Source: Acidobacteria bacterium RIFCSPLOWO2_12_FULL_66_21
GTDB taxonomy: Bacteria; Acidobacteriota; Vicinamibacteria; Vicinamibacterales; 2-12-FULL-66-21
Length of the DNA: 64,000 nt
NCBI GenBank assembly: GCA_001767455.1
Contig: MELC01000038.1
Location: forward strand, 112,753 to 176,752
Direction: 5' to 3'
In this document: positions 1 through 64,000 of the stretch, piece by piece
How positions within the stretch are numbered: position 1 is the stretch's first letter
Layout: the number at the start of each line of letters is the position of its first letter
Notes under the pieces: generated by a model
What the model was told of the DNA's origin: nothing
Databases searched by the model: none
Seen by the model: only the letters and a program-made list of their open reading frames with translations
Program-made: the position numbers and the translations under genes

Positions 1-432
1 CAGACGATGGAGGCGGTCGCCAGCCAGTCGATCGCACAGCCGCGTCTGCTCTCGGCGCTGACGGCCCTCTTCGGCGTGCTGGCGGGCGTGCTGGCGATGG
101 TGGGCGTCTACGGCGTCACGGCCTACAACGTGCGCCGGCAGCAGCGTGAGTTCGGGATCCGGCTCGCGCTCGGCGCGGCCCCCCGCGTCGTCCGGGCGCT
201 GGTCGTCGGACGCGGCCTGGTGCTCAGCGGGACCGGAATCGCGGCGGGCGCGGCGGGGGCGTGGATGCTCACGAGGGTCCTCGAGTCGATGCTCAACGAC
301 GTCAAGCCGACCGATGCGCGCGTGTTCATCGGCACGGCGATCGGCGTGTTCGTCGTCGCGCTCGCCGCCTCATATCTGCCGGCGCGCGCCGCCGGCCGCG
401 TCGATCCGATCGTCGTCCTGCGCGACTCGTGA
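1..432 (+). CDS. C-terminal part of an ADOP/MacB-like permease (cut by window edge)
   Basis: The reading frame is open from base 1, so this is the tail of a gene that starts outside the window. The 143 visible residues form the last FtsX-type block of an ADOP/MacB-like permease: a membrane segment near the start, the family signature REFGIRLALGA, two more membrane segments, and the typical ending LPARAAGRVDPIVVLRD. An internal ATG at base 7 is not a credible start. No ATP-binding partner is visible. Family membership is firm; the transported substrate is unknown, as for most orphan permeases of this group. Confidence 0.9.
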   Translation, partial: QTMEAVASQSIAQPRLLSALTALFGVLAGVLAMVGVYGVTAYNVRRQQREFGIRLALGAAPRVVRALVVGRGLVLSGTGIAAGAAGAWMLTRVLESMLNDVKPTDARVFIGTAIGVFVVALAASYLPARAAGRVDPIVVLRDS

Positions 433-439
433 CGCGCGG

Positions 440-1162
440 TCAGCGGCGTGCCTGCGCCGAGGCGCACGAGCCCCCGGCTTTCACCGACAGCACGCTGAGC
501 GGGTTCCGCCCGCGCGCGGAGAGTTCGTCCTCGACCCCGCGCGGAATCATGAGGAAGGTGCCTGCGCCGAGCGGCTGATCCCGGCTGCCGATCCGTGCGT
601 TGCCCGTGCCCGCGATCACATAGAGGAATCGATCGGCGTCGCCGGTCGCCGCTTCCTTCAACGGCTCCCGGACTTGTACGAGCGCCGCGGATCCGCCGGT
701 TGCGCACGCGAGCGCGGATGTCTTCGAGGCCGCGCGGCCGACGAAGTTCCGTTCGATGAACGTGGTGATATCGATGGTGACCGGATCGGCTTTGACCGGC
801 GGCGCGACAACGGGCGGCGGCGGCACCGGTTTGGGGGCCTCCGTGAGGACGATTGGAACGGCAATGGGCGCGCGGCCGCGCGCCGTGACCTCGCGCTCCA
901 GCGCGACATAGTCCGGGTGCTCGAACTTCAGGCGGTAGCTGCCCGCCGGAAGGCCCTCGAACACAATCCGGCCGCGTTCGGTGCGGGCCTGACGCGTCAC
1001 CGGCCCCTGGACGGTGACGAGCACGCCGCCGATCGGCGCGCCCGAGCCGTCCGTGACCGTAACGGCGAAGGTCGCGGTGCCGCCGCCGCGCCGCTGAGCT
1101 TGGACGTGAGTGGCCATGACGCCAACCGCGATGGCGATGAGGAGGATGCGCGTGATTCGCAT
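440..1162 (-). CDS. Secreted protein with carboxypeptidase-regulatory-like and cupin-like domains
   Basis: This 240-residue protein starts with a clear signal peptide (MRITRILLIAIAVGVMATHVQA). Residues about 30-110 form a beta-sandwich of the carboxypeptidase regulatory-like type (VTVTDGSGAPIGGVLVTV, then GLPAGSYRLKFEHPDY). A proline-rich linker (KPVPPPPVVAPP) leads to a C-terminal part resembling a cupin barrel: a glycine/proline-rich strand pattern with RFLYVIAGTGNARIG and LGAGTFLMIPRGVED. The classical cupin metal histidines are not obvious, so it may be a sensor or scaffold rather than an enzyme. It is convergent with the permease tail on the left and probably acts in the periplasm or outer envelope. 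Function is inferred from fold only. Confidence 0.75.
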   Translation of the reverse strand: MRITRILLIAIAVGVMATHVQAQRRGGGTATFAVTVTDGSGAPIGGVLVTVQGPVTRQARTERGRIVFEGLPAGSYRLKFEHPDYVALEREVTARGRAPIAVPIVLTEAPKPVPPPPVVAPPVKADPVTIDITTFIERNFVGRAASKTSALACATGGSAALVQVREPLKEAATGDADRFLYVIAGTGNARIGSRDQPLGAGTFLMIPRGVEDELSARGRNPLSVLSVKAGGSCASAQARR

Positions 1163-1199
1163 CCTCCATCTATGACGCTCGCCGCGACCGAGGTCAAGC

Positions 1200-1304
1200 T
1201 TATCTGAAGTAGCGGTACCACCCCAGAATGCACAGAATCGCGCCGACGATGGCCAGCAACGTCAGGACGCGCATGTTCAGGCGATCGGGTGTCTCGGATG
1301 CCAT
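1200..1304 (-). CDS. 34-residue single-pass membrane peptide
   Basis: A short gene lies in the gap between the cupin protein and the slipin. It encodes 34 residues: a polar start (MASETPDRLNMR), one hydrophobic helix (VLTLLAIVGAILCILGW) and a basic/aromatic end (YRYFR). A good ribosome binding site (GGAAGGA) precedes the ATG by about six bases, which is the main reason to believe it. It runs in the same direction as its neighbours. I do not recognise a family. The charge distribution suggests a single helix with a cytoplasmic arginine-containing end. Confidence 0.55.
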   Translation of the reverse strand: MASETPDRLNMRVLTLLAIVGAILCILGWYRYFR

Positions 1305-1376
1305 CTCAGTCCTTCCTTCGACAAGAACCCTTTTAGAACCCTTGGAACCTTAGAACCCTGGAACCGCAAGGACCTT

Positions 1377-2297
1377 CTATGTGCCCGTCCCACCCGTGAG
1401 CTTTTCCTGCCGCAACGCCGCCGCCCCCAACATGCCGCCCATGCCCATCGATTCGACGGCGCTGCTCGGGATCAGCATCAGCGCGCCTTTCTCCTTCAGC
1501 CCTTCGTACAACATGTTCATCGCGCGCAGATGGAGCGCGGTCGGGTTGTCGTGGTACGACCTGGCCGCTTCCTGGAACGACTGCGCGATCTCCGTCTCCG
1601 CCTGGCCGAGGATGATGCGCGCGCGTTTCTCGCGCGACGCCTGCGCCTCGCGCGACATGGCGTCCTGCAGCGCGACGGGAATGACGATGTCGCGCATCTC
1701 CACCGACGAGACGGTGACGCCCCACGGGTTCGACCGCTGGTCGATGAGCTGCTGGAGCTCGGCCTCGATCTGCTCGCGCCCGCGCAGCAGGTCGGCGAGC
1801 TCGGTCCGGCCGATGATGTCGCGCAGCGCGGTCTGCGCCGCCCAGCTCACCGCCGGGGCGTAGTCCTGCACCTCGAGCGCCGCCTTCTGCGCATCGTGGA
1901 CCATCCAGAAGAGCACGGCGTCGACATTGACCGGCACCGTGTCGCTCGTCAGCGTCTGCTCGGCGGCGAAGCTGGTGGTGATCGTGCGCTGGTCGATCCA
2001 CGACGACACGCGCTCGATGAAGGGAACGATCCAGAAGAGACCCGGACCGCGCAAGCCGACGAATCGCCCGAGTTTGAGCACGACCCCGCGTTCCCACTGC
2101 TGCGCGATCTGGGGGGCCTGCATCAGCACGAATCCGGCGACGATCAAGGCGATGAGCGGGACCGGGCTCTCCGTGGCGCGCGTCCCGAGCAGGCCGATGA
2201 CGACCGAGGCCAGCAGGATGAGGATCGCGACCACGTTGACGCGCCGGGCGCTTCCGGATCCGTCGTCCGCGCGCCGAGCGAATGAAAACGACACCAT
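1377..2297 (-). CDS. Slipin family (SPFH/band 7) membrane protein
   Basis: 306 residues with two N-terminal hydrophobic helices (about 22-40 and 46-62), then a band 7/SPFH domain: QWERGVVLKLGRFVGLRGPG, WIVPFIERVSSWIDQRT, the strand PVNVDAVLFWMVHDA, and the helical part DIIGRTELADLLRGR with NPWGVTVSSVEMRDIVIP. The C-terminal alpha-rich region (SREAQASREKRARIILGQAETE) is typical of stomatin/slipin oligomerisation. Slipins build membrane cages that organise microdomains and often control membrane proteases. The usual NfeD partner is not adjacent; instead a 53-residue protein ends 15 bases upstream. The GAGGAGG ribosome site just before the ATG supports the start. Confidence 0.93.
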   Translation of the reverse strand: MVSFSFARRADDGSGSARRVNVVAILILLASVVIGLLGTRATESPVPLIALIVAGFVLMQAPQIAQQWERGVVLKLGRFVGLRGPGLFWIVPFIERVSSWIDQRTITTSFAAEQTLTSDTVPVNVDAVLFWMVHDAQKAALEVQDYAPAVSWAAQTALRDIIGRTELADLLRGREQIEAELQQLIDQRSNPWGVTVSSVEMRDIVIPVALQDAMSREAQASREKRARIILGQAETEIAQSFQEAARSYHDNPTALHLRAMNMLYEGLKEKGALMLIPSSAVESMGMGGMLGAAALRQEKLTGGTGT

Positions 2298-2312
2298 CTG
2301 AGTCCTCCTCTT

Positions 2313-2474
2313 TCAGTGCTCGCGCGGCTGCGCCTGGCGGCGAGGGTCACCCAGCCCGGCGATCACATCGTCGACGGTCAACCCGGCGGCGTCGGCGTCC
2401 GCGAGCACCCTGGTAACGAACGCGCGGAGACGGCGGGCGTACTCCCGCGGCGGCTGCGCCTGCGCGACAAGCAT
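2313..2474 (-). CDS. Small protein upstream of slipin, unknown
   Basis: A 53-residue reading frame sits immediately upstream of the slipin gene and in the same direction; its stop is 15 bases before the slipin ATG. The product is soluble-looking: an alanine/glutamine/proline start, a basic helix (EYARRLRAFVTRVLADADAAG) and a short acidic turn (LTVDDVIAGLGDPRR). The amphipathic helix followed by a turn and second helix could be a small DNA- or protein-binding fold. No strong ribosome site is visible, so a start at a TTG further upstream is possible. I do not recognise a family; evidence is the codon pattern and the tight spacing to slipin. Confidence 0.5.
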   Translation of the reverse strand: MLVAQAQPPREYARRLRAFVTRVLADADAAGLTVDDVIAGLGDPRRQAQPREH

Positions 2475-2589
2475 GTCAAGACACAAAACGAACTGGAAGT
2501 GAGTTGTGAATTATCGCCAACCGGGCCCGAGCCGTCCGGCCGGACGGCCAGGCGCGTTGCCAGTCAACTCACCATTCACAACTCATGAT

Positions 2590-3171
2590 TCACGATTCCT
2601 TTCTGACATCGACGCTGAGCCTGATCTCGCCGCGGCACGGAGCGGCGGCGGCGGCGTGCAGCTCGTACGTGCCGGCTTTGGGGTAGGTGTGGGTGGTTTT
2701 CAGGGGGAGCGTGCCTTCAAGAGTCTGGCGAGTGCCGTCGCCGAAATCCAGGGCGACGCTGCAGGAGCCGCGTCCCTCGACGGTGGCGATGATCTCGAGC
2801 GCGTCGGTGGCCGGGCCAGGTTCGATGGAGACGCGCCAGATGCCGCGTGCGATCGCGCGGACGTCGATGCGTGCGCGCGCGACACCCTCGCACGGGGCCT
2901 CCGGGGTGGCGACCACGAGGTACTCGTTGTCCGCCGCATACGCGTGCCGCATGCGATCCGGCAGGGTTGCCGTGCGGCGCTCGCTCTTCCCATCGCCATA
3001 GTCGATCGTGTAGGTGCAATCGCCGGAGCCGAGCAGCGTGATGTCGATACCGCCGCCCTGGTTCTCCGGGGCCGGACTGAACTCGATGCGCGTGATGCGC
3101 GGGGGCGTCTGCGCCGAGGCGATTGCGATGAAGACGGCGACGCAGAATGACGAGATGGCGGCGCGGCGCAT
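2590..3171 (-). CDS. Secreted protein with two PKD-like beta-sandwich repeats
   Basis: 193 residues beginning with a signal peptide (MRRAAISSFCVAVFIAIASAQ). Two similar modules follow. The first carries CTYTIDYGDGKSERRTATL and ends RMRHAYAADNEYLVVATP; the second carries CSVALDFGDGTRQTLEGTL and ends KTTHTYPKAGTYELHA. The Y/F-GDG core and the H-x-Y strand are the hallmark of PKD domains, which mediate protein-protein or sugar contacts outside the cell. The start is set by AGGAGG a few bases before the ATG; longer open frame upstream is non-coding. The start faces the MATE gene across a 246-base gap. Role unknown. Confidence 0.8.
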   Translation of the reverse strand: MRRAAISSFCVAVFIAIASAQTPPRITRIEFSPAPENQGGGIDITLLGSGDCTYTIDYGDGKSERRTATLPDRMRHAYAADNEYLVVATPEAPCEGVARARIDVRAIARGIWRVSIEPGPATDALEIIATVEGRGSCSVALDFGDGTRQTLEGTLPLKTTHTYPKAGTYELHAAAAAPCRGEIRLSVDVRKES

Positions 3172-3417
3172 GGCTGACCTCCTGCTGCTGAGACGGACGG
3201 CTCCTCTCCAGTGGTGCGACTCTCGTGCCATAGTTGCCAACCGCGCCCGTATTCGGTAACATTCGCACCTGAGCTTTTCATGCGAACCCGAATTACGACG
3301 CCCGCCGGGTCCCCGCTGCCGACGCTGATGCGCAGCCGCTAAGGCGAGCCGCGCGTTCACTCGTTCATCCACCCAACAACGGGAACCCCGAAATTCAAAC
3401 CGGCTGCACGGCCGCTG

Positions 3418-4887
3418 ATGGCGCCGCCGTGGGCCATTTCCGGTGTCGTCATGTCGATGTTCGCTGATGAAAACGCGCTCGCTCCCCCGCCTCCCGCCGG
3501 CGATCGACCCGTCTGGAAGACCCTTGCCGAAGCGATCCGCGGTTCGCGGATCGACTACACGACCGCGCCCGTTGGGCGCGCTGTCTTGATGCTGGCCGTG
3601 CCGATGGTCATGGAAATGGCGATGGAGTCCATCTTCGCCGTCGCGGACGTCTTCTGGGTCGCTCACCTGGGGGCGGACGCCGTGGCGACGGTCGGCCTGA
3701 CCGAGTCGCTGATGACCCTGATCTACACAGCCGCGATGGGCCTCTCGATTGGCGCCACCGCGGTGGTCGCCCGCCGCTCCGGCGAGCGCGATCGCGAGGG
3801 TGCCGCCCGCGCGGCCGGCCAGTCCATTCTGCTGGGCCTCGGCGTCGCGCTGGCGATCGCCGCCGTGGCCGCGCCGCAGTCGGCGCGTCTGCTCCGCATG
3901 ATGGGTGCGTCCGACCAGGTGATCGCAACCGGAAGCGGCTTCACAATGACGATGCTCGGCGGCAACGTTACGGTGCTCCTGCTGTTCATGATGAACGCGG
4001 TCTTCCGCGGATCGGGCGACGCGTCGATGGCGATGCGCGTGCTCGTGCTCGGCAACGCGCTGAACATCGTGCTCGGCCCCTGCTTCATCTTCGGTATCGG
4101 CCCGTTCCCGCGCCTCGGCGTCACGGGCGCCGCGGTGGCGACGAACCTCGGCCGCGGCACCGCCGTGCTGTTCCAGGTGTGGGTGCTCGCGCGCGGCGAC
4201 CGGCGTGTGCACCTGGGGCTCCGCCACCTGCGGCTCGACGTGCCAATCATGCGTACCGCCCTGCGGCTGTCGGGATCCGGCACGGTCCAGATCCTGATCG
4301 GGACCGCCAGCTACGTCGGTCTCATCAGGATCCTCTCGACCTTCGGCAGCAACGCGCTGGCTGGCTACACGATCGGCATGCGCGTCATCATCTTCGGGCT
4401 GCTGCCGGCGTTCGGGATGAGCAACGCGGCCGCGACGATGGTCGGCCAGAACCTCGGGGCCAGGAAGCCCGAGCGCGCCGAGCAGGCGGTGTGGACCGCG
4501 GCGTTCTACAACATGGTGTTTCTCGGCGTGCTGGGTCTGCTGTTCTTCGCGGGCGCGCGGCCGATCGCCGCCGTCTTCACCAGCGACACCGCGGTCCAGC
4601 CCTTCGCGGTCGGCTGCCTGCGCACCGTCAGCCTGGGGTTCGTGTTCTATGCGTACGGGATGGTCCTGACGCAGGCGTTCAACGGGGCGGGAGATACCTG
4701 GACGCCAACGCTGATCAACCTCGGCGTGTTCTGGCTCTGGGAGATTCCGCTCGCCTGGTGGCTCTCGTCGCGGGCGGGGCTCGGTGCGCGCGGGGTGTTC
4801 ATCGCGCTCACGGTGTCCTATTCGACGCTGGCGGTCGTCAGCGCCGTGCTGTTCCGCCGCGGAGCGTGGAAGAAAGCGAAGGTGTAA
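3418..4887 (+). CDS. MATE family multidrug/toxin exporter
   Basis: 489 residues with about twelve hydrophobic helices arranged as two similar halves. Recognisable MATE elements are MLAVPMVMEMAMESIFAVAD and VATVGLTESLM in the first half, NAVFRGSGDASMAM after helix six, and GYTIGMRVIIFGLLPAFG, AAATMVGQNLGARKPERA and QAFNGAGDTWTPTLIN in the second half. MATE proteins use a Na+ or H+ gradient to expel cationic drugs and metabolites. The extra 45-50 N-terminal residues are hydrophilic; an internal ATG (MSMFADENA, residue 12) could be the true start. The gene stands alone, divergent from the PKD protein. Substrate cannot be predicted. Confidence 0.95.
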   Translation: MAPPWAISGVVMSMFADENALAPPPPAGDRPVWKTLAEAIRGSRIDYTTAPVGRAVLMLAVPMVMEMAMESIFAVADVFWVAHLGADAVATVGLTESLMTLIYTAAMGLSIGATAVVARRSGERDREGAARAAGQSILLGLGVALAIAAVAAPQSARLLRMMGASDQVIATGSGFTMTMLGGNVTVLLLFMMNAVFRGSGDASMAMRVLVLGNALNIVLGPCFIFGIGPFPRLGVTGAAVATNLGRGTAVLFQVWVLARGDRRVHLGLRHLRLDVPIMRTALRLSGSGTVQILIGTASYVGLIRILSTFGSNALAGYTIGMRVIIFGLLPAFGMSNAAATMVGQNLGARKPERAEQAVWTAAFYNMVFLGVLGLLFFAGARPIAAVFTSDTAVQPFAVGCLRTVSLGFVFYAYGMVLTQAFNGAGDTWTPTLINLGVFWLWEIPLAWWLSSRAGLGARGVFIALTVSYSTLAVVSAVLFRRGAWKKAKV

Positions 4888-5051
4888 GGAAAATGTCCGG
4901 CCCCGGACTACCTGTCATGGAGGACGAGGCCGGGCATGATTCACGTCCAGGAGTTACGGACCAGTCATTCATCATCCGCGCGCGTGCCGGTCAACCCGCG
5001 ACGCTCCTGCACGCGCTGGCGCTCGCGGTCGTGACGCTGGTGTTGACCCGC

Positions 5052-5146
5052 CGCCCGCCGGGGTCTGACCCCGATTGAACGCCGGGGTCGCCCGCCGGGG
5101 TCTGACCCCGATTGTCTGGCGTACGGGGACGTTTGGGGTCAGACCC
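5052..5146 (+). repeat. Cluster of GGGGTCTGACCCC palindromic repeats
   Basis: Two identical 26-base copies (5052-5077 and 5089-5114) contain the near-perfect palindrome GGGGTCTGACCCC, and a third core in the opposite sense (GGGGTCAGACCC) lies at 5135-5146. They occupy the gap between the MATE gene and the sigma factor. A 61-codon reading frame (4893-5078) crosses the first copies but has no recognisable content. The arrangement resembles REP-type elements. Confidence 0.75.
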
Positions 5147-5167
5147 TATGTAACCTGCTGCTGATTA

Positions 5168-5704
5168 ATGGCTTACGAGGACGACTTCAGGCGGGTGCTG
5201 GAGACCCACGGCCGCTCGCTGGCGCGGCTGGCCGCCTGCTACGCCCGCGATCGCGCCGACGGCGACGACCGCTTTCAAGAGATCGCCATCGCGATCTGGC
5301 GGGCGATGCCGTCGTTCCGCCGCGAGTGTTCCGAGCGCACGTTCCCGTTCCGCATCGCCCACAATCGCGGCCTGTCCCACCTCGCGCGGCACCGTCTCGC
5401 CACGAGCGACGTCGAGGAAGAGTCCAACCTGCCCGACGCGAAGCCGGACCCCGAACAGGCACTCTCGAACGAACAACAGGGACAGCGGCTCGAAAGCGCC
5501 GTGCAGCGTCTGCCCGTCGGACGACGGCAGGTCGTCACGCTGGCGCTCGAGGGGATGAGTTACGCGAAGATTGCCGAAGTGATCGTCTGGGCTGTTACCG
5601 CCGTACTCGCGGTGGTTGCGGTGTGGCGCCGGCGAACGCTGGCGCGCGAGCTGCACAACCTCGTGCGCCTGCGCGATCACCCCGCGGACGCAGAGCCGCG
5701 TTAA
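5168..5704 (+). CDS. ECF sigma factor whose sigma-4 helix-turn-helix is replaced by a membrane tail
   Basis: 178 residues. The first 135 or so are a normal ECF sigma factor: region 2 with DDRFQEIAIAIWRAMPSFR and RTFPFRIAHNRGLSHLARHR, an acidic linker, and the start of region 4 (VQRLPVGRRQVVTLALEGMS, YAKIAEV). Exactly where the DNA-recognition helix should follow, the sequence switches to a hydrophobic stretch (IVWAVTAVLAVVAVW) and a basic amphipathic end (RRRTLARELHNLVRLRD). That tail resembles the end of the membrane protein encoded next to the intact sigma factor near 54.0-54.7 kb (WVALIVFAVSIV then RAYERLLRELDDIE). The likely cause is an in-frame deletion fusing the two genes. It is probably unable to bind the -35 element. 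Confidence 0.8.
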   Translation: MAYEDDFRRVLETHGRSLARLAACYARDRADGDDRFQEIAIAIWRAMPSFRRECSERTFPFRIAHNRGLSHLARHRLATSDVEEESNLPDAKPDPEQALSNEQQGQRLESAVQRLPVGRRQVVTLALEGMSYAKIAEVIVWAVTAVLAVVAVWRRRTLARELHNLVRLRDHPADAEPR

Positions 5705-5746
5705 CACATCGGTCTGCCGGGCGTCCTCATCACCAAGGAGGCCCGA

Positions 5747-6397
5747 ATGACCCGACACAGACTCACCTCAGCATTCGTTCTCGCCGCACTCACCATCGCC
5801 GTTCCGGCGCTCGCCGGCCCGCCACTGCTCTGCCACCCGTACGAGATCGGCGCCGCGCGCTCGCTGCCCTGGAGCAGCGGCGCGGGATGGAACCAGCCGA
5901 GCGCTGACTACAACCTGAAGAACCTCGTCGCCGACACCGAGGCGCTGCTGACGCCGCCCACGCCCGTCATCGTCCGCATGGAGACGCTGCGGCGCGCCGC
6001 GATTTATGCCAGCGCCGACGCGCAGGTTGCCAGCCACCTGATCAACCGCCTGCTGGCACGCGCGGACATGACCGGAAAGAAAGGCCAGGCCGACGCGCTG
6101 GCGCTGCTCGATGCGGCGTACCTCGCCGAGGCGTTCCACGAGATCACGATGCTGACCAAGACGCCGCCCTTCTCCGAGCGGATTGCGGGAGTGCGCGCGG
6201 CGCGCGGCTCGACTGACGGCCGCGCGCTCATCACGAAGAGTCTGGCCGCACGGCCGGACGATCCGGCCCTGCATTTCGCAGCCGCGCTCATCATGGCGGA
6301 CAACAACCGCGCCGCCTACGAGGCGCACGCCGCGAAGGCCCGCGCGGGTGCGGCGAAGGACCCGCTCCTCGCGAGGAATCTCGATCACGTCTCCTGA
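5747..6397 (+). CDS. Secreted protein of unknown function with helical (TPR-like) body
   Basis: 216 residues preceded by an excellent ribosome site (AAGGAGG, six bases before ATG). A signal peptide (MTRHRLTSAFVLAALTIAVPALA) ends at a plausible AXA cleavage site. The mature part opens with PPLLCHPYEIGAARSLPW and is then mainly helical: METLRRAAIYASADAQVASH, ALALLDAAYLAEAFHEI and ARPDDPALHFAAALIMAD, spaced like tetratricopeptide-type repeats. Two cysteines are absent apart from one near the mature N terminus. It lies 42 bases after the truncated sigma factor, so it may once have been part of that sigma factor's regulon or operon. No family is recognised. Confidence 0.75.
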   Translation: MTRHRLTSAFVLAALTIAVPALAGPPLLCHPYEIGAARSLPWSSGAGWNQPSADYNLKNLVADTEALLTPPTPVIVRMETLRRAAIYASADAQVASHLINRLLARADMTGKKGQADALALLDAAYLAEAFHEITMLTKTPPFSERIAGVRAARGSTDGRALITKSLAARPDDPALHFAAALIMADNNRAAYEAHAAKARAGAAKDPLLARNLDHVS

Positions 6398-8815
6398 TCA
6401 TTCCTGGCGGAGCGCCGCCATCGGATCCAGACTGGCTGCCCGGCGCGCGGGCAGCCAGCACGCCGCCGCCGCGACCGCGAGCAGCAAAGCCGGCACGCCG
6501 GCGAAGACAGCCAGATCGATCGACTGGACGGCTGCGACGTCGAGCGCGATCGCGAACGCGAGCGTCCAGCCCACGAGTGCGCCCGTGGCAATGACCCGCA
6601 GGTGCTCTCCGACGAATCGGGCAACGAGTTGTCCAGACGTGCCTCCCAGCGCCAGCCGCACGCCGATCTCCTTCGTCCTGAGCGACACCGAATAGGCGAC
6701 GACGGCATAGATGCCGATGGCGGCGAGCACGAGCAGCAGCGGACCGAGCACGGCGAACATACGCGCCGGGATGCGGCGGAAGATCAGGTTCGTCTCGACG
6801 TGATCGGCAAGCGTCCGCACGTTGAAGACCGGCAGGTCAGGTTCGATCTCGCGCACGCCACGGCGAACCTCGTTCGCGAGCTCCCCAGCCGTGCCGCGGC
6901 GCGCGCGCACGTGGATCTCCCCCGCCGCGGAAGGCACATCCCGATACGACAGGTAGATGATCGGGGTCGGCGGCTCGCCGAATGCGTTGTAGGTCGAGTC
7001 CCTCGCGACGCCCGCGATCGAGAACTCCCGTCCGCGCACCTGCAATCGGCGTCCGATCGGCTCGAGTGCGCCGAGATACCTGCGCACGAACTCCTCGTTG
7101 ACGATCGCCTGGGGCCGCGCCGATGGATCGTCGAGCGCCACGAAATCCGCCCCTGCGCGCAGCGGGATGTGCATCGTGCGAAAGTAGCCCGGCGTCACGG
7201 TGTTGGTCAGCGCGCGGTCCTCCTCGTTATCGGAGCGCCGGTGGCCGTCCACGGTGAACGGCCGCGAGGGCAATCCGTGAATGTCGAGCGGGACGGAGGT
7301 CGCGATCGCCGCGTCTTCCACGTCGGCCAGTTCGCGGAGTCGATCCAGCACCTGTCGCGGGAACGCCCGCGTGAACTCCCGTGTCGCATTCCGCCCGGTC
7401 AAGTCGTACGCCGCGAGCAGGACGCCCTCGCGCCGGAATCCCGTGTCGAGGTCGCGGGCGTCCATGACGCTGCGGAAGAACAGGCCCGCGACGATGAGGA
7501 CGACGAGAGCAAGCCCCGCCTGCACACCCATCAGGATGTCGCGCATCCGGCTGCGCTGCGGACCGCCGGTGTCGGTCCGAAGGGCCGCCTGTGGGTCGAG
7601 GCGGGCAAGATGCGCGGCGGGCGCGGCGCCGAAGATCACGCCGCACAGCAGGCCGAGCGCCATGGCAAACACCAGCGCGCCGCCGTCCACGTGCGTGTCG
7701 AACCGCAGCGGCAATCCGCTCAACGGAAGCACGAGGAGCGCCTGCGTCCCCCACGCCGCGATCCCGGCCCCGAGCGCCGCGCCGGCGATTCCGAGAACGA
7801 CGTTCTCGGCCAGCAGGAGGCGGGCGATGTCGCGCGGCGTGGCCCCGAGCGCGAGGCGTACGCCAATCTCTCTCCGGCGCGCGCTCGCCCGCGCGAGCAT
7901 CAGGTTCGCGGTGTTTCCGCAGACGGCCAGCAGCAGGAGCAGCATGATGGCCTGCAGGAAGGTCAGCGCCGCGGTCAGCAGCCGCTGCGGCCCACGCGGA
8001 GACTTCCAGAACGGGAGCACCTCGGCGGTGAATCCTCCGTTGCTCGGCGGATAGGCCGACGCCAGGCCGCGCATGGCCGCGTCGAGCTCGCTTTGGGCCT
8101 GCGGCCGGGACGTCCCGTCCGCCAGCGCGCCAATGATCTGATAGCCGCGGAAACCCCGGTCCCGCAATTCCCCCGACCCTCCGATGACAACCGGCGCGAG
8201 TGTCGCCGGGAGGTAAATGTCAAAACTGAGCCCGGAGACGGTACCGAGGAACGCCTTCGGGGTGACGCCGACGATGGCGATCCGGGTGCCGTTGAGACGC
8301 ACCGTTCTGCCGAGCGCGTCCGGTGTGCCGCCGAACCGCCTCTGCCACAGCGTGTACGAGATGACGCCAACGGGCTCGCCTCCCGGCCGCGCCGCTTCCT
8401 CGGGCGCCAGAAAGCGGCCGAGTGCCGGCTTCAGCCCGAGTGCGGAGAAGTAGTTTCCTGAAACGAGCAGCCCATAGGTGCGCTCGACCTGGCCGGCGTC
8501 GCCGACGTACAGCGGCACCATCCGGAACGCGACAAGATCGGGGATCGAGCGGAGCCGCTCGCGCAGATCCTCGTATTCGGGCCACGAGGCGCTCGTGTAC
8601 ATGCCCGCGTCGTTCCGAACTTCCACGCCGTAGAACCCGCCTCCGTTGGGTACTCCACCGAGCGGCTTCAGGACGCGCGCTTCGATCCACGAGAAGACGA
8701 CGGTGTTGACGCCCACGCCGGCCCCAATCGAGAGCACCACGACCGTTGCGACCGTCGGCATGCGACCGATGGTCCGGATCGCCTGGCGCAGGTCGCGAAA
8801 CGCACGCGCCACCAT
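6398..8815 (-). CDS. ADOP family permease, short form without prefix domain
   Basis: 805 residues. The protein has the duplicated plan: membrane helix 1 (VATVVVLSIGAGVGVNTVVF), a large MacB-type periplasmic domain, three helices with the signature RREIGVRLALGATPRDIARL, then a second periplasmic domain and a final helix trio with RTKEIGVRLALGGTSGQLVA and the ending LPARRAASLDPMAALRQ. It lacks the cytoplasmic prefix that accompanies PadR-linked members. The ATG is chosen at 8815 because it shares one base with the stop of the small upstream gene (TGATG), implying coupled translation. A longer frame to 8860 is open but overlaps that gene. No ATPase is adjacent. Confidence 0.93.
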   Translation of the reverse strand: MVARAFRDLRQAIRTIGRMPTVATVVVLSIGAGVGVNTVVFSWIEARVLKPLGGVPNGGGFYGVEVRNDAGMYTSASWPEYEDLRERLRSIPDLVAFRMVPLYVGDAGQVERTYGLLVSGNYFSALGLKPALGRFLAPEEAARPGGEPVGVISYTLWQRRFGGTPDALGRTVRLNGTRIAIVGVTPKAFLGTVSGLSFDIYLPATLAPVVIGGSGELRDRGFRGYQIIGALADGTSRPQAQSELDAAMRGLASAYPPSNGGFTAEVLPFWKSPRGPQRLLTAALTFLQAIMLLLLLAVCGNTANLMLARASARRREIGVRLALGATPRDIARLLLAENVVLGIAGAALGAGIAAWGTQALLVLPLSGLPLRFDTHVDGGALVFAMALGLLCGVIFGAAPAAHLARLDPQAALRTDTGGPQRSRMRDILMGVQAGLALVVLIVAGLFFRSVMDARDLDTGFRREGVLLAAYDLTGRNATREFTRAFPRQVLDRLRELADVEDAAIATSVPLDIHGLPSRPFTVDGHRRSDNEEDRALTNTVTPGYFRTMHIPLRAGADFVALDDPSARPQAIVNEEFVRRYLGALEPIGRRLQVRGREFSIAGVARDSTYNAFGEPPTPIIYLSYRDVPSAAGEIHVRARRGTAGELANEVRRGVREIEPDLPVFNVRTLADHVETNLIFRRIPARMFAVLGPLLLVLAAIGIYAVVAYSVSLRTKEIGVRLALGGTSGQLVARFVGEHLRVIATGALVGWTLAFAIALDVAAVQSIDLAVFAGVPALLLAVAAAACWLPARRAASLDPMAALRQE

Positions 8816-8946
8816 CAATGCCGTCCGCCGTGGATGGCGACCCCCAGCTCCCCGATCCACCCGCGCCCTTTCCCGTGCATGCCAATCGCGGCGATCGCCA
8901 TCAGCAGGGCGACGATGACCACGATTGCGAACGTCCGTGCACTCAT
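8815..8946 (-). CDS. 43-residue membrane peptide translationally coupled to the permease
   Basis: A GGGGAG ribosome site precedes an ATG that opens a 43-codon gene whose stop overlaps the permease start by one base. The product has a short basic start (MSARTF), one hydrophobic helix (AIVVIVALLMAIAAIGM) and a glycine-rich tail (HGKGRGWIGELG and IHGGRH) with several histidines. Because the two genes must be translated together, the peptide is likely an accessory subunit or a stabiliser of the permease. I know of no named family. Confidence 0.7.
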   Translation of the reverse strand: MSARTFAIVVIVALLMAIAAIGMHGKGRGWIGELGVAIHGGRH

Positions 8947-8963
8947 GTCGATCTCCCCAATCA

Positions 8964-9019
8964 GTGAATTGGTGAATTGGTGAATTGGTGAATTGGTGAA
9001 TTGGAGAGTTGGTGAATTG
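8964..9019 (+). repeat. Seven tandem copies of an 8-base unit (GTGAATTG)
   Basis: Six units read GTGAATTG and one reads GAGAGTTG. A run of related sequence in the opposite sense (for example AATTCACAAACTCACCAATT) follows at about 9054-9105, so the two could form a long imperfect hairpin. The block lies in the 372-base space between the divergent permease operon and the response regulator gene. Confidence 0.85.
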
Positions 9020-9205
9020 CCGTCCGCTGGACGATTTGAGCCACCTGCGCAGAATTCACGCACTCACGAATTCACAAACTCACCAATTACAAACTCACCA
9101 ATTCAACGAAGTTCCCAGGCAGTGGCAAAGTACTCGGTGGTGCCTGAACAGGCTCTGAACGGGGCATTCAGGTGCCGTTCAGCCTGGTTTGGTCTATCTT
9201 GGAGG

Positions 9206-9261
9206 AGCTATCAGCTATCAGCTATCAGCTATCAGCTGTCAGCTATCAGCTGTCAGCTATC
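9206..9261 (+). repeat. Eight tandem copies of a 7-base unit (AGCTATC/AGCTGTC)
   Basis: Six units read AGCTATC and two read AGCTGTC. The array lies about 50 bases upstream of the response regulator's ribosome site and probably within its leader. It happens to be open in the regulator's frame, which creates a false N-terminal extension of 49 codons. Copy number could vary by slippage and change leader spacing. Confidence 0.85.
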
Positions 9262-9318
9262 AGCCCTCAGAAGCTGAAAGCTGAAAGCTCTTTGCGCACC
9301 TCAGATGGAGGCCCGATC

Positions 9319-9981
9319 TTGCGCGTGCTGGTGGTCGAGGACGAGAGGCGGCTCGCGACCGAACTCGCGGCTGCCCTGCGCGACGCGGGCTACGCGGTCG
9401 ATTGCGCGGAGGATGGCGAACGCGCCGACTTTCTCGCGCAGACGGAGCGGTACGACGCGGTCGTGCTCGACCTCGGGCTTCCAAGAATCGACGGGCTCAC
9501 GATCCTGCGGCGCTGGCGCGACGCAGGGCTGTCGATGCCCGTGCTCGTGCTGACCGCGCGCGGGACCTGGCACGAGAAGGTGCAGGGGATCGACGGCGGC
9601 GCGGACGACTACGTCGCGAAGCCATTCAGGATCGAGGAAGTCCTGGCGCGCGTGCGGGCGCTCATCCGTCGATCCAGCGGTCAGGCGAGCCCCGAGCTGC
9701 GATGCGGCGAGGTCACACTCGATCCTCGGTCGGCCAGAGTCACGCTCGCGGGAAGACCGGTCAAGCTGACGAGCCATGAGTATCGGCTCCTGTCGTACCT
9801 GATGCACCACCGCGATCGGGTCGTCCCGCGCGTCGAGCTGAGCGAGCACATCTACGAGCACGGATCCGATCGCGACTCGAACACGCTCGAAGTCTTCGTC
9901 GCGCGCCTGCGCCGGAAGCTGGGGAATGCATTCATCGAAACGGTCCGGGGCCTCGGGTACCGGATAGGCGACCGGCCATGA
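9319..9981 (+). CDS. OmpR/PhoP-type response regulator
   Basis: 220 residues from a TTG start at 9319, chosen because GGAGG lies seven bases upstream and because the preceding in-frame codons are a 7-base tandem repeat. The receiver domain has the acidic pocket VVEDE, phospho-acceptor D51 in VVLDLGLP, the switch threonine in VLVLTARG and the lysine in DDYVAKPF. The C-terminal winged helix has the usual TSHEYRLLSYLMHHRDRVVP and SNTLEVFVARLRRKLG. The sequence resembles PhoP/QseB-like regulators. Its stop overlaps the kinase start (ATGA), so the two are one operon and a cognate pair. Target genes are unknown; the divergent permease operon is an obvious candidate. Confidence 0.93.
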   Translation: MRVLVVEDERRLATELAAALRDAGYAVDCAEDGERADFLAQTERYDAVVLDLGLPRIDGLTILRRWRDAGLSMPVLVLTARGTWHEKVQGIDGGADDYVAKPFRIEEVLARVRALIRRSSGQASPELRCGEVTLDPRSARVTLAGRPVKLTSHEYRLLSYLMHHRDRVVPRVELSEHIYEHGSDRDSNTLEVFVARLRRKLGNAFIETVRGLGYRIGDRP

Positions 9982-10991
9982 GGCGCGCGCTCTCGCTGCG
10001 CGCGCGGCTGTTATTCGGCGCCCTGCTCTGGACCGCGGGGCTGTTCATTCTCACCGCCTTCCTCCACTCCCACGTGTTGTCCGCGCATCCGGCCCTGCCG
10101 CGCCTGTTCAACCGCGTGTTCCTGTCGCACACGTCCCTTCTCGGCGTCGTGGCGCTGGTCTGCATGGCGGCGGGACTCGTGCAGGTGCGCCGCGGGCTGG
10201 TGTCGTTCAGCGATCTGCGCGCGCGCCTCACCGCCGTCCGGGACGGACGCGAGCCGCGCCTCGACGGCCGGTATCCCGGGGAGGTGCAGCCGCTCGTCGA
10301 CGAGCTGAACGCGCTCCTCGCCGATCGCGACGCGCGCGTGACGCGCGCGCTGGCGAAAGCCGGAGACCTGGCCCACGGGCTGAAGACGCCGCTGGCCATC
10401 CTCGCGCAGGAAGCCGAACGCACGGGCGGGCGCGACGGCGACGTGGCCGACACCATCGGGCAGCAGGTGGAGCGCATGCGGCGCCAGATCGACTATCACC
10501 TGGCCCACGCACGGGCCGCGGCGTCGACGACCGACCCCGCCGCGCGGTGCCACGTGCGGGTGTCGGTCGACGGCCTGGTTCGCACGTTGCTCCGCCTGCA
10601 TGACAGCCGCCGCCTGACGATTGACGTGGACGTTCCGGCGGATCACGAGGTCCGCGCGCGCCGCGAAGACCTCGACGAGATGCTCGGCAACCTGCTGGAC
10701 AACGCGTGCAAGTGGGCGAAGGCGCGCGTCGTGGTGGCCTCGCTCGTCGATGGTGGCGGCGTCGCCATCACGATCGACGACGACGGTCCGGGGATCGAGC
10801 CGTCGATGCGGGAAGCGGTTCTCGGCCGCGGCGTGCGCGCGGATGAAGCGGCGCCCGGCTCGGGCCTGGGCCTCGCCATCGTCCGCGATCTGGCCGAGTT
10901 GTACGGCGGCTCCGTTGCGCTCGATCGCTCGCCCGCCGGGGGGGCCCGCGCGACGCTCCGCCTGCCGAAGGGAATAGTCGATAGTCGATAG
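9978..10991 (+). CDS. PhoQ-like sensor histidine kinase
   Basis: 337 residues. Two membrane helices (about 12-31 and 52-68) flank a very short external loop, too small for a classical sensor domain, so it may sense the membrane or a partner protein. A HAMP-like linker follows, then the H box GDLAHGLKTPLAILAQE with the phospho-accepting histidine. The ATPase part has the N box NLLDNACKWAKARV, the D box IDDDGPGIEPS and the G box GSGLGLAIVRDLAELYGGSV. The 4-base overlap with the regulator gene indicates coupled translation. The stop codon lies a few bases before a palindromic repeat at 11002-11019. Confidence 0.92.
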   Translation: MRRALSLRARLLFGALLWTAGLFILTAFLHSHVLSAHPALPRLFNRVFLSHTSLLGVVALVCMAAGLVQVRRGLVSFSDLRARLTAVRDGREPRLDGRYPGEVQPLVDELNALLADRDARVTRALAKAGDLAHGLKTPLAILAQEAERTGGRDGDVADTIGQQVERMRRQIDYHLAHARAAASTTDPAARCHVRVSVDGLVRTLLRLHDSRRLTIDVDVPADHEVRARREDLDEMLGNLLDNACKWAKARVVVASLVDGGGVAITIDDDGPGIEPSMREAVLGRGVRADEAAPGSGLGLAIVRDLAELYGGSVALDRSPAGGARATLRLPKGIVDSR

Positions 10992-11001
10992 TCCGTGTAG
11001 C

Positions 11002-11019
11002 GCAGCCCTTTAGGGCTGC
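11002..11019 (+). repeat. Interspersed palindrome GCAGCCCTTTAGGGCTGC
   Basis: A perfect 8-base inverted repeat around a TT core, preceded by TGTAGC. It is one copy of a family that also occurs at 31532-31549, 31563-31580 (reverse sense), 40571-40588 and 41428-41445. The position right after the histidine kinase stop suggests it can also act as a transcript-end hairpin. Confidence 0.8.
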
Positions 11020-11053
11020 CTCTCGCCTCTCGCGGTGCAGTATCATCTCCGGC

Positions 11054-11815
11054 ATGCACACCGCCGGTCTGAGGTGGCGGGCTGCGCTCGGCGTGGTCGT
11101 GGTGGTCGTTTCGGCGACGGCCGTCACCTGCCGGAAGGCGGCGCCCCCGGCCTCGTTCGACAACACGCTGCCGCGCGGCGCCCGCTACCTCGAGCAGGCG
11201 TACGGCCCGAAGCGCTACTCGCAGTTCGCGGAAGAATGGATCATCCGTGACTTCTTCCAGGACCGCCGGAATGGCGTCTTCGTCGACATTGGCGCGAACC
11301 ACTACCGCGACGACAGCACGACGTTCTACCTCGAGGAACGTCTCGGCTGGTCCGGTGTCGCGGTCGAGCCGCTGAAGCAGTTCGAGCCGGACTACGTCAA
11401 GTACCGCCCGCGCACGCGATTCCTGCCGTTCTTCGTGTCCGACGTGTCGGACAGGACCGCGCAGTTGTACGTCCTCCCGGAGCACACCGTCGTCAGTTCG
11501 ACTGACAGGAAGTTCACGGAGCGCACCGGTGCGAACCCGCAGGAGGTCACCGTCCCGACGATCACGATGAACGATCTGCTGCACAAGGCGGGGATCGAGC
11601 GGTTCGATTTCCTCTCCATGGATATCGAGTTGTCGGAACCGAAAGCGCTTGCGGGCTTCGACATCGGGCGTTTTCTCCCCGAGCTCGTCTGCATCGAAGC
11701 GCATCCCGAGGTCCGGCAGCGGATCCTCGACTACTTCGCGCGCAACAACTACGTCATGGTCGGCAAATACCTGCAGGCCGACGAGAACAACCTGTATCTC
11801 ATGCCACTGCGATAG
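11054..11815 (+). CDS. FkbM-family methyltransferase with N-terminal membrane anchor
   Basis: 253 residues. After a basic start, residues 10-25 form a hydrophobic signal or anchor (ALGVVVVVVSATAVTC); the cysteine is not in a canonical lipobox. The rest is a class I methyltransferase of the FkbM type: motif I FVDIGANHYRDDSTTFYLEE, GWSGVAVEPLKQFEP for the acidic SAM-ribose residue, the FkbM strand VPTITMNDLL, and DFLSMDIELSEPKALAGFD followed by PELVCIEAHPEVRQRILDYF. FkbM enzymes O-methylate sugars or polyketides in the cytoplasm using SAM, so an apparently exported or anchored version is odd. It is most likely a membrane-tethered glycan methyltransferase. It is followed 14 bases later by the BNR protein gene. 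Confidence 0.85.
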   Translation: MHTAGLRWRAALGVVVVVVSATAVTCRKAAPPASFDNTLPRGARYLEQAYGPKRYSQFAEEWIIRDFFQDRRNGVFVDIGANHYRDDSTTFYLEERLGWSGVAVEPLKQFEPDYVKYRPRTRFLPFFVSDVSDRTAQLYVLPEHTVVSSTDRKFTERTGANPQEVTVPTITMNDLLHKAGIERFDFLSMDIELSEPKALAGFDIGRFLPELVCIEAHPEVRQRILDYFARNNYVMVGKYLQADENNLYLMPLR

Positions 11816-11829
11816 CTGGAGATTGCCGC

Positions 11830-14800
11830 ATGCGTAGGGCCTTCGGACTCGCCATCCTTCTCGCGCTTGTTTTCCTCGCGGCTCTCGTCGCGATGCCTGC
11901 GGGACTCGCCCAACGGGCGGCGCCGTCGCCCCTCGACGAGGCTCGGGACAGGCCGTTCGACGAGCTGCACTTCCGCGACATCGGGCCGGCGGCGACCAGC
12001 GGGCGCCTCCACGACATCCAGATCGATCCCTCGAACCCCGCGGTGCTGTACGTCGCGGCGGCAACCGGCGGGATCTGGAAATCCGCGAACAAGGGCGTGA
12101 CATGGAAGCCGGTGTTCGAGAACCAGCCTGACAACACGTTCGGCGCGCTCGCGATTTTCGAGCGCGACCCGAAGATCGTCTGGGCCGGCACCGGCGAGCA
12201 GAACAACCGGCAGAGCTCATCCTGGGGCGGCGGCGTCTATCGTTCGACCGACGGCGGCGACACGTGGACGCATCTCGGCCTGCACGACACGCGCGCGATT
12301 GGACGCGTGGTCCTTCATCCGACCGATCCCGCCATCGCGTACGTCGCAGCCGTCGGCAATCTCTGGACGGGCAGCGACGAGCGCGGCGTGTTCAAGACGA
12401 CGGATGCCGGGCGCACGTGGGCCAGGGTGCTCTTCGTCGACCGGTTCACGGGCGCGACGGACATCGTGATGGACCCGCGCGACCCCGCCGTCCTGTATGC
12501 CGCCACGTACCAGCGGCTCCGAAAGGCGTTCGGATTCAATGGCGGCGGCCCCGGAAGCGCGATCCACAAGAGCACCGATGGGGGCGCGACCTGGAAGAAG
12601 CTCGAAAACGGCGTTCCCGCCGGCGACAAGGGACGCATCGGGCTGGCCGTCGCGCGATCGAAGCCGGACGTCCTCGTCGCCACCATCGAGCACGCCACTG
12701 CCGGCGGCACGTATCGCACGGAAGACGCGGGCGCGACATGGAAGCGCATGAGCGCAACCAATCCGCGGCCGATGTACTACAGCAAGCCCACGATCGACCC
12801 CAATAACGACAGGCGCATCTGGCTGCCCGGCACCTCCATCGTCAAGAGCGAGAACGGCGGAACGACGTTCGAAGAGGAGCCGACCTCCCCGACCTACGAC
12901 GTCGGCCTGAAGACCGACCACCACGTCATTCGCGTCGACCCGGCGAACTCCGCCCACATCTACGTTGCGGGCGACGGGGGGCTGCACGAGAGCTTCGACA
13001 TGGGCAAGACGTACATCCGGGTGAACAACATCCCGGTCGCGCAGGTGTACCGCATCGCCGCCGACAATCGCGATCCGTACTGGGTGTATGCCGGGCTGCA
13101 GGACAATCACTCGTGGATGGGGCCGAGCGCGACGCGCCACTGGCTCGGCATCCTGAACCAGGACTGGCTGGAGATCGGCTTCAGCGACGGCACCGGCAAG
13201 GCGGTCGACAAGGCCGACTGGCGCAAGGTGTACTCGTCGTCGAGCGGCGGCAATCTGTCGCTCGTCGACCCGGTGACCGGCGACGCCATGGGCATCACTC
13301 CGCGGCCGCGCGCCGGCGAGCCGCCGTACCGGTTCGACTGGGATGCGCCGGTCATGGCCTCGCGGCACACGCCGGGCACCGTGTACCTTGGCGGCAATCG
13401 CCTCTTCATCTCGCGGGACTACGGGTCCACGTGGTCGCGCACGAAGGACCTCACGCGCGCCATCAACCGCGACACGCTCGAGATGATGGGCGTGCTCAAC
13501 CGCGACATCAGGCTGTCGCGCAACGACGGCGACGCCATCAGCGAGATTTCAAACTTCGCCGAGTCACCGGTCGATCCCCACGTACTGTGGGTCGGAACCG
13601 ACGATGGCAACGTGCAGCTCACGCGGGACGGCGGCAAGACATGGACGGAGCTGAGCGGCGCGATCCAGGGCGTCAGGAACGGCACGTTCGTGGGCGACAT
13701 CGTCGCATCGGCGGCATCCCCCGCAACCGCATACGTGTCCTTCGACGCCCACCGCGACGGCGACTTCGCGCCGTACATCGTCCGCACGACGGATTTCGGC
13801 AAGACGTGGACGCTCGCGATCGCCGGGTTGCCATCCGAAGATGCGTCGGTGCGAAGCCTGGCGGAATATCCGGGCCACCCGAACGTGCTCTTCGCCGGAA
13901 CGGAGCGGGCGCTGTTCGTCACCGACGACAGCGGCGCGCACTGGATCAGGCTGGCCGCGAACCTGCCGACCACGCGCTACGACGACATTCTCGTTCATCC
14001 GCGCACGAAGGACCTGGTCCTGGGGACGCACGGCCGCGGCATCTGGATCCTGGACGACGGGTCACCCATCGCCGAGTGGACGGCGGCGATTCGGTCGAAG
14101 CCCGCGCACCTCTTCAGGGTTCCACGCGCGAGGCTCATGCTGTACTGGGAAGACGTCTCGAACATGGGCCACTACTTCTTCACCGCGGAAAATCCGGCGG
14201 AAGGCGCGGCGTTCACATACCATCTGTCGAAGCCCGCGGCCCACGTGCGGCTGATTGTCACGAGTCCGACCGGAAAGGTCATACGAACCGTGATCGGACC
14301 CGGTGCCGCGAACGTGATTCACCGGGTCAACTGGGACCTGCGGTATCCCGTTCCCCCGGGCGGCGCCGGCAGGGGCGCCGGTGGTGGAGGCCCTTCGACA
14401 GGCTCAAGGGTGGCGAGTGAAGAAGGCGGCGGAGGTCCGGGAGCACAGAAACCCGCCGTGATCCAACTGCCGATCCCCTCGCACGACATCGGGCCGCGCG
14501 GACCGCACGTCGCGCCCGGCACGTTCAAGGTCACGCTCGAGGTCGACGGCGTCAAGACCGAATCGCGCACGTTCGAAGTGCGCGGGGATCCCGCGTCCGC
14601 GGTTACACTGGCACAACACAAGGCGCGCGAAGCATTCGCGGTCGAGGTGATGGACCTGCTCGCAAGAGTCGACACGCTCGCGGCCGACCTGCGCACGCGC
14701 CGCGCGGCGGCGACCGGCGACGGGGCCGCCCGGCTGCAGGCCCTCGAACAGCGGCTGGTCGGTGGCGGCGGAGGACGGGGGCGCGGGGCCGGCGCCGGGG

Positions 14801-14967
14801 CCGGACCGCAGCCGCAGCCCGTGCGTCAGCGCCTGAGCGGGTTGATCAGCGCGTTTGTCGGCTCCGGTGCCCGAACAGGGACGCTGTCCGCTCCGACGGG
14901 CAGCATGCGCGCGACACTGGCGGACGCGAAGGCGGACCTGGCGGCGATCACAAAGGACAGCAAATGA
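11830..14967 (+). CDS. Large secreted Asp-box (BNR/VPS10-like) beta-propeller protein
   Basis: 1045 residues with a signal peptide (residues 1-28, ending LAMPAGLAQ-like at PAGLAQRAAP). At least nine Asp-box motifs of the S-x-D-x-G-x-T-W type are visible, for example KSANKGVTWKPV, RSTDGGDTWTHL, KTTDAGRTWARV, KSTDGGATWKKL, ISRDYGSTWSRT, LTRDGGKTWTEL and RTTDFGKTWTLA, which mark two multi-blade propellers over residues 40-770. The C-terminal part has a beta-sandwich (HVRLIVTSPTGKVIRTVIGP) and a helical end. Homologues are often annotated as glycosyl hydrolase or VPS10/sortilin, but no sialidase arginine triad is evident. A glycine-rich loop near residue 855 contains an in-frame repeat. The stop overlaps the acylase start. 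Confidence 0.88.
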   Translation: MRRAFGLAILLALVFLAALVAMPAGLAQRAAPSPLDEARDRPFDELHFRDIGPAATSGRLHDIQIDPSNPAVLYVAAATGGIWKSANKGVTWKPVFENQPDNTFGALAIFERDPKIVWAGTGEQNNRQSSSWGGGVYRSTDGGDTWTHLGLHDTRAIGRVVLHPTDPAIAYVAAVGNLWTGSDERGVFKTTDAGRTWARVLFVDRFTGATDIVMDPRDPAVLYAATYQRLRKAFGFNGGGPGSAIHKSTDGGATWKKLENGVPAGDKGRIGLAVARSKPDVLVATIEHATAGGTYRTEDAGATWKRMSATNPRPMYYSKPTIDPNNDRRIWLPGTSIVKSENGGTTFEEEPTSPTYDVGLKTDHHVIRVDPANSAHIYVAGDGGLHESFDMGKTYIRVNNIPVAQVYRIAADNRDPYWVYAGLQDNHSWMGPSATRHWLGILNQDWLEIGFSDGTGKAVDKADWRKVYSSSSGGNLSLVDPVTGDAMGITPRPRAGEPPYRFDWDAPVMASRHTPGTVYLGGNRLFISRDYGSTWSRTKDLTRAINRDTLEMMGVLNRDIRLSRNDGDAISEISNFAESPVDPHVLWVGTDDGNVQLTRDGGKTWTELSGAIQGVRNGTFVGDIVASAASPATAYVSFDAHRDGDFAPYIVRTTDFGKTWTLAIAGLPSEDASVRSLAEYPGHPNVLFAGTERALFVTDDSGAHWIRLAANLPTTRYDDILVHPRTKDLVLGTHGRGIWILDDGSPIAEWTAAIRSKPAHLFRVPRARLMLYWEDVSNMGHYFFTAENPAEGAAFTYHLSKPAAHVRLIVTSPTGKVIRTVIGPGAANVIHRVNWDLRYPVPPGGAGRGAGGGGPSTGSRVASEEGGGGPGAQKPAVIQLPIPSHDIGPRGPHVAPGTFKVTLEVDGVKTESRTFEVRGDPASAVTLAQHKAREAFAVEVMDLLARVDTLAADLRTRRAAATGDGAARLQALEQRLVGGGGGRGRGAGAGAGPQPQPVRQRLSGLISAFVGSGARTGTLSAPTGSMRATLADAKADLAAITKDSK
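14391..14410 (+). repeat. In-frame palindromic repeat inside the BNR gene
   Basis: The 20-base sequence CCCTTCGACAGGCTCAAGGG is an imperfect inverted repeat of a type scattered in many high-GC genomes. Here it is translated as part of a glycine-rich linker (GGPSTGSRV) and does not disturb the frame. Confidence 0.6.
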
Positions 14968-17120
14968 AGAAGCTCTCTTTCATCCTCATACTTTTCGCGG
15001 CGCTCGTTTCCCCGGCGCCGCAGGCGCAGACGCAGGTTGGTGCGTGGGAACAACAGGCGCAGAACGTCACCATCATCCGCGACGACTGGGGCATCCCCCA
15101 CGTTTACGGGAAGACGGATGCCGATGCCGTGTTCGGCGTCATGTATGCCCAGGCCGAGGACGATTTCAACCGCGTCGAGACGAACTACCTCAATTCCATC
15201 GGCCGGCTGGCGGAGGCCGAGGGGGAAAAGGAGATCTACCGCGACCTGCGGATGAAGCTGTTCATCGATCCCGCGGACATGAAAGCGCAGTACGAGAAGG
15301 CGCCGGCGTGGCTGAAGGCGCTGATGAACGCCTATGCGGACGGCCTGAACTACTACCTCCACACGCATCCCACGGTGACGCCGCGCGTGATCAAACGCTT
15401 CGAGCCGTGGATGGCGCTCACCTTCAGCGAAGGCAGCATCGGGGGCGACATCGAGCGCGTCAATCTGAATCAGCTCCAGGCTTTCTACGGACCCGCCTCC
15501 GCGTCTTCCGCCTTCGCGCCTTCGACGCTTCGGCGGGGCAAGCCGGCCGATGTCGTGACTGAATTCGTGGAGCCCGGCGGGTCGAATGGCGTGGCGATCG
15601 CGCCGTCGAACACAGCCGGCCGCCACGCGCTCCTGCTGATCAACCCGCACACCTCGTTCTTCTTCCGCGCCGAAGCGCAGATGGTCAGCGACGAGGGCCT
15701 GAACGCGTACGGCGCGATCACGTGGGGCCAGTTCTTCATCTACCAGGGGTTCAACGATCGGGCCGGCTGGATGCACACGTCGAGCGGCGCCGACAACATC
15801 GACGAGTACCTGGAAACCGTCGTCAAAAAGGGGGAGGCGGTCCTTTACAAGTACGGCGCCGAGGAGCGGCCGATGACGGTCAAGCACATCGTCGTCCCCT
15901 ACAAGACCGCGACCGGCATGGCGCAGAAGACGTTCACCGTCTACCGTACGCATCACGGGCCGGTCGTCAGGGAAGCCAATGGCAAATGGGTCAGCGTCAG
16001 GCTGATGGAAGAGCCGCTGAAGGCGCTCACGCAGTCCTACTCGCGGACCAAGGCGCGCAGTTATAAGGCGTTCCGCGACACGATGGAGCTGCACACCAAC
16101 TCGTCGAACAACACCATCTACGCCGACGCGGACGGCTCGATCGCGTATTTCCACTCGAATTTCATTCCGAGGCGCGACACGCGGTTCGACTGGAGCAGGC
16201 CCGTGGAGGGCAGCGATCCCGCCACGGACTGGCAGGGGCTGCACTCGATCGATGAAACGCCGGGGCTGCTCAACCCCGCCAGCGGATGGCTGTACAACAC
16301 GAATAACTGGCCGTGGTCGGCGGCGGGGCCGAGCAGTCCGAAGAGAGAGAACTACCCGTCGTACGTCGATCGCGGCAACGATGAAAGCCCGCGCGGCGTG
16401 CATGCGATCCGCGTGCTCAAGGACAAGAAGGACTTCACGGTCGACTCGCTGATCGCCGCGGCGTACGACAGCTACCTGCCGGCCTTCGACACGCTGCTGC
16501 CGCCACTGTTCAAGGCTTACGACGAGATGGCGCCGTCCAACCCGCTGAAGGCGAAGGTTGCCGAGCAGCTCGAGATGCTCCGGGCGTGGGACCGCCGCTG
16601 GTCGGCGACCTCGGTCCCGACGTCGCTCGCCGTCTACTGGGGCGAGCGAGCCGGCATGCGGGCTGCCCAGGCAACGCCGGAGCAACTACTCCAGGGGCTG
16701 GCGTCCGCCTCCGACACGCTCACGAAGGACTTCGGCACGTGGAAAACGCCGTGGGGAGAGATCAACCGCTTCCAGCGGCTCACGGGCGACATCGTGCAGC
16801 CGTTCAACGACGCGGGCCCGAGCATTCCAGTGGGCTTCACCTCCGCGCGGTGGGGTTCGCTCGCGTCCTTCGGCGCGCGCACCTACCCGGGCACGAAGAA
16901 GATGTACGGCACGAGCGGCAACAGCTTCGTCGCGTGCGTCGAGTTCGGCGAGCGGATCAAGGCGAGAGCCGTCAGCGCCGGCGGCGAGAGCGGCGACCCG
17001 TCGTCGAAACACTTCAACGACCAGGCACCACGGTATGCCAAGGGCGATTTGCGCCCCGTGTATTTCTACAAGACGGATCTGCAGGGACACACCGAGCGCG
17101 AATACCATCCAGGCAGGTGA
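14964..17120 (+). CDS. Penicillin-acylase family N-terminal-nucleophile hydrolase
   Basis: 718 residues, exported (MKKLSFILILFAALVSPAPQAQ). The alpha-chain part has IRDDWGIPHVYGKTDADAVF and GVMYAQAEDDFNRVE, both family hallmarks. After a spacer comes the autocleavage site GG-S207-N-G-VAIAP; S207 would become the N-terminal nucleophile of the beta chain. Further conserved parts are LLINPHTSFFFRAEAQM, HHGPVV and the ending region TSGNSFVACVEFG. Members cleave amide bonds of acyl-amino compounds, including acyl-homoserine lactones, penicillins and lipopeptides, in the periplasm. The ATGA overlap with the BNR gene indicates coupled expression. The spacer just before the cleavage site carries an in-frame repeat (15496-15545). 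Confidence 0.93.
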   Translation: MKKLSFILILFAALVSPAPQAQTQVGAWEQQAQNVTIIRDDWGIPHVYGKTDADAVFGVMYAQAEDDFNRVETNYLNSIGRLAEAEGEKEIYRDLRMKLFIDPADMKAQYEKAPAWLKALMNAYADGLNYYLHTHPTVTPRVIKRFEPWMALTFSEGSIGGDIERVNLNQLQAFYGPASASSAFAPSTLRRGKPADVVTEFVEPGGSNGVAIAPSNTAGRHALLLINPHTSFFFRAEAQMVSDEGLNAYGAITWGQFFIYQGFNDRAGWMHTSSGADNIDEYLETVVKKGEAVLYKYGAEERPMTVKHIVVPYKTATGMAQKTFTVYRTHHGPVVREANGKWVSVRLMEEPLKALTQSYSRTKARSYKAFRDTMELHTNSSNNTIYADADGSIAYFHSNFIPRRDTRFDWSRPVEGSDPATDWQGLHSIDETPGLLNPASGWLYNTNNWPWSAAGPSSPKRENYPSYVDRGNDESPRGVHAIRVLKDKKDFTVDSLIAAAYDSYLPAFDTLLPPLFKAYDEMAPSNPLKAKVAEQLEMLRAWDRRWSATSVPTSLAVYWGERAGMRAAQATPEQLLQGLASASDTLTKDFGTWKTPWGEINRFQRLTGDIVQPFNDAGPSIPVGFTSARWGSLASFGARTYPGTKKMYGTSGNSFVACVEFGERIKARAVSAGGESGDPSSKHFNDQAPRYAKGDLRPVYFYKTDLQGHTEREYHPGR
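15496..15545 (+). repeat. In-frame repeat in the acylase spacer peptide
   Basis: A low-complexity CTTCG/GCCTTC-rich stretch with internal inverted symmetry (GCCTTCGCGCCTTCGACGC then TTCGGCGGGGCAAGCCGG) is translated as alanine/serine-rich spacer residues 178-194. It looks unlike the codon pattern around it and resembles dispersed palindromic elements. Confidence 0.5.
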
Positions 17121-17241
17121 GCCAGAACGCCACCGAAGAACACCGAGATCACAACCACGGAAGAACACGGAAGATCACCGTTTTGAACGCCGAGACGATC
17201 CGCCGAGTGCCCTCAGAAGGCACTACGGCAAAGGAGCGGCA

Positions 17242-17871
17242 ATGCGAGTGAGAATCGCTGCGTCGCTAGTGATTGGTGCTCTCCTGATAGTCGTCGGTCT
17301 AGATCGAGGTACCTCCCCATCGGCTGCCCCGGGACAAAAGCCGACGAAACAGCGGACGATCCATATTGACGGTGGCCGCGGCGCGCCGCCTACTCTGGAG
17401 CAATGGTGGGCTATAAGTCCACTGGTGGTTGATGCGACTGTTCAGAGGGACAGACCGCTGGACCGGACACTCAGCAACGTGCCTGACACCGTAATCCAGA
17501 CAGCATATGAGCTGCACGTTAATGAGGTATTTCGGGACGTCGCACGTGCGGCTGACAAACGCGTGGAGTTTGTGCAACGCGGCGGTGACCGTGACAATGG
17601 CGATTACATTGATTCGGTCGAAGAGGAAGGGTTTCCTCGGCTTCGTGTTGGGGAGAGGTACGTCTTCTTTCTCAAACCATCACGGTACAACCCTGGCACC
17701 TACGTGACGGCGACGGACACTCCAGACAGCCTCGTGCTCTTGGCGCCAGACGGAAGGGTCATCGCCCGAGGGCACAGCAATATGGCCGCTAAAGTGGAGA
17801 GATTTAATCGGGAAGAGCTACTGAATTTCCTGCGAAGTCTCAAGGAGGTAGTCCCAGTTCTTCCGGGTTGA
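17242..17871 (+). CDS. Secreted protein, member of a three-copy family in this window
   Basis: 209 residues from an ATG five bases after AAGGAG. The signal peptide (MRVRIAASLVIGALLIVVGL) is followed by a short disordered stretch and a beta-rich domain: TLEQWWAISPLVVDATVQRD, TAYELHVNEVFRD, RVEFVQRGGDRDNG and a strand RYVFFLKPSRYNPGTYVTA. The order strand - VV-x-A/G-x-V - variable loop - VxEVF/ILK - hydroxy/glycine loop - YVFFL is shared with the genes at 60146-60847 and 60879-61532, so the three are paralogues. Base composition is visibly less GC-rich than the neighbouring acylase and permease genes. No known family name comes to mind; a periplasmic or outer-surface role is likely. Confidence 0.72.
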   Translation: MRVRIAASLVIGALLIVVGLDRGTSPSAAPGQKPTKQRTIHIDGGRGAPPTLEQWWAISPLVVDATVQRDRPLDRTLSNVPDTVIQTAYELHVNEVFRDVARAADKRVEFVQRGGDRDNGDYIDSVEEEGFPRLRVGERYVFFLKPSRYNPGTYVTATDTPDSLVLLAPDGRVIARGHSNMAAKVERFNREELLNFLRSLKEVVPVLPG

Positions 17872-17934
17872 TGTTTCCGTGTTTCTCCGTGGGGGCGGGA
17901 CAACCACCGGGCGTGTTTCACCGTCCAAGGAACC

Positions 17935-20430
17935 ATGCTCGACGCCCTCACCGATCTTCGGCTCGCGCTCCGCGGCCTCGGCCGCAGTCCCCTCTTCGCG
18001 ACGGTCGCCATCCTGTCGCTGGCGCTCGGCATCGGCGCGAATACGGCGATCTACACGCTCATCGATCAGATTCTCCTGCGGAAGCTGCCGGTCAAGGCGC
18101 CCGATGAGCTGGTGATGCTCTACCAGCGTGGCCCGCACATGGGCAGCAACATGGGCGCGCGGATGCACTCCTATCCGCTCTACCAGGATCTGCAGAAACG
18201 AGCGGAGCCGCTGGCGGAAGTCCTCTGCCGCCGGCTCGTCCCGGCGTCGGTGGCCATCGACAACCGGACCGAGCGCGTGCAGGCGGAGATGGTGTCGGGC
18301 AATTACTTCACCATGCTCGGCGTGCAGCCGGCCGCCGGCCGCGTGTTCAACTCGCAGCAGGACGACCAGACCTACCGCGGCCACCCCGCGGTCGTGCTGA
18401 GCTACGACTATTGGACGATGCGCTTCGCCCGCGACCCCGCCGTCGTCGGGCGGAAGATCCTCGTCAATGACTACCCGATGGAGATTGTCGGCGTCTCGGC
18501 CCAGGGGTTCGCCGGCCTGGATCCGGCGGAGTCGCCGCAGATTCGCCTGCCGATCCTGATGAAGCCGGTGATGGCGCCCACGTGGGAGTGGCTGCAGATG
18601 GACGACCGCCGCTCGCGATGGGTGCAGGTGTTCGGACGCCTGAAGCCCGGCTACACCGTCGCGTCCGCGCAGGCGCCGCTGCAGGGACTCTTCACGCAGG
18701 TTCGCGCGTACGAGGTGACGCTGCCCGCCGCGAAGAACTGGTCTGCCTTCTCGCGCGATCGGTTCATGAAGGGCGAATTGCTGGTCGAAGAAGCCGCGAT
18801 GGGCTATTCGGAGCTCCGCAACAACTTCTCGACGCCGTTGCTGGTCCTGATGGCGATGGTCGGGCTCGTCCTGCTGATTGCCTGCGCGAACGTCGCGAAC
18901 CTGCTCATCGCGCGGGGATTCATGCGGCAGAAGGAGCTCGCCGTCCGACTCTCGCTCGGTGCGTCGCGCGGCCGGCTGGTGCGCCAGCTCCTCGTCGAGA
19001 GCCTGCTGCTGTCGTTCATCGGCGGCGTGGCGGGCCTGGCGCTGGCGATGGTCCTGACGCGCGCGCTCCTTGCGCTGGTCTCCGGAGGTGAGCCGCTGCT
19101 GATCCGAGCCACGCCGGATCTCAGGATCCTCGCGTTCACGTTCGGCCTGACGTTCGTCACCGGCCTGATTTTCGGCCTGCTGCCCGCCCTGCGTGCGAGC
19201 CGTCCCGATCCGTGGACGACGCTGAAGGACACCGTCGGCTCCATCGCCGGGACGGGCGGATCGCTGTTCCTGCGCAAGGGTCTCGTCACGGCGCAGGTGG
19301 CGCTCAGTTTCCTGCTGCTGTTCGGCGCGGGACTCTTCGTGCGCAGCCTCCAGAACCTGAAGACGACGGAGACCGGCGTGGCGCTCGACAACCTGGTCAC
19401 GTTCCAGTTGTCGCCGTCGCTGAGCGGCTATGACGCGCCGCGCACGGTGCAGTTCTACGACGAGGTGCTCGAACGGCTGCGCGCCGCGCCGGGAATCACG
19501 TCGGCCGCCCTCGCGATGGTCCCGATTCTCGCCGGGGACGAATGGGACAGCTCGACGAGCGTCGAGGGGCACCGCGCAGCCGACGGCGAGGACATGCAGG
19601 CGTTCATGAACGCCTTGTCGCCGGGATACTTCGCCACGATGAAGATCCCGATCCTGGAAGGGCGCGACTTCACACGCATGGACGTGAAGGAGGCGCCGAC
19701 CGTCGCCATCGTCAACCGCCGCTTCGCCGAGCACTTCTTCCCTGGGAAGAGCGCGATTGGCAAGCATCTCGGCCGGGGCGGCCCCCGCGCGACGCTGAAC
19801 GTCGAAATCATCGGTGTCGTGGCCGACTCGCTCTACGAAGGTCCGCGCGAGGGCGTGCGGCGCCAGGTGTTCGTACCCAACTGGGGGAGCAACGGCGTCG
19901 CCTTCTACGTCCGGACCGGCACGAAGTCGTCGAGCGCCTTCAACCTGATTCGCGGAGTGATGCAGCAGCTCGACGCATCGATGCCGCTCTACGAGTTGAA
20001 GACGCTCGAGGGCCAGCTCGATCAGACGCTCCTCACCGACCGGCTGATCGCGCTCCTGTCAGCCGGGTTCGGCTTCCTGGCGACGGTGCTCTCGTCGATC
20101 GGACTCTACGGCGTGATGGCGTTCGTCGTCGCACGCCGCCGAAAAGAGCTCGGCATCCGGCTGGCGCTCGGCGCGCAGCCCTCTCTGGTGATCTGGCTGG
20201 TCATGCGGGAGGTGCTGATCCTGCTGGCGATCGGCCTCGCCGTGGGCGTGCCGTCCGCACTCGGACTCGGCCGGTTCGTGGCGGCGCAACTCTACGGGAT
20301 CCAGCCGAACGATCCGTCGCTGGCAGGGTACACGTTGTTGCTCTTGACGACCGTCTCCGTCGCCGCGGGCCTGATCCCGGCGCACAGGGCCAGCCGGATC
20401 GATCCGATCCTGGCCCTCAGATGTGAGTAA
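17935..20430 (+). CDS. ADOP family permease, short form
   Basis: 831 residues starting directly at the first membrane block (MLDALTDLRLALRGLGRSPL, ATVAILSLALGIGANTAIYT). The first periplasmic domain has QAEMVSGNYFTMLGVQPAAG and HPAVVLSYDYWTMRFARDP; the mid-protein helices carry LLIACANVANLLIARG and RQKELAVRLSLGASRGRLVR. The second half repeats the plan, with FMNALSPGYFATMKIPILEG, KELGIRLALGAQPSLVIWL and the ending IPAHRASRIDPILALR. No PadR gene or prefix domain is present. The gene is followed by repeat-rich DNA and a convergent ABC exporter. Confidence 0.94.
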   Translation: MLDALTDLRLALRGLGRSPLFATVAILSLALGIGANTAIYTLIDQILLRKLPVKAPDELVMLYQRGPHMGSNMGARMHSYPLYQDLQKRAEPLAEVLCRRLVPASVAIDNRTERVQAEMVSGNYFTMLGVQPAAGRVFNSQQDDQTYRGHPAVVLSYDYWTMRFARDPAVVGRKILVNDYPMEIVGVSAQGFAGLDPAESPQIRLPILMKPVMAPTWEWLQMDDRRSRWVQVFGRLKPGYTVASAQAPLQGLFTQVRAYEVTLPAAKNWSAFSRDRFMKGELLVEEAAMGYSELRNNFSTPLLVLMAMVGLVLLIACANVANLLIARGFMRQKELAVRLSLGASRGRLVRQLLVESLLLSFIGGVAGLALAMVLTRALLALVSGGEPLLIRATPDLRILAFTFGLTFVTGLIFGLLPALRASRPDPWTTLKDTVGSIAGTGGSLFLRKGLVTAQVALSFLLLFGAGLFVRSLQNLKTTETGVALDNLVTFQLSPSLSGYDAPRTVQFYDEVLERLRAAPGITSAALAMVPILAGDEWDSSTSVEGHRAADGEDMQAFMNALSPGYFATMKIPILEGRDFTRMDVKEAPTVAIVNRRFAEHFFPGKSAIGKHLGRGGPRATLNVEIIGVVADSLYEGPREGVRRQVFVPNWGSNGVAFYVRTGTKSSSAFNLIRGVMQQLDASMPLYELKTLEGQLDQTLLTDRLIALLSAGFGFLATVLSSIGLYGVMAFVVARRRKELGIRLALGAQPSLVIWLVMREVLILLAIGLAVGVPSALGLGRFVAAQLYGIQPNDPSLAGYTLLLLTTVSVAAGLIPAHRASRIDPILALRCE

Positions 20431-20580
20431 GTGCCACGGAAGGGCACAAAACCACGGATGGACACAAAAGACACTGAAACTCTCAGGGTAACGCCTTCCG
20501 TGTTCCTCTGTGTTCTTCCGTGGCAGCCCATCCAGTGTTCTTCCCGTGTTCCGTGGTCTTCCGTGTTTTTCCGTGTTGCC
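20431..20580 (+). repeat. ACGGAAG/CTTCCGTG short repeat cluster between convergent genes
   Basis: The gap between the permease and the ABC exporter is made of many short related words: CCACGGAAGGGCAC and ACCACGGATGGACAC on the left, then CTTCCGTGTTCCTCTGTG, TTCTTCCGTGGCAG and several TTCCGTG units on the right. The left and right halves are in opposite sense and can pair into one large imperfect stem, a candidate bidirectional transcript end. Related words occur at 17121-17200, 17872-17930 and 32545-32600. Confidence 0.7.
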
Positions 20581-22398
20581 TCAGCGGTAGGCGGCGGCTT
20601 GGATGCCGTACAGCTCGGCGTAATGGCCGCGCCGCTGCATCAATTCCTCGTGAGTGCCGACTTCGATGAGTCGCGCGCCGTCGAGCACCACGATCAGATC
20701 GGCCATGCGCACGGTCGAGAATCGGTGGGACACCAGGATCGTGATGCGCCCTTCGGCGCTGCCGTTGCGCGCGGCGGCTGCGTAACGCTCGAACAAGGCG
20801 TGTTCGGTCTCCGCGTCGAGCGCGGCGGTCGGTTCATCCAACACCAGCAGCAGCGGCCGCTCGCGCATGAACCCGCGCGCCAGCGCCAGCTTCTGCCATT
20901 GCCCGAACGACACGTCCACGCCGCCCGGCCACGTCGGGCCGAGCTGCGTCTCCAGCCCTGACGACAGCCGGGCCACGACATCGGCAGCTCCCGCGCGATC
21001 GACGGCGGCGGCGACCGCGGGTCGATCGTCGGCGCGCGGGACGTCCCCGAGGCCCACCGTGTGCCGCGCGACGAACTCGAAGCGGAAGAAGTCCTGGAAG
21101 GCTCCCGCGAGCCGCGATCGCCAGTCGTCCGCCGCGATGCGCGCCAACGGCGTGTCGTCCACCGCGATCGAGCCCGAAGACGGTTCGTAGAGTTTGGACA
21201 GCAGCTTGACGAGCGTCGTCTTGCCCGCGCCGTTTTCGCCGACGATGGCCACGACCGACCCGGCCGGCAGCAGCAGGGACACGTCGTCGAGCACCACGCG
21301 CGAGGTGCCGGGATAGGCGAACGACACGCGGTCGAGTCGGATGCCGCACCGGAGGACCTCGAGCGCGGGCAGGTCCGCCGACGCCGTCATCGACGCGGCG
21401 TAGTCCTCGAGCCAGGCGAGCCGGCGCGAGCCGTCCATCCAGAAGCCGCGGAGGAACCCGACCTCTCCGACCGTCGCCGCGATGTACGCGGAGAGCCGGG
21501 CGCCGGCGGCGAGGACGAGCAGCACGTGGCTCGCCGGCGCGCGAAGCCCCGACGACACGAAGATGACGGCGCCGACGTACGCGCCGCCGAACACGGCCCA
21601 CGCGAGCGTGTGCCATGCAGCCGTTCCCCACCGCGCGTGCGAGACGGGGCCGTACCATCGCTCCCATGCGGCGCGGCGTTCTCGCGCGAGGCGGGGCCCC
21701 AGGCCGATGACCCGCACTTCCTTGCCTGGGGCGGCGGTCGTCGCGGTCGCGAACAGGTGCCGCGCGAGACGGGCGGGCTGCGCACCGCCTTCCTGCGCCT
21801 TCCGCTCCACCGCGGGACGCCAGGTGGAGGTGACGACCGTGGGCACCGCGAACACCGCGAGCAGCGCGAGCGCGGCATGAATCGACACGAGCAGGCCAAT
21901 CGTGACGGCGAGCCGCAGGATCCACCCGAGCGTCGAGAAGAGCGACATGTACATGTGATCGAGCACGAACACCTGGTTTCGCAGCATGGACAGGCGATCG
22001 AGGAACTCGGGACGCTCCTGGTGCGCGATGGTCGCGACGGAGGCCTGGAGGCGCGCGACGTGCGACTCCAGCGCGATCGTCACCCTGTCGCGGAAGCGGC
22101 GCTGCACGCGCGTGCTGACCGTGCCGAGGAACCACGTGGCCGTGGCGGAGACGCCGAGGCCGATCGCCGACGCGACGATCAGCGTGGCGTTCCCATCGAG
22201 CACCCCCTTGCCGAGCAGCATCAGCCACAGGGCGAGCAACGCGTCGGGCAGCACGGCAAGCTGTGACAACACGAACGCGGCGAGCATCAGCCGCGGCTCG
22301 TGCCGATACCCGAGCTTGCAGAGGCGCCACATCGACGACAGCGCAGGCGGGAGCGGCTCGATCGGCGCCAGTCGGACCGCCTCAGCCGAGGACGTCAT
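20581..22398 (-). CDS. ABC exporter half-transporter, subunit B of a heterodimer
   Basis: 605 residues: an N-terminal six-helix membrane domain (about 35-330) and a C-terminal ATPase. The ATPase has Walker A GENGAGKTT (about 387-395), Q-loop FQDFFRFEF, a signature that reads VSFGQWQKLALAR in place of LSGGQ, Walker B LLLVLDEPTAALD and the H-loop SHRFST. The ATG overlaps the end of the next upstream exporter gene by 17 bases, so the two are co-translated and likely form a heterodimer. In heterodimers one ATP site is often weakened by an altered signature, which fits this subunit. Cargo is unknown; lipids, peptides or drugs are typical. Confidence 0.92.
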   Translation of the reverse strand: MTSSAEAVRLAPIEPLPPALSSMWRLCKLGYRHEPRLMLAAFVLSQLAVLPDALLALWLMLLGKGVLDGNATLIVASAIGLGVSATATWFLGTVSTRVQRRFRDRVTIALESHVARLQASVATIAHQERPEFLDRLSMLRNQVFVLDHMYMSLFSTLGWILRLAVTIGLLVSIHAALALLAVFAVPTVVTSTWRPAVERKAQEGGAQPARLARHLFATATTAAPGKEVRVIGLGPRLARERRAAWERWYGPVSHARWGTAAWHTLAWAVFGGAYVGAVIFVSSGLRAPASHVLLVLAAGARLSAYIAATVGEVGFLRGFWMDGSRRLAWLEDYAASMTASADLPALEVLRCGIRLDRVSFAYPGTSRVVLDDVSLLLPAGSVVAIVGENGAGKTTLVKLLSKLYEPSSGSIAVDDTPLARIAADDWRSRLAGAFQDFFRFEFVARHTVGLGDVPRADDRPAVAAAVDRAGAADVVARLSSGLETQLGPTWPGGVDVSFGQWQKLALARGFMRERPLLLVLDEPTAALDAETEHALFERYAAAARNGSAEGRITILVSHRFSTVRMADLIVVLDGARLIEVGTHEELMQRRGHYAELYGIQAAAYR

Positions 22399-24178
22399 AG
22401 GTCATGCCCTCCTCGCCCTCGACGGTGAAGCGCTGCGCCTGGAGGTCGAACATCGTGCGGTAGCGGCCTGCCTTCGCCATCAGCTCGGCGTGCGACCCGA
22501 GCTCGACGACGCGGCCGTGTTCGATCACGCAGATCTGGTCGGCGTGACGCACGGTGGAGAACCGGTGGGATATCAGGATGGTGGTGCACTGCCGCGTCGC
22601 CGACAGCACGCGGTCGAAGATCTCCGCTTCCCCCCGGACGTCGAGCTGCGCGGTCGGCTCGTCCAGCAGGACGAGACCCGCGCCGAGGCGGACCGCGCAC
22701 AACGCGCGCGCGAGCGCGACGCGCTGCCACTGCCCGCCCGACAGGTCGGTGCCTCCCTCGTACCCGCGGGCGAGCGGCGTGTCGAGACCCGCGAGATCGG
22801 CGGCGCCTGCGGACTCGAGCGCGCCGCGGACGGTGGCGTCCGGCGCGCCCGCGGGCGCGACGTTCTCGCGGAGCGGCAGCTCGAGGCGGACGAAATCCTG
22901 GAACACCGCGGCCAGTCGCGAGCGCCACGCCTCCAGGTCCAGCTCGCGCAGATCCACGCCGTCCACTTCAATCGCGCCCGACTGCGGGTCGTACAGCCGG
23001 CACAGCAGCTTGGCGATTGTCGTCTTCCCCGCCCCGTTCTGGCCGACGATCGCGAGGGAGGAACCAGCCGGGATGGTGAGATCGAAGTGCTCGAGCACGT
23101 TGGCGCCACCGGGATACGCGAAGGTGACGTCACGAAACCGGATCTCCCTGGCCGGCGCGCCGGCGGTGGTGCGGCTGCCTGATGTGAGCGATCCGGCCCT
23201 GGCCATCGCGGGCTCGAGCCGCAGGACGGCGGCGACCGGCGCCGCGGAGCCGTCGAGCGCCCAGTTCAACCCTCCGAAGGCGATCATCGACGTGCCGACG
23301 GCGCTCTGGACGAAGACCACCGCCTGGCCGAGCGTGATCGCACCCGAGGCGGACGCGGATGCGAGCGACCAGAAGACAACCACGTTCGCGCCGGTGACGA
23401 TCAGCAGGCTCCACAGCACGGGACGCTCGCGAAGGCGCGTCGCTTGGTACTGCAGCTCGTGCAGCCGCCTGCGCCGTGCGACGAACCGATCGATCGTCCA
23501 GGTGGCCAGGCCGAACAACCGCAGCTCCTTGCTGGCGGGTGGATCCACGGCGAGCCGATACGCGTACTCGGCGTCGCGCTGCGCGGCGCGGACTTCGCTG
23601 GTGTTGCGATCGCGCCAGACGCCGCTCTCGCGCAGCAGCCAGTGGGTCGAGAGCCAGGCGCTGGCGAGCACCAGTGGCGCCCACCAGGCGTACGCCGCGA
23701 GCACCGCCGCTGACGCGCTGCCTCCGATCGTCTGCACCAGTCCGCCTGCGATGAAGTCCATCGAGAACGACAGCGGCGGCCCCGTCATGCCGAGGTCGAA
23801 ATCACGCGCGACCGTGAGATCGCTCGTGAGCGCCGGATCTTCCAGGTGCCCCATGCCCTGCGGGCGCACGCACGCATCGGTCAACCGGTCGTAGAGCCAG
23901 GCGGCGGTCCGGTCGCCGAGGTTCGCGCTGACGGCCTGGTGGATGGGTGTGAGGACCTGAAGCAGGACGAACACGATGCCGGCGAACACGAGCGCGCGGC
24001 CGAGCGATCCGCCGGATTGCACCGCGGCAACCAGCACGCCCATGGCAATCGCGAAGACCGCCGGCAGCACGCCTCGCAGGACGAGGAGCCCCCACCAAGT
24101 CCACGCGAGCAGCGGGTCCGCTTTCGGGAGAACCGCGAAGAACTTCCACTCGTTCCGCTCGCGCAGCCGATCGAGCAT
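22382..24178 (-). CDS. ABC exporter half-transporter, subunit A of a heterodimer
   Basis: 598 residues with a six-helix membrane domain (helices around 25-50, 60-80, 135-185 and 245-310) and an ATPase. Walker A is GQNGAGKTT, the Q-loop is FQDFVRLEL, the signature LSGGQWQRVALAR is canonical, Walker B is GLVLLDEPTAQLD and the H-loop is SHRFST. It is the first gene of a two-gene operon with the overlapping partner downstream. Its promoter must lie in the 397-base divergent space that also holds three tandem palindromes and the start of a permease gene. Direction of transport is outward by family. Confidence 0.92.
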   Translation of the reverse strand: MLDRLRERNEWKFFAVLPKADPLLAWTWWGLLVLRGVLPAVFAIAMGVLVAAVQSGGSLGRALVFAGIVFVLLQVLTPIHQAVSANLGDRTAAWLYDRLTDACVRPQGMGHLEDPALTSDLTVARDFDLGMTGPPLSFSMDFIAGGLVQTIGGSASAAVLAAYAWWAPLVLASAWLSTHWLLRESGVWRDRNTSEVRAAQRDAEYAYRLAVDPPASKELRLFGLATWTIDRFVARRRRLHELQYQATRLRERPVLWSLLIVTGANVVVFWSLASASASGAITLGQAVVFVQSAVGTSMIAFGGLNWALDGSAAPVAAVLRLEPAMARAGSLTSGSRTTAGAPAREIRFRDVTFAYPGGANVLEHFDLTIPAGSSLAIVGQNGAGKTTIAKLLCRLYDPQSGAIEVDGVDLRELDLEAWRSRLAAVFQDFVRLELPLRENVAPAGAPDATVRGALESAGAADLAGLDTPLARGYEGGTDLSGGQWQRVALARALCAVRLGAGLVLLDEPTAQLDVRGEAEIFDRVLSATRQCTTILISHRFSTVRHADQICVIEHGRVVELGSHAELMAKAGRYRTMFDLQAQRFTVEGEEGMTYDVLG

Positions 24179-24272
24179 CAGACCGTGGAATCTACATCAA
24201 CACTGGTACGAACCTACCTCAGCCTTGGCGCCGCTCACGCCAGCCTGACGCCCGCCAGCGTCATACGCGCCG

Positions 24273-24374
24273 AGGCAGGGCTAAAGCCCTGCGCAACAGG
24301 AATACGAGGCAGGGCTAAAGCCCTGCGCAACAGGAATACGAGGCAGGGCTAAAGCCCTGCGCAACAGGAACACG
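24273..24374 (+). repeat. Three tandem 34-base units with a hairpin core
   Basis: Three back-to-back 34-base copies (24273-24306, 24307-24340, 24341-24374; only one base differs) each contain the palindrome GCAGGGCTAAAGCCCTGC and a GCAACAGGAA tail. A degenerate fourth copy begins at 24377. There are no spacers, so this is not a CRISPR array. The rest of the 24179-24575 gap shows no gene. The core is a reversed relative of the GCAGCCCTTCAGGGCTGC family. Confidence 0.9.
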
Positions 24375-24575
24375 AAAGGCAGGGCTACAAGGCACGGCGC
24401 GGGATCACCAACAGGCAAACCTATCTCGGCCGTGACCGCTTGCGAGCGCCGTCGTCCCGGTTCCGAACAGCGCGGTCCGGTAGCGCCCACGGCACGATTC
24501 GCCTAAATCGCTGGGTCGCAGCGTGATAGAACATGTCGCGCGGCGGGCACGCGCTGTGCTGCTCCGCCCGTCACC

Positions 24576-27116
24576 ATGCTTCAGGATCTTCGATACGGCG
24601 CGCGCGTCTTGTGGCAACGGCCCGCCTGGACCGTCCTGGTACTGCTCTCCGTGGCGCTCGGCATCGGCGCGAACACCGCGGTGTTCAGTGCGACCAACGC
24701 GGTGCTGATCCGCAAGCTCCCCGTCGCGGACCCGGACAGCCTCGTGCGCTTTCGGGCCGTCGGCCGCAACGACATGGCGACCGACCGCAACGACTACGGG
24801 AACAACGCGCCGGAAAACAGCGCCGAGGTCAGCGCAACGTTTCCGTATCCGATGTTCGAGGCGTTGCGCAAGGCGAACGAGACGCTGAGCGATCTGATTG
24901 CCGGCGCGCCGTCGAGCACGGTGAACGTGGTCATCGACGGCCGGGCGGAGATTGCAACGGGGTACGTCGCGTCAGGCAACTATCACCAGTTTCTCGGCAT
25001 CGCGGCCATTCGCGGCCGCGCCATCCGTCCCGACGACGACCGGGCGGACGCCACGGCCGTGGCCGTCATCAGCCATGCGTTCTGGACTCGCCGGTTCGGA
25101 CGCGATGAGGCGGCCGTCGGCAGGGTGGTGCAGGCCAACAACACGCCGGTGACAATCGTCGGCGTGCTGCCGCAGGAGTTTACCGGTATCCAAAGGACCG
25201 TCGCGAATTCCCCGGATTTGTCGTTTCCGCTCTCGCTGGTGTCGCGCCTCAACCCGCAGCCTCCGGGCCCTCCAGGTTCGCTCCCGCTGCTGCGCCAGCC
25301 GACGGCGTGGTGGCTGCAGATCATGGGCCGCGTCAAGCCCGGCGTGACACCGCAACAAGTCGAGGCGAACCTCGGCGGCGTCTTCCAGCAGGCCGCGCGG
25401 GACGGCATGAATTCGTTCCTCAGCGCGCTGCCGGCGTCGGAGCGCGACACGACCGAGAACCGGGATCGAACGGGGATCCCGCAACTGCGCGTGACCTCCG
25501 GCGCTCACGGGATTTACGACAATTCCGCGAGCGAGGTGCGGTCGATCGCCATCCTGAGCGCGGTCGTGGCGCTGATCCTGCTGATCGTTTGTGCGAATGT
25601 CGCGAACCTCCTGCTCGCACGCGCGACAACACGCCGGCACGAGATTTCGGTGCGGCTCTCGCTGGGGGGCACCCGGTGGCGATTGATGCGGCAGTTGCTG
25701 ACCGAAAGCCTTCTTCTCTCGCTCTTCGGCGGAGGGCTTGGGATCATCGTCGCTTACTGGGGAAAAGAGCTGCTCCCGGGCGGCGCCGCGACAGCGCCGG
25801 TCGACTGGCGCGTCCTGACGTTCGCCTGGGCACTCTCGGTCGTCACCGGCCTGGTGTTCGGTATCGCGCCCGCGGTTCGCGCCACGGGCGATACCGCCTC
25901 GGCCGCGCTGAAAGAAGGCGGCCGCACGATCGTGGGGTCGCGCGCGCTGCTCGGCAAATCGCTTGTCGTCGTGCAGGTCGCCGTGTCGCTGGTCGTGCTG
26001 GTGGGCGCCGGGCTGTTCCTGCGGACGGTCGACAACCTGCGCCGGGTGGACGTCGGGTTCGATCCGCAGCACCTGGTGCTGTTTCGTGTCAACCCGCAGC
26101 TGAATCGGTACGATTCGACGCGCAGCGCGGCGCTGTACGAACAGATCAGGCAGCGACTGCAGTCCGTTCCCGGCGTTCGGGCCGTGACGCTGTCGAACCC
26201 CCCACTGCTCTCGGGCAGCGTCAGCGGGACGACATTCATCGTGCAGGGCCGGCCCTACCAGCCGGGACCGCACAACGATATTCACCGCGTCCGCATCGCT
26301 CCCAACTTCTTCGAGGCGATGGGCATCCCGCTGGTCGCCGGGCGCGCCTTCAGCGATCGCGACAATACGACCGCGGCCCCGAAGGTCGCGATCATCAACG
26401 AAGCGGCCGCGCGCAACTTCTTCCCCGGAGAGGACCCGCTCGGCCGCCGGTTCGGCGGCAACCCGGAAACGAGCAGCCAGATCGAAGTCGTCGGCATCGT
26501 GCGGAACGTCAAGTACAACGATCTCCGGGCGGACGCGCCACCGACGATGTACGTACCATACGGCCAAGGCAACGTGGGCCCGATGGCGTTCGAGGTGCGG
26601 ACGGCGATCGACCCTGCCGGCACGATTCCGGCGATTCGCGAGGCAGTCCGCCAGGCGGATCCAAACGTGCCGTTGATGGCCGTCTCGACGCAGATCGATC
26701 AGATCGAGCGGAGGTTTGCGCAGGAGCGCATCTTCGCGCGCGCGTATCTGTTGTTTGGCGCGCTCGCGCTGCTGGTCGCGGCGATTGGCCTGTTCGGCTT
26801 GATGTCCTACAGCGTCACGCGGAGAACGAACGAAATCGGCATCCGGATGGCGCTCGGCGCCGAGCGGGCCGCCGTGACGCGGATGATCGTGGGCGAGTCG
26901 CTCGTGATGGTCGCGTTCGGGCTCGCGATCGGGCTCGGGTCGGCCCTCGCAGCCGGGCGCCTGGTCGCCACGCTGCTCTTCGGCCTGGCGCCTTACGATC
27001 CCGCGACGATCGCGCTCGTGATGGCCGTCATGGTTGGCACGTCTTGGATTGCGTGCTACCTGCCCGCCCGCCGCGCCGCCCGCATCGATCCGATGCTGGC
27101 GCTCCGCTACGAATAG
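24576..27116 (+). CDS. ADOP family permease, short form
   Basis: 846 residues. The first block reads MLQDLRYGARVLWQRPAWTV with the helix VLLSVALGIGANTAVFSATN. The large periplasmic domain contains ATGYVASGNYHQFLGIAAI and VVQANNTPVTIVGVLPQEF; the middle carries LIVCANVANLLLARATTRR, HEISVRLSLGGTRWRL. The second half has VRIAPNFFEAMGIPLVAG, NEIGIRMALGAERAAVTRM and the terminal YLPARRAARIDPMLALRYE. The gene is divergent from the ABC exporter pair and ends just before a large hairpin. The substrate and energy partner are not evident from context. Confidence 0.94.
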   Translation: MLQDLRYGARVLWQRPAWTVLVLLSVALGIGANTAVFSATNAVLIRKLPVADPDSLVRFRAVGRNDMATDRNDYGNNAPENSAEVSATFPYPMFEALRKANETLSDLIAGAPSSTVNVVIDGRAEIATGYVASGNYHQFLGIAAIRGRAIRPDDDRADATAVAVISHAFWTRRFGRDEAAVGRVVQANNTPVTIVGVLPQEFTGIQRTVANSPDLSFPLSLVSRLNPQPPGPPGSLPLLRQPTAWWLQIMGRVKPGVTPQQVEANLGGVFQQAARDGMNSFLSALPASERDTTENRDRTGIPQLRVTSGAHGIYDNSASEVRSIAILSAVVALILLIVCANVANLLLARATTRRHEISVRLSLGGTRWRLMRQLLTESLLLSLFGGGLGIIVAYWGKELLPGGAATAPVDWRVLTFAWALSVVTGLVFGIAPAVRATGDTASAALKEGGRTIVGSRALLGKSLVVVQVAVSLVVLVGAGLFLRTVDNLRRVDVGFDPQHLVLFRVNPQLNRYDSTRSAALYEQIRQRLQSVPGVRAVTLSNPPLLSGSVSGTTFIVQGRPYQPGPHNDIHRVRIAPNFFEAMGIPLVAGRAFSDRDNTTAAPKVAIINEAAARNFFPGEDPLGRRFGGNPETSSQIEVVGIVRNVKYNDLRADAPPTMYVPYGQGNVGPMAFEVRTAIDPAGTIPAIREAVRQADPNVPLMAVSTQIDQIERRFAQERIFARAYLLFGALALLVAAIGLFGLMSYSVTRRTNEIGIRMALGAERAAVTRMIVGESLVMVAFGLAIGLGSALAAGRLVATLLFGLAPYDPATIALVMAVMVGTSWIACYLPARRAARIDPMLALRYE

Positions 27117-27179
27117 CGCAACTCCAAGTTCAAACTTCAAACTCCAAACTTCAAACTTCACACTTCAAACGTCAAACGG

Positions 27180-27225
27180 CCAACTCCCAATCCCAAACGG
27201 CCGGGAATTGGGGCTGGGAGGTTGG
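27180..27225. terminator. Candidate bidirectional terminator hairpin
   Basis: Between convergent genes, CCAACTCCCAATCCCAA pairs with TTGGGGCTGGGAGGTTGG across a short GC-rich loop (three paired blocks of five, four and five bases). It is flanked by tandem CAAACTTC-type words on the left and their complements (GGAGTTTGGCGTTTGGCG) on the right, which extend the stem. Confidence 0.5.
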
Positions 27226-27260
27226 AGTTTGGCGTTTGGCGTTGACGCCGGCGCGCAGCG

Positions 27261-29186
27261 CTACCTTAACACCTGCTCCTCCGCGTCCGCCGCCGTCGTT
27301 TCCATCTGCCGGCGGACCATGCCGTGGTAGAGCCCCTGCGCGAGCATGAGCTCCTCGTGCGTCCCGCGTTCGACGACGCGCCCGTCGTCCATCAGGAGAA
27401 TGAGGTCCGCGCGCCGCACCGTCGAGAGGCGGTGCGCGATGACGAAGGTCGTCCGGCCCGCCAGCAGCGTCGCCATCGAAGCCTGAATGAGCTGCTCGCT
27501 CTCGGTGTCGAGATTGCTGGTGGCCTCGTCCAGGATCAGGATCTGCGGCGAGGCGAGAATCGCGCGCGCGATCGCCAGGCGCTGCTGCTGCCCGCCTGAC
27601 AGCTTCACGCCGCGTTCGCCGACGAACGTGCCGTAGCCGTCGGGCAGTTTCGCGATGAACTCGTGCGCGTTGGCGCGGCGCGCGGCGTCCTCGATCTCGG
27701 CGTCGGTGACGTCGTGGCGGGCGTAGGCGATGTTGTCGCGCACCGATCCGTCGAAGAGGAACACGTCCTGCTGCACGATGGCGAGGAGATCGCGATACGT
27801 GCGCAGGCGGAACTCGCGGATGTCCGTACCGTTCAGAAGGATCCGTCCACGGGTCGGATCGTGGAACCGCGCGACGAGGTCGGTGACCGTCGTCTTGCCG
27901 GCGCCGCTGCGGCCGACGAGCGCGACGACGGTGCCGCCCGGCACGGTCACGTTGAAATCGCGCACGACCGGCAGCCCCTCGCGGTACTCGAACTCGACCT
28001 CCTCGAACCGGATCTCGCGCACCTCGCGCGGCGCGTCCACCGCATCCGGCCGATCCGGCTTGTCGTCCTCCATCCCCAGCACCTCGAACACGCGCTCCAT
28101 GGCCGCGAGCGAGCGCTGCAGCTCGGAGAACGAGTTCACGAGCTGCCACACCGGGTTCAGCAGCAGGAACGTGTACCACTGGAACGCCATGATGTCGCCG
28201 ATCGACGCGCGGCCGGCGAGGTTCAGATAGCCGCCGTACCACACGATGACGACGTTGACGATGCCGAGCAGGAGACTCCAGGCGCTCCAGAGCACCATTT
28301 CGCGGCGCTGGGCGAAGAGCTCCTTCCGCAGCACCGTGTGCCGACCGACCATGTAGGAGCCCAGCTCGCGCACCTCGCGGCCGAACGCGCGCACGACGCG
28401 GATGCCGGAGAACGTCTCGCCCACGCGACCGTCGATCACTTCCGCATCCTTGCGGACCGATCGGTAGATCGGCCGGATGCGCCGCGCGAAGGTCAGGCTC
28501 ATGACCATCACGCCGGGAATGATCGCCAGCGCCGTCAGCGCGAGCCGCCAGTTCAGCGACAGGAGGATCCCGACCGCGATGATCAGGCGGATGACCGAGA
28601 TGGACGGCGACACGACCGCCATCTGCATCAGCCCGGTCGTCGTGTCCACGTCGCCCGTGAGGCGCGAGAGGATGCCGCCGGTCTTCATGTCCCAGAGCTT
28701 CGGGAGCGGCAGGTGCAGCAGGCGATCGTAGAGCGATCGCCGGAGCGACAGCATGACGCGCACGTTGAGGAGGCGCTGGCGGTAGTCCTTGAGGACGCCG
28801 ACGAGGGCGGAGACCAGGATGACGCCGAGGAACACCACGCCGGCCAGATTGAGTCGTGTGAGCCGCGTGGCGGCGTCGAGCGCGGTATTCAGCAGGACGC
28901 GGTCGATCATGAACCGCATGAAGAGCGGTTCGGCCATCTGGAGGCCCGCGGTGACGAGCGCGAGCAGGAAGACGGCGCCGACCTGATAGCGGTGCGGCTT
29001 CAGCCAGCGCAGGTAGTCGTGCAGGTACTCGCGCCGCTTGCCCTTCGGGAGGACGCCCCGGGGCTCCTCGGAATTCTCGTCGTCTTTCTTCTGGTCCTTG
29101 GTCTCGCCGGCCTCGTCGAGGCGGCGCAGGCGGTAGTCCTGGACGAACGTCCGGTATCGGCGGCGCGAGGAGACGGCTTCAGGCAC
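27261..29186 (-). CDS. ABC exporter (MsbA/LmrA-like, homodimer type)
   Basis: 641 residues. A charged N-terminal extension of about 60 residues (EAGETKDQKKDDENSEEPRG) precedes six membrane helices between about 70 and 340. The ATPase has Walker A GRSGAGKTT near residue 427, Q-loop VQQDVFLFDG, the canonical signature KLSGGQQQRLAIARAI, Walker B ILILDEATSNLD and H-loop IAHRLST. All catalytic elements are intact, so a homodimer with two active sites is expected, unlike the heterodimeric pair at 20.6-24.2 kb. Family members flip lipid A-like lipids or drugs outward. The gene stands alone, 96 bases after the TonB receptor gene's end. Confidence 0.93.
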   Translation of the reverse strand: MPEAVSSRRRYRTFVQDYRLRRLDEAGETKDQKKDDENSEEPRGVLPKGKRREYLHDYLRWLKPHRYQVGAVFLLALVTAGLQMAEPLFMRFMIDRVLLNTALDAATRLTRLNLAGVVFLGVILVSALVGVLKDYRQRLLNVRVMLSLRRSLYDRLLHLPLPKLWDMKTGGILSRLTGDVDTTTGLMQMAVVSPSISVIRLIIAVGILLSLNWRLALTALAIIPGVMVMSLTFARRIRPIYRSVRKDAEVIDGRVGETFSGIRVVRAFGREVRELGSYMVGRHTVLRKELFAQRREMVLWSAWSLLLGIVNVVIVWYGGYLNLAGRASIGDIMAFQWYTFLLLNPVWQLVNSFSELQRSLAAMERVFEVLGMEDDKPDRPDAVDAPREVREIRFEEVEFEYREGLPVVRDFNVTVPGGTVVALVGRSGAGKTTVTDLVARFHDPTRGRILLNGTDIREFRLRTYRDLLAIVQQDVFLFDGSVRDNIAYARHDVTDAEIEDAARRANAHEFIAKLPDGYGTFVGERGVKLSGGQQQRLAIARAILASPQILILDEATSNLDTESEQLIQASMATLLAGRTTFVIAHRLSTVRRADLILLMDDGRVVERGTHEELMLAQGLYHGMVRRQMETTAADAEEQVLR

Positions 29187-29282
29187 GCACCTCCGATTCT
29201 ACGGGCGAACCGGCGTTCTCGATCCCGCCCTCTTAGCTCAGGTGGACGATGAAGCAAGCCGGTAGCTGGTAGCGTCGCACCG

Positions 29283-31406
29283 TTAGAAGCGAAACCGGAC
29301 TCCGCCATTCACATTCCGGCCTTCCAGCGGTGCCCAGGCGTCAACGGTCCAGCGTCCGTCCGGTGCGCGCGACGGGCGGATGAGCGGATCCCACCGTGTC
29401 TGCCTGACGCCGGTCAGGTTCTCGCCGTTGACGAAGAGCCGCACCCGCCCGAGCTGCCGTTCCACGAGCAGACCGACAACCGCATACGGGCGGCTCGTCT
29501 CGCGGAAGGGATTCTCTTCGAGCCGCTGGACGCCCGTGTAGTAGAACTCCACGCCCACGCGCCCCACGTCTTCGCGCTCCCACATGCCGACGAGGCCCGC
29601 TGAGTGGCGCGGCGTCAGCGGCGCCTGCCGGCGAGCGTCTCCCTCCTGCTCCAGCGCCTGGACGTACGTGTACGTCGCGGTGACGGCGTACGGTTCGCGG
29701 CGCAGCGCGCCGAACAGTTCGACGCCGAGATTGGTGGTGGGCTCGGACAGGTTCGTCAGCACCAGCCCGCGCGAGCGGTCGGCGTCAATGGGGTGGCGGA
29801 TTCGCGAGCCGAACAGGGTCACGGTGTACGACAGCGGACCGTCGGTCCGGCTGACGTCCAGCGACGTGCTGCGGCCTTCTTCGGCCCGCAGTCGCCCTGG
29901 AACGACCAGTCGCGAGAGTCCCGCGGCCTCGGTCTCCTCGGTCAGCGGCGACGGACCGAAGAAGCCGGTCCCGACAGACACCCGGCTCGTCCACGCGCCG
30001 GATCGCAGGAGCGCCGAGAGTCGCGGACTGAAAAACGTACCGTACTCACTGTGGCGATCGACGCGGCCGCTTGCGCTGAGCGACAACCACTTCGCGACGT
30101 CGATGTCGTCCTGCACGAACGCGCCGGGGACGGTGAACGTGTACGCAAACTGTGGAAGATCTGTCGGGCGGTACGCGTCCCGTTCGATCGCGGCGCCGGC
30201 GACGAGCGTGTGGCGCCCGGCCGGTGCGCGAACGGTCATCTCACCGAACACCGTCTCGTGCCGGTCCCGCTCGCGGACGTCGCCGAACTGGTGATCGTGC
30301 CGCTGGCCCATGACGGCCCCACGTGCGCTGACCAGGTATCGCTGCCGCAAAAGAACCTGGGCGACAACGCCCGCATCCACGCGCCGCGTGTTCAGCGTTT
30401 CGCGAAATGCTGCACCCCCGGGCGCGCCTCCGCCTTCGCGATCCTCCGCCGTCAGTCCGGCCGTCGCGAAGAAGGTCCGGCCCTTGCCGTCGTCCCAGAA
30501 CAGGCGCGGGCGTACGACGCCGCGCGAGTACCCGGGTAAGTCCGACCAGGTATCGTCGTTGACGTCGGTCTCCTCCTGCCAGTGGCCACTCCCGATCGCC
30601 GTGAAGGCCCAGCCCCGCTTCGCGGGCGTCGCATACCACCCGACAGCGTCCGTGGCGCCGCGCGTCGAGCGGTTCACCAGGAGTTCACGTTGTGTTTCCG
30701 GCGCTGGACGTCTGGAGATCAGGTTCACGACGCCGCCCATCGCGCCGGCGCCATACAACGAGGACGCGACGCCCTTGATCACTTCGACCTGTCCGAGGTC
30801 CATGGGTGGAATCTGGAGCAGACCGAGACCGCCGACTTCGCCGAAGAGCGGCAGGCCGTCCGAGAAGAACCGCGTATAGCGCCCGCGCATCCCCTGGATG
30901 CGGACGCTGGCGGCGCCGAGCGACGGCGAGGTCGTCTGCACGCGCATGCCGCCCATCTCGTTCAACATCATCACGATGTCCCCGGGCGTCATCAGCATCT
31001 TCTCCTCGATCTCCTCCCGTGCAAGTACCTCGACGCGCATGGGCTGATCCTCGAGACGCTTGTCCGTCCGCGTGGCCGAGACGGTCACCTCCTCCTCGTG
31101 CGTGGGCGGCCGCTCCAGTGCGATGACGACGTACTGGGTCTGTCCAGGCTGAACCACAACGCTCGTCGTCGCGGGCAGGAACCCTTCCTTGACCGCGGTG
31201 ATCGCAATCGTGCCCGGTCGCACGGTCACGGACACCGAGCCGGTGGCGCTCGTCGCATGGGTCGTTCCGTTGACGACGACGGCAGCGCCGGCGACGGGCG
31301 CCGAATCGAACCGTACGTCGACCTGGATCACGGCGGACGGCTGCGCGAAGGCCGTCGAGGCGCAGATGCAGCACAGAAGGAAGACGAGTCGCGGCCACGT
31401 GAACAT
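29283..31406 (-). CDS. TonB-dependent outer membrane receptor
   Basis: 707 residues with a signal peptide (MFTWPRLVFLLCCICASTAF). Residues about 25-100 are a carboxypeptidase-regulatory-like sandwich (PVAGAAVVVNGTTHATSA, ITAVKEGFLPATTSVVVQPG). The TonB-box region EEEVTVSATRTDKRLEDQP leads into the plug (PGDIVMMLNEMGGMRVQTTS, SVRIQGMRGRYTRFFSDGLP, QVEVIKGVASSLYGAGAMGG, NLISRRP). The rest is a 22-strand barrel ending in the aromatic strand VNGGVRFRF. The plug and barrel resemble colicin I/vitamin B12-type receptors. It would import a scarce ligand such as a siderophore, vitamin or sugar. No periplasmic binding or permease genes are nearby to specify it. Confidence 0.93.
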   Translation of the reverse strand: MFTWPRLVFLLCCICASTAFAQPSAVIQVDVRFDSAPVAGAAVVVNGTTHATSATGSVSVTVRPGTIAITAVKEGFLPATTSVVVQPGQTQYVVIALERPPTHEEEVTVSATRTDKRLEDQPMRVEVLAREEIEEKMLMTPGDIVMMLNEMGGMRVQTTSPSLGAASVRIQGMRGRYTRFFSDGLPLFGEVGGLGLLQIPPMDLGQVEVIKGVASSLYGAGAMGGVVNLISRRPAPETQRELLVNRSTRGATDAVGWYATPAKRGWAFTAIGSGHWQEETDVNDDTWSDLPGYSRGVVRPRLFWDDGKGRTFFATAGLTAEDREGGGAPGGAAFRETLNTRRVDAGVVAQVLLRQRYLVSARGAVMGQRHDHQFGDVRERDRHETVFGEMTVRAPAGRHTLVAGAAIERDAYRPTDLPQFAYTFTVPGAFVQDDIDVAKWLSLSASGRVDRHSEYGTFFSPRLSALLRSGAWTSRVSVGTGFFGPSPLTEETEAAGLSRLVVPGRLRAEEGRSTSLDVSRTDGPLSYTVTLFGSRIRHPIDADRSRGLVLTNLSEPTTNLGVELFGALRREPYAVTATYTYVQALEQEGDARRQAPLTPRHSAGLVGMWEREDVGRVGVEFYYTGVQRLEENPFRETSRPYAVVGLLVERQLGRVRLFVNGENLTGVRQTRWDPLIRPSRAPDGRWTVDAWAPLEGRNVNGGVRFRF

Positions 31407-31531
31407 CCCGCCGACCGTACACGCGACACCGCAGGCCAGTCAAGGGACCGCGCCAGCGAACGAAACCATTCGCCTCCTGCTGCGTTTTGGCTCTCAGGGC
31501 GCGTCGCAAATCAACCGCGGCCTCTGGTAGC

Positions 31532-31580
31532 GCAGGCCTTCAGGCCTGCCAAACGGCCGCGGGCAGCCCTAAGGGGCTGC
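31532..31580. repeat. Inverted pair of interspersed palindromes
   Basis: A forward copy (GCAGGCCTTCAGGCCTGC, 31532-31549, preceded by GGTAGC) is followed 13 bases later by a reverse copy (GCAGCCCTAAGGGGCTGC, 31563-31580, followed by GCTACAG). The pair as a whole is also inverted, giving a double-hairpin of the kind seen for REP doublets. It sits in the gap 31407-31636, where I see no gene. Confidence 0.8.
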
Positions 31581-31636
31581 GCTACAGGTAATCCCGCAAC
31601 GCGCGAGCGCCCCGCGATTCCGAGGGGGAGGACCCG

Positions 31637-31846
31637 ATGGGGCTGCCCGTGCTCAGCTTGGTGGTGACGGCGATTCTCTGGTGCGGACCGGCGGCTCCGG
31701 AGGGCAGGCAGCAGCTCACCTCCGGTCCGAAAGACGTCACGCTCGACAACGGGACGGTTGTGCGGGTCGAAGCAGGCGAACTCGAGGTCCCGGAGAGCAG
31801 GCGAAGGCCTATGGCCGAGATCAGGTCCAAGACACCCGTTCAGTAG
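31637..31846 (+). pseudogene. N-terminal stub of a secreted alpha/beta hydrolase
   Basis: 69 codons. A signal peptide (MGLPVLSLVVTAILW) is followed by KDVTLDNGTVVRVEAGELEV and PESRRRP. That order (strand, GT-V-AE-GELEVPE-R) is the conserved entry of secreted alpha/beta-fold hydrolases of the prolyl-aminopeptidase/tripeptidyl type, which normally continue with the catalytic domain for another 400 residues. Here the frame ends after eleven unrelated codons and runs into the end of the FHA regulator gene. It is therefore a decayed remnant. The assignment rests on one motif. Confidence 0.5.
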
Positions 31847-32483
31847 GTGGAGCACCGACGTCCGACCACTCACGGAATACGGCCCGCTCGGAACCAAACG
31901 TCACCGTGGTTCCGTCAATTAGAGGATGCGGCGCCGCGATCCGCGTCCCGTTCACGTACGTCCCGTTGGTGCTCCCGCAATCCCCGACCGTGGCGCGTCC
32001 GTCCGCGATCACGATGCGCGCGTGCACCCGCGAGACGCTGCTGGCATCGACCCAGACATCGCTTTCGGGGTGCCGCCCGACGACGTTTTCTCCCTCCGCG
32101 AGCGGCAGGATCAGGTCCCGCCATGTCAGCCACCAGCGGCACGACCGATGGGCCGGCGCGCCGGCGGGCGCCGCAAGCTGCTCTGCGTTCCCGCAGAACC
32201 GGTAGCCCCGCCGCGACACCGTGGCGATGTACTTCGGCGATTTCGGGTTGTCGCCGAGCGCCTTTCGGATCTCCGCGGCGGCGTTTCCAAGGTTTGCCTC
32301 GAGGACGACCGCGTCGGGCCAGAGGAGATCCTGCAGCTCCGTCTTCGTAACGAGCGCCGGCCGCCGTTCGAGCAGGATCTGCAGCAGGTCGAACGACTTG
32401 GGCGAAACGTGGACCGGCCGGCCGGCCTGCAGCAGCTCACGGGTCGCCGAGTCGAAGACGAACGCGTCAAAGCGGACTCTCAT
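31821..32483 (-). CDS. Winged-helix transcriptional regulator fused to an FHA domain
   Basis: 220 residues from an ATG at 32483 (a TTG five codons earlier is less likely). Residues 1-95 form an OmpR/CadC-type winged helix: FDAFVFDSATRELLQAGRPV, SPKSFDLLQILLERRPALVT, then LGNAAAEIRKALGDNPKSPK and YIATVSRRGYRF. Residues about 130-205 are a forkhead-associated domain with the phospho-threonine pocket residues GRHPESDVWV, SVSRVHARI and STNGTYVNGTRI. FHA domains bind phospho-threonine, so the DNA-binding activity is probably steered by a Ser/Thr kinase. The gene is divergent from, and 120 bases away from, the FHA/PP2C/kinase operon, making that kinase the natural partner. Confidence 0.88.
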   Translation of the reverse strand: MRVRFDAFVFDSATRELLQAGRPVHVSPKSFDLLQILLERRPALVTKTELQDLLWPDAVVLEANLGNAAAEIRKALGDNPKSPKYIATVSRRGYRFCGNAEQLAAPAGAPAHRSCRWWLTWRDLILPLAEGENVVGRHPESDVWVDASSVSRVHARIVIADGRATVGDCGSTNGTYVNGTRIAAPHPLIDGTTVTFGSERAVFREWSDVGAPPTERVSWT

Positions 32484-32603
32484 CGCGAATCTGTGCAACG
32501 GTTATGGTTTCCCTGAGACATGGCCCGACCGCCCACCCATAATAGCAACACGGAAACACGGAAACACGGAAGGACACGGACCGAAGGCACGGAAGGGCAC
32601 GCA

Positions 32604-33464
32604 ATGGGTCAGACAGTGAAAGCGCCCGACGGGTTGAGCATCTGGAATGCGATGCGCGAAGAGCTGATGCTGAACCTCTATCCGCTGCCGTACACGACGC
32701 TGCCGCCCACGATCTTCTACGTGTACCTGCACCCCGCCGACTTCGATCGGATCGAGGGGATCGTGCACGAACTGGTCGCCCAACTGCAACGAAAGCTCAA
32801 CGACGAGGTGCGGAAGATCAATCAGGGGCGCGAGAAATCAGGCGGGATGCTGTCGCGCCTGATCGCGCAGGAGGAGGCGCCGCCCATCGCAGTGCCCCCC
32901 GGCGGCTGGGAAGTGCACGTCAACGCGGACAGAAACGGCACGCTCCAGCCGGGCCACCTCGGGATCGATTCGACGCTGCCGCTCCCGGCGCCGCTCGAAT
33001 TCGGCGGGCCGGCCACCACGCGCATCGTCAAATCCGTGCTCACGGAAACGGGCCGCAGCAGCACGACGATCGAGGTCGTTCCCGCCTCCGCCGCCAACGC
33101 GGACCTGCGCGAGCGGGCAACGCTGATCTATGACGACGATCAGGGACACCACACCTTCAGCATGCGCAAGGAGACCCTTTCGGTCGGCCGCGGCGGAAGC
33201 TCGGTCTGGATCGACGTCCAGGTGATCACCTCGCCGCAGGTATCGCGCGAGCACTTCCGGCTCCGCCGCGACCGGTCCGGCCGGTTCTTCATCCAGGACG
33301 TCAGCAGCTGGGGGACGTCGGTCAACGACGTGCGGATCCCCGCCGCGGTGAAAGGGCCCGATGGGGTGCTCAGACCCGGCGCGGAACACGAGCTCGTCTC
33401 GCCGGCCCGCATCGATCTCGCCGGCGCGCTGGTGATGCTGTTCGAGGCCAAGCCGCTCACATGA
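32604..33464 (+). CDS. FHA-domain protein with FhaA-like (DUF3662-like) N-terminal domain
   Basis: 286 residues; the ATG at 32604 follows GGAAGG, and the upstream in-frame codons are repeat DNA. Residues 15-75 (IWNAMREELMLNLYPLPYTT, FYVYLHPADFDRIEGIVHEL) resemble the N-terminal domain of actinobacterial FhaA. A linker follows, and residues about 205-285 form an FHA domain: LSVGRGGSSVWIDVQVITSP, QVSREHFRLRRD, SSWGTSVNDVRIP. FhaA-type proteins read kinase phosphorylation and hold cell-wall factors. This is the first gene of an operon whose next genes are a membrane peptide, PP2C phosphatase, kinase and SEDS-PBP. The stop overlaps the next start (ATGA). Confidence 0.85.
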   Translation: MGQTVKAPDGLSIWNAMREELMLNLYPLPYTTLPPTIFYVYLHPADFDRIEGIVHELVAQLQRKLNDEVRKINQGREKSGGMLSRLIAQEEAPPIAVPPGGWEVHVNADRNGTLQPGHLGIDSTLPLPAPLEFGGPATTRIVKSVLTETGRSSTTIEVVPASAANADLRERATLIYDDDQGHHTFSMRKETLSVGRGGSSVWIDVQVITSPQVSREHFRLRRDRSGRFFIQDVSSWGTSVNDVRIPAAVKGPDGVLRPGAEHELVSPARIDLAGALVMLFEAKPLT

Positions 33465-33559
33465 CGACGTTGTACTGGCTGCACTTCGTCTTTCTCGCGG
33501 CGCTCGTCGCCGCCCTCGCGTGCCTGCTCTGGCTTGCGCGGGTATACGACCGTGGCTGA
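33461..33559 (+). CDS. 32-residue membrane peptide in the kinase operon
   Basis: A 33-codon gene overlaps the FHA gene by four bases (ATGA) and overlaps the GTG start of the phosphatase gene by eight bases. The product is one hydrophobic helix (FVFLAALVAALACLLWLA) with a short polar head (MTTLYWLH) and a basic tail (RVYDRG). Being wedged between two operon genes with overlaps at both ends strongly suggests real translation. It may simply couple ribosomes from one gene to the next, or serve as a membrane subunit. No family is recognised. Confidence 0.6.
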   Translation: MTTLYWLHFVFLAALVAALACLLWLARVYDRG

Positions 33560-35276
33560 GCCGCGCACGTTCGCGGGCCCGATGCTGCGCGCCGCGGCGC
33601 GCACGCACCCGGGGCGCGTCCGGGCGAACAACGAGGACGTGCCGCTCGTCGATGCGGCGCGCGGGGTGTTCGGCGTCATCGACGGCATCGGCGGGCATGC
33701 CGGCGGCGAGATCGCGGCGGCGATGGCGAAAGACGTCATCGTGCAGCGGCTCGCGCGGCCCTTGGGCGCTCCGGCGGACCGCGTGCGCGAAGCCATTGCG
33801 ATTGCGAACAACGAGATCTTCAAGCGCGCCGCCGACTCCAGCGATCTCGCGGGAATGGCCTGCGTCATCACGCTCGCGCTCGTGTCCGACGGCCGGCTGA
33901 CGATCGGCCACGTCGGCGATGCGCGGCTCTACAAGCTGCGCGCCGGGGGCATCCGGAAGCTCACGCGCGATCACTCCCCCGTCGGCGAGCGCGAAGACGC
34001 CGGAGAGCTCAGCGAGGCCGACGCGATGCGTCATCCGCACCGCAACGAGGTGTTCCGCGACGTCGGGACGGTCTTCCGCGACAAGGACGAGCAGGAATTC
34101 GTCGACATCATCGACGAACCGCTCGAGCCGGACGCCGCGATCCTCCTGTGCACTGACGGCCTCAGCGACATGCTGCCCGGGTCGACCATCGCCCATATCG
34201 TGCGGCAGCACGCGGGGAGCCCCGAACAGGTCGTCGAGGCGCTGGTTGCCGCCGCGAACGATGCCGGCGGCCGCGACAACATCACCGCCGTGTACGCCGA
34301 GATGCCGCTGTTTGCCGATGCGCTCGCTGGGGGCGCCGGCCAGCGGCTGACGCCGACGGAGCCGGCCGGGGGCAACGCTGCCCAGCCCGACCGGAACGCG
34401 ATGGCCATGCCCGCCGCGCCGGCGCATGTCGGGCGCGCGCGGCGGGCGGCGCGAGCAGTCGTATCGAGCCGCATGACCTGGTTCGCCGCCGGCGCCGTCG
34501 TTGGCGTCATCGGCGCGCTCGCGCTCACGATGTACGTTGCCACCACCCAGGTGCGTGCCCCGCGGACGCTGATCGTTGCGCCGGGCCGCACGTCGTCGTT
34601 CACCAGCATCACCGCCGCGATCGCCTCGGCGAGCCCCGGAGATGTGGTGCGCGTCGAGCCAGGCGTGTACCGCGAAGTGGTCGAAGTCCGCGACGGAATC
34701 GATCTGGTCGCGAGCAGGCCGGGGACCGTGACGATCGTTGCCTCCGCGGATGCCGCCCGGCCGCCCCTGTCGATCGTCGGCGCCCTGAACGTCCGGATCG
34801 CCGGAATCAGGATTGAGGCGGAGAAGTCGGCCGAGATCGGCGTCCGGATCACGGCGCCCGAGGCCACACTGGAGCTTGTCGAAATCGTGGGGCCGTTTCG
34901 CCACGCGTTTGCCCTCTCGCCCGGATCGTCCATCAGCGTGCGTGGCAGCCGAATCGCGGTCACGGGCACGCTGCTCGCGGTGCCCGACGATGGTCACGCG
35001 ACATTCGTCAACTCCATCCTGATGCGCACCGCCACCACAGCATTGAGCGAACCGGCGATCTCCGCGAGCCCGTCAGCCCACCTCGTCCTGCGCGGAAACG
35101 TGTTCAACGGTTTTGGCTCCGACATCGTCGAGGGCGTCACGGAGGCGCAGCGCGCGCAGCTCGTCGGAGGCAACACCGTCGTCGCCGCCGGCCGTGGCGG
35201 GCCCGGTGTGTCAGAGCCGGCGGCGGGACGCGGGTCGAGCGTGCCCCGGTCACGCACCCCAAGGGGCGGCCGCTGA
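33552..35276 (+). CDS. Membrane PP2C-type Ser/Thr phosphatase with external beta-helix domain
   Basis: 574 residues from a GTG at 33552. Residues 10-250 are a PP2C catalytic domain with all metal-site motifs: VRANNEDVPL, FGVIDGIGGHAGGEIAA, GHVGDARLYKL, RDHSPVGE, CTDGLSDMLPG and GGRDNITAV. After a linker a single helix (residues about 309-333) crosses the membrane. The external part (340-540) looks like a right-handed beta-helix: SFTSITAAIASASPGDVVRV, repeated short strands ending in isoleucine/valine ladders, and the final VLRGNVFNGFG. The PstP phosphatase of actinobacteria has the same topology but a different outer domain. It would reverse the action of the kinase encoded next (one-base overlap, TGATG). 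Confidence 0.9.
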   Translation: MAEPRTFAGPMLRAAARTHPGRVRANNEDVPLVDAARGVFGVIDGIGGHAGGEIAAAMAKDVIVQRLARPLGAPADRVREAIAIANNEIFKRAADSSDLAGMACVITLALVSDGRLTIGHVGDARLYKLRAGGIRKLTRDHSPVGEREDAGELSEADAMRHPHRNEVFRDVGTVFRDKDEQEFVDIIDEPLEPDAAILLCTDGLSDMLPGSTIAHIVRQHAGSPEQVVEALVAAANDAGGRDNITAVYAEMPLFADALAGGAGQRLTPTEPAGGNAAQPDRNAMAMPAAPAHVGRARRAARAVVSSRMTWFAAGAVVGVIGALALTMYVATTQVRAPRTLIVAPGRTSSFTSITAAIASASPGDVVRVEPGVYREVVEVRDGIDLVASRPGTVTIVASADAARPPLSIVGALNVRIAGIRIEAEKSAEIGVRITAPEATLELVEIVGPFRHAFALSPGSSISVRGSRIAVTGTLLAVPDDGHATFVNSILMRTATTALSEPAISASPSAHLVLRGNVFNGFGSDIVEGVTEAQRAQLVGGNTVVAAGRGGPGVSEPAAGRGSSVPRSRTPRGGR

Positions 35277-37189
35277 TGGCGCGTGGCGACTTCGAGATCG
35301 TCGACGAGAAGCCGATCGGCTGCGGCCAGTTCGGAACGGTGTTCCGTGCCCGGCGCCGCGGCGACGGCAGGATCGCGGCGCTCAAACTGATCCTGCACCA
35401 GGGGGAGAACGGGGCGGACGCGATCGCGGCGGAGCGGCGCGGCGCAATCCTCCAGCAGGGGTTCGCGTCGCTGCACGGCATGGTGCCAGACGTGTTCGAG
35501 TTCGGCGACGACGGAAACGACTTCTTCATCGCGATGGAGCTCGTCGAGGGCCCTTCGCTCGAGGAACGGCTGCGCGGCGGTGCCCTTCCCTGCGACGAGG
35601 CGGTCGGCCATGCGTTGTGGTTGTGCGAGTTCCTCGACAAGGCACACGCGTTCTCGCCGGTGGTGGAAGGACGTCCCTACCGGCTGCTTCACAACGACCT
35701 CAAACCGGCGCACCTGAAGATCCCCGATACCGGCGAGCGGAAGGTGCTCGACTTCGGCATCGCGAAAGCGCTCGAGGAGACACGGGAGCTCGCGACCGAC
35801 GTGGGCCGCACGATCGCGTATGCCGCCCCGGAACGCCTGCTGTCCGAGCACGTCAACGTGCACGCGGATTTCTGGTCGCTGGGCGTGGTGCTCTATGAAA
35901 TGGCGTCGGGCCATCGGCCGTACCCGGCCCTCGAGGGCCCGCGTTATCGCCGTCAGCTGTACAGCGCGATCACGACAAATGCGCCCCGGGCGCCGCTGCC
36001 ACGTGACTGCCCGCAGCACCTGCAGGGCATCATCAACCGGCTGCTCGCGTTTCAGCCGGAGCACCGCTACCAGAGCGCGGCCGAGATCCACGCGGACCTC
36101 GAGCGGTTTGCCAGGGGGGAGACTCCGGCGGCCGCGGCCTACTTCGACACGCCGCTGACGGTGCCGGTGGCGAGGACGCCGGGTGCCACGGTCGCGGAGC
36201 TGTCACCGGTGTCGCTCGTCCCGCCGCCGGTGATCCCGTCGATACCACCGACCGATCCGGTGCCCCCCTCTGGCTCGCCGCGAGCGGCTATCCCGCCGAC
36301 GGAACCCACCCGTCCAGTCGAAATTCGTCCGGCGTCACGCCGGTCGTTTGCGAGCCGCCTGGCAACCGCGACGCTGACGATGGCGTTCCTGTTGATCGTG
36401 GTCACCGAAGGCGTGGCCTGGCTGTTCGCGGAGCGTTTCCGCGACACCCTTCCGTCGATCGACGAGCGCACGGTGACGGCGAGCCGGGGGGCGTACGACG
36501 CCGTCGAGCGCTGGTCGCTGTTCGATCTCGGCCTCAGGCTGCGCGTGAACAGGCCGCTCGTGTCCAGGCTGCGCACGGTCGGCGATCAGGTGATTGCCGA
36601 CTACCGCCGCGAGCTGCCGACGATGGGGCCCGAAGAATGGAGCCAGGCCCAGGCCGCGTTCAACTGGACGCGAGCGCTCTCGCCGCACGACACCAGTCTG
36701 CGAGCGAAGGAGCTCACGGCGGAGGGCCACGTTCGGCGCCTCGCGGCGCAGAAGGCGCGGCCGGCGGCGAGCGCGACCGCGATGGCGCAGACTGCGGTCG
36801 CGCGCTTTCGGGATGCCGCTCTGTCCGATCCGCGCTCGTTCGATCCGTACGTCGCGATGGCCGTGACACAGGTCTACGCGCTGGGCGATGTCGACGGCGC
36901 GCTGTCGTCGCTCGAGGAGGCAACGAAGAGGGGCTACCCGGCGACAAGACGCGAGACGGCGCTGCGGGGAGACGCATACATGCGCCGTGGGCTGACGGGC
37001 GGCAAACGCGCGGCCGTGCTCACGGGCGACGAGCGCAACGGCGCGCTCGTCCAGGCCAGAGTCGATTTCGAACAATGTGTCTCCTGGTTCTCACAGATCG
37101 TGGACTTCGGGAATGCGGCGCACAACCTCGAATCGTGCAAGGCGGAGATTCGCCGGATCGATCGGCAAATCGACGTCGAAGGTTGGTGA
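35276..37189 (+). CDS. Membrane Ser/Thr protein kinase with atypical catalytic loop
   Basis: 637 residues. Kinase domain residues 5-275: glycine loop IGCGQFGTVFRAR, lysine in AALKLIL, catalytic loop LLHNDLKPAHLKI (H139-N-D141), DFG at 159-161 in VLDFGIAK, YAAPERL and FWSLGVVLYEMASG. The catalytic aspartate and lysine are kept, but the arginine of HRD is asparagine and the metal-binding asparagine (position 146) is histidine. A proline-rich linker precedes one membrane helix (about 362-384). The external region is helical with TPR-like spacing (FDPYVAMAVTQVYALGDVDG, ATRRETALRGDAYMRRG). It could sense the envelope and act on the FHA proteins and the SEDS-PBP. Activity needs testing because of the altered loop. 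Confidence 0.88.
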   Translation: MARGDFEIVDEKPIGCGQFGTVFRARRRGDGRIAALKLILHQGENGADAIAAERRGAILQQGFASLHGMVPDVFEFGDDGNDFFIAMELVEGPSLEERLRGGALPCDEAVGHALWLCEFLDKAHAFSPVVEGRPYRLLHNDLKPAHLKIPDTGERKVLDFGIAKALEETRELATDVGRTIAYAAPERLLSEHVNVHADFWSLGVVLYEMASGHRPYPALEGPRYRRQLYSAITTNAPRAPLPRDCPQHLQGIINRLLAFQPEHRYQSAAEIHADLERFARGETPAAAAYFDTPLTVPVARTPGATVAELSPVSLVPPPVIPSIPPTDPVPPSGSPRAAIPPTEPTRPVEIRPASRRSFASRLATATLTMAFLLIVVTEGVAWLFAERFRDTLPSIDERTVTASRGAYDAVERWSLFDLGLRLRVNRPLVSRLRTVGDQVIADYRRELPTMGPEEWSQAQAAFNWTRALSPHDTSLRAKELTAEGHVRRLAAQKARPAASATAMAQTAVARFRDAALSDPRSFDPYVAMAVTQVYALGDVDGALSSLEEATKRGYPATRRETALRGDAYMRRGLTGGKRAAVLTGDERNGALVQARVDFEQCVSWFSQIVDFGNAAHNLESCKAEIRRIDRQIDVEGW

Positions 37190-37191
37190 CC

Positions 37192-40100
37192 ATGCGTGTC
37201 ATCGCGCCAGCCCCGGCCTTCAGCCGCACGTCCGGACGGCAGCAGCGCTCGCTCAACGTCGAGTTGCTCGGCCTGGCCGCCGCGTCGATCGTCGTGCTCT
37301 TCGGAATCGTGCTCGCGTACGCGGCGAAAGTGGCCAGGGTGGACGAGGTCGCGCCCGCCGGCGGCGTCATCCCGCTCTACGCGCTCGCTTCCCCCGCGGA
37401 TCTCGAGCCGGTGCTGACGCAGTTCCCCTCGCCGATCGAGCGGCAGACGGCGGCCCTCGCCCTCTACCGGCGCGCGACGTCGCCGCGGGCGCCCCTCGAT
37501 CACGTGGGCGCCCTGGCCGACGTGAGCGTTCCAGCCGCCACCGTCCGCGCCGATCGACGCCTGGTGCGGCTCGGCGCCGAGCTGGCTCGCCGCCCCGGTC
37601 TCAGCGAGGTCCGTGTCTTGTCCCGTTCCGACATCGTCTCGATGAAACCGCGGCTCGCCGTGCGAAGCCTGGCCCAGTTCAATCGTCGCGTCGCGCGCGC
37701 GATGGCCGTGTTCATCGCCGCGTTCTGGGTCGCGCACCTGCTCCGGCGCTGGCGCCGGCGGCACGACGACCCCCTCGTATTGCCGGCACTCATGCTGCTC
37801 TGCGGCGTCGGTCTCATGACGATGATCGCGTTGCGCGATCCGCTGCGCGACACGATCGCCGCGAGCGCCTTCGCGAGTGGCACCGCGCTCGGCATGGTGC
37901 TCCTCGTGCTGGCATCGGAGGTGGACTTCGAAGCGTCGCCGCTCCGGCGCGCCGTGGCCCTCCCGCTCGCGCTCGCCCTCGCGCTCGCCACGATGCTGCT
38001 CGCCTTCGGGAGCGGACCGGGCTCGAGCGGAGTGAAAGTCAACCTGTTCGGCGCGCAGCCTGTGGAAGTCATCCGGCTGCTCGTCGTGTTTGCGCTTGCG
38101 GCGTACTTCGGCCGCCGTCTCGAGCTGGTGCGCGAGCTGTCGGAGCCCCCGACCGCGTCACGCCCGTGGCTGCGCTACCTCAGCGTGCCGCGGTGGAGAG
38201 ACGTGCGGCCGGTCGTGGTGAGCATGGCCCTGGTCCTGGCCTTCTTCTTCCTCCAGAAGGACCTCGGGCCCGCGCTCGTCCTCTCCTGCGTGTTCCTCGG
38301 TCTGTTCGGCATCGCGCGCGGCAAGGTGGGCCTGGTCGTCGCCGGATTTGCGCTGCTCCTGGCGGGATTCACCGTCGCGTACTGGACCGGGGTGCCGTCG
38401 CTCGTGCGCGACCGCGTCATGATCTGGGGCGACCCGTGGAACAACGGCGTGCCTGGCGGAAACCACGTGGCGCACGGTCTATGGGCGCTGGCGACGGGCG
38501 GGCCGTGGGGCAGCGGTGCCGGACTGGGCAGCCCGAACGCGATCCCTGAAGGCCACACCGATTTCGTGCTCGCTGCCGTCGGCGAGGAGCTCGGCTACGT
38601 GGGCCTGGCGGTCGTCGTCGCGCTGTACGGGTTCCTGTGCTGGCGCTGCCTGCGGATCGCGCTGCGCGCGCCGGGCGACTTCTCGACGTTCCTGGCGGCG
38701 GGCGTGGTGCTCGTGCTCAGCGTGCAGGCGTTCGTCATCGCCGCCGGCCTGCTCGCGCTCGTGCCGCTCTCCGGCGTCGTGACGCCGTTTCTGAGCTACG
38801 GCCGCTCGTCGATGCTGGCCAATTGCCTCGCCCTCGGCCTCGTGCTGTCGGTGGGACGCCGGCAGGCGGACGCGCGGGAACACATGCGGCGGCCCGTTCG
38901 CATGCTTGGCGCCGTGCTGGCCGTCGCCGGCGCGGTCATCCTCTCGCGCGTCACCTGGGTGCAGGTCGTCCATGCCGACGAGATGGCGGCGGCCTCGAGC
39001 CTGACGCAGCAGGCGGATGGCGGATACCGCTTCGAGTACAACCCGCGGCTCCTCTCGGCGGCGCGCACGCTGGCGCGCGGCACCATCTACGACCGCAACC
39101 GGCTGCCGCTCGCAACCAGCCGGCCGGATGAAATCGCCACGCTGGCGGCCACCTACGATGCGGCGGGCGGGGTGGCGCCCGAGGCGTGCAGCGACCTCTC
39201 CACCCGTTGCTACCCGCTCGGCGGGTTTGCGTTTCACGCGGTGGGGGACTGGACGCACCAGGCGAACTGGGCCGCGCGGAACTCCTCGTACGTCGAGCGC
39301 GACAGCGACGCGCGGCTGAAAGGCTACGACGATCGCGCGCAGGTCGTTGACGTGGTCAATCCACGCACCGGCCGGCGTGACCGCGCGATCCGCCGTGATT
39401 TCAGCGTGCTGCTGCCGCTCGTTCGCCAGAGATATCGGTCCGGCGGCGATGCCGTGCGGGCGCTGCGATCGCGCGACCGCGACGTGCACAGCTCGCTGGA
39501 CGCGAGGCTCCAGGTGCGCGTGGCCGCGGCGCTGCGAGACGGCATTCTGTCAGGCGGGTTCGCGCGGGGCGCCGCTGTCGTCCTCGATGCCGGCACCGGC
39601 GAGGTCCTTGCGGCGGCAAGCTATCCATGGCCCGATGCGAGCGACCTGGAACGAGCGAGCCTGGGGCCGATGGATCGCGACGGCGCGGCACGGTGGCTCG
39701 ACCGGGCTCGCTACGGCCTCTACGCCCCGGGCTCCACGTTCAAGCTCGTCGTCGCGGGGGCCGCGCTGCGCGGCCATCACGACGGCGCGCGGTTCACGTG
39801 CGTGCGGCTGCCGGACGGCCGCGTGGGCAACTACGTGCGCGGATCGTCCCGGCCCGTTCGCGACGACCCGATGGACACGGCGCCTCACGGCGACGTGGAT
39901 CTCGACCGCGGGCTGATCGTCTCGTGCAACGCGTACTTCGCGCAGCTTGCCGTTGCGCTCGGACCGCGCGCCGTGCTCGACGCGGCGGCGCCGTTCCAGA
40001 TCGACGTGGCGCGCACGGCCACGCCCGAAGCCCTGCGGCCGTGGCTGGCGCAGGTCGGCTACGGGCAGGGCGAGGCCCTCGTGTCGCCGCTCAAGCTGGC

Positions 40101-40569
40101 GCGCGTATCCGCGTCCATCGGATCGGGCGGGACGATCGCACCGGTGCGGTGGGGGCCGGTGGAGGCAACGCGGCAGGATGACGCCTCGCCGCGGTTCCTC
40201 TCGGGAGAAGACGCGGACCGCCTCGCGCGCGCCATGCGGGCCGTGGTGACGTCCGGCACGGGGCGGGCGCTGCGATCGCATGCGGTCGCGATCGCCGGCA
40301 AGACCGGCACGGCTGAAGTCACCGGCGCGCCCGCGCACTCGTGGTTCACCGGCTTCGCGCCGTATGGACCCGGCGGTTCTGCGAGCGCCCAGCGCCCGGT
40401 GCCCGGCGCGGCCGGTTTGTCCAGCGCCCGGCGCCCAGCGCCCAGCGCCCGGGATCGCCGTATCGCCTTCGCGGTGATCGTGGAGAACGCGGGCTATGGG
40501 AGCCGCGCCGCGGCACCGATCGCGGGACACATCGTGTCGGCCGCGAAGGAACTCGGACTGATTCGGTAG
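37192..40569 (+). CDS. SEDS (RodA/FtsW) glycosyltransferase fused to a class B penicillin-binding protein
   Basis: 1125 residues. Residues 1-560 are a SEDS polymerase: multiple membrane helices, with KDLGPALVLSCVFLGLFG, the motif PEGHTDFVLAAVGEELG (H455-T-D457-F) carrying the acidic residue implicated in SEDS activity, and VTPFLSYGRSSML. A hydrophilic insert of about 115 residues (47-163) separates helices 1 and 2. After one more helix (LGAVLAVAGAVILSRVTWVQ) the class B PBP begins with RGTIYDRNRLPLATS (629-). Transpeptidase motifs are complete: S848-T-F-K851, S911-C-N913 and K1037-T-G-T. It would polymerise and crosslink peptidoglycan in one chain. It starts two bases after the kinase stop. 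A repeat-derived insert lies at about 1063-1088, and the stop codon is inside a repeat element. Confidence 0.93.
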   Translation: MRVIAPAPAFSRTSGRQQRSLNVELLGLAAASIVVLFGIVLAYAAKVARVDEVAPAGGVIPLYALASPADLEPVLTQFPSPIERQTAALALYRRATSPRAPLDHVGALADVSVPAATVRADRRLVRLGAELARRPGLSEVRVLSRSDIVSMKPRLAVRSLAQFNRRVARAMAVFIAAFWVAHLLRRWRRRHDDPLVLPALMLLCGVGLMTMIALRDPLRDTIAASAFASGTALGMVLLVLASEVDFEASPLRRAVALPLALALALATMLLAFGSGPGSSGVKVNLFGAQPVEVIRLLVVFALAAYFGRRLELVRELSEPPTASRPWLRYLSVPRWRDVRPVVVSMALVLAFFFLQKDLGPALVLSCVFLGLFGIARGKVGLVVAGFALLLAGFTVAYWTGVPSLVRDRVMIWGDPWNNGVPGGNHVAHGLWALATGGPWGSGAGLGSPNAIPEGHTDFVLAAVGEELGYVGLAVVVALYGFLCWRCLRIALRAPGDFSTFLAAGVVLVLSVQAFVIAAGLLALVPLSGVVTPFLSYGRSSMLANCLALGLVLSVGRRQADAREHMRRPVRMLGAVLAVAGAVILSRVTWVQVVHADEMAAASSLTQQADGGYRFEYNPRLLSAARTLARGTIYDRNRLPLATSRPDEIATLAATYDAAGGVAPEACSDLSTRCYPLGGFAFHAVGDWTHQANWAARNSSYVERDSDARLKGYDDRAQVVDVVNPRTGRRDRAIRRDFSVLLPLVRQRYRSGGDAVRALRSRDRDVHSSLDARLQVRVAAALRDGILSGGFARGAAVVLDAGTGEVLAAASYPWPDASDLERASLGPMDRDGAARWLDRARYGLYAPGSTFKLVVAGAALRGHHDGARFTCVRLPDGRVGNYVRGSSRPVRDDPMDTAPHGDVDLDRGLIVSCNAYFAQLAVALGPRAVLDAAAPFQIDVARTATPEALRPWLAQVGYGQGEALVSPLKLARVSASIGSGGTIAPVRWGPVEATRQDDASPRFLSGEDADRLARAMRAVVTSGTGRALRSHAVAIAGKTGTAEVTGAPAHSWFTGFAPYGPGGSASAQRPVPGAAGLSSARRPAPSARDRRIAFAVIVENAGYGSRAAAPIAGHIVSAAKELGLIR
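40378..40455 (+). repeat. In-frame GCGCCCAG-rich repeat insert in the PBP domain
   Basis: Several copies of CAGCGCCCGG and GCGCCCAGCGCCC follow each other and are translated as alanine/proline/arginine-rich residues about 1063-1088, between GFAPYGPGG and RRIAFAVIVENAGYG. In ordinary class B PBPs these two elements are separated by only a few residues, so the repeat is an insertion into a surface hairpin behind the KTGT strand. Confidence 0.65.
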
Positions 40570-40570
40570 C

Positions 40571-40588
40571 GCAGCCCTTCAGGGCTGC
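40571..40588 (+). repeat. Interspersed palindrome GCAGCCCTTCAGGGCTGC
   Basis: A perfect palindrome with TAGC just before it; that TAG is the stop codon of the SEDS-PBP gene. It can fold into a hairpin between the fusion gene and the FHA gene 18 bases further on. Confidence 0.85.
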
Positions 40589-40605
40589 CTTGAAACGGGG
40601 ACGTC

Positions 40606-41385
40606 ATGACACCGCTCTTGAACGCCGGCCGCAAGCTGCACGCGCGCGTGCGCAGTTTCTTCGACACGCCCCTTGACGCCACGGCGCTGCCTCTCGAACT
40701 CCTTCAGGCCGCGCTCGACCAGCTCGAACGACAAGCGCAGCCGTCCGGCCGCGGGGCGCGCGTCTTCCCGTACAACCGCGTCGTCGTGCACGTGGCGCAG
40801 CCCGACGGAGATCGCGCGGCGATCGAGGCGGTCTTCGTCGAGTTCCCCGCGCGCCTCCGCGAACGGCTCGCGGAGGTCCGCTGCGACCTGCCCGCGGACT
40901 TTCAGGCCCGCGCCGCGTACTACGACGAGGCGCCCGCCGGCCGCGGCGTGCTGTGGGTCGAGTGCGGCAACGAAGGCGAAGCTCACACGGTCGCGGATCG
41001 CGAGGTGCCCCGGCTCCGCGTGACCGTCGTGAAGGGGCAATGCGAACAGCCTGAGTACGCATTCCAGGAAGGGGGCATCGCGATCGGCCGCGGGACCGAG
41101 CCCACCGACACCCTCGGTCGCGTGCGGCGCAACCACGTCGCCTTTCTCGAGGTGCGCGACGGGGTGAGCGAGACCGTCGCCCGCGCGCACGCGCGGCTGC
41201 AGTTCGATCCCGCCACACGGTCGTACCAGTTGTTCAACGAGTCCGGCAGCAACCCGACGTTCCTGCTGCGCGAGGGGCGGAGCATCCGTCTCGCGCCACG
41301 GGACCCCCGCGGCGTGCGCGTGCAATCGGGCGACGAGGTGCAGCTGGGGCGTGCGGTCCTGAAACTTGGCATCGAGGACCGCTGA
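40606..41385 (+). CDS. FHA-domain protein with FhaA-like N-terminal domain
   Basis: 259 residues. Residues 1-105 (LNAGRKLHARVRSFFDTPLD, LPLELLQAALDQLERQAQ, ARVFPYNRVVVHVAQPDG) match the pattern of the FhaA N-terminal (DUF3662-like) domain. Residues about 160-255 form an FHA domain, with GIAIGRGTEPTDTLGRVRRN, VSETVARAHARLQFD and SYQLFNESGSNPTFLLREG. The FHA loop is less canonical than in the first FHA gene of the operon; the SxxH-type pocket is ARAHARL. It lies 36 bases after the SEDS-PBP gene, separated by a palindrome. Together with the first FHA gene it brackets the phosphatase-kinase-polymerase set, and likely scaffolds phosphorylated partners. Confidence 0.82.
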   Translation: MTPLLNAGRKLHARVRSFFDTPLDATALPLELLQAALDQLERQAQPSGRGARVFPYNRVVVHVAQPDGDRAAIEAVFVEFPARLRERLAEVRCDLPADFQARAAYYDEAPAGRGVLWVECGNEGEAHTVADREVPRLRVTVVKGQCEQPEYAFQEGGIAIGRGTEPTDTLGRVRRNHVAFLEVRDGVSETVARAHARLQFDPATRSYQLFNESGSNPTFLLREGRSIRLAPRDPRGVRVQSGDEVQLGRAVLKLGIEDR

Positions 41386-41427
41386 AGCACACGGAAGCAC
41401 ACTGAATTGTCGCTGAGTTCCTGTAGC

Positions 41428-41445
41428 GCAGCCCTTCAGGGCTGC
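41428..41445 (+). repeat. Interspersed palindrome GCAGCCCTTCAGGGCTGC
   Basis: Identical core to the copy at 40571-40588 and again preceded by TGTAGC. It lies between the FHA gene and the YjbQ-family gene, five bases before the latter's ATG, so it replaces the usual ribosome-site region. Confidence 0.85.
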
Positions 41446-41450
41446 TTCGG

Positions 41451-41870
41451 ATGATGGTCGAAACCCACACGCACGAGATCTCGACGAAGGGCCAGGGCGA
41501 TGCCCACGACATCACGGCCGTCGCCGCACGCGCCGTCGCCAAATCCGGCATGCGCGCCGGCATCGCGACGGTGTTCGTCGTCGGGTCAACCGCCGGCGTC
41601 ACGACCATCGAGTTCGAGCCTGGCGCGGTGCACGATCTCAACGGCGTGTTCGAGGCGCTCGCGCCGCGTGAGGCCGATTACCGCCATCACCTGCGCTGGG
41701 GCGACGACAACGGCTCGAGCCACGTCCGGGCGGCGCTGCTTGGACCGTCGGTGACGATCCCGTTCAGGGACGGCAAGCTGCTGCTGGGCACCTGGCAGCA
41801 GATCGTGCTGCTCGAGTTCGATACGCGGCCGCGCCGCCGCGAAATCGTCGTTCAGGTCCTCGGCGACTGA
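41451..41870 (+). CDS. yjbQ: YjbQ/UPF0047 family protein
   Basis: 139 residues covering the whole UPF0047 fold. Family signatures are ITAVAARAVAKSGMRAG, VFVVGSTAGVTTIEFEPG, the metal-binding YRHHLRWGDDNGSSHVRAAL and the ending LLLGTWQQIVLLEFD. Members bind a metal through the histidines and have weak thiamine-phosphate synthase activity; the physiological role is unsettled. The start has two consecutive ATG codons (41451 and 41454) and no clear ribosome site because a palindrome occupies the upstream bases. It is in line with the cell-wall operon but separated by a hairpin, so co-transcription is uncertain. Confidence 0.93.
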   Translation: MMVETHTHEISTKGQGDAHDITAVAARAVAKSGMRAGIATVFVVGSTAGVTTIEFEPGAVHDLNGVFEALAPREADYRHHLRWGDDNGSSHVRAALLGPSVTIPFRDGKLLLGTWQQIVLLEFDTRPRRREIVVQVLGD

Positions 41871-41955
41871 ATCCACGGACGCGTAACAGAGAAGTAGGCA
41901 GCAGGCAGTGGGTCACACTGCCAGCCGCATGCCGTGCTGCCTGCTTACATCCGCT

Positions 41956-42051
41956 TCAATAAGCCGGCCTGGTTCCGCCTGACAACCAGAAGATCAACGC
42001 TGCGCCGACGAGGAACAGCACGTACGACCACCAGGGAACCTTGCTGCGCAT
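41956..42051 (-). CDS. 31-residue membrane peptide after the MOSC gene
   Basis: A 32-codon frame begins eight bases after the MOSC stop on the same strand. The product has a short basic start (MRSKVPWW), a hydrophobic helix (SYVLFLVGAALIFWLS) and a polar tail (GGTRPAY). A weak GAGGG lies close to the ATG. Position and composition support a real small membrane protein co-transcribed with the MOSC gene, but no family is recognised. The rest of the 41871-42058 space holds no other gene. Confidence 0.45.
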   Translation of the reverse strand: MRSKVPWWSYVLFLVGAALIFWLSGGTRPAY

Positions 42052-42058
42052 GTTGCCC

Positions 42059-42733
42059 TCACGCCGACTGTGCGCTGTCGGCTTCCGCGGCTTTCCTCAC
42101 AAGTCCTGCGCCCCAGCGATCCGCGAGCGCGGGGCACGCGGCAAGTTCCAGGCGTTCGCCGCCGAGGCGGGACGCCGCGGGACGGCGGGTGTACGTCAGG
42201 TCGTTCACGCGAGCCACCGTCCATTGTGAATACGGACGCTCCGTGAGGACCAGCGACTCCCCTGCCGTGACATCGCCCTCCTCGATCACGCGCAAGTACC
42301 ACCCGGTGCGGCGCGAGTCGGTCACGAGCTGCACGAATTCGGGACGGCCCCATCGCCGTGCGAGCTTCCAGCAGGGCCCCCGCGGCTGCGAGATCTGCAC
42401 GAGCGCCGACCCGGCGCGGTAGACGTCCCCGATGCAGGCCGTGGTCTCCGTCTGTCCTTCCACGGAGAAGTTCTCGCCGAACCAGCCTGGTCCGCAGTCC
42501 TCGATGCCGAGCTCGCGCCGCCACGCCGGGTAGTGGTCCGCGGAGTACACGCACACGGCCTTGTCCGGCCCGCCGTGTACTCTGAGGTCGGCCTGTCGAT
42601 CGCCGGCCAGATTCTCGCGCGACAGCCGGACGGGTCCGGAGACGCGGTCCTTGAAGAACCCGGTGACCCACGGCGTGGCCCCCGCAACAGTGCGCGGCTG
42701 CCCGACACGAACCGAAGATAAGACGACGGACAT
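42059..42733 (-). CDS. MOSC domain protein (YiiM-like)
   Basis: 224 residues; AGGAG just upstream supports the ATG. The MOSC beta-barrel motifs are present: VRLSRENLAGDRQADLRVHG, GPDKAVCVYSADHYPAWRRE, PGWFGENFSVEG, and QISQPRGPCWKLARRWG, whose cysteine is the proposed sulfur carrier/molybdenum ligand. The C-terminal helical extension (GWYLRVIEEGDVTAGESLVL then a short alpha region) is typical of YiiM. Such enzymes reduce N-hydroxylated compounds with molybdenum cofactor. The gene stands alone apart from the small membrane peptide after it. Confidence 0.93.
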   Translation of the reverse strand: MSVVLSSVRVGQPRTVAGATPWVTGFFKDRVSGPVRLSRENLAGDRQADLRVHGGPDKAVCVYSADHYPAWRRELGIEDCGPGWFGENFSVEGQTETTACIGDVYRAGSALVQISQPRGPCWKLARRWGRPEFVQLVTDSRRTGWYLRVIEEGDVTAGESLVLTERPYSQWTVARVNDLTYTRRPAASRLGGERLELAACPALADRWGAGLVRKAAEADSAQSA

Positions 42734-42769
42734 GTTTCTCCTAGGACGCGGTTCCCGAGCGCCGAGCCG

Positions 42770-42804
42770 CGAGCTGCGAGCTGCGAGCTGCGAGCTGCGA
42801 GCTG
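42770..42804 (+). repeat. Five tandem copies of a 7-base unit (CGAGCTG)
   Basis: Five exact CGAGCTG units lie 36 bases upstream of the MOSC start and 41 bases before the tRNA. The unit length equals that of the array at 9206-9261, with which it shares the word AGCT. Confidence 0.85.
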
Positions 42805-42845
42805 CGAAGATAGGATACGTCAGCGGCGGTCTACAATAGAGCCAC

Positions 42846-42919
42846 GCGCCCGTAGCTCAGGTGGATAGAGCATCGGCCTTCTAAGCCGAGGGTCGCAGGT
42901 TCGAGTCCTGCCGGGCGCG
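42846..42919 (+). tRNA. tRNA-Arg (anticodon UCU)
   Basis: A complete cloverleaf. The acceptor pairs GCGCCCG with CGGGCGC, followed by discriminator G; the D arm is GCTC-AGGTGGATA-GAGC; the anticodon stem TCGGC/GCCGA holds the loop CTTCTAA with anticodon TCT; the T arm is GCAGG-TTCGAGT-CCTGC. The CCA end is not encoded. It reads AGA codons, which are rare in this GC-rich genome. DNA downstream carries integrase and toxin-gene material, so the 3' end is a likely past integration point. Confidence 0.96.
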
Positions 42920-42929
42920 CTTTCTTTAC

Positions 42930-43006
42930 CCGAGGGGCTTCGCCCCTCGGACTCCTCGCCACGCGCTCTCGCGCGCCGCTTCGCCGGCGCGCTCCGTGCG
43001 CGTGGC
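42930..43006. terminator. Nested GC-rich hairpins after the tRNA
   Basis: A 9-base stem with a 3-base loop (CCGAGGGGC-TTC-GCCCCTCGG, 42930-42950) is followed by a second structure in which GCCACGCGC (42958-42966) pairs with GCGCGTGGC (42998-43006), enclosing an inner 8-base stem GCGCGCCG/CGGCGCGC. There is no T tract, but the first stem is well placed to end the tRNA transcript. Confidence 0.6.
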
Positions 43007-43734
43007 TCGTTCGCTGCGCTCACTCGCAGCGTGCAGGTGGAAGGCGGGCCGGGCGCGCCAGCCTTCGCGCGCGATACGATCATGACGCGAGCTACGGCTG
43101 GCAGACCATCCGAGCGCGCCGAAGCTCCGAAGGAGCGAAGGCGGGCCGGGCGCGCCATCCGCCTCCGCCCGCCCCCGATCGCTGCGGGCTACGGCGGGAT
43201 GGCGCTCGAGGGCTTTTGGCGGGTCTCCGCGCGTTCCGGCGACCGCCACCGCCGCCGAGCGCCTGCAGGGCTCTTCGATGACCGCTGACTTCAGGCGAGA
43301 TTCAGTTCGAGGAGTGCTGTCGACGGAAGTCCAGATTTGCGCGGTTTCAGATGACCGCTGACATGGCCACCACCTGGATGACACTGGCGCTGCCTGCTGT
43401 GCCAATTGCCGCATGGTTGATACTCCTCTACGCGGCTCGTGGCACACCCGTGTCGTAGCGGTCCACTTTGACGTCTCCGTTCACACTTCTCGCAATGCTC
43501 CCCTCTTGGCACACTCATATCGTTTCGCGCGTGCTGAAATCAGAAGCGCGACAGGACGCGCAGTACGTTCAGCGCGTCAGCCGGCTCTAACACACCGATG
43601 ACAATCAGGAGCGCGAGAGTTAGCAGCAATCCCACGCCGACGAGGACCCGCGCCATCGATCGACCAGCCACAACTCGAGTGACCACTCTTCCACTACCGA
43701 GCGAATCGACGAGACCAACCTCTTCGGGCCCTTC
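43007..43734. other. Gene-poor stretch with repeated GC-rich words
   Basis: No convincing gene is visible. The 19-base word AAGGCGGGCCGGGCGCGCC occurs at 43041-43059 and 43138-43156 and again at 45015-45033; the last two copies extend the match to 22 bases. A 13-base word GATGACCGCTGAC occurs near 43275 and 43349. The patch looks like scar DNA between the tRNA and eroded island genes. Confidence 0.55.
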
Positions 43735-43998
43735 ATGTGCAAGTCACTTGTTTACGCGCATGAGCGTGAGCTCCGAGTTGCGACCTGGCCAATGCCCCAG
43801 TTCGACTCTGACACGCGGCGGCTCAAAGCGCCTCCGGGGTTCTTCGTGCATCTTGAGCTTGAGTCGCTCGTCACCAGCCTGGTCGTGTCGCCGCTTGCGC
43901 CGTCCTGGTTCGAGGACGTCGTTCGAAGCGCTATCGCACGGTATGGCCTTGATTTTGCGATTCGGAGGTCGCTGGCTTCAGCGGAGCCGATTTACTGA
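43735..43998 (+). pseudogene. C-terminal remnant of a DUF2971-like protein
   Basis: 87 codons from the first in-frame ATG, with open frame extending about 25 codons upstream (ERIDETNLFGPF). The sequence FMCKSLVYAHERELRVATWP, PPGFFVHLELESLVTSLVVS and PLAPSWFEDVVRSAIARYGL resembles the closing part of DUF2971-like proteins, where KRxSFxHExELR and a final W-F/V-SxxxRYGL element are conserved. The N-terminal two thirds are missing. It probably belonged to a mobile island inserted beside the tRNA. Confidence 0.5.
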
Positions 43999-44183
43999 TA
44001 GAAGGTGATTGGGATTAAGAAGACACGGCGCGACGAGCATGACGCGCCCTCGCTCCGGTAATTGCCGTTCAACGGGACCGCGCCGGGCGGGTCACGGGCG
44101 CGACAGCCGCGAAGCGAACCCTTGACGCGCCCAAGCGGTTCCGCAGAGTGAGTCGCCGGAGCGACGCCATTCACGCTCCCGGT

Positions 44184-44588
44184 CTACGTTCTCTGTCGCC
44201 GTGCGAGGTAGTCGCGAGGCCGAAGAATGTGCACACCGCTTACGCTCTGGCCGAAATACGGGCCGAAGTGCTCCAGGTCGCCGGTGACCAAGTAATCAGC
44301 ACTCGCTTCGATTGCCGCAAGCAGAATCGGGACGTCCTTGACGGGCAGCCGCACCGTCGCTGGCAGCGTTTCGGCGCGAGGTTCATCGACGATGCGAACG
44401 CGCTGGACTAGCCTGTGCAGCCGCGTGCGCTGGTCAGATGTGCGAACGTTCCGATCGGCTTCAGCGATCGCATACGCAGACGTGAGGAGCACGGACTCGA
44501 CAAGCTCCCAAAGCGCGAGCAGGCCATTCTCAGGTAGCCACGCCGCAGAGACCAGGACGTTTGCGTCGAGGAAGACCCGATCGCTCAC
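44184..44588 (-). CDS. PIN-domain ribonuclease (VapC-like toxin)
   Basis: 134 residues. The PIN fold is shown by the first acidic residue in MSDRVFLDANVLVSAAW, a glutamate in TSAYAIAEADRNVR, and the acidic pair in LPVKDVPILLAAIEASADYL followed by VTGDLEHFGPYFG. These residues coordinate Mg2+ or Mn2+ for RNA cleavage. The ATG overlaps the stop of the upstream small gene by four bases (ATGA), the standard layout of antitoxin-toxin pairs. It lies in the island-like patch after the tRNA-Arg gene, where such pairs are often carried. Target RNA unknown. Confidence 0.88.
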   Translation of the reverse strand: MSDRVFLDANVLVSAAWLPENGLLALWELVESVLLTSAYAIAEADRNVRTSDQRTRLHRLVQRVRIVDEPRAETLPATVRLPVKDVPILLAAIEASADYLVTGDLEHFGPYFGQSVSGVHILRPRDYLARRQRT

Positions 44589-44803
44589 GACCGCGGCGGC
44601 GGCGTATGACGAATGTCGTCAGGGTTGAGGCCCAGTTTCCGAACCTCACGACGGGCGGCGGCATAGTCGGCGGCATCGACGGCGTTCTCGAGCAGGAGCT
44701 GCGCAAGCCGCCGAGGGGTATACGTCTCGCCGCGCTGTGACGCCCGTCGAGTCGGCCGTTGCCGCGAACGCTTCTTGCCGGGTTTTCGCGTAACTGTTCT
44801 CAT
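44585..44803 (-). CDS. Small basic antitoxin-like protein paired with the PIN toxin
   Basis: 72 residues from the ATG at 44803. The N-terminal part is very basic (RTVTRKPGKKRSRQRPTRRA), the centre is a helix (TPRRLAQLLLENAVDAADYA) and the end is ARREVRKLGLNPDDIRHTPP. The basic head may bind DNA for autoregulation or neutralise the toxin's RNA site, while the helix could fold onto the PIN domain. The four-base overlap with the toxin gene is the main evidence. It does not obviously match AbrB, RHH or Phd antitoxin folds. Confidence 0.7.
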   Translation of the reverse strand: MRTVTRKPGKKRSRQRPTRRASQRGETYTPRRLAQLLLENAVDAADYAAARREVRKLGLNPDDIRHTPPPRS

Positions 44804-45138
44804 GGCCTCAATGGTTACCAGCTTGGCGGCTCGTGGCGCAAAAGTCAATTATCGAGTCGCTCTCTGGATTTGCTCCAGCGTCGGCGGTGATGAAACGCTC
44901 TCGGCTTCCTGCACGCTGTTGTCGCTGCGGACGCGCGCTCGCCGTAGCCCGCATGCGATCGGGGGATGGCGCCAAGTGCTTTTGGCGCGCCGTAGCAATC
45001 TCAATCTATTTGCGAAGGCGGGCCGGGCGCGCCGCTTCTTGACGGTCCGACTGACAAATGACTGACAATCGGTAGCGGCTCAAGGGCGAAAGTCCCTCGC
45101 GAATTTGCCGCTGATCGTGGCTGCGGGGCCGAATGGAC
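44804..45138. other. 335-base gap, no gene recognised
   Basis: Short open frames exist on the plus strand but show no family resemblance or ribosome site. The gap contains the third copy (45012-45033) of the 22-base GC-rich repeat seen at 43135-43156. Confidence 0.5.
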
Positions 45139-45450
45139 TTACTGGCCCACGGCGCGCAGTTGACGGCGCCTTTCCCATACTCCCGTCATCGCTTTCCGGA
45201 GTTCTTCGTCCGTGATGTTCAGGTACCGCTGTGTCTGTTTGATGTCGGCGTGGCCGAGCATTAACTGAATCGTGCAGATGTCCACTCCATCGCTCAGGAG
45301 CCGGCAGGCGCCCTCGTGACGGAGGTCGTGCCAGTGCAGGTCGATCTGTCGGAGCTTCTCGCGATCGACGCGAGCACCGGGTTTCGCGCGTTTCGTGTCG
45401 TGGCCGTTCGCGACGAGCAGCAGGGACTCCCAAGCCGTCTTGAAGCTCGA
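45139..45450 (-). pseudogene. C-terminal remnant of a tyrosine recombinase (phage-type integrase)
   Basis: The last 103 codons read as the catalytic half of a phage integrase: SSFKTAWESLLLVANGHDTK, LHWHDLRHEGACRLLSDGVD with the HxLRH box, IQLMLGHADIKQTQRYLNIT with the LGH and the nucleophile tyrosine. The SAM-like N-terminal domain and the first catalytic arginine are missing; the upstream part of the frame is unrelated DNA that includes a tRNA end. The gene is therefore dead. It probably moved the small island lying between it and the tRNA-Arg gene. Confidence 0.82.
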
Positions 45451-45559
45451 GCGAACTGACTCATTGACGCGGCTGAGTTGGCGGATGGACATACGGACGG
45501 ATAGGTAAACACCGCGCGACTTGAGCGCTAACGACTTTCCGCGAGTAATTCGGCGCGGG

Positions 45560-45587
45560 GCCGGTTCGATTCCGGTGTGGCTCGCCA
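45560..45587 (+). pseudogene. tRNA 3'-end fragment (T arm, acceptor strand, CCA)
   Basis: GCCGG-TTCGATT-CCGGT folds as a T arm and is followed by the seven-base strand GTGGCTC, a G and CCA, exactly like a tRNA 3' end. No matching 5' half (it would read GAGCCAC) is nearby. Such fragments are produced when an element carrying part of a tRNA inserts, and this one sits beside the integrase remnant. Confidence 0.6.
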
Positions 45588-45804
45588 GCTCCAACTCGTT
45601 GATTCCACACGACCGGAATTTCGATTCCATGGACGGGACCGATGCAGGGCACCGTCGGAGCGAAGGCCGCAGCGTTGTTGCTTGCGCGAGTCGTGACTGT
45701 GGCGAAGGGCGCGACCTGTTCTAGAGAAGCAGAATGGCGAGTAGCGCCTACGGCAGCCATCGAAACGGTTGCGCCGCAGCACGCAGAGCAGGCGCCGCCA
45801 GACA

Positions 45805-48411
45805 TTATTCGCATCGCAAGGCCACTGCGGGATCGACCCGCATCGCGCGGCGCGCCGGAACGGCCGCCGCGAGAACAGAAACGAGCGCGAGCGTCACAGC
45901 AACGGCCGCGAACACGCCGGCGTCGAGCACGTCCACTTCATAGAGCAGTGTCCGGAGGAGCCGCGTGAGCGCCACCGACGCGAGAAGCCCCAGGAGGAGC
46001 CCCGAGGCGGCCGGCGCGAGACCTTGCCGCAGCACGAGACGCAGCACCGTAGCCCGGTCGGCGCCGAGTGCGATGCGCAAGCCGAACTCCCGCGTCCGCT
46101 GCGCAACGAGATACGCCGTCACGCCGTACAGCCCGAAGATCGCCAGCGCAAAAGCGAGCGCCCCGAAGCTGCCGAAGAGCAGCGTGTCGAACCGCCGCGA
46201 CGAGACCGAGTCGTCGAGCATCTGCCGCACGGTGGTGACGTTGGCGATTGGCTGCGACGGATCGACGGCCACGACCGCCTCGCGCAACGCGGGCGCGAGA
46301 GCCGCAGGGTCGGTGTCGCCACGGACGCGCACCGCGATGAGGGCGTGGGTCGGTGCGTCCCTGCGGTCCGCGCAAATGAACACCATCGGGAGCGGCACGT
46401 CGTTGCTGAGCAGCTGACGCACGTCGGCCGCCACGCCCACCACCGTGAACGTTCCTTCCGCCGCGAGATTGAGTTGTTGGCCCAGCGCGGAACGTCCAGG
46501 AAACGCGCGTCGAGCCATGCGGTCGTTGATGACGGCACTCCCGGCGCCTGTCGCTCCCTCGTCCCCACACTCCCGCCCGCTGTGGATCGGAATGCCAAAC
46601 GTCCGAAAATTCGCCGACCCCACTTCGGCAATCCCAATCGGAGACGACTCGCTCGAGGGGAGTCCCGTCTTCGCTCCCGGAGGCCATGGCATCGTCATCA
46701 CCAAGTGGCTCAAACTGCTCGGCACGGCGGCCGATTCGACGGCAGGCAGTGCGCGGATGCGTTCGATCACGGCGTCGAAGAAGGCCCGGCGCGCCGCGGC
46801 CTCGGCATAGCGTGGACGCGGAAGCGTCAGCGAGGCGGTGATGACGCTGTCGGCATGAAAGCCGCGATCAACCGCGTGAAACCGGACGAGGCTCTTCGCG
46901 AGCAGCGCGGCGCCAATCATCACGACGACCGCTGCGGCGACTTCGAGTGTCACGAGGATCCGTCGCGGCCGGCTGCGGCCGCCGTCGCTCGATCGCCCGG
47001 CGCCCTTCAGCGGTTCCTGCGGATCGGCGCGACCGGCGGACACGGCGGGCGCAACGCCGAAGAACAGGCCGACCCCCAGCGTGACGCCGACCATGAAGAG
47101 CAGCACGTGGGTGTCCAGCGCGATGCCCGGGATCCTCGCCAGTTCCACGGGGCCGAACCTGACGAACGCGCGGAGCGAGTACCGCACGAGGGCGAGGCCG
47201 GGGACGGCGCCCAGAAATGCGAGCAGGACGCTTTCGACCAGCAACTGGCGAACCAGCCGGACGTGACTCGCGCCGAGCGCCATGCGCAGCGCCAGCTCCT
47301 GCCGGCGCACCGCCGCGCGCGCCAGCAGCAGATTGGCCACATTGGCGCACCCGATCAGCAGGACACACATGACGGCACCGAAGAGGAGCGCGAGAGGCGC
47401 GCGAAAATCTCCGTACAAACGCTGGTGGAGCGTCATGACGCGGAGATTGCTCTCGCGCGCCCTTGCCGGCAAGGCGGACACCCGCGATCGACGGAGCGAG
47501 ACCAGGTCGTCACGGCCCGTGGCGGACGAGGCGCCGTCCCGCAGGCGTCCGACGAAGCTGACGTAGAAGAAGCCGCCCGAAGCCATCGAGCGCGGGACGA
47601 GCGGCAGCCAGAAGTCTCTCCGTGCTGGGAATCCGAATCCCGGCGGCATGACCCCGACGACCCTGTAACTGCGGTCGTCCAGCGTGACTTCCCGATTGAG
47701 AACGTCCGGACTCCGCCCAAACGCCCGTGCCCAGAGTGAGTCGCTCAGAAGAACGGCTGGCGGGCCGCCGGCCTGCATCTCGTCTGGCGCGAACACCCGG
47801 CCGAGCGCGGGCTGCACGCGCATGACCTCAAAGAAGCGCAGCGAGACCCTCACGCCCGCCACAACTTCCGGCTGACCGGCGCCGGAGAAGTTCGCGCCTG
47901 TCGTGTTGTACAGGGCGAGCGATTCGAACGAAGGCAGAGCACTCTCCAGTGCGAGCCGCGCCGTGGGCTCGTCCATCAGCCGCGTATCCGTGCCCTGCTG
48001 CACGATCGAGATCGACACGATCCGGTCGGACCGCGGGTACGGCAGCGGACGCAGAAGCACGGCGTTCGCGATGGCAAAGAGCGCGCTGGTTGCCCCGATG
48101 GTGAGGGTCAGCGTCGTCACGGTTGCCAGCGTGAACACCGGGGTCCGCCGCAACTGGCGCCATCCGTAGCGCGCGTCCTGGATGAGGCTGTCGACGGAGG
48201 GGAACCCCCAGATCGCGCGGGACTCCTCGCGCACCCGCGTGAGGTTGCCGACCTCCACCGCCGCGCGGCGACGCGCTTCGATCTCCGGAACGCCCTCGGC
48301 CATGAGGCCTTCGGCCTTCCACACGACGTGCTGTGCCATCTCGTCGCGGAGTTCGTCGTCGAGGCGGCCGCGGCGCAGCCACGCCGTGAGGTGACGGAGG
48401 ATGCGTGTCAT
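45805..48411 (-). CDS. ADOP family permease with N-terminal prefix domain
   Basis: 868 residues. The first 80 form the cytoplasmic prefix helix bundle (MTRILRHLTAWLRRGRLDDE, LRDEMAQHVVWKAEGLMAEG, VPEIEARRRAAVEVGN). The usual plan follows: helix TLATVTTLTLTIGATSALFA, periplasmic domain with VVAGVRVSLRFFEVMRVQPA and EVTLDDRSYRVVGVMPPGF, then CANVANLLLARAAVRRQELA and LRMALGASHVRLVRQLLVES. The second copy ends with REFGLRIALGADRATVLRL and VPARRAMRVDPAVALR. A PadR gene lies 37 bases upstream on the same strand, forming the typical regulator-permease unit. Confidence 0.95.
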   Translation of the reverse strand: MTRILRHLTAWLRRGRLDDELRDEMAQHVVWKAEGLMAEGVPEIEARRRAAVEVGNLTRVREESRAIWGFPSVDSLIQDARYGWRQLRRTPVFTLATVTTLTLTIGATSALFAIANAVLLRPLPYPRSDRIVSISIVQQGTDTRLMDEPTARLALESALPSFESLALYNTTGANFSGAGQPEVVAGVRVSLRFFEVMRVQPALGRVFAPDEMQAGGPPAVLLSDSLWARAFGRSPDVLNREVTLDDRSYRVVGVMPPGFGFPARRDFWLPLVPRSMASGGFFYVSFVGRLRDGASSATGRDDLVSLRRSRVSALPARARESNLRVMTLHQRLYGDFRAPLALLFGAVMCVLLIGCANVANLLLARAAVRRQELALRMALGASHVRLVRQLLVESVLLAFLGAVPGLALVRYSLRAFVRFGPVELARIPGIALDTHVLLFMVGVTLGVGLFFGVAPAVSAGRADPQEPLKGAGRSSDGGRSRPRRILVTLEVAAAVVVMIGAALLAKSLVRFHAVDRGFHADSVITASLTLPRPRYAEAAARRAFFDAVIERIRALPAVESAAVPSSLSHLVMTMPWPPGAKTGLPSSESSPIGIAEVGSANFRTFGIPIHSGRECGDEGATGAGSAVINDRMARRAFPGRSALGQQLNLAAEGTFTVVGVAADVRQLLSNDVPLPMVFICADRRDAPTHALIAVRVRGDTDPAALAPALREAVVAVDPSQPIANVTTVRQMLDDSVSSRRFDTLLFGSFGALAFALAIFGLYGVTAYLVAQRTREFGLRIALGADRATVLRLVLRQGLAPAASGLLLGLLASVALTRLLRTLLYEVDVLDAGVFAAVAVTLALVSVLAAAVPARRAMRVDPAVALRCE

Positions 48412-48448
48412 GCGTGCTCCCTAGCCAATCGACGGAACATACCGGCCT

Positions 48449-48790
48449 CTACGCCGGGCGCATCACGCGGCCGATGGCAGCAATCAGATGGTCGAAGCTC
48501 GACTCGGCGTCGCCGAGCGCGCGGCGTCCGGCGCGCGTCAGACGGTAGTAACGGGCGCGGCGGTTGTTGGCCGAGTGGCCCCACTCGGAGTCGATGAGTC
48601 CCTGGATCTGCAGCCGCTGGAGCGCCGGGTAGAGCGACCCTTCCTCTACCTGGAGAACCCCACCGGACACGCTCCGGATGTGCTGCGCGATGCCATAGCC
48701 GTGCATGACGCCGATCGAGAGCGTCTTCAGCACGAGCATGTCGAGCGTGCCGGGGAGCAGGTTTTGTTTATCGGAGCCTTTTCGTCCCAT
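48449..48790 (-). CDS. PadR family transcriptional regulator
   Basis: 113 residues, the standard length of the short PadR class. The winged helix is clear: LLPGTLDMLVLKTLSIGVMH, GYGIAQHIRSVSGGVLQVEE, GSLYPALQRLQIQGLIDSEW and the wing NNRRARYYRLTRAGRRALGD. The last helix mediates dimerisation. It is the first gene of a two-gene unit with the ADOP permease and most likely represses its own operon. The start is supported by a GGGACGAAAAGG-like purine-rich run and by alignment with the family. Confidence 0.95.
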   Translation of the reverse strand: MGRKGSDKQNLLPGTLDMLVLKTLSIGVMHGYGIAQHIRSVSGGVLQVEEGSLYPALQRLQIQGLIDSEWGHSANNRRARYYRLTRAGRRALGDAESSFDHLIAAIGRVMRPA

Positions 48791-48996
48791 AGGCAGTCTA
48801 TGAGACGATACGATACGCGCGTGCGATACCGCAAGTCAATCCCTCATCCCGAATCCCTCATCCCGAATCACATCCGGATACCGCATCGCGGGGTCGTCGG
48901 CCTCCCAGTGAGCTCGACTCCGAGCCGCTGTGGGAGCATCACGAGTCCGTCTATGGGCACTCCTCATCCGCGTTGGTCTTTCCCATCACTATCGTT

Positions 48997-49116
48997 GGCC
49001 TGACGATCAGACTGGCTGCTGCTGCCGCGTTCACCCGATTCATGCAGAGCGCGTTGTTCGGTTTCACGCCCCTCGCTGCAGCGCGCGGTCATTGGCCGCA
49101 ACTCCGACCAGCTTGA
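48997..49116 (+). pseudogene. Tail fragment of an ADOP permease
   Basis: Forty codons read GLTIRLAAAAAFTRFMQSAL then FGFTPLAA, which matches the last-but-one helix and short loop of ADOP permeases (AxALTRxMQSLLFGVxPLD). The frame upstream is also compatible (FPITIV). It is the only recognisable item in the 614-base gap between the divergent PadR genes (48791-49404) and shows that an extra permease once lay here. Confidence 0.65.
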
Positions 49117-49404
49117 CGATGGCGGCGGTCCCTGGACACGGCCCGCGCAGCCTCTGCCGGCCCTGTGCCAGCGTTTCGGTGTGAATAGGTACGTCAGGCA
49201 GGCGGCGATTCGCGAACATCCTGTGTAAGGACGAGATGTGGCCGGTCAACTCGTTCATCGCGGACAAAGAACATGGCTCTGTCCCTGCGAGGCGGCGTGA
49301 AGGCGCTCCACGAGATGGACCAGACGCCGGCCAGACGCCGGCCTGATTTGACATCGCCGTCCGTGAGGCGCAGACTCTCCCCGGAATAACTCCGGGGAGG
49401 ACGC

Positions 49405-49740
49405 ATGGCGCCCAAGGAAGGCAGCCTCATTCAGGGGAATCTCGACGTGTTGATCCTTCGCGCGCTCAGCGAGGGACCCTCGCACGGCTATGGCATCGCC
49501 CGGTGGGTGCATGCCGCGACCGACGGCGCGCTGGCCATCGAGGACCGCGCGCTCTACATCGCATTACACCGGCTCGAAGAGCGCGGCTGGCTCGTGGCCT
49601 CTTGGGGTGCCTCAGAGAACAACCGGCGCGCCCGCTACTACCGGCTGTCTCCATCAGGACGCCGCGCGCTGGCGCGCAAACAGCGCGAATGGTCGGCGCA
49701 CGCGGCGGCGATGTGCAAGGCGCTGGCGGTCAAGCCATGA
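49405..49740 (+). CDS. PadR family transcriptional regulator
   Basis: 111 residues: LIQGNLDVLILRALSEGPSH, GYGIARWVHAATDGALAIED, RALYIALHRLEERGWLVASW and ENNRRARYYRLSPSGRRALA. It is about half identical by eye to the PadR at 48449-48790, which is divergently oriented, so the two units probably arose by duplication and inversion. GGGGAGG lies upstream of the ATG. The stop overlaps the permease start (ATGA), and autoregulation of the regulator-permease unit is expected. Confidence 0.95.
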   Translation: MAPKEGSLIQGNLDVLILRALSEGPSHGYGIARWVHAATDGALAIEDRALYIALHRLEERGWLVASWGASENNRRARYYRLSPSGRRALARKQREWSAHAAAMCKALAVKP

Positions 49741-52382
49741 ACGACCTGCGCCGAATCTCCCACGACATCGAGTCCGAAATCTCCGATCATCTCGAGCGCC
49801 GCGTTCGCGATCTCCGCGAGACTGGACTGACCGAGGCCGCCGCGCGCGAGCACGCGGAGACCGAGTTCGGCGACGTGTCCGCGACCGAGCGAGAGCTCCT
49901 GACCATCGACGCGAGGCTCGACAGGCAACGCCGGCGCGCCCGCGTCTGGTCGGGCATCGGTAGCGACGTGCGGACGGTAACGCGGCGCCTGGCCGGCCAG
50001 CCCGGAGCAACCGCGCTCACCATCCTCACGCTCGCGCTGGCGATCGGCGTTGCCGCCGCCGTCTTCAGCATCGTCGATCAGCTCATCCTGCGGCCGCCGC
50101 CGTTCCTCCACGCCGATCGGCTCGTGAACGTCCTGCATCAGACCGGCCCGAACCGCCCCGGCGGCGGCCTCACTCCTGAGAAGATTCTCGGCTGGCAGCA
50201 GCAGTTTGCGGTGTTCGAGCGCCTGGAATCCTATGCGGGTGCCTCCTTCGACCTGACCGAAGCCGTCGAGCCGCAACAGATCGATGCGCGTGTCGTCTCG
50301 CTGGGATTGTTCGACATGCTCGGCATCAGAACGCACATCGGACGGCCGTTTGCCGAGGGGGACGGCGCGCCGGGCAGCGAGAAGGTGGCCATCCTCTCGC
50401 ACGAGTTCTGGACGTCACGGTTTGGCGGATCACCAAGCGTGCTCGGATCGCACATCGTGCTCAACGACGAGCGCTATACCGTCATCGGCGTGCTGCGTCC
50501 GGGCACGACGCTGCTCACCGGCGATGAGCCAGTCTGGCTTCCGTTCGACCTGGATGCCTGGGGCGCGGGGACGCCTGCGTACAGGTTCTTCGGCATCGGC
50601 CGGCTGAACGCCGCACTCGACGCCAGCCAGGCCAGGACGACTGCGGACGCCATTGCCGCGGAGCTGGGCCAGTCGACGCCCCTCACAGGCACCTGGTATC
50701 TCGGCATCGACGAAAAGCGCTCCGCGCAACTGACGCCCACGACCCGGCAGACGCTGTTCGTGCTGCTCGGCGCCGTCACCTTGTTGCTGCTCATCGCCTG
50801 CGTGAACGTCACGAGCTTTGCGCTCGGACAGACGCTCCGCCGGGAGCGTGAGCTGCGGCTGCGCGCAGCCATCGGGGCTGGCCGGTGGAGACTCCTTCGG
50901 GAATGCCTCGTCGAAACGCTGCTGCTGGCGGCCGCCGCGGGTCTGGCGGCAGCGGTGATCGCACGGATCGCGCTTGCCGTGCTGCTCGCGGCTGCTCCCG
51001 CCGGTCTGGCCTTCATGACCACGAGAGCCGTGGAGATCGACGTCAGAGTGTTCGCGATCATGACCGCCGCCGCGCTGACGGCGGGCCTGCTGGCTGGCCT
51101 CCTTCCCGGGTTCCGCTCGTCGCGCGTGGATCTGTCGAGCGCGCTTCGAGACGGCACTCGCGGATCCGAACGGGGTCTTTCCTTCGGCGGCGGTATCGGC
51201 GCACTTGTCGTGATCGAGGTTGCGATGGCGATGGTCCTGCTGGTTGGATCGACCCTCATGTCGCGGTCCCTGATCGCGTTTCACGCGCGCGAGCCGGGAT
51301 TCGACGTCGGCAAACTGATGACCGTGGAGATGGCGCTGCCGTCGCATCGTTACCCAAACGAACAGGCACGGCGCGAGTTCTTCGGCGCGCTCGACGCGGC
51401 GCTCAGAAGGCAACCCGGCATCGAGGCATCGGCGTATGCCTGGGGTATCCCGCCCGCCGCCGGGTCCTGGTTAGCCCGGCTTCTTCAGGCAGAAGGGCGT
51501 GAGCCGGCCTCCGGCAGCCTCGAATTTTTCGCCAACGCCGTGTCGCCCGCCTACTTCGAGACGACCGGCACGCGGCTGCTGGCGGGCAGAGCGTTCACGC
51601 CGGAGGATGCAGACGACCAGGTGATTGTGAGCGAGGCAGTCGCGCGACTGCTGTGGGGCGACGAGCCGGCTGTCGGCAGACGGCTGAGGGACTCACCCAA
51701 AGACCAATGGCTGACCGTTGTTGGCGTGGCCGGCAATGTCGAGTCCCGCCGGGCCGGCCAGCGTTCGGACCTGCAGATGTACGTCCCTCTTGCGTTGCCT
51801 CGCGGGTCCTCTGTGCCAGCCGCCACCGGACGCGGACGCTCGTACATCAGGCAGCTCCTGATCGTCAGAGCCTCGGATCCGGCGCTGGCGCAGGCCGCGG
51901 TCAGGCAACAGGTCCGCGTTTTGGACCCGTATCAGCCTGTCGGCACGTTCGTGTCCGGCACCGAAATATACGCCAAGCCGTTCGCGCAACAGCAGTTCCT
52001 GCTCACGGTGATGAGCGTATTCGCGGGAGTGGCGCTTCTGCTGGCCGCGATGGGGATTTTCGGCATCCTCTCGCAGGCCGTGACCGAGCGCCGCCGCGAG
52101 ATCGGGATTCGCATGGCCCTCGGCGCTGGCAGCGCCCGTCTCGTTCGCCTGCTCGTCGGCCGAGGGGTCGGGCTCGCGGCCCTCGGCGCCGCCGTCGGCA
52201 CCATCGCGTCACTCTTCGGCGTTCGTGTGCTCGAAGGACTGTTGTTCGGCGTGACGCCGTTCGACGCGCCGAGCTTCCTGTTCGTCGTCGCTGTAATCCT
52301 CATCGTCGCGCTCACTGCCTGCTGGTGGCCGGCGACCCGTGCACTCGCCGTGGACCCGGCGGAAGTGCTGAGGAGCGGATAA
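49737..52382 (+). CDS. ADOP family permease with N-terminal prefix domain
   Basis: 881 residues from the ATG overlapping the PadR stop; an earlier in-frame start inside padR is rejected. The prefix (MNDLRRISHDIESEISDHLE, RRVRDLRETGLTEAAAREHA, ETEFGD) precedes LTILTLALAIGVAAAVFSIV. The periplasmic domain has QIDARVVSLGLFDMLGIRTH and LNDERYTVIGVLRPGTTL; the middle has LLIACVNVTSFALGQTLRRE and RELRLRAAIGAGRWRLLREC. The end reads RREIGIRMALGAGSARLVRL and WWPATRALAVDPAEVLRS. The mid motif CVNVTSFALGQ differs from the common CANVANLLLAR, so this copy has drifted. Confidence 0.94.
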   Translation: MNDLRRISHDIESEISDHLERRVRDLRETGLTEAAAREHAETEFGDVSATERELLTIDARLDRQRRRARVWSGIGSDVRTVTRRLAGQPGATALTILTLALAIGVAAAVFSIVDQLILRPPPFLHADRLVNVLHQTGPNRPGGGLTPEKILGWQQQFAVFERLESYAGASFDLTEAVEPQQIDARVVSLGLFDMLGIRTHIGRPFAEGDGAPGSEKVAILSHEFWTSRFGGSPSVLGSHIVLNDERYTVIGVLRPGTTLLTGDEPVWLPFDLDAWGAGTPAYRFFGIGRLNAALDASQARTTADAIAAELGQSTPLTGTWYLGIDEKRSAQLTPTTRQTLFVLLGAVTLLLLIACVNVTSFALGQTLRRERELRLRAAIGAGRWRLLRECLVETLLLAAAAGLAAAVIARIALAVLLAAAPAGLAFMTTRAVEIDVRVFAIMTAAALTAGLLAGLLPGFRSSRVDLSSALRDGTRGSERGLSFGGGIGALVVIEVAMAMVLLVGSTLMSRSLIAFHAREPGFDVGKLMTVEMALPSHRYPNEQARREFFGALDAALRRQPGIEASAYAWGIPPAAGSWLARLLQAEGREPASGSLEFFANAVSPAYFETTGTRLLAGRAFTPEDADDQVIVSEAVARLLWGDEPAVGRRLRDSPKDQWLTVVGVAGNVESRRAGQRSDLQMYVPLALPRGSSVPAATGRGRSYIRQLLIVRASDPALAQAAVRQQVRVLDPYQPVGTFVSGTEIYAKPFAQQQFLLTVMSVFAGVALLLAAMGIFGILSQAVTERRREIGIRMALGAGSARLVRLLVGRGVGLAALGAAVGTIASLFGVRVLEGLLFGVTPFDAPSFLFVVAVILIVALTACWWPATRALAVDPAEVLRSG

Positions 52383-52600
52383 TCTTCACCTGCTCCAAGA
52401 CGCAGCTCATACAGGCGCTGAACGGATCCGCCGTCGCGGTGGAACGCCTGATTCGCCGCGCATGCAGCCATGGCGGCCAGGTCGGAGGGTTCAAGCGCGA
52501 TATCGTCGTGCTGCTCGGCTACTTGATCGCCCACGAGTCGCACCATCGAGGCAGCATTCTGCTCACCGCGAAACAGGCCGGCCATCCACTCGATGAGTAA
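52382..52600 (+). pseudogene. DinB-like protein fragment
   Basis: Seventy-three codons, open without a start, follow the permease stop in another frame: IFTCSKTQLIQALNGSAVAV, GFKRDIVVLLGYLIAHESHH and RGSILLTAKQAGHPLDE. The AHExHHRGS element with its metal-binding histidines and the HP-D ending are typical of the DinB/YfiT four-helix family, but the N-terminal helices with the first histidine and the closing helix are missing. It is a two-sided truncated remnant. Confidence 0.7.
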
Positions 52601-52660
52601 GCGCGCTGGGGGATCTGGGCCTGGGACCGGATTTGAAGTGTCCGGCACCCTGGCACGGCC

Positions 52661-54016
52661 TCAACGGAGCTTCCGCGCGCGCTGCTCCACACCGCCCTGC
52701 CGCAGAATCAACGCGGTGCTCTCGCCGTTCTCGATGATGAACGCGATCCGCGCCTCGAAGGCCCGCACGAAGAATTCGGTCTCCGACCGGGCGAGGATCT
52801 CGAACCGCAGCTGCTTCGTCGCCTGGATGTAAATGCGGCGGTCTGCCACCGTGACCTCGATGCGGAACTCCGGCGTGATCTCGTACACGCCCACGTAGCG
52901 ACGCAGCATCTCGGGTGGCAGGTGGACCGGCGTTGGCAGCAGCGGCACGGCGGCGTTGATCAGATGGAAGCCGATGTCATCAACGCCCTGCGCCGAGTTC
53001 GACAGCACGACGGCCCCGACCTGACGCTCGGGATCGAACCCGATGAACGTGCGGAAGCCGGCCGTCCCGCCGTTGTGCCAGATGATGCGGTCCTGCCCGA
53101 CCGTGCGCGTCAACCAGTTCAAGCCGACGCGCATGCTTTCGCCCGCGTCCCGGCGCGGTTGGTGCGCCGTGCGCATGGCGCGCTCGAGCGCCGACCTGGG
53201 CGGGCCGACGTTGGCGTCGAGGAACGCGAGCATGTCGTCCATGTTCGACTGCAGTCCGCCGGCACCCACCAACACACCCGAGTCCCAGTCCCGCACCGGC
53301 GACCCGGTGGCGCTATGGCCGACCGCGCGCTCGGCCGCCATAGCCTGTGAGTACTGGACGCCCGTCATGTTCATGCCGAGCGGCGCCAGAATGCGTTCTC
53401 GCACGAGCGACTCGTAGTCGGCGCCCGCACGGTTCGCGAGGAGGACACCGAGCAGGCCGGTGCCGAGATTCGAGTACTCGAATTTACCCCCGACATCCCG
53501 GGCGAGGGTGTGCCGCTGCAGGAAGGCGCGCAGCCGTTCCAGGGTGTAATCGGCGTACGGGTTCGCGGGATCTGAGGGCGCCAGATTGTCCGGCAGGCGA
53601 GGCAATCCCGAGTGATGCGTCGACAGGTCGAGCAGGGTGATCTGCCTCTCACCGCGTGTTGGCAGGCGCATCTTGTCCGGGGCGTGGGCCTGCGCCAGGT
53701 CCTCGACGCCCAACGCGCCGCGAGCGGCCATCTCGGCGAGCAGCGTCCCGGTGAACACCTTCGTGATCGATCCAATCTCGAAGACGCTCTTTTCCGTGAG
53801 CGGCTTCGCCCCCGGCCCGGCGGTCCCGTAGGCGGCCGTCCGCCGCGTCCCGTCGGCTTCCAGAACGCCGACGACGATGCCCGTCGCCATGCCGGAGTCG
53901 ACGCGGTCGCGGATCAGCCGCTCGAGCTGCTCCCTGCCCGGGACGTGCTGGGCGTCGGCTGCCAGAACCAGGGCCGACGCGACACAGGCACCCGTCAGAT
54001 GGCTCTTCATCCTCAT
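52661..54016 (-). CDS. Exported serine hydrolase of the class C beta-lactamase fold
   Basis: 451 residues from the ATG at 54016. A signal peptide (MRMKSHLTGACVASALVLAA) leads to the fold core: FEIGSITKVFTGTLLAEM with the nucleophile serine in SITK, the Y-x-N element in GKFEYSNLGTGLLGVLL, and HNGGTAGFRTFIGFDPERQV in the position of KTG. A C-terminal lipocalin-like domain (LRRYVGVYEITPEFRIEVTV, FFVRAFEARIAFIIENGEST) completes the protein. Such enzymes are D-amino-acid peptidases, esterases or beta-lactamases of the periplasm. It lies two bases downstream of a sigma-factor-linked membrane gene, so one operon of three is likely and the hydrolase may be the sigma factor's output. Confidence 0.92.
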   Translation of the reverse strand: MRMKSHLTGACVASALVLAADAQHVPGREQLERLIRDRVDSGMATGIVVGVLEADGTRRTAAYGTAGPGAKPLTEKSVFEIGSITKVFTGTLLAEMAARGALGVEDLAQAHAPDKMRLPTRGERQITLLDLSTHHSGLPRLPDNLAPSDPANPYADYTLERLRAFLQRHTLARDVGGKFEYSNLGTGLLGVLLANRAGADYESLVRERILAPLGMNMTGVQYSQAMAAERAVGHSATGSPVRDWDSGVLVGAGGLQSNMDDMLAFLDANVGPPRSALERAMRTAHQPRRDAGESMRVGLNWLTRTVGQDRIIWHNGGTAGFRTFIGFDPERQVGAVVLSNSAQGVDDIGFHLINAAVPLLPTPVHLPPEMLRRYVGVYEITPEFRIEVTVADRRIYIQATKQLRFEILARSETEFFVRAFEARIAFIIENGESTALILRQGGVEQRARKLR

Positions 54017-54018
54017 CC

Positions 54019-54672
54019 TCAGTCTCCCTGCCGCTCTTTCCATTGTTCGTGCGAAGCCATGAATCGCTCGATCGGCGAATGGCGCTCGATATCGTCCAGC
54101 TCGCGCAACAAGCGTTCGTAGGCGCGTGCGGCTCCACGCTGCACGATGGACACGGCGAAGACGATCAGCGCCACCCATGGGACCATCACGCCCCAGAGAA
54201 ACCGTGGGATCGCGTCCGGCTCGTTGCGAAGCGTTCCGTAGCCCAGGATCGGCACGACCGGAAAGATCACGATGATGCGCCACCAGAGCCATCGCCCCCT
54301 GTGGAACGCGCGTCGGGTGACGAGATACGCGCGAGCGGCGGCCAGCGAGGGTGACGTCGTGCGCAGGATGTCGAATCGGACCGCCCGAACACGTCGGCGA
54401 AGGACCAGAATCTGGCCGATAAAGAAGACGACGGACAGAATCGCCAGCACGTGGCCGACTCGTCGGAGGGGATCGGCTTCCGCAAGCAAATTGGCGCCGG
54501 CCCAGATGGCCATCACGGCGAACAACGCAAGAAAGATCCAGAACCCCCAGCGGGACGCGCGCACGTCTCGGCGAATCTTTTTCGCGAAATCTGCCGGCAC
54601 CGGGCGGAATCCGCTCGTCGGCTGTTCCTGCCAGGCAGACACCAGACTGTCCGGCGCGCGATCAGACGGCAT
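54019..54672 (-). CDS. Four-helix membrane protein linked to an ECF sigma factor
   Basis: 217 residues; the ATG at 54672 lies inside the sigma factor's last codons after GGGAGGA. A soluble head (SAWQEQPTSGFRPVPADFAK, KIRRDVRASRW) is followed by membrane helices at about 30-47, 58-75, 118-135 and 147-165 and an amphipathic tail (RAYERLLRELDDIERHSPIE). The arrangement sigma factor - small membrane protein is the place of an anti-sigma factor, although no zinc-binding HCC motif is seen. The tail resembles the membrane end fused to the broken sigma factor at 5168-5704. I infer a membrane-bound regulator of the sigma factor. Confidence 0.75.
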   Translation of the reverse strand: MPSDRAPDSLVSAWQEQPTSGFRPVPADFAKKIRRDVRASRWGFWIFLALFAVMAIWAGANLLAEADPLRRVGHVLAILSVVFFIGQILVLRRRVRAVRFDILRTTSPSLAAARAYLVTRRAFHRGRWLWWRIIVIFPVVPILGYGTLRNEPDAIPRFLWGVMVPWVALIVFAVSIVQRGAARAYERLLRELDDIERHSPIERFMASHEQWKERQGD

Positions 54673-55219
54673 TTCTTCCTCCCTCATTCGCGTACTGACT
54701 CAGGAGTTTCTTCACCCGGCCCATCCTGGTCGCCACGTTGCCGGCGGAGATGCCCACCACCTCCGCGATCTCCGCCGCGCTCAGACCCTCGAGGTACAGA
54801 ACGACGAGCTCCCGGTCGAGCGGTCGCAGCCGCTCAATCAGCTCCATGAGGCGCGAGAGCAGCACGCCCCGGTCGGCGTCCGGTTCGATTCCGGCGTCCC
54901 GGACCTCGAAGTCATCGAGTCCGACCAGCGGCCGCGAGCGCCGGCGCCGCTCGTCCATCACATGTGTCGCCGCCACGTTGTGCGCGACGCGATAGACCCA
55001 TGTGCGCAGCGAGCACTGACCATCGAAACGATCGAGGCTCCGCCAGAGATTCAGGTGGATGTTCTGGAGCAAGTCCTGACGCTTGTGCTCGTCGAGCTCG
55101 TACGAGCGCGCGAGCCGCTCGATTGCGGCGCCAAATGCTTCGACGGCCTCGTCATAGAGACGTGACTGGCTCGTCGGAGGCGCGACCGGCTGTCCCGCCG
55201 GACGATCGCGATGAGGCAC
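54662..55219 (-). CDS. ECF RNA polymerase sigma factor
   Basis: 185 residues. Region 2: FGAAIERLARSYELDEHKRQ, DLLQNIHLNLWRSLDRFDGQ, CSLRTWVYRVAHNVAATHVM. Region 4: LIERLRPLDRELVVLYLEGL, SAAEIAEVVGISAGNVATRM and GRVKKLLSQYANEGG, with a complete helix-turn-helix. It is the first gene of a probable three-gene operon with a membrane protein and a secreted serine hydrolase. The intact region 4 makes it the reference for judging the truncated sigma factor near 5.2 kb. Promoter specificity cannot be read from this sequence alone. Confidence 0.93.
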   Translation of the reverse strand: MPHRDRPAGQPVAPPTSQSRLYDEAVEAFGAAIERLARSYELDEHKRQDLLQNIHLNLWRSLDRFDGQCSLRTWVYRVAHNVAATHVMDERRRRSRPLVGLDDFEVRDAGIEPDADRGVLLSRLMELIERLRPLDRELVVLYLEGLSAAEIAEVVGISAGNVATRMGRVKKLLSQYANEGGRNAV

Positions 55220-55281
55220 GATTAGATAGTCGTCGCTCGAGGGGTTTTCTCACACTGCCATTTCGCGTACGATCGGTCAAG

Positions 55282-55307
55282 GCGCCCGTAGCTCAGTTGG
55301 ATAGAGC
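55282..55307 (+). pseudogene. 5' fragment of a tRNA-Arg-like gene
   Basis: The 26 bases GCGCCCGTAGCTCAG then TTGGATAGAGC equal the acceptor strand and D arm of the intact tRNA-Arg at 42846 except for one base. Directly afterwards the sequence leaves the cloverleaf: there is no anticodon stem, T arm or 3' acceptor. The break joins it to a coding fragment. Confidence 0.8.
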
Positions 55308-55315
55308 CCCGGCCG

Positions 55316-55594
55316 GTGACCTTCAAGCCCACGAACCCACTGGGCGTGCCCGTGTGGTCGCACCACGGGATTGTCTGCACCGGGGAGGCGTACACGAAGG
55401 TCGTGAAGCTCACGTTCGCCCGGGGAGCCAGGATCCCAGACCCATCGCGCCTCTTCAATTCCAGCCTGGAAGGCAACACGCGAAGGGCGATCGACATCCA
55501 CGAAGGGGAGAAGGTCGACGCGCGCGCGTTCAAGGCGCTCGTGAAGGCCGCGGTGGCCCGGAATGGCCCGCCGGCGAAGAAACGGGTGCGCTAG
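55316..55594 (+). pseudogene. C-terminal part of a DUF1801 (YdhG-like) protein
   Basis: 92 codons from a GTG. The sequence GVPVWSHHGIVCTGEAYTKV, VKLTFARGARIPDPSRLFNS and SLEGNTRRAIDIHEGEKVDA matches the second half of DUF1801 proteins of the YdhG type, which are normally about 130-150 residues and start with a helical segment missing here. The fragment begins just after the tRNA 5' fragment, without a ribosome site, so expression is doubtful. It is best read as a recombination scar. Confidence 0.75.
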
Positions 55595-55640
55595 AAATCA
55601 CTCAGCGAGCACTCGCGCTGCCACTGCGCCAACCTAGTTT

Positions 55641-55706
55641 ATTTATCGACTGCCAATAATCTACTTGATGACATTCGATAAATAGCTTATTGATATTCGA
55701 TATCAA
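55641..55706 (+). promoter_or_regulatory. AT-rich operator region with two inverted repeats
   Basis: Upstream of the DUF2975 gene the DNA is strikingly AT-rich. ATTTATCGA (55641-55649) is the exact complement of TCGATAAAT (55675-55683), and TTGATATTCGATATCAA (55690-55706) is a 7-base inverted repeat with a TCG centre that touches the ribosome site. The shared word TCGATA suggests repeated binding of one regulator, most plausibly the HTH protein encoded in the operon. Confidence 0.65.
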
Positions 55707-55717
55707 GGTGGTGAGTC

Positions 55718-56245
55718 ATGTCAAGGCCAGCCTCGTCATCCGCCGCGCTGCCGATCGCGTACGTCGTGCTGCGGATCCTGATCATCGTCAACTGGCTGAT
55801 GGTCGCCGTGATCCTCGCTCTGCTGTTTGTGATCCCGAACGAGCAATGGATCATGAGCGCTCTCGACCTCTCTCCGTCGCTTGATGCGAAGCGGGTGGTC
55901 ATGGGCCTGCGCGCGATCGCCGCGCTCGGTCTCGCCGCGATTCCGCTCAATTATGCCGTCCTGAAGCGGCTGCTCGCGATGGTTGAGACGGTGCGCGCGG
56001 GCGACCCGTTCGTCGCCGCGAACGCATACCGTTTGCAGACGATCGCCTGGGCGCTGCTCACGCTGCAGCTTCTCAGCGTGGTCATCGGCGCGATCGCCAG
56101 GACCATTTCGACTCCGGCGCATCCCGTCCATTTTGATGCGGGCTTTTCGATCAACGGCGGGCTCGCCGTACTCCTCACGTTCCTGCTGGCCCGCGTGTTC
56201 GCGGAAGGCGCGCGCATGCGCGACGACCTCGAAGGGACGGTGTGA
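55718..56245 (+). CDS. DUF2975 four-helix membrane protein
   Basis: 175 residues with four hydrophobic helices: AYVVLRILIIVNWLMVAVIL, a helix after the loop at about 68-84 (MGLRAIAALGLAAIPLNYAV), LQTIAWALLTLQLLSVVIGA and GLAVLLTFLLARVFAEGARM. The stretch LKRLLAMVETVRAGDPFVAA followed by NAYRLQTIAWALL is the family signature of DUF2975. Members are almost always encoded with a small Cro/CI-type regulator, as here, and are thought to modulate that regulator from the membrane. The next gene starts one base after this stop. The leader contains palindromes likely used for autoregulation. Confidence 0.9.
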   Translation: MSRPASSSAALPIAYVVLRILIIVNWLMVAVILALLFVIPNEQWIMSALDLSPSLDAKRVVMGLRAIAALGLAAIPLNYAVLKRLLAMVETVRAGDPFVAANAYRLQTIAWALLTLQLLSVVIGAIARTISTPAHPVHFDAGFSINGGLAVLLTFLLARVFAEGARMRDDLEGTV

Positions 56246-56246
56246 C

Positions 56247-56504
56247 ATGGCGATCGCCGTGAAGCTCGATAACCTGCTCCACGATCGGCGGATGACGCTG
56301 ACCGAGCTCGCGGATCGGGTCGGCATGACGCTGGCCAACCTCTCGATCCTCAAGACCGGCAAGGCGCGCGCGATCCGCTTCTCGACGCTCGACGCGATCT
56401 GCGAGGCGCTCTCGTGCCAGCCTGGCGACCTTCTCCGGTTCGAGCCGGAGCACGCAGAACGCGAACAACCGGCAACAGCAAGCAAACGGAGCGCAAGCCG
56501 ATGA
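56247..56504 (+). CDS. Cro/CI-type HTH regulator of the DUF2975 pair (YozG-like)
   Basis: 85 residues. MAIAVKLDNLLHDRRMTLTE, LADRVGMTLANLSILKTGKA, RAIRFSTLDAICEALSCQPG and DLLRFEP give the five-helix lambda-repressor fold with the recognition helix TLANLSILKTGK. The family (YozG/YdaS-like, HTH_26) pairs with DUF2975 membrane proteins. A basic tail (TASKRSASR) follows. The stop overlaps the next start by four bases (ATGA), so it is co-translated with the membrane protein that follows. It is the natural candidate to bind the TCGATA palindromes upstream. Confidence 0.93.
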   Translation: MAIAVKLDNLLHDRRMTLTELADRVGMTLANLSILKTGKARAIRFSTLDAICEALSCQPGDLLRFEPEHAEREQPATASKRSASR

Positions 56505-56902
56505 ATCACAAGATCACATTAACCATCACGTCTCTGCTCTCGATCCTCCTCGCGTCAGTTCACCTGGCGCACGACGTCGTCCTCGGGATAGAGCCGGGAG
56601 GTGTCTCGAACTACACCGGGGTGCTGATCGTCGCCGTCTACTTGTACGCAGCGCTGATGCTCGGCGAACGGCGATGGGCGCACCTGATCGTCCTCATCGG
56701 ATCGATCGGCGGCGCGGGCGTTCCATATCTCCACATGATGGGGCGGGGACTTGTCGGCGGCCGGGCCGCCAACTACAGCGGCGTTTTCTTCTGGGTCTGG
56801 ACGCTCCTCGCGCTCGGCGTGACCGCGAGCGTTTCCGCGGTCCTCTCGGCGCGCGGACTGTGGAGGCTGCAATGGGAAAAATCCCGGTCGTCCCGCTCAT
56901 GA
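56501..56902 (+). CDS. Four-helix membrane protein in the DUF2975/HTH operon
   Basis: 133 residues with four hydrophobic helices: TLTITSLLSILLASVHLAHD, SNYTGVLIVAVYLYAALMLG, HLIVLIGSIGGAGVPYLHMM and GVFFWVWTLLALGVTASVSA. Conserved-looking polar residues inside the membrane (H in SVHLAHD and PYLHMMG) could hold a ligand or proton path. It begins within the HTH gene's stop and is third in the operon. I do not recognise a named family. Confidence 0.8.
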   Translation: MNHKITLTITSLLSILLASVHLAHDVVLGIEPGGVSNYTGVLIVAVYLYAALMLGERRWAHLIVLIGSIGGAGVPYLHMMGRGLVGGRAANYSGVFFWVWTLLALGVTASVSAVLSARGLWRLQWEKSRSSRS

Positions 56903-56924
56903 CGCAGCGGGCAGAGTCGCGCAC

Positions 56925-57083
56925 ATGCTATTAGAAACACACATCGTCGCCGGTGCTCTGGCACTGATTCTCGGCGCCGTTGCGCTCCTTGCTCGGAAGG
57001 GCGCCAGGCTGCATCGCCGAAGCGGGCAACTGTTCGTCTATGCCATGCTCGTCATGGGGACCACCGCGTCCGTTCTGGTTTGA
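56925..57083 (+). pseudogene. N-terminal fragment of a DUF2306-like membrane protein
   Basis: 52 codons starting 22 bases after the previous gene: MLLETHIVAGALALILGAVA, LLARKGARLHRRSGQLFVYA and MLVMGTTASVLV. The H-x-G-x-hydrophobic helix followed by KGARLHRRSGxLFVYAM and a second helix is the typical entry of DUF2306-like predicted membrane proteins, which have several further helices. Here a TGA follows and the next bases do not continue the family. It is a truncated remnant at the end of the operon. Confidence 0.65.
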
Positions 57084-57155
57084 GATAATGCGCCGCTTAC
57101 ACCGAGGGAGTTGCGGTGCGAAACGGTACGCCTCGTACGCTCGAATCAGGTCCGA

Positions 57156-59756
57156 TCAGTTCTGGCGGAGGGCGACGATCGGATCGACGCTCGCCGCGCG
57201 CCTGGCCGGCAGGTAACAGGCGACCACCGCCGCACCAATGAAGAGGACCGGCACGACCAGCAGCACGACCACATCCATGGCCGGGACCAGTCGCAGGAAC
57301 CGCGGTTGTAACGCCATCCGCGCCAGTCCACCCAACGTCAGCCCCGCGACGATGCCCAGGAGCACCGGACTCAAGCCCTGCCGCACGATCATCCGCGTGA
57401 TGTCCGCCCGGGTGGCACCGAGCGCGACGCGCACGCCAATCTCACGAGTGCGTCGCAGCACCAAGTGCGACAGAACGCCATACAGACCCGCGAGCGCGAG
57501 TGCCCACGCGAAGGCGCCGAGCAGAGTGGCGATCGTTGACGAGATCTGAAAGAACTGTGCTGTCGACCCCACAAAGTCCGGTCCGGCACCAGCGCTGCGG
57601 AGCACGAGGTCCGGGTCGAGACTGCGGAGCGTCTGCCGCATCACCCCGGCCAGAGCGGTGGGATCCCCGTTCGTCCGCGCCGCAAAAACGAGACGAGTAC
57701 CGTAGTCGTGGCGAAACGGCACGTAGACCAGCGCGCTCCTGCGGGCGAGCGAACCGGATCGGTGGACATCGGTCACAACGCCGACGACGGTTGCCTGCCG
57801 GACGGATTGCTCGCCATCCCGGAGGGCAACCTCGCGACCGATCACGTTGGTTGCTCCGAACAGCGCCCGCGCAGTCCACTCGTCGATCACCGCGACGCTG
57901 CCCGTCATCGGGTCGCTCGCATCCCACGCGCGGCCGTGTGCAATGGGAATGCCGAGGGTCCGGATCAGATCTGACCCACCGGCAATGATCTCAGCGAAGA
58001 CCGGCTTCGCGGTGTCGGCGCCCATGATCTGGCCACGCCGGTGTGTTGTCGGACCCGCCGGGAGGCCGCTCGCGACCGTTACCGCGACGGCGCCGGGGCG
58101 GGACGACATCTGTGCTGCGAAGCCCTCCACGATCCGTTCGATGCGGCCGTCGTCGTAGCCCTGCGACTCGAAATCCACGTCGGCCACGGCGAGCTCGCTC
58201 AGCGCAAACCCGTAATCCTGCTGCTGAATGCTCCGGAGCTGTGTGATTCCGAGCGCAGCTACGGCCAGCAGCACGACAGAGACGGTGACCTGCCCGGTAA
58301 TCAGGTAGCGCCGTCCGCGCCAACGCGGGGCCGCGCCGGTCGAACCGTCGCCGACCAGGGCCATCCGCACGTCGCCACGCGTCGACTGAAGTGCGGGGCC
58401 GAGTCCCGCGACGACGAGAGCGAGCGCGGTCGCCAGGGCGGCGACGATCAGCGCATGCACGTCAAGGCGCGGTGAGATTTGCATCGCCGCCACGGTTCCC
58501 GCGACCGCCAGTTCTCCTGACAAGAGGACGGTGATGACTCGCGCCACACCAACGCCCAGCAGGCCGCCAGCCACGGTGAGGATCAGACTTTCCGTCAACG
58601 ATTCCCGCACGAGCCGCCAGCGCGACGCGCCGAGCGCCAGCCGCACGGCGGTTTCCTGCTGCCGTCCCGATCCTCTCGCCAGCGCGAGGTTCGCCAGGTT
58701 GCTGCAGGCGACCAGCAGCACGGCGCCGACGGCCAGCATGAGCACCGCCACCATGGCATCTACGAGTGTCGCGGTTCCTGTGGACTCGCTGACCCTTACC
58801 TCGGCCATCGGCCGCGCGTGCCAGCGGCGGCTGCGCTCGTACGGCGAGCTCAGTTTGGGATCAATCCCCAGACCCAGCGGAAACGCCGAGTCGAGCTGCG
58901 CCGCCAGCACGCTGAGTTCAGCCCGTGCGTCTTCGATCGATTTGCCGGACCTGAGGACGCCCTTCGCCAGCAGATACCGCGACTCGCGGTCATTCGGATC
59001 GAAGGCGAGGCCTGGACTCCGGTGGTAGACCTTCGCCGTGGAGGCGATGGGCACCCAGAGCGCGCTCGGGGTCAGGCCGTTGTTGAAGAGGCCGTGAAAC
59101 TCCGACGACGCGACGCCGACCACTTCGAACGTGTGTCCGTTCACTTTCATCGTGCGGCCGACGACATCCTCGGCGCCGGCGAACACGCGCTGCCAGACCC
59201 CGTGGCTGATGACGACGACAGGGGGCGCTTCTGGACGGTCGTCCGCTGGCTGCAGCAGTCGTCCGCGCGACGGAGTCACGCCGAGTACCGAGAAATACTC
59301 GCCGCCGACGATCTCGCCGAATGACGTGCCGGTCAGGCCGTGTGCCGAATAGGCCACCGTCGTGAAGCACCAAGCCGTCATCCGGTCGAATACGGTCTGG
59401 CGCGCACGCAGATCCTGGTAGTCCGGCCACGAGAATCCGGAGAAAGCAGGCGACCCTCCCGGCGCGTGGTAGAGGTTGACGATGCGGTCGATGTTCCGGA
59501 CGGCGGGCGGTGGCCCGACAACCGCCCGAACGGCCGAGTAGATACCGGTCGTCATGCCGACCCCGCTGCCCAGAGTCAGAACGGCGAACAGGCTGAACAG
59601 GGGCGAGCGGCCGAGCCGCCGCAGAGCAAAGCGCCAGTCGGACATCATGCCGAACCTCCAGGCGAACTCCTCATCGAGGTCGCCGGTGACGGGATCCGCG
59701 TGGTCGGACGGGAGACTGTGACGCAGGATCCACCTGGCGAGGCGGGGCGGCCTCAT
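57156..59756 (-). CDS. ADOP family permease with short N-terminal prefix
   Basis: 866 residues from the ATG overlapping the PadR fragment's stop. The prefix is MRPPRLARWILRHSLPSDHA, DPVTGDLDEEFAWRFG, the second type of permease prefix, which recalls the end of the M50/DUF-type bundle. Then LRRLGRSPLFSLFAVLTLGS, GVGMTTGIYSAVRAVVG; the periplasmic domain has GEIVGGEYFSVLGVTPSRGR; the middle has LVACSNLANLALARGSGRQQ and ETAVRLALGASRWRLVRESL. The end is REIGVRVALGATRADITRM and YLPARRAASVDPIVALRQN. The gene ends facing the decayed DUF2306-like fragment. Its regulator is broken, so expression may be constitutive. Confidence 0.94.
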   Translation of the reverse strand: MRPPRLARWILRHSLPSDHADPVTGDLDEEFAWRFGMMSDWRFALRRLGRSPLFSLFAVLTLGSGVGMTTGIYSAVRAVVGPPPAVRNIDRIVNLYHAPGGSPAFSGFSWPDYQDLRARQTVFDRMTAWCFTTVAYSAHGLTGTSFGEIVGGEYFSVLGVTPSRGRLLQPADDRPEAPPVVVISHGVWQRVFAGAEDVVGRTMKVNGHTFEVVGVASSEFHGLFNNGLTPSALWVPIASTAKVYHRSPGLAFDPNDRESRYLLAKGVLRSGKSIEDARAELSVLAAQLDSAFPLGLGIDPKLSSPYERSRRWHARPMAEVRVSESTGTATLVDAMVAVLMLAVGAVLLVACSNLANLALARGSGRQQETAVRLALGASRWRLVRESLTESLILTVAGGLLGVGVARVITVLLSGELAVAGTVAAMQISPRLDVHALIVAALATALALVVAGLGPALQSTRGDVRMALVGDGSTGAAPRWRGRRYLITGQVTVSVVLLAVAALGITQLRSIQQQDYGFALSELAVADVDFESQGYDDGRIERIVEGFAAQMSSRPGAVAVTVASGLPAGPTTHRRGQIMGADTAKPVFAEIIAGGSDLIRTLGIPIAHGRAWDASDPMTGSVAVIDEWTARALFGATNVIGREVALRDGEQSVRQATVVGVVTDVHRSGSLARRSALVYVPFRHDYGTRLVFAARTNGDPTALAGVMRQTLRSLDPDLVLRSAGAGPDFVGSTAQFFQISSTIATLLGAFAWALALAGLYGVLSHLVLRRTREIGVRVALGATRADITRMIVRQGLSPVLLGIVAGLTLGGLARMALQPRFLRLVPAMDVVVLLVVPVLFIGAAVVACYLPARRAASVDPIVALRQN

Positions 59757-59884
59757 GACCGGTTCTTCAGTCCCTTCAGGGACAGACCGGCCCACATCCT
59801 GGCCTGCATCTCCCGCGCGGTTTCGAGGGCCGTCACACCCGACGGGGTGAGCGTGAAGAACCACCGCGCCGCGGGCTCCCGCGC
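59753..59884 (-). pseudogene. C-terminal fragment of a PadR regulator
   Basis: The last 43 codons before the permease read AREPAARWFFTLTPSGVTAL, ETAREMQARMWAGLSLKG, matching the wing and dimer helix of the longer PadR class that precedes permeases with the second prefix type. The upstream part of the same frame is unrelated, so the DNA-binding helices are missing. The four-base overlap with the permease start (ATGA) is retained. The following space up to 60145 shows no gene. Confidence 0.75.
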
Positions 59885-60145
59885 GGCGGACCACAATAGG
59901 GGAATAAGACAATGCATCGGAAAGACGCGCTGAAGCCAATCGAAGCTTTTCTTCGCCGAATCCAGCACACGTCCGTACCCGTGCGAGGCGCAACATCTGT
60001 AACTGCGATCGCTCGGGTCCAACGCTGCGCGTTGAAAGCCCTCGCGGTTTCGCTGCGCGGCGGGCTTGCGGCCGCGGGCGCTTCTTCGCTGTCGATGCCC
60101 GGGGACGCTGCCCGCCGGAGCCGGCGCCTGCAGCCTCGGCGTCGG

Positions 60146-60847
60146 TCAGTCCCTTGCCAGTACCTCAATTTGCCGGAGGAAGGCCTCGACGCTCATCCGC
60201 TCACCGGCCACCTTGCGACCGAGCAGAGACTTCACATTACCCGCGGGATAGACGAAAGCGCCTCTTGGGTTGAGCGAGTAGATTCCCAGCCCGCCAAATG
60301 CTGGGACATAACCGTGACGTTTGCTGACGGGCAGTTCAGCGCCGTAGATCGGCAGTGCGTCCCGCAAGAACAGAAGATATCGCCCACCATCTTCTGGCCT
60401 TGCGAGGTCGGGTACGTTGAGCTGGGCCCAGGTCCCCTCTTCGAAGGTAACGCGGCCCCCCGGAAGCGTGAGAAAGAACCTGTCGCCGGCCGCGATCGAT
60501 CCCTTGAATACACGCTCTACTACCGTTTCGTACTGCGTGATGATCGAGAATCCGTCCTTTGTCAACTGGCACAGGTTGGAGTCGATGCGGGCGAGTACAA
60601 CCACGTCGGCCGACGCCGTCAAGCTTCGCAGTGACGAAGGGCTGCCGAGTTCATCATTCTGGATGCGGCCGACATACGAGCCCGTGACCGAAGCCGCTCC
60701 GCGCAGCCCATGTTCGCGATGAGCAAGCTCCTGACGCATCTTTGTCAACCCGCCATCCTTCTGCCCGTTTGCGCGAATCGCAATCGCAAGGCTCCCCGCT
60801 GTTGCGGCAATAACCGCGGCCGATGCTGCGAGACGTTTCAAATCCAT
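60146..60847 (-). CDS. Secreted protein, paralogue of the genes at 17242 and 60879
   Basis: 233 residues from an ATG four bases after AAAGGAGGG. A signal-like helix (LAASAAVIAATAGSLAIAIR) is followed by the shared beta-rich domain: LRSLTASADVVVLARIDSNL, ITQYETVVERVFKGSIAAGD, RFFLTLPGGRVTFEEGTW and GGRYLLFLRDALPIYGAELP. The ending (LLGRKVAGERMSVEAFLRQI) is a helix like that in the first paralogue (VERFNREELLNFLRSLKE). Base composition is lower in GC than the permease next to it. The two neighbouring copies are 31 bases apart and form an operon. Function unknown; an exported, oxidised-environment role is likely. Confidence 0.72.
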   Translation of the reverse strand: MDLKRLAASAAVIAATAGSLAIAIRANGQKDGGLTKMRQELAHREHGLRGAASVTGSYVGRIQNDELGSPSSLRSLTASADVVVLARIDSNLCQLTKDGFSIITQYETVVERVFKGSIAAGDRFFLTLPGGRVTFEEGTWAQLNVPDLARPEDGGRYLLFLRDALPIYGAELPVSKRHGYVPAFGGLGIYSLNPRGAFVYPAGNVKSLLGRKVAGERMSVEAFLRQIEVLARD

Positions 60848-60878
60848 TGACCCTCCTTTCGTCGACGCAGGCGCGCGC

Positions 60879-61532
60879 TCATAACAGATCGGGGCCACAT
60901 TCCGTGTACAGATACACCGTCCAGCTCGGTCCCTGAGTCACGTGTCCATCGCTCCAGATGTACCGGAGAGCGGCAAGGAATTCTGCCTTCGCAACCGTGC
61001 GTCTGTCGCCAAATACGGGTCGAATGAATGAGGGAAGCCTCAGCACGTCTTCATCGAGGATATAGACACCGGCCGGGCCTGCTGCAATCGAAAAGCCACC
61101 GCCTTTAGTCCATTCGTTCAGAAAAACGAGAACCTCTTGGCCGCGAGCCAAAACAGCCATGCTACCGGGATCGACCGTAAACTCTTTCCCCTCAATAGAG
61201 AGGGAACCAGCCGACTGTAATACGTGGATGACTTCGCGATTCTCTTTGCGTCCGAGTGAGTCTTTGAGAATCTCAAGCACGCGCACTCTGTGATCCGTAA
61301 CGACGGAGGGGGGGCCCGAAGGGGCCGCACGGCGGACCTGACTTCCTTCCACGATGCCGCGCACCACAAGCTGCGCGGCGCTCCATAGTTCATCGAGATT
61401 GGCGGGAGGAGGGCCGTAGTTGTCGTATTGGACAACCCGGTTGGGCACGGGATCTTGTGCGCTCGCAAGGGCAGCATGGCTCGCACACAGCGCGAAAACC
61501 ATGAACGGAAGCATAAGGAGCCTGACGCGCAT
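60879..61532 (-). CDS. Secreted protein, first of two adjacent paralogues
   Basis: 217 residues; AAGGAGG stands six bases before the ATG, overriding a longer open frame upstream. Signal peptide MRVRLLMLPFMVFALCASHA. The shared domain reads LDELWSAAQLVVRGIVEGSQ, VTDHRVRVLEILKDSLGRKE, REVIHVLQSAGSLSIEGKEF and GQEVLVFLNEWTKGGGFSIA. It is not known to me as a named family; the fold appears to be all-beta with an LVVRGxV - VxxILK - hydrophobic ladder that recurs in the paralogues at 60146-60847 and 17242-17871. Lower GC than its surroundings suggests later arrival or relaxed selection. Confidence 0.72.
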   Translation of the reverse strand: MRVRLLMLPFMVFALCASHAALASAQDPVPNRVVQYDNYGPPPANLDELWSAAQLVVRGIVEGSQVRRAAPSGPPSVVTDHRVRVLEILKDSLGRKENREVIHVLQSAGSLSIEGKEFTVDPGSMAVLARGQEVLVFLNEWTKGGGFSIAAGPAGVYILDEDVLRLPSFIRPVFGDRRTVAKAEFLAALRYIWSDGHVTQGPSWTVYLYTECGPDLL

Positions 61533-61609
61533 GAAGCCTCCTTCTTGGAACGCCTCAAATCCGGCAGTCACATTGTAGACGATTCGGTTAACGGCATCGC
61601 GCCATTCTG

Positions 61610-62620
61610 ATGGTGCTGGTCCTTCAGTACTGCTGGCGGCGCACCTGGGCCGCGCGCGCGCTGTTTGCCGCGACATTGGTGCTCGGACTGTATCGGACTG
61701 TGTACCTCATTCATGCCGTGGCGGGTCACGTTTCGGCTGGACCGATTGCTCAACACGAGCTCGCGGGACGATCAGCGCATCGCCGTCGCGTTTGCGCCGG
61801 GCGCGGGAAGATTTCGCCCCGCGCCTGGCCAGGGTCTTGACGACGTGCCGGAGAAGCCCGGCATGGGCCCGGCGGACGTCGCCGAGGAGAACCGGCGGCG
61901 CCGTGCTGAGGGTGCGCGGACCGTGTTTCTGCCCGTGCGTCTCTCCGGGCTGATTCCGGATTCGAGGCTGCTGGCCGATCGATCGGAGGTGACGGTGATC
62001 GATCGTGGCGGCCGGACGCTATATCAAGGGACTGGCAACGACCTCGAGCTTCGCGCAACCGGCGCGGACGCCATCGTCCATCAAGGCGTGCGAGTGCCCG
62101 GTGCGCTATTCAGTCGCGCCAAGGGCGACCTCGTCGACGTTCGGCTGGATTATTCGTTCACGCTGTTCCGGGCCGGCGCGACCTACGCCCTGCCTGCCCG
62201 GGGCGGCGATCAACGGATGCCAGGGATTGGATGGTGCGTCACGAAAGTGGACGATGCGGGGACCCGTGTGCGGTTTCAGTGTCTTCAGCCTGGCGAGCGG
62301 CCATCATGCCTCGCCGTGTGCTGGAGCACGCCCCAACAGGACAACGTAATCCGGAAGTCTCGCTCTGCGCTCCCGACTATACGCCGTATCCAGGGCACAC
62401 GTTGCCGGACGCGCTCAGTCGATTTGGCGGCCGACTGCCTTTCTACGATCCCTCGGGGCTGGTCCGCTACCCGGTCGGCGGGCCCCAGTTGTCCGAGGCG
62501 CACGTGCTCGTAACCGCCTTTCAACCGACGGAACATTTCGTCAGGCGCGTGGTGATCCCGGGCGTTCGCCTCGAGGACTGGGAACCGCAACCGCCGGCAG
62601 GCACAGTTGCGTCCCGTTAA
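61610..62620 (+). pseudogene. Membrane-anchored protein gene broken by two frameshifts
   Basis: Three reading frames together make one plausible protein. Frame one (from 61610) gives MVLVLQYCWRRTWAARALFA, ATLVLGLYRTVYLIHAVAG, a basic start and a membrane helix. Frame two (about 61730-62290) gives DQRIAVAFAPGAGRFRPAPG, VFLPVRLSGLIPDSRLLADR and RMPGIGWCVTKVDDAGTRVR, ending at CLQPGERPSC. Frame three (about 62290-62620) continues LEHAPTGQRNPEVSLCAPDY, TPYPGHTLPDALSRFGGRLP and VVIPGVRLEDWEPQ. The smooth join at both places argues for two single-base shifts rather than separate genes. Either a real pseudogene or a sequencing error. Family unknown; probably a single-pass envelope protein. Confidence 0.65.
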
Positions 62621-62726
62621 GCCGCGCGCTGGAGCGATGCGCCGCCGAGCGCGGGTACGGCGTTCACCGTGACATGGCCGCCGCGCGCCATCTTCGCGAA
62701 GTCGAGCCGATCGATGGCGTCTGCCT

Positions 62727-62987
62727 CTACCGCGCGTCGACCACGATCGTCCGCCCCGCCGGCATCGCCAGAGTGAACTCCTTCAGCTTCCGGCCCGGTT
62801 CGGCGTCGAACACATACTGCAGCCGATAGGGTGTTCCCGGCGCCAGCTCAGGGCCTGCGGATTTGCCCGTGGCACTGTCGATCACGTCGCTCTTCCAGCC
62901 GATCTGTCTGCCGTCCACATAGGTTGTTGACGATCGCCAGTTGCAACAGGAGCGCAGTGTTGTCGCGTTCGTGAAGCTATAACGATC
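62727..62987 (-). pseudogene. C-terminal fragment of an unrecognised beta-rich protein
   Basis: The last 86 codons of this frame look like protein: YSFTNATTLRSCCNWRSSTT, YVDGRQIGWKSDVIDSATGK, LAPGTPYRLQYVFDAEPGRK and LKEFTLAMPAGRTIVVDAR. Upstream of about 62987 the frame turns into the complement of another gene. The pattern (beta strands with charged turns, P-G-T-P-Y-R) resembles a small immunoglobulin-like export domain. No start remains. Confidence 0.5.
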
Positions 62988-63422
62988 CACTTCTGCGAGG
63001 TCGCCGGCGGCCCGAACAAGATCGCCCGGCGCCGAGAGCTCGTCGCCGCGCGGCGGTACTTCAAGCGGGAGCTCTCGCAGCCGAAGCCCCGGATGAGGGA
63101 CTCCTGGTTCCCGTGGATCGTGGCGTTCGGCCTCGGACGCGCGGTCGATCGCTGGTTCCACTCCTTCGGCGGCCTAGCGACATCGCCGGCGGTGAGCGGC
63201 GGTTTCTCCAGTTCATCCGGCTCGTCCCCTTCGACAGGCAGCTCCTTTTCCGGTGACGCCTTCACCGGCGGACGCTCCGGGGGCGGCGGCGCCTCGGGCT
63301 CGTGGACCGTCGCGGCCGGCGCACTGGCGTCGGGTGTGTCGGCGCCGAGCTCCTCGGGTGGCAGCGGCGGCGGTGGAGGCGGTGGCGGCAGCTCGGGCGG
63401 CGGCGGAGGAGGCGGCTGGTGA
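62988..63422 (+). pseudogene. C-terminal fragment of a DUF2207/TPM-like membrane protein
   Basis: Open without a start from 62931; coding likeness begins near 62988: HFCEVAGGPNKIARRRELVA, ARRYFKRELSQPKPRMRDSW, FPWIVAFGLGRAVDRWFHSF. It ends in a glycine/serine-rich tail (SSGGSGGGGGGGGSSGGGG, GGGGW) like those of DUF2207 and TPM-domain proteins exposed at the cell surface. The N-terminal domain is missing. The fragment meets the previous one head to head. A copy of the word CCCTTCGACAGGC lies in it at about 63227. Confidence 0.55.
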
Positions 63423-63430
63423 AGAAACCG

Positions 63431-64000
63431 CTATTTCTTTCCGGACACGGCGGCGGCAATCGCCGTCGCGGCGCGTTCCACGAGCGGCGTCAATAGATCC
63501 TCACGATCGGCGTGCGCCTGTGCCTTGTCGGCCTTCGAGAGGAGCGCGGCACCGCCGCTGGGACCAGTGACGCTGTACTGCATCTGGATTTCGTCCTTGG
63601 CGTGCGTCGAGTCGGCGATGACCGAGACGGCCTGCGCCGCGCCGGCGGCCGTGCCGCGCACGACAGCGCCCGCAGCGCCGCCGCCCGGGATGTACCAGGC
63701 GGCCGTTCCGGCCGCCTGGCCCACCGCCTTGCCCAACACGCTGCGCCCGCGATGCTTCTCCGTCAGCTTGACGACGAGCAGGTGGCTGCACTGTTTCTGG
63801 CGCGCTTCCTCGGCCGCCTGCGACGGCAGCCGGGCGTCGAGTGCCACGGCGCGCATCGACGGGCCGCTCAGATAGCTCGCGAACAAATCGCGGACGGCCG
63901 TGGCCACCTGCATCGCATTACCCTCGGCGCCTGTAACGCTTGGCATCACGATCGCGATGCATGTTGCCGGCGCCGGCTGCGGGTCCTGCGCCGCCGCCAT
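63431..64000 (-). CDS. Secreted protein of unknown function, cut at window end
   Basis: 189 residues are visible. The first ones (MAAAQDPQPAPATC) look like the cleavage region of a signal peptide, so the true start is probably beyond base 64000. The body reads IVMPSVTGAEGNAMQVATAV, RDLFASYLSGPSMRAVALDA, then CSHLLVVKLTEKHRGRSVLG. A glycine/alanine-rich helix pair (AVGQAAGTAAWYIPGGGAAG, AVVRGTAAGAAQAVSV) could insert in a membrane, as in small glycine-zipper proteins. The end (LVERAATAIAAAVSGKK) is helical. The layout resembles curli-assembly CsgG-like or lipoprotein penicillin-binding activators only loosely; I do not assign it. Confidence 0.7.
   Translation of the reverse strand: MAAAQDPQPAPATCIAIVMPSVTGAEGNAMQVATAVRDLFASYLSGPSMRAVALDARLPSQAAEEARQKQCSHLLVVKLTEKHRGRSVLGKAVGQAAGTAAWYIPGGGAAGAVVRGTAAGAAQAVSVIADSTHAKDEIQMQYSVTGPSGGAALLSKADKAQAHADREDLLTPLVERAATAIAAAVSGKK

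Follow-up and report, generated by a model that had tools for sequence, protein, structure and literature searches.

Loci in which PknA/PknB-like kinases control the cell wall are best known from the Actinobacteria and Firmicutes. In PKA-like kinases, the Asn of the catalytic loop holds the second metal ion, and nearly every protein kinase has this metal-binding Asn. The non-RD kinases, among them the plant receptor kinases and IRAK, have no Arg before the catalytic Asp but keep this metal-binding Asn.

In the Actinobacteria, the passages of the source cited here group pstP, rodA, pbpA, pknA, pknB, fhaA, and fhaB as one cluster of seven genes (PMC6554272). The cited parts of a paper on WaaP likewise give N171 the second-metal role, and they describe His168 of this active enzyme on the second Mg2+ (PMC6147952). 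WaaP is like the kinase studied here in having His in place of PKA Asn171, at +5 from the catalytic Asp; it differs, as these parts describe it, in being a sugar (lipopolysaccharide heptose) kinase of another family that keeps the HRD Arg, has DLH for DFG, and binds acyl-ACP (PMC6147952). Because a figure legend in the same source states that the ADP and Mg were taken from RioK1, the contact between His and metal in WaaP may rest on a structural superposition instead of on a metal seen bound (PMC6147952). The resemblance is one residue, and it is a chemical precedent, not kinship.

A His at the same spacing is described in STRAD-alpha, an inactive protein in which, according to the cited portion of its description, His200 and Arg215 partly substitute for Mg2+; His200 lies five residues after Ser195, which occupies the position of the catalytic Asp (PMC3014569). 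STRAD-alpha is described there as having neither the catalytic Asp nor DFG, whereas the kinase studied here keeps both and is therefore nearer to WaaP in this respect. Our literature search, which covered few subscription papers, found no publication on loops reading DLKPEH, DLKPAH, DLKPGH, DVKPEH, DLKPDH, or DIKPEH, and none on SEDS fusions, Acidobacteria FHA kinases, or FtsW/PBP/FHA/PP2C loci such as the one described below; a targeted search with the same coverage found no paper on the catalytic-loop Asn/His exchange in pseudokinases.

The window kinase and its operon

The window is a stretch of 64,000 nucleotides from contig MELC01000038.1 of the soil bacterium Acidobacteria bacterium RIFCSPLOWO2_12_FULL_66_21, and it contains a Ser/Thr kinase gene that is PknA/PknB-like by sequence (Table 1). 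The closest solved sequences, among the best 60 of 518, were M. tuberculosis PknA and then the staphylococcal and M. tuberculosis PknB, and the nearest structures to the predicted kinase model were PknB/PknA (best Z 28.7 over 258 residues, 2.5 A). The Pfam Pkinase match, at 112.6 bits, exceeds its cut-off of 31.7. In a whole-protein Pfam scan at E 0.001, Pkinase and PK_Tyr_Ser-Thr were the sole matches, and the scan did not place the protein in the WaaP family. No PASTA domains were found in the whole kinase (E 0.001) or in its C-terminal part (E 5), and the PASTA kinase equivalog NF033483 scores 124.6 bits against a cut-off of 450, covering the kinase part alone.

The hydrophobic helix that follows the kinase domain is probably a membrane span; its hydrophobicity was judged by reading the sequence, and it lies in a low-confidence part of the predicted model, which has a mean pLDDT of 63.3. 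The C-terminal part is perhaps TPR-like, given its helical model and weak Pfam matches under the cut-off (TPR_21, E 0.019; TPR_16, E 0.073). Modelled alone, from two sequences, this domain has a mean pLDDT of 55.8, a confidence too low to support a fold search.

The operon has the order FHA, PP2C, kinase, fused SEDS/class B PBP, FHA. The N-terminal part of the first FHA protein matches FhaA_N weakly (E 0.013, 16.3 bits, cut-off 25), and the phosphatase scores 184.5 bits with the Stp1_PP2C_phos model, under its cut-off of 230. The C-terminal part of the PP2C protein has a very weak DUF1565 match (E 0.21) and is perhaps an outer beta-helix sensor. The synthase begins either at GTG 37186, which overlaps the kinase stop, or at ATG 37192. 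In all 20 regions compared, matches to PP2C, kinase, and SEDS occur together; FHA1 and the PBP part were each found in 18 of them and FHA2 in 16, with the misses at contig ends. The divergent regulator adjoins the operon in 12 of the 20, and the eight regions without it comprise two that are cut by the contig and six that have no match within the stretch compared. Beyond the regulator lies a TonB-dependent receptor, which has a match near the operon in one of the 20 regions. Elsewhere in the window, three MacB/FtsX-like permease ORFs have a similar make-up.

The SEDS-PBP fusion is one protein of 1127 amino acids, and the fusion is kept across the operon family. SEDS and PBP share a single ORF at 24 of 29 loci, the other five being cut by contig ends. 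Among the 24 synthases with both parts, GKTGTA is present in 22, and an SxxK expression was found in 17, with one of the misses attributable to a contig cut. Because the source genome also has two separate SEDS matches and two separate PBP matches, the one fused SEDS-PBP is an additional synthase. One of the separate SEDS matches carries an in-frame TAG inside the match.

The likeness to the Actinobacterial locus is one of gene content, with a Ser/Thr kinase, a PP2C phosphatase, two FHA proteins, a SEDS protein, and a class B PBP clustered in both (PMC6554272, in the passages cited above). The window locus differs in that it has a single kinase where the Actinobacterial one has two, lacks a PASTA match, joins SEDS and PBP in one protein, and has a loop that reads HNDLKPAH and not HRDxKPxN. 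From its neighbors, we infer that the operon has a role in cell-wall control.

Table 1. Positions in the window of the kinase gene, its motifs, and the genes around it
Feature	Position	Strand	Remarks
TonB-dependent receptor	29283-31406		
Winged-helix + FHA regulator, divergent	31821..32498	-	Trans_reg_C 1.5e-14, FHA 1.5e-19
FHA1, FHA-domain protein	32520..33464	+	Pfam FHA 1.5e-9
PP2C-type phosphatase	33534..35276	+	Pfam PP2C 1.7e-14; hydrophobic stretch (by reading), long C-terminal part
Ser/Thr kinase gene	35276..37189	+	637 aa; Pfam Pkinase 2.7e-32
Kinase protein layout			Kinase domain (Pkinase match) ~aa 10-266, linker, hydrophobic helix near aa 358-389, helical C-terminal part
Beta3 Lys37	35384..35386	+	12/12 in His clade
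Catalytic loop HNDLKPAHL	35690..35716	+	CAC AAC GAC CTC AAA CCG GCG CAC CTG, frame of ORF 35276-37189; HNDLKPAH itself 35690-35713
Loop residues			His139; Asn140 (HRD Arg lost); Asp141, catalytic base; Lys143; His146 (replaces metal-binding Asn)
His146 codon CAC	35711..35713	+	Position of PKA Asn171
DFG (Asp159-Phe160-Gly161)	35750..35758	+	His clade: Asp 12/12, Phe 11/12, Gly 12/12
APE (Ala184-Pro185-Glu186)	35825..35833	+	His clade: Pro and Glu 12/12; first position Ala 4, Ser 8
SEDS (FtsW/RodA) glycosyltransferase + class B PBP fusion	37186..40569	+	FTSW_RODA_SPOVE 5.1e-54, Transpeptidase 1.5e-29, one ORF
FHA2, second FHA-domain protein	40606..41385	+	FHA 20.4 bits, just below cut-off 20.7
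MacB/FtsX-like permease	45805-48411	-	Named from translation
MacB/FtsX-like permease	49503-52382	+	Named from translation
MacB/FtsX-like permease	57156-59996	-	Named from translation

The catalytic loop in the operon family

The initial annotation had described a catalytic loop with HND for HRD and His for the metal-binding Asn, in a kinase with normal DFG, APE, and glycine-loop motifs. The DNA read in the ORF frame bears out the loop, and the other three motifs read DFG, AAPER, and GCGQFGTV, as had been claimed. The beta3 Lys, aC Glu, catalytic Asp, DFG, and APE are all intact, and His146 follows the catalytic Asp by five residues, as Asn171 follows Asp166 in PKA. By the usual description of a Hanks-type Ser/Thr kinase, the protein passes the Pkinase cut-off and has the beta3 Lys, catalytic Asp, and DFG Asp; at the metal-binding loop Asn, a usual but not obligatory feature, it has His146 instead. 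In its missing Arg it is like the non-RD kinases, from which it differs in that they keep the Asn.

The comparisons cover Acidobacteriota genomes, among which the operon is patchy. A profile of the C-terminal part of the kinase matched 26 of 193 class genomes and 9 of 396 genomes in a sample of the phylum, four of these nine being outside the class. A whole-protein search of the 193 class genomes matched 23, with E up to 1e-60; in genome G063 it gave two overlapping pieces. One His locus (L085, genome G035) and seven Asn loci were added in a separate step, locus L031 is identical to L064 and was counted once, and L032-L035 (HRD and Asn) were used in the model alignment only. The profile matches came from 30 genomes, and the loop was readable in 29 of them, including that of the window; the remaining contig (G040, L086) is without the kinase part and was dropped. 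A dead paralogue from a second operon copy was considered and rejected, with one fused SEDS-PBP in the source genome and one C-terminal-profile match in each of the 26 class genomes.

None of the 29 operon kinases has the HRD Arg. His occupies the Asn position in 12 of them (HNDLKPAH, 3; HTDLKPAH, 2; HADLKPGH, 4; HADLKPQH, 1; HSDLKPEH, 1; HGDLKPAH, 1), from genomes that span seven genera and three families, and Asn is kept in the other 17, 11 of which read HGD[LI]KP[RK]N. The source genome has 42 Pkinase matches including the window kinase, and the best 30 of the 42 all have HRD and Asn. These counts divide the expectations of the initial annotation, which had taken same-operon homologues with a normal HRDxKPxN as a sign of a private mutation: a normal Asn does occur in 17 of the 29, but HRD occurs in none and His is fixed in a clade of 12. 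Similarly, conservation of the His among relatives in the phylum holds for the kinase's own operon clade (12/12) and fails in the sister clade (Asn in 17/17). A private mutation, a sequencing error, or a decaying gene would have to account for a His shared by 12 genomes, in which the matches are free of internal stops and are flanked by the operon. No evidence favoring this explanation was found, the clade refutes it, and we assign it a negligible probability.

In a maximum-likelihood tree of the kinase domain, the 12 His sequences form one clade (support 100/94) and the 17 Asn sequences its sister (99/94); this tree was built without L031 and two short-frame His kinases (L094 and L109). With the loop masked, support was 100/96 for the His clade and 96/93 for the Asn clade. 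Trees of PP2C (26 rows; L069 is cut in PP2C) and of SEDS-PBP (28 rows) contained the identical split into two groups, with one change each. By parsimony, with kinases of the source genome as outgroup, we infer that Asn is the older state, that the Arg was lost before the clades parted, and that a single change to His took place on the stem of the window clade. As read from these sequences, the two changes in the loop are separate, the loss of Arg being common to both clades (non-RD) and the Asn-to-His change marking one of them. Columns 18, 67, 94, 168, 177, 231, and 235 are among those disjoint between the His and Asn clades; we claim none as a compensating substitution, because two clades alone cannot separate such changes from shared descent.

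Across the His clade, whose branches add up to 3.55 substitutions per site, position 140 takes five residue types (N3 T2 A5 S1 G1) while position 146 is His in 12/12. K37, E53, D141, K143, D159, G161, E186, and D198, with the aC Glu and the aF Asp among them, are also kept in all 12, and the one departure from the DFG Phe is a member with DLG. The first Gly of the G-loop is Asp in six of the 12 (PFDQGSFGTVW type). Codons were matched for ten of the 12 loops, with eight CAC and two CAT for the His; Asn is one base change from His (CAY/AAY). The pattern at His146 is that of a retained residue, for which one column at 3.55 substitutions per site is modest evidence. A whole branch of relatives keeps the His, so the change has the look of an alternative active site that has been maintained, not of a random defect.

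Histidine loops elsewhere in the phylum

A DNA pattern for HxD[LIVMF]KPxH gave 26 matches in 23 of 396 Acidobacteriota genomes. The same pattern written backwards, as a control, gave 20, so the raw count is near chance; the reading frames, however, make 21 of the matches genuine, these being in frames with a DFG-like motif, and five are not kinases. The corresponding Asn-form pattern, searched in 60 of the 396 genomes, had 1100 matches (control, 2), which are pattern matches and not individually confirmed kinases. The same 60 genomes contained four His-pattern matches, of which three are kinases, so that His makes up about 0.3% of such loops.

Five of the 21 His kinases come from the operon clade, and 16 lie outside it. 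Those outside include an HGD-type group (L098-L101), three in one genome (L105, L118, and L119), and single cases, some with a normal HRD; the loops of the group and of the three in one genome read HRDLKPxH or HG D[LV]KPxH. Of these 16 kinases, 14 extend far enough to cover the beta3 Lys, and 13 of those have it. The DFG Asp is kept in all but one of the 16, and an APE-like motif in 13, the exceptions without a clear APE being L107, L109, and L113; the aC Glu column is too poorly aligned to be judged. L113, whose loop reads HRDLKPDH, has Arg at the beta3 Lys position and GFG in place of DFG, and is a likely pseudokinase. The kinase tree needs at least six His/Asn changes, a count that describes this sample only, because the non-operon rows were chosen for having His. 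Judged from the sequences, the exchange occurs in largely intact kinases, and rarely. Both loop changes in the window kinase that the initial annotation reported are genuine and unusual, as the sequence and its relatives attest.

Possible roles of His146

The explanation we consider fairly probable, from sequence and analogy, is catalytic activity: the window kinase would be a working non-RD Ser/Thr kinase, anchored in the membrane, that belongs to an operon dedicated to cell-wall control and has His146 as the ligand of the second metal. We favor an active kinase on three grounds: the precedent of WaaP, the retention of the catalytic Asp and DFG, and the presence of the residues whose loss is taken to define a pseudokinase. 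Weighing against it are the inactivity of STRAD-alpha despite its His at this spacing, the Asp for the first G-loop Gly in six of the 12 His-clade members, and the one member with DLG. His146 would take the role of the Asn, holding the second metal (normally Mg2+) beside the DFG Asp in the manner described for WaaP His168. With the HRD Arg missing, the kinase would be free of the usual dependence on phosphorylation of its activation loop. The helical C-terminal part may lie outside the membrane and sense an envelope signal, and the kinase may then phosphorylate Thr on its operon partners. The FHA proteins, as phosphothreonine readers, would read the phospho-Thr, the PP2C phosphatase would remove the phosphate, and the fused SEDS-PBP peptidoglycan synthase might thereby be switched or positioned.

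The initial annotation had also raised a weak kinase or a scaffold. In a nucleotide-binding protein of this sort, His146 would contact the phosphates and not the metal, and the protein would act by conformation, as STRAD-alpha suggests, where the His at +5 partly replaces Mg2+ together with Arg215 (PMC3014569, cited portion). The Arg missing from every operon kinase and the Asp for the first G-loop Gly in half of the His clade are consistent with it. A pseudokinase, as defined in the cited portion of the source, is without at least one of the beta3 Lys, the catalytic (HRD) Asp, and the DFG Asp, but the window kinase has lost none of these and all three are kept in 12/12 of its clade (PMC12599244). 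A PP2C gene also adjoins the kinase in 20/20 regions. With the other core residues kept as listed above (12/12, apart from the DFG Phe and the first G-loop Gly) and with WaaP as precedent, the evidence disfavors a weak kinase or scaffold, which we regard as unlikely.

Imidazole is a better ligand than carboxamide for Mn2+, Zn2+, and Fe2+. His146 could accordingly make the second site prefer one of these metals, so that cell-wall control would be metal-dependent, and the His is both fixed in one clade and present in other kinases of the phylum. Against such a switch, the cited parts of the WaaP paper describe the same His with Mg2+ (PMC6147952), the six window proteins scanned (Pfam) had no match to metal-transport families, and the TonB-dependent receptor recurs near the operon in 1/20 regions. 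We consider a metal-switched kinase decidedly doubtful. A broader proposal, that the His-ligand clade is still catalytic with its activity set by a different divalent metal, which would couple phospho-control of SEDS-PBP to cellular metal status, and that the exchange arose several times in the phylum, seems to us quite unlikely.

On the sequence evidence, the change from Asn to His in the window kinase is real, conserved, and unusual. The operon also documents, in the Acidobacteriota, a PknA/PknB-like locus for probable cell-wall control, with SEDS and PBP joined in one synthase. A cell-wall kinase of the PknA/PknB kind is known as such, and the new element is the change at the metal-ligand position, for which there is a chemical precedent. 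Descriptions of a working kinase loop count the metal-binding Asn among its residues. A clade with His fixed at that position and the other core catalytic residues kept, standing beside an Asn sister from the same operon, is a natural experiment on the job of the second metal ligand.

Follow-up and report, generated by a model that had tools for sequence, protein, structure and literature searches.

A SEDS-class B PBP fusion gene with Ser/Thr kinase, phosphatase and FHA neighbors in a soil acidobacterium

Described SEDS and PBP systems

RodA/FtsW and the class B PBPs are normally separate proteins that act as a complex. The coupling of SEDS proteins to transpeptidases and its control by Ser/Thr kinases are open questions, and they are usually studied on separate and often essential proteins. 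The window, i.e., the whole 64,000 nt stretch of DNA that was analyzed, is from a soil acidobacterium whose genome is 6.5 Mb and 100% complete. It has a gene that encodes both enzymatic domains in one protein (Table 1). The same two domains are present in RodA-PBP2 and FtsW-FtsI of E. coli, and D262, E114, R210 and the PBP motifs are common to these and the fusion. However, the E. coli proteins are separate and have no kinase cassette, and the fusion has other residues in place of R48, R101 and W102.

The actinobacterial fhaA-fhaB-pstP-rodA-pbpA-pknA-pknB locus is associated with the synthesis of the cell wall and with division in mycobacteria (PMC6554272). It resembles the window cassette in having an FhaA-like FHA protein, a PP2C phosphatase, a Ser/Thr kinase, a SEDS protein and a PBP; Tsukamurella provides an example. 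The two differ in that rodA and pbpA are separate genes in the actinobacterial locus, whereas SEDS and PBP are one protein in the cassette, which also has an extra N-terminal periplasmic domain. In addition, the cassette kinase has no PASTA repeats and is placed upstream, the gene order is different, and the cassette is accessory and patchy, not conserved across the phylum.

A SEDS-PBP fusion as such is not new. Natural single-ORF fusions were already stated in a 2023 paper with RHA1 as the example (PMC10449877), and engineered RodA-PBP2 and SpoVE-SpoVD fusions have been shown to be active (PMC10449877, PMC6207328). The engineered proteins have the SEDS C-terminus joined to the PBP N-terminus, as does the window protein, but they have Gly/Ser linkers and no N-terminal extension. 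Rhodococcus plasmids pLW2 and pFiD188 and a plasmid of R. pseudokoreensis likewise have natural single-ORF SEDS-PBP genes, and those on pLW2 and pFiD188 have PP2C and FHA neighbors as in the cassette. These Rhodococcus plasmid fusions are phylogenetically separate from the window clade, however. The pLW2 fusion is without the N-terminal periplasmic domain, and no kinase of the window type is annotated adjoining the fusion in the pLW2 and pFiD188 regions. Clostridial FHA-linked SEDS/PBP pairs are also non-canonical, adjacent and in the same order, with an FHA gene beside the pair in Monoglobus, but in most of them the two genes overlap; a single frame is seen only in L041 and L044, both metagenome assemblies. 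No description was found in the open-access literature of the acidobacterial clade or its accessory cassette, or of the extra periplasmic N-terminal domain and the Trp-less SEDS loop.

The fused gene and its product

Table 1. Positions in the window of the fused gene, the parts of its product and the neighboring genes
Feature	Coordinates	Strand	Basis
SEDS::class B PBP fusion gene, 1125 aa + stop	37192..40569	+	single open frame; PF01098 and PF00905; 22-member end-to-end alignment
N-terminal extension, residues 1-190: TM helix, periplasmic domain (~46-165), second TM helix	37192..37761	+	AF2; topology inferred from model helices
SEDS core, residues 191-557	37762..38862	+	PF01098, residue mapping
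Short linker and PBP TM helix, residues 558-593	38863..38970	+	AF2 helix 563-593; linker length varies in homologues
PBP pedestal, residues 594-760	38971..39471	+	structural match to class B PBPs from ~residue 624
Transpeptidase domain, residues 761-1125; S848xxK851, S911xN913, K1037-T-G	39472..40566	+	PF00905, VIA-align, motifs invariant
Ser/Thr protein kinase, transmembrane, no PASTA repeats	35276..37189	+	PF00069 E=3e-32
PP2C Ser/Thr phosphatase with C-terminal extension; annotated TTG start uncertain	33534..35276	+	PF00481 E=2e-14; NF033484 E=2e-54, below cut-off
FHA1, FhaA-like: FhaA_N-like N-terminal part and FHA domain	32520..33464	+	PF00498 E=1.5e-9
FHA2, second FHA protein	40606..41385	+	PF00498 E=7e-4, just under cut-off in window copy
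Divergent winged-helix and FHA regulator; start uncertain	31821..32498	-	PF00486 E=1.5e-14, PF00498 E=1.5e-19

Translation yields a protein without an internal stop, and the coordinates and length of 1125 aa in the first-pass annotation are correct. The motifs quoted there, H455-T456-D457-F, GEELG, S848-T-F-K851, S911-C-N913 and K1037-T-G-T, are all in place. It had further described complete signatures in both halves. This holds for the PBP part but is overstated for the SEDS part, which is not fully canonical, in that R48 and the PL2 residues Arg101-Trp102 of E. coli RodA are replaced. The reading frame stays open upstream as far as position 36637. Third-position GC is 0.54 in this open stretch vs. 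0.86-0.91 along the gene, and homologues begin at a position that matches 37192, directly after the kinase gene; for these reasons 37192 is the likely start.

Pfam places PF01098 at residues 231-557 (E=5e-54, 184 bits vs. a curated cut-off of 26.4) and PF00905 at residues 793-1058 (E=1e-29, 103.7 bits, far above cut-off). There is no further Pfam domain at E 0.001, and no GT51 domain is found by Pfam. The TM helix and pedestal, with no GT51, are features of a class B PBP. PF03717 (PBP_dimer) is sub-threshold in 9 of 20 homologues, with E-values of 0.1 to 0.002, and is absent from the window copy. The AlphaFold2 model of the whole protein, from 20 aligned proteins, has a pLDDT of 84.6 and a pTM of 0.78. 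The PBP half of the model matches PBP3/class B PBPs with a VIA-align Z of ~43, and PbpA of M. tuberculosis is among the matches. A fold search with the whole model listed PBPs only, so that the structural comparison covers the PBP half. The SEDS-then-PBP order is topologically sound, given that SEDS proteins end, and PBPs begin, on the cytoplasmic side.

Residues E292, R295, R408 and D457 of the SEDS half correspond to E114, K117 (present as Arg), R210 and D262 of E. coli RodA. E292, R408 and D457 are invariant in the homologue alignment, as are the SxxK, SxN and KTG motifs of the PBP half. The fusion has Ala, Val and Asn at the columns of R48, R101 and W102, and the PL2 loop is shortened in most acidobacterial members. 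The PL2 Trp is also absent from several STK-linked SEDS proteins of Clostridia, and it is thus not a defining feature of the entire family. R48A and Trp changes are detrimental to E. coli RodA or B. subtilis SpoVE (PMC10449877). Since the residues that are replaced matter in these proteins, acceptor handling by the fusion may differ from that of canonical SEDS proteins. Polymerase activity of the SEDS half could be altered or weak because the replacements are on the acceptor side.

Cassette, distribution and phylogeny

A search for each gene in relatives shows that the order FHA1-PP2C-Ser/Thr kinase-SEDS::PBP-FHA2 is kept in 14 loci (L012, L013, L014, L015, L016, L018, L024, L025, L026, L027, L030, L033, L035 and L036). 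In the remaining loci at least one cassette member is undetectable or the contig ends. The divergent winged-helix/FHA gene is found only in the two nearest relatives, L012 and L013. All 16 FHA1 homologues match FhaA_N (best 3e-9); the window copy is sub-threshold and the copy in G125 exceeds the gathering score. The FHA1 alignment has invariant residues of the Gly-Arg and Ser-Arg-x-His types, and one scan gave no viral relatives of FHA1. PF00498 is matched by 19 of 19 FHA2 homologues. The catalytic H/D and DFG residues of the kinase are invariant in 15 homologues. The cassette kinase has no PASTA match and scores 124.6 vs. 450 with the PASTA-kinase model NF033483. The arrangement on the Spirosoma plasmid is FHA-PP2C-STK-STK-fusion-FHA. 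Two further fusions tie the regulators to the enzyme: in Roseithermus a PP2C domain is joined in frame ahead of the synthase, and in L024 the synthase continues into the second FHA.

The fusion is carried by six of the 199 sampled Acidobacteriota genomes. Of the six carriers, five belong to the 13 of the 199 genomes that are at least 6.0 Mb in size (hypergeometric p=3e-6, with kinship not corrected). One order has the fusion in 3 of 15 genomes, and two of these are from a genus for which ten genomes were sampled. Among the 148 genomes of the phylum-level sample around Roseithermus, seven have a match that lies within a frame longer than 1200 residues. The fusion is also present in Rhodothermales and on a Spirosoma plasmid. 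This distribution pattern is that of an accessory module that is gained and lost.

In the tree of the SEDS part the fusion proteins form one clade (100/98), which is outside the canonical RodA+FtsW clade (100/100). The same members group in the transpeptidase tree (98/99), with the long-branched L097 alongside, and are outside canonical PBP2+FtsI. Support for the deep branches is weak in both trees, and deep placement in the SEDS tree relative to actinobacterial RodA/PbpA and the clostridial STK-linked pairs has a support of only 41/19. Many sub-clades agree between the two trees, as is expected after one fusion and co-inheritance. L029, the member from a supposed Opitutaceae bin, nests among Terriglobia in both trees and is therefore probably a binning error or a recent transfer; its frame is disturbed near the end. 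Other fusions appear to be distinct from this clade. That of R. pseudokoreensis (L131) is on a long branch among canonical RodA/PBP2, and those of Rhodococcus pLW2 and pFiD188 (L123, L130) are by themselves on another long branch. Those of the Lachnospiraceae bins L041 and L044, which call for caution, are placed among relatives in which the two genes are separate. Because separate fusions are found on Rhodococcus plasmids, SEDS-PBP fusion has probably arisen more than once. Such repeated, independent origins suggest that SEDS and PBP function as an obligate pair.

The window genome has three SEDS genes and nine transpeptidase domains. One separate SEDS gene (RodA) adjoins PBP2; MreB and MreC are there too, and MreD is matched below threshold. 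The other (FtsW) is part of a dcw cluster that also has Mur ligases, MraY and an FtsI-type PBP bearing PASTA. The fusion is an extra, third SEDS-PBP pair and is not the main synthase. Nearly all of 18 genomes searched have one or more ordinary SEDS genes beside the fused one; in the G211 assembly no ordinary SEDS gene was found, and there are two fused copies among the matches listed.

Alternative explanations and proposed role

Most relatives are metagenome-assembled, and the homologous genes in Clostridia overlap by a few bases, so that the fused frame might represent two adjoining genes joined by a frameshift or an assembly error. Relatives were sought by a pattern scan over genomes of 84,980 species followed by a mechanical ORF check. 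One open frame covers both domains in clade relatives whose contigs span both halves, i.e., in Acidobacteriota, Rhodothermales and the one supposed Opitutaceae bin, and SEDS and PBP are fused in every complete clade member. End-to-end alignment is found for 22 proteins, with linkers that vary in length and sequence. The identical architecture is present in more than 20 independent assemblies, including the complete isolate chromosome of Roseithermus (L031), the single-contig genomes G125 and G059 and the RefSeq plasmid record of Spirosoma oryzicola. Third-position GC is of the coding type through the junction, with a value of 0.91 across the linker and PBP TM helix. The first-pass annotation had named a disrupted junction, or separate genes at this locus in close relatives, as findings that would speak against a fusion. 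The close relatives are fused, and with the frame uninterrupted at the junction in over 20 relatives, a frameshift or assembly join is ruled out for the clade; an artefact has next to no probability and is rejected. It is also very unlikely that the protein is the main elongation synthase, a fused RodA-PBP2 that substitutes for the separate pair, even though both halves have profile similarity to RodA/FtsW and PBP2. The scores are far under the equivalog cut-offs (148 vs. 336.7 bits for TIGR02210, RodA; 181 vs. 337.5 for TIGR02614, FtsW). The low frequency of the fusion in the phylum and its place outside canonical RodA+FtsW argue against this as well. Replacement of the canonical elongasome is rejected in view of the RodA-PBP2 pair beside mreB/mreC; an FtsW/FtsI cluster is likewise present.

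The fusion is probably a single-chain accessory peptidoglycan synthase that is gated by a kinase and a phosphatase, with predicted activities, phosphorylation and role. The SEDS half would polymerize lipid II in the membrane. Its C-terminus would lead through a short cytoplasmic linker to a class B PBP, with its TM helix, pedestal and transpeptidase, and the transpeptidase half would crosslink the newly made strand. The membrane Ser/Thr kinase and the PP2C phosphatase would set threonine phosphorylation, and the two FHA proteins, one of them FhaA-like, would read phosphothreonine and gate or place the synthase, which is the likely effector of the phospho-signaling cassette. The module would thus act like the actinobacterial FhaA-PstP-Pkn-RodA-PbpA locus, added to intact elongasome and divisome pairs, and may serve in a particular state of growth or stress. 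Phosphorylation by the cassette kinase is predicted from gene neighborhood, which does not prove it. The lack of PASTA in the kinase, the replacement of R48, R101 and W102, and the 41/19 support for deep clade placement are points against a gated synthase. A SEDS:PBP ratio of 1:1 follows from the presence of both domains on one chain, if the chain stays uncleaved. It is plausible that the fusion prevents partner exchange, as predicted; the cell retains free RodA/PBP2 and FtsW/FtsI alongside it.

Cleavage of the chain, or an additional internal start of the PBP, would produce two ordinary partners. The short linker is variable and probably exposed, and an engineered RodA-PBP2 fusion was partly cleaved in its linker (PMC6207328). 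This is nevertheless unlikely, in that all members keep the frame though separate genes would serve equally, and no protease site is known. A SEDS half that is inactive or makes little polymer would leave a protein that is mainly a kinase-controlled transpeptidase with a SEDS-derived membrane and docking part. The shortened PL2 and the replacement of three residues important in RodA or SpoVE (PMC10449877) are consistent with this, but D457, E292 and R408 are invariant, several STK-linked SEDS proteins of Clostridia have no PL2 Trp either, and the chance of an inactive half appears small.

A wider form of the gated-synthase reading is tentative and on balance doubtful. The locus might represent a self-contained, transferable cassette that crosses phyla, at times on plasmids, with its own phospho-switch. 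The synthase would then form a third SEDS-PBP system that does not depend on elongasome or divisome and serves some special state of the wall or of growth; its acceptor site would be altered, and its periplasmic domain would have a sensing function. A native one-chain synthase with its own kinase, phosphatase and phospho-readers might be removable without cell death, and the fusion is a natural construct for structural and in vitro work.

The N-terminal domain is modeled well (AF2 of residues 44-168, pLDDT 88.4). It has no significant match by Foldseek or in Pfam, where T2SSK is at 0.013 in one of 20 members, and none in the PDB by sequence. The sole structural match is ComEA, with a VIA-align Z of 7.5 and an rmsd of 1.7 over 64 residues, a Z that the tool warns may reflect a common arrangement; the match is weak and represents a lead only. 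The Spirosoma member has a carboxypeptidase-regulatory-like domain in its N-terminal region, and a similar-looking N-terminal insert is seen by eye in the Rhodothermales-type members L136 and L137.

Further in-frame fusions

The SEDS::PBP fusion of Roseithermus sacchariphilus is preceded in frame by a PP2C phosphatase domain, which gives a phosphatase-polymerase-transpeptidase chain of ~1384 residues. In the related Rhodothermales-type locus L136, PP2C has its own separate frame. There is no stop between SEDS::PBP and the second FHA gene in L024, and this frame may represent a synthase-FHA fusion. An extra insert is present within the periplasmic N-terminal region of the Spirosoma fusion and, judged by eye, of the Rhodothermales-type fusions; in Spirosoma this region has a carboxypeptidase-regulatory-like domain.

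Fusions outside the clade

Natural SEDS-PBP fusions are found on three Rhodococcus plasmids: pLW2, which is conjugative, pFiD188 and a plasmid of R. pseudokoreensis. PP2C and FHA genes adjoin the fusion in two of these loci, and one of the three fusions falls with canonical RodA/PBP2. Two Lachnospiraceae bins also display single frames, which are possibly independent fusions or assembly errors; in their relatives SEDS and PBP are two overlapping genes.

Other loci

The winged-helix/FHA gene is kept in both nearest relatives (L012, L013) and likely encodes a phospho-responsive transcription regulator. The same genome has a second FHA-rich locus, and two MacB/FtsX-type permeases are encoded near the cassette.

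Coordinates of features in the window, its genome and related loci
Feature	Location	Strand	Remarks
Winged-helix (Trans_reg_C) + FHA	window 31821-32498	-	divergent
MacB/FtsX-type permease	window 45805-48411	-	
MacB/FtsX-type, ADOP family duplicated permease	window 49503-52382	+	TIGR03434, E=8e-209
Three FHA domains within 2.7 kb	G000:C65:3770-6474		outside window
PP2C-SEDS::PBP	L031:5134-9288		R. sacchariphilus, CP030158
SEDS::PBP + second FHA	L024:5809-10092		1427 aa; metagenome assembly
SEDS::PBP with N-terminal insert	L122:10267-14238; L136; L137		Spirosoma; Rhodothermales-type
SEDS + PBP, one frame	L041:5455-8367		Lachnospiraceae bin
SEDS + PBP, one frame	L044:5467-8496		Lachnospiraceae bin
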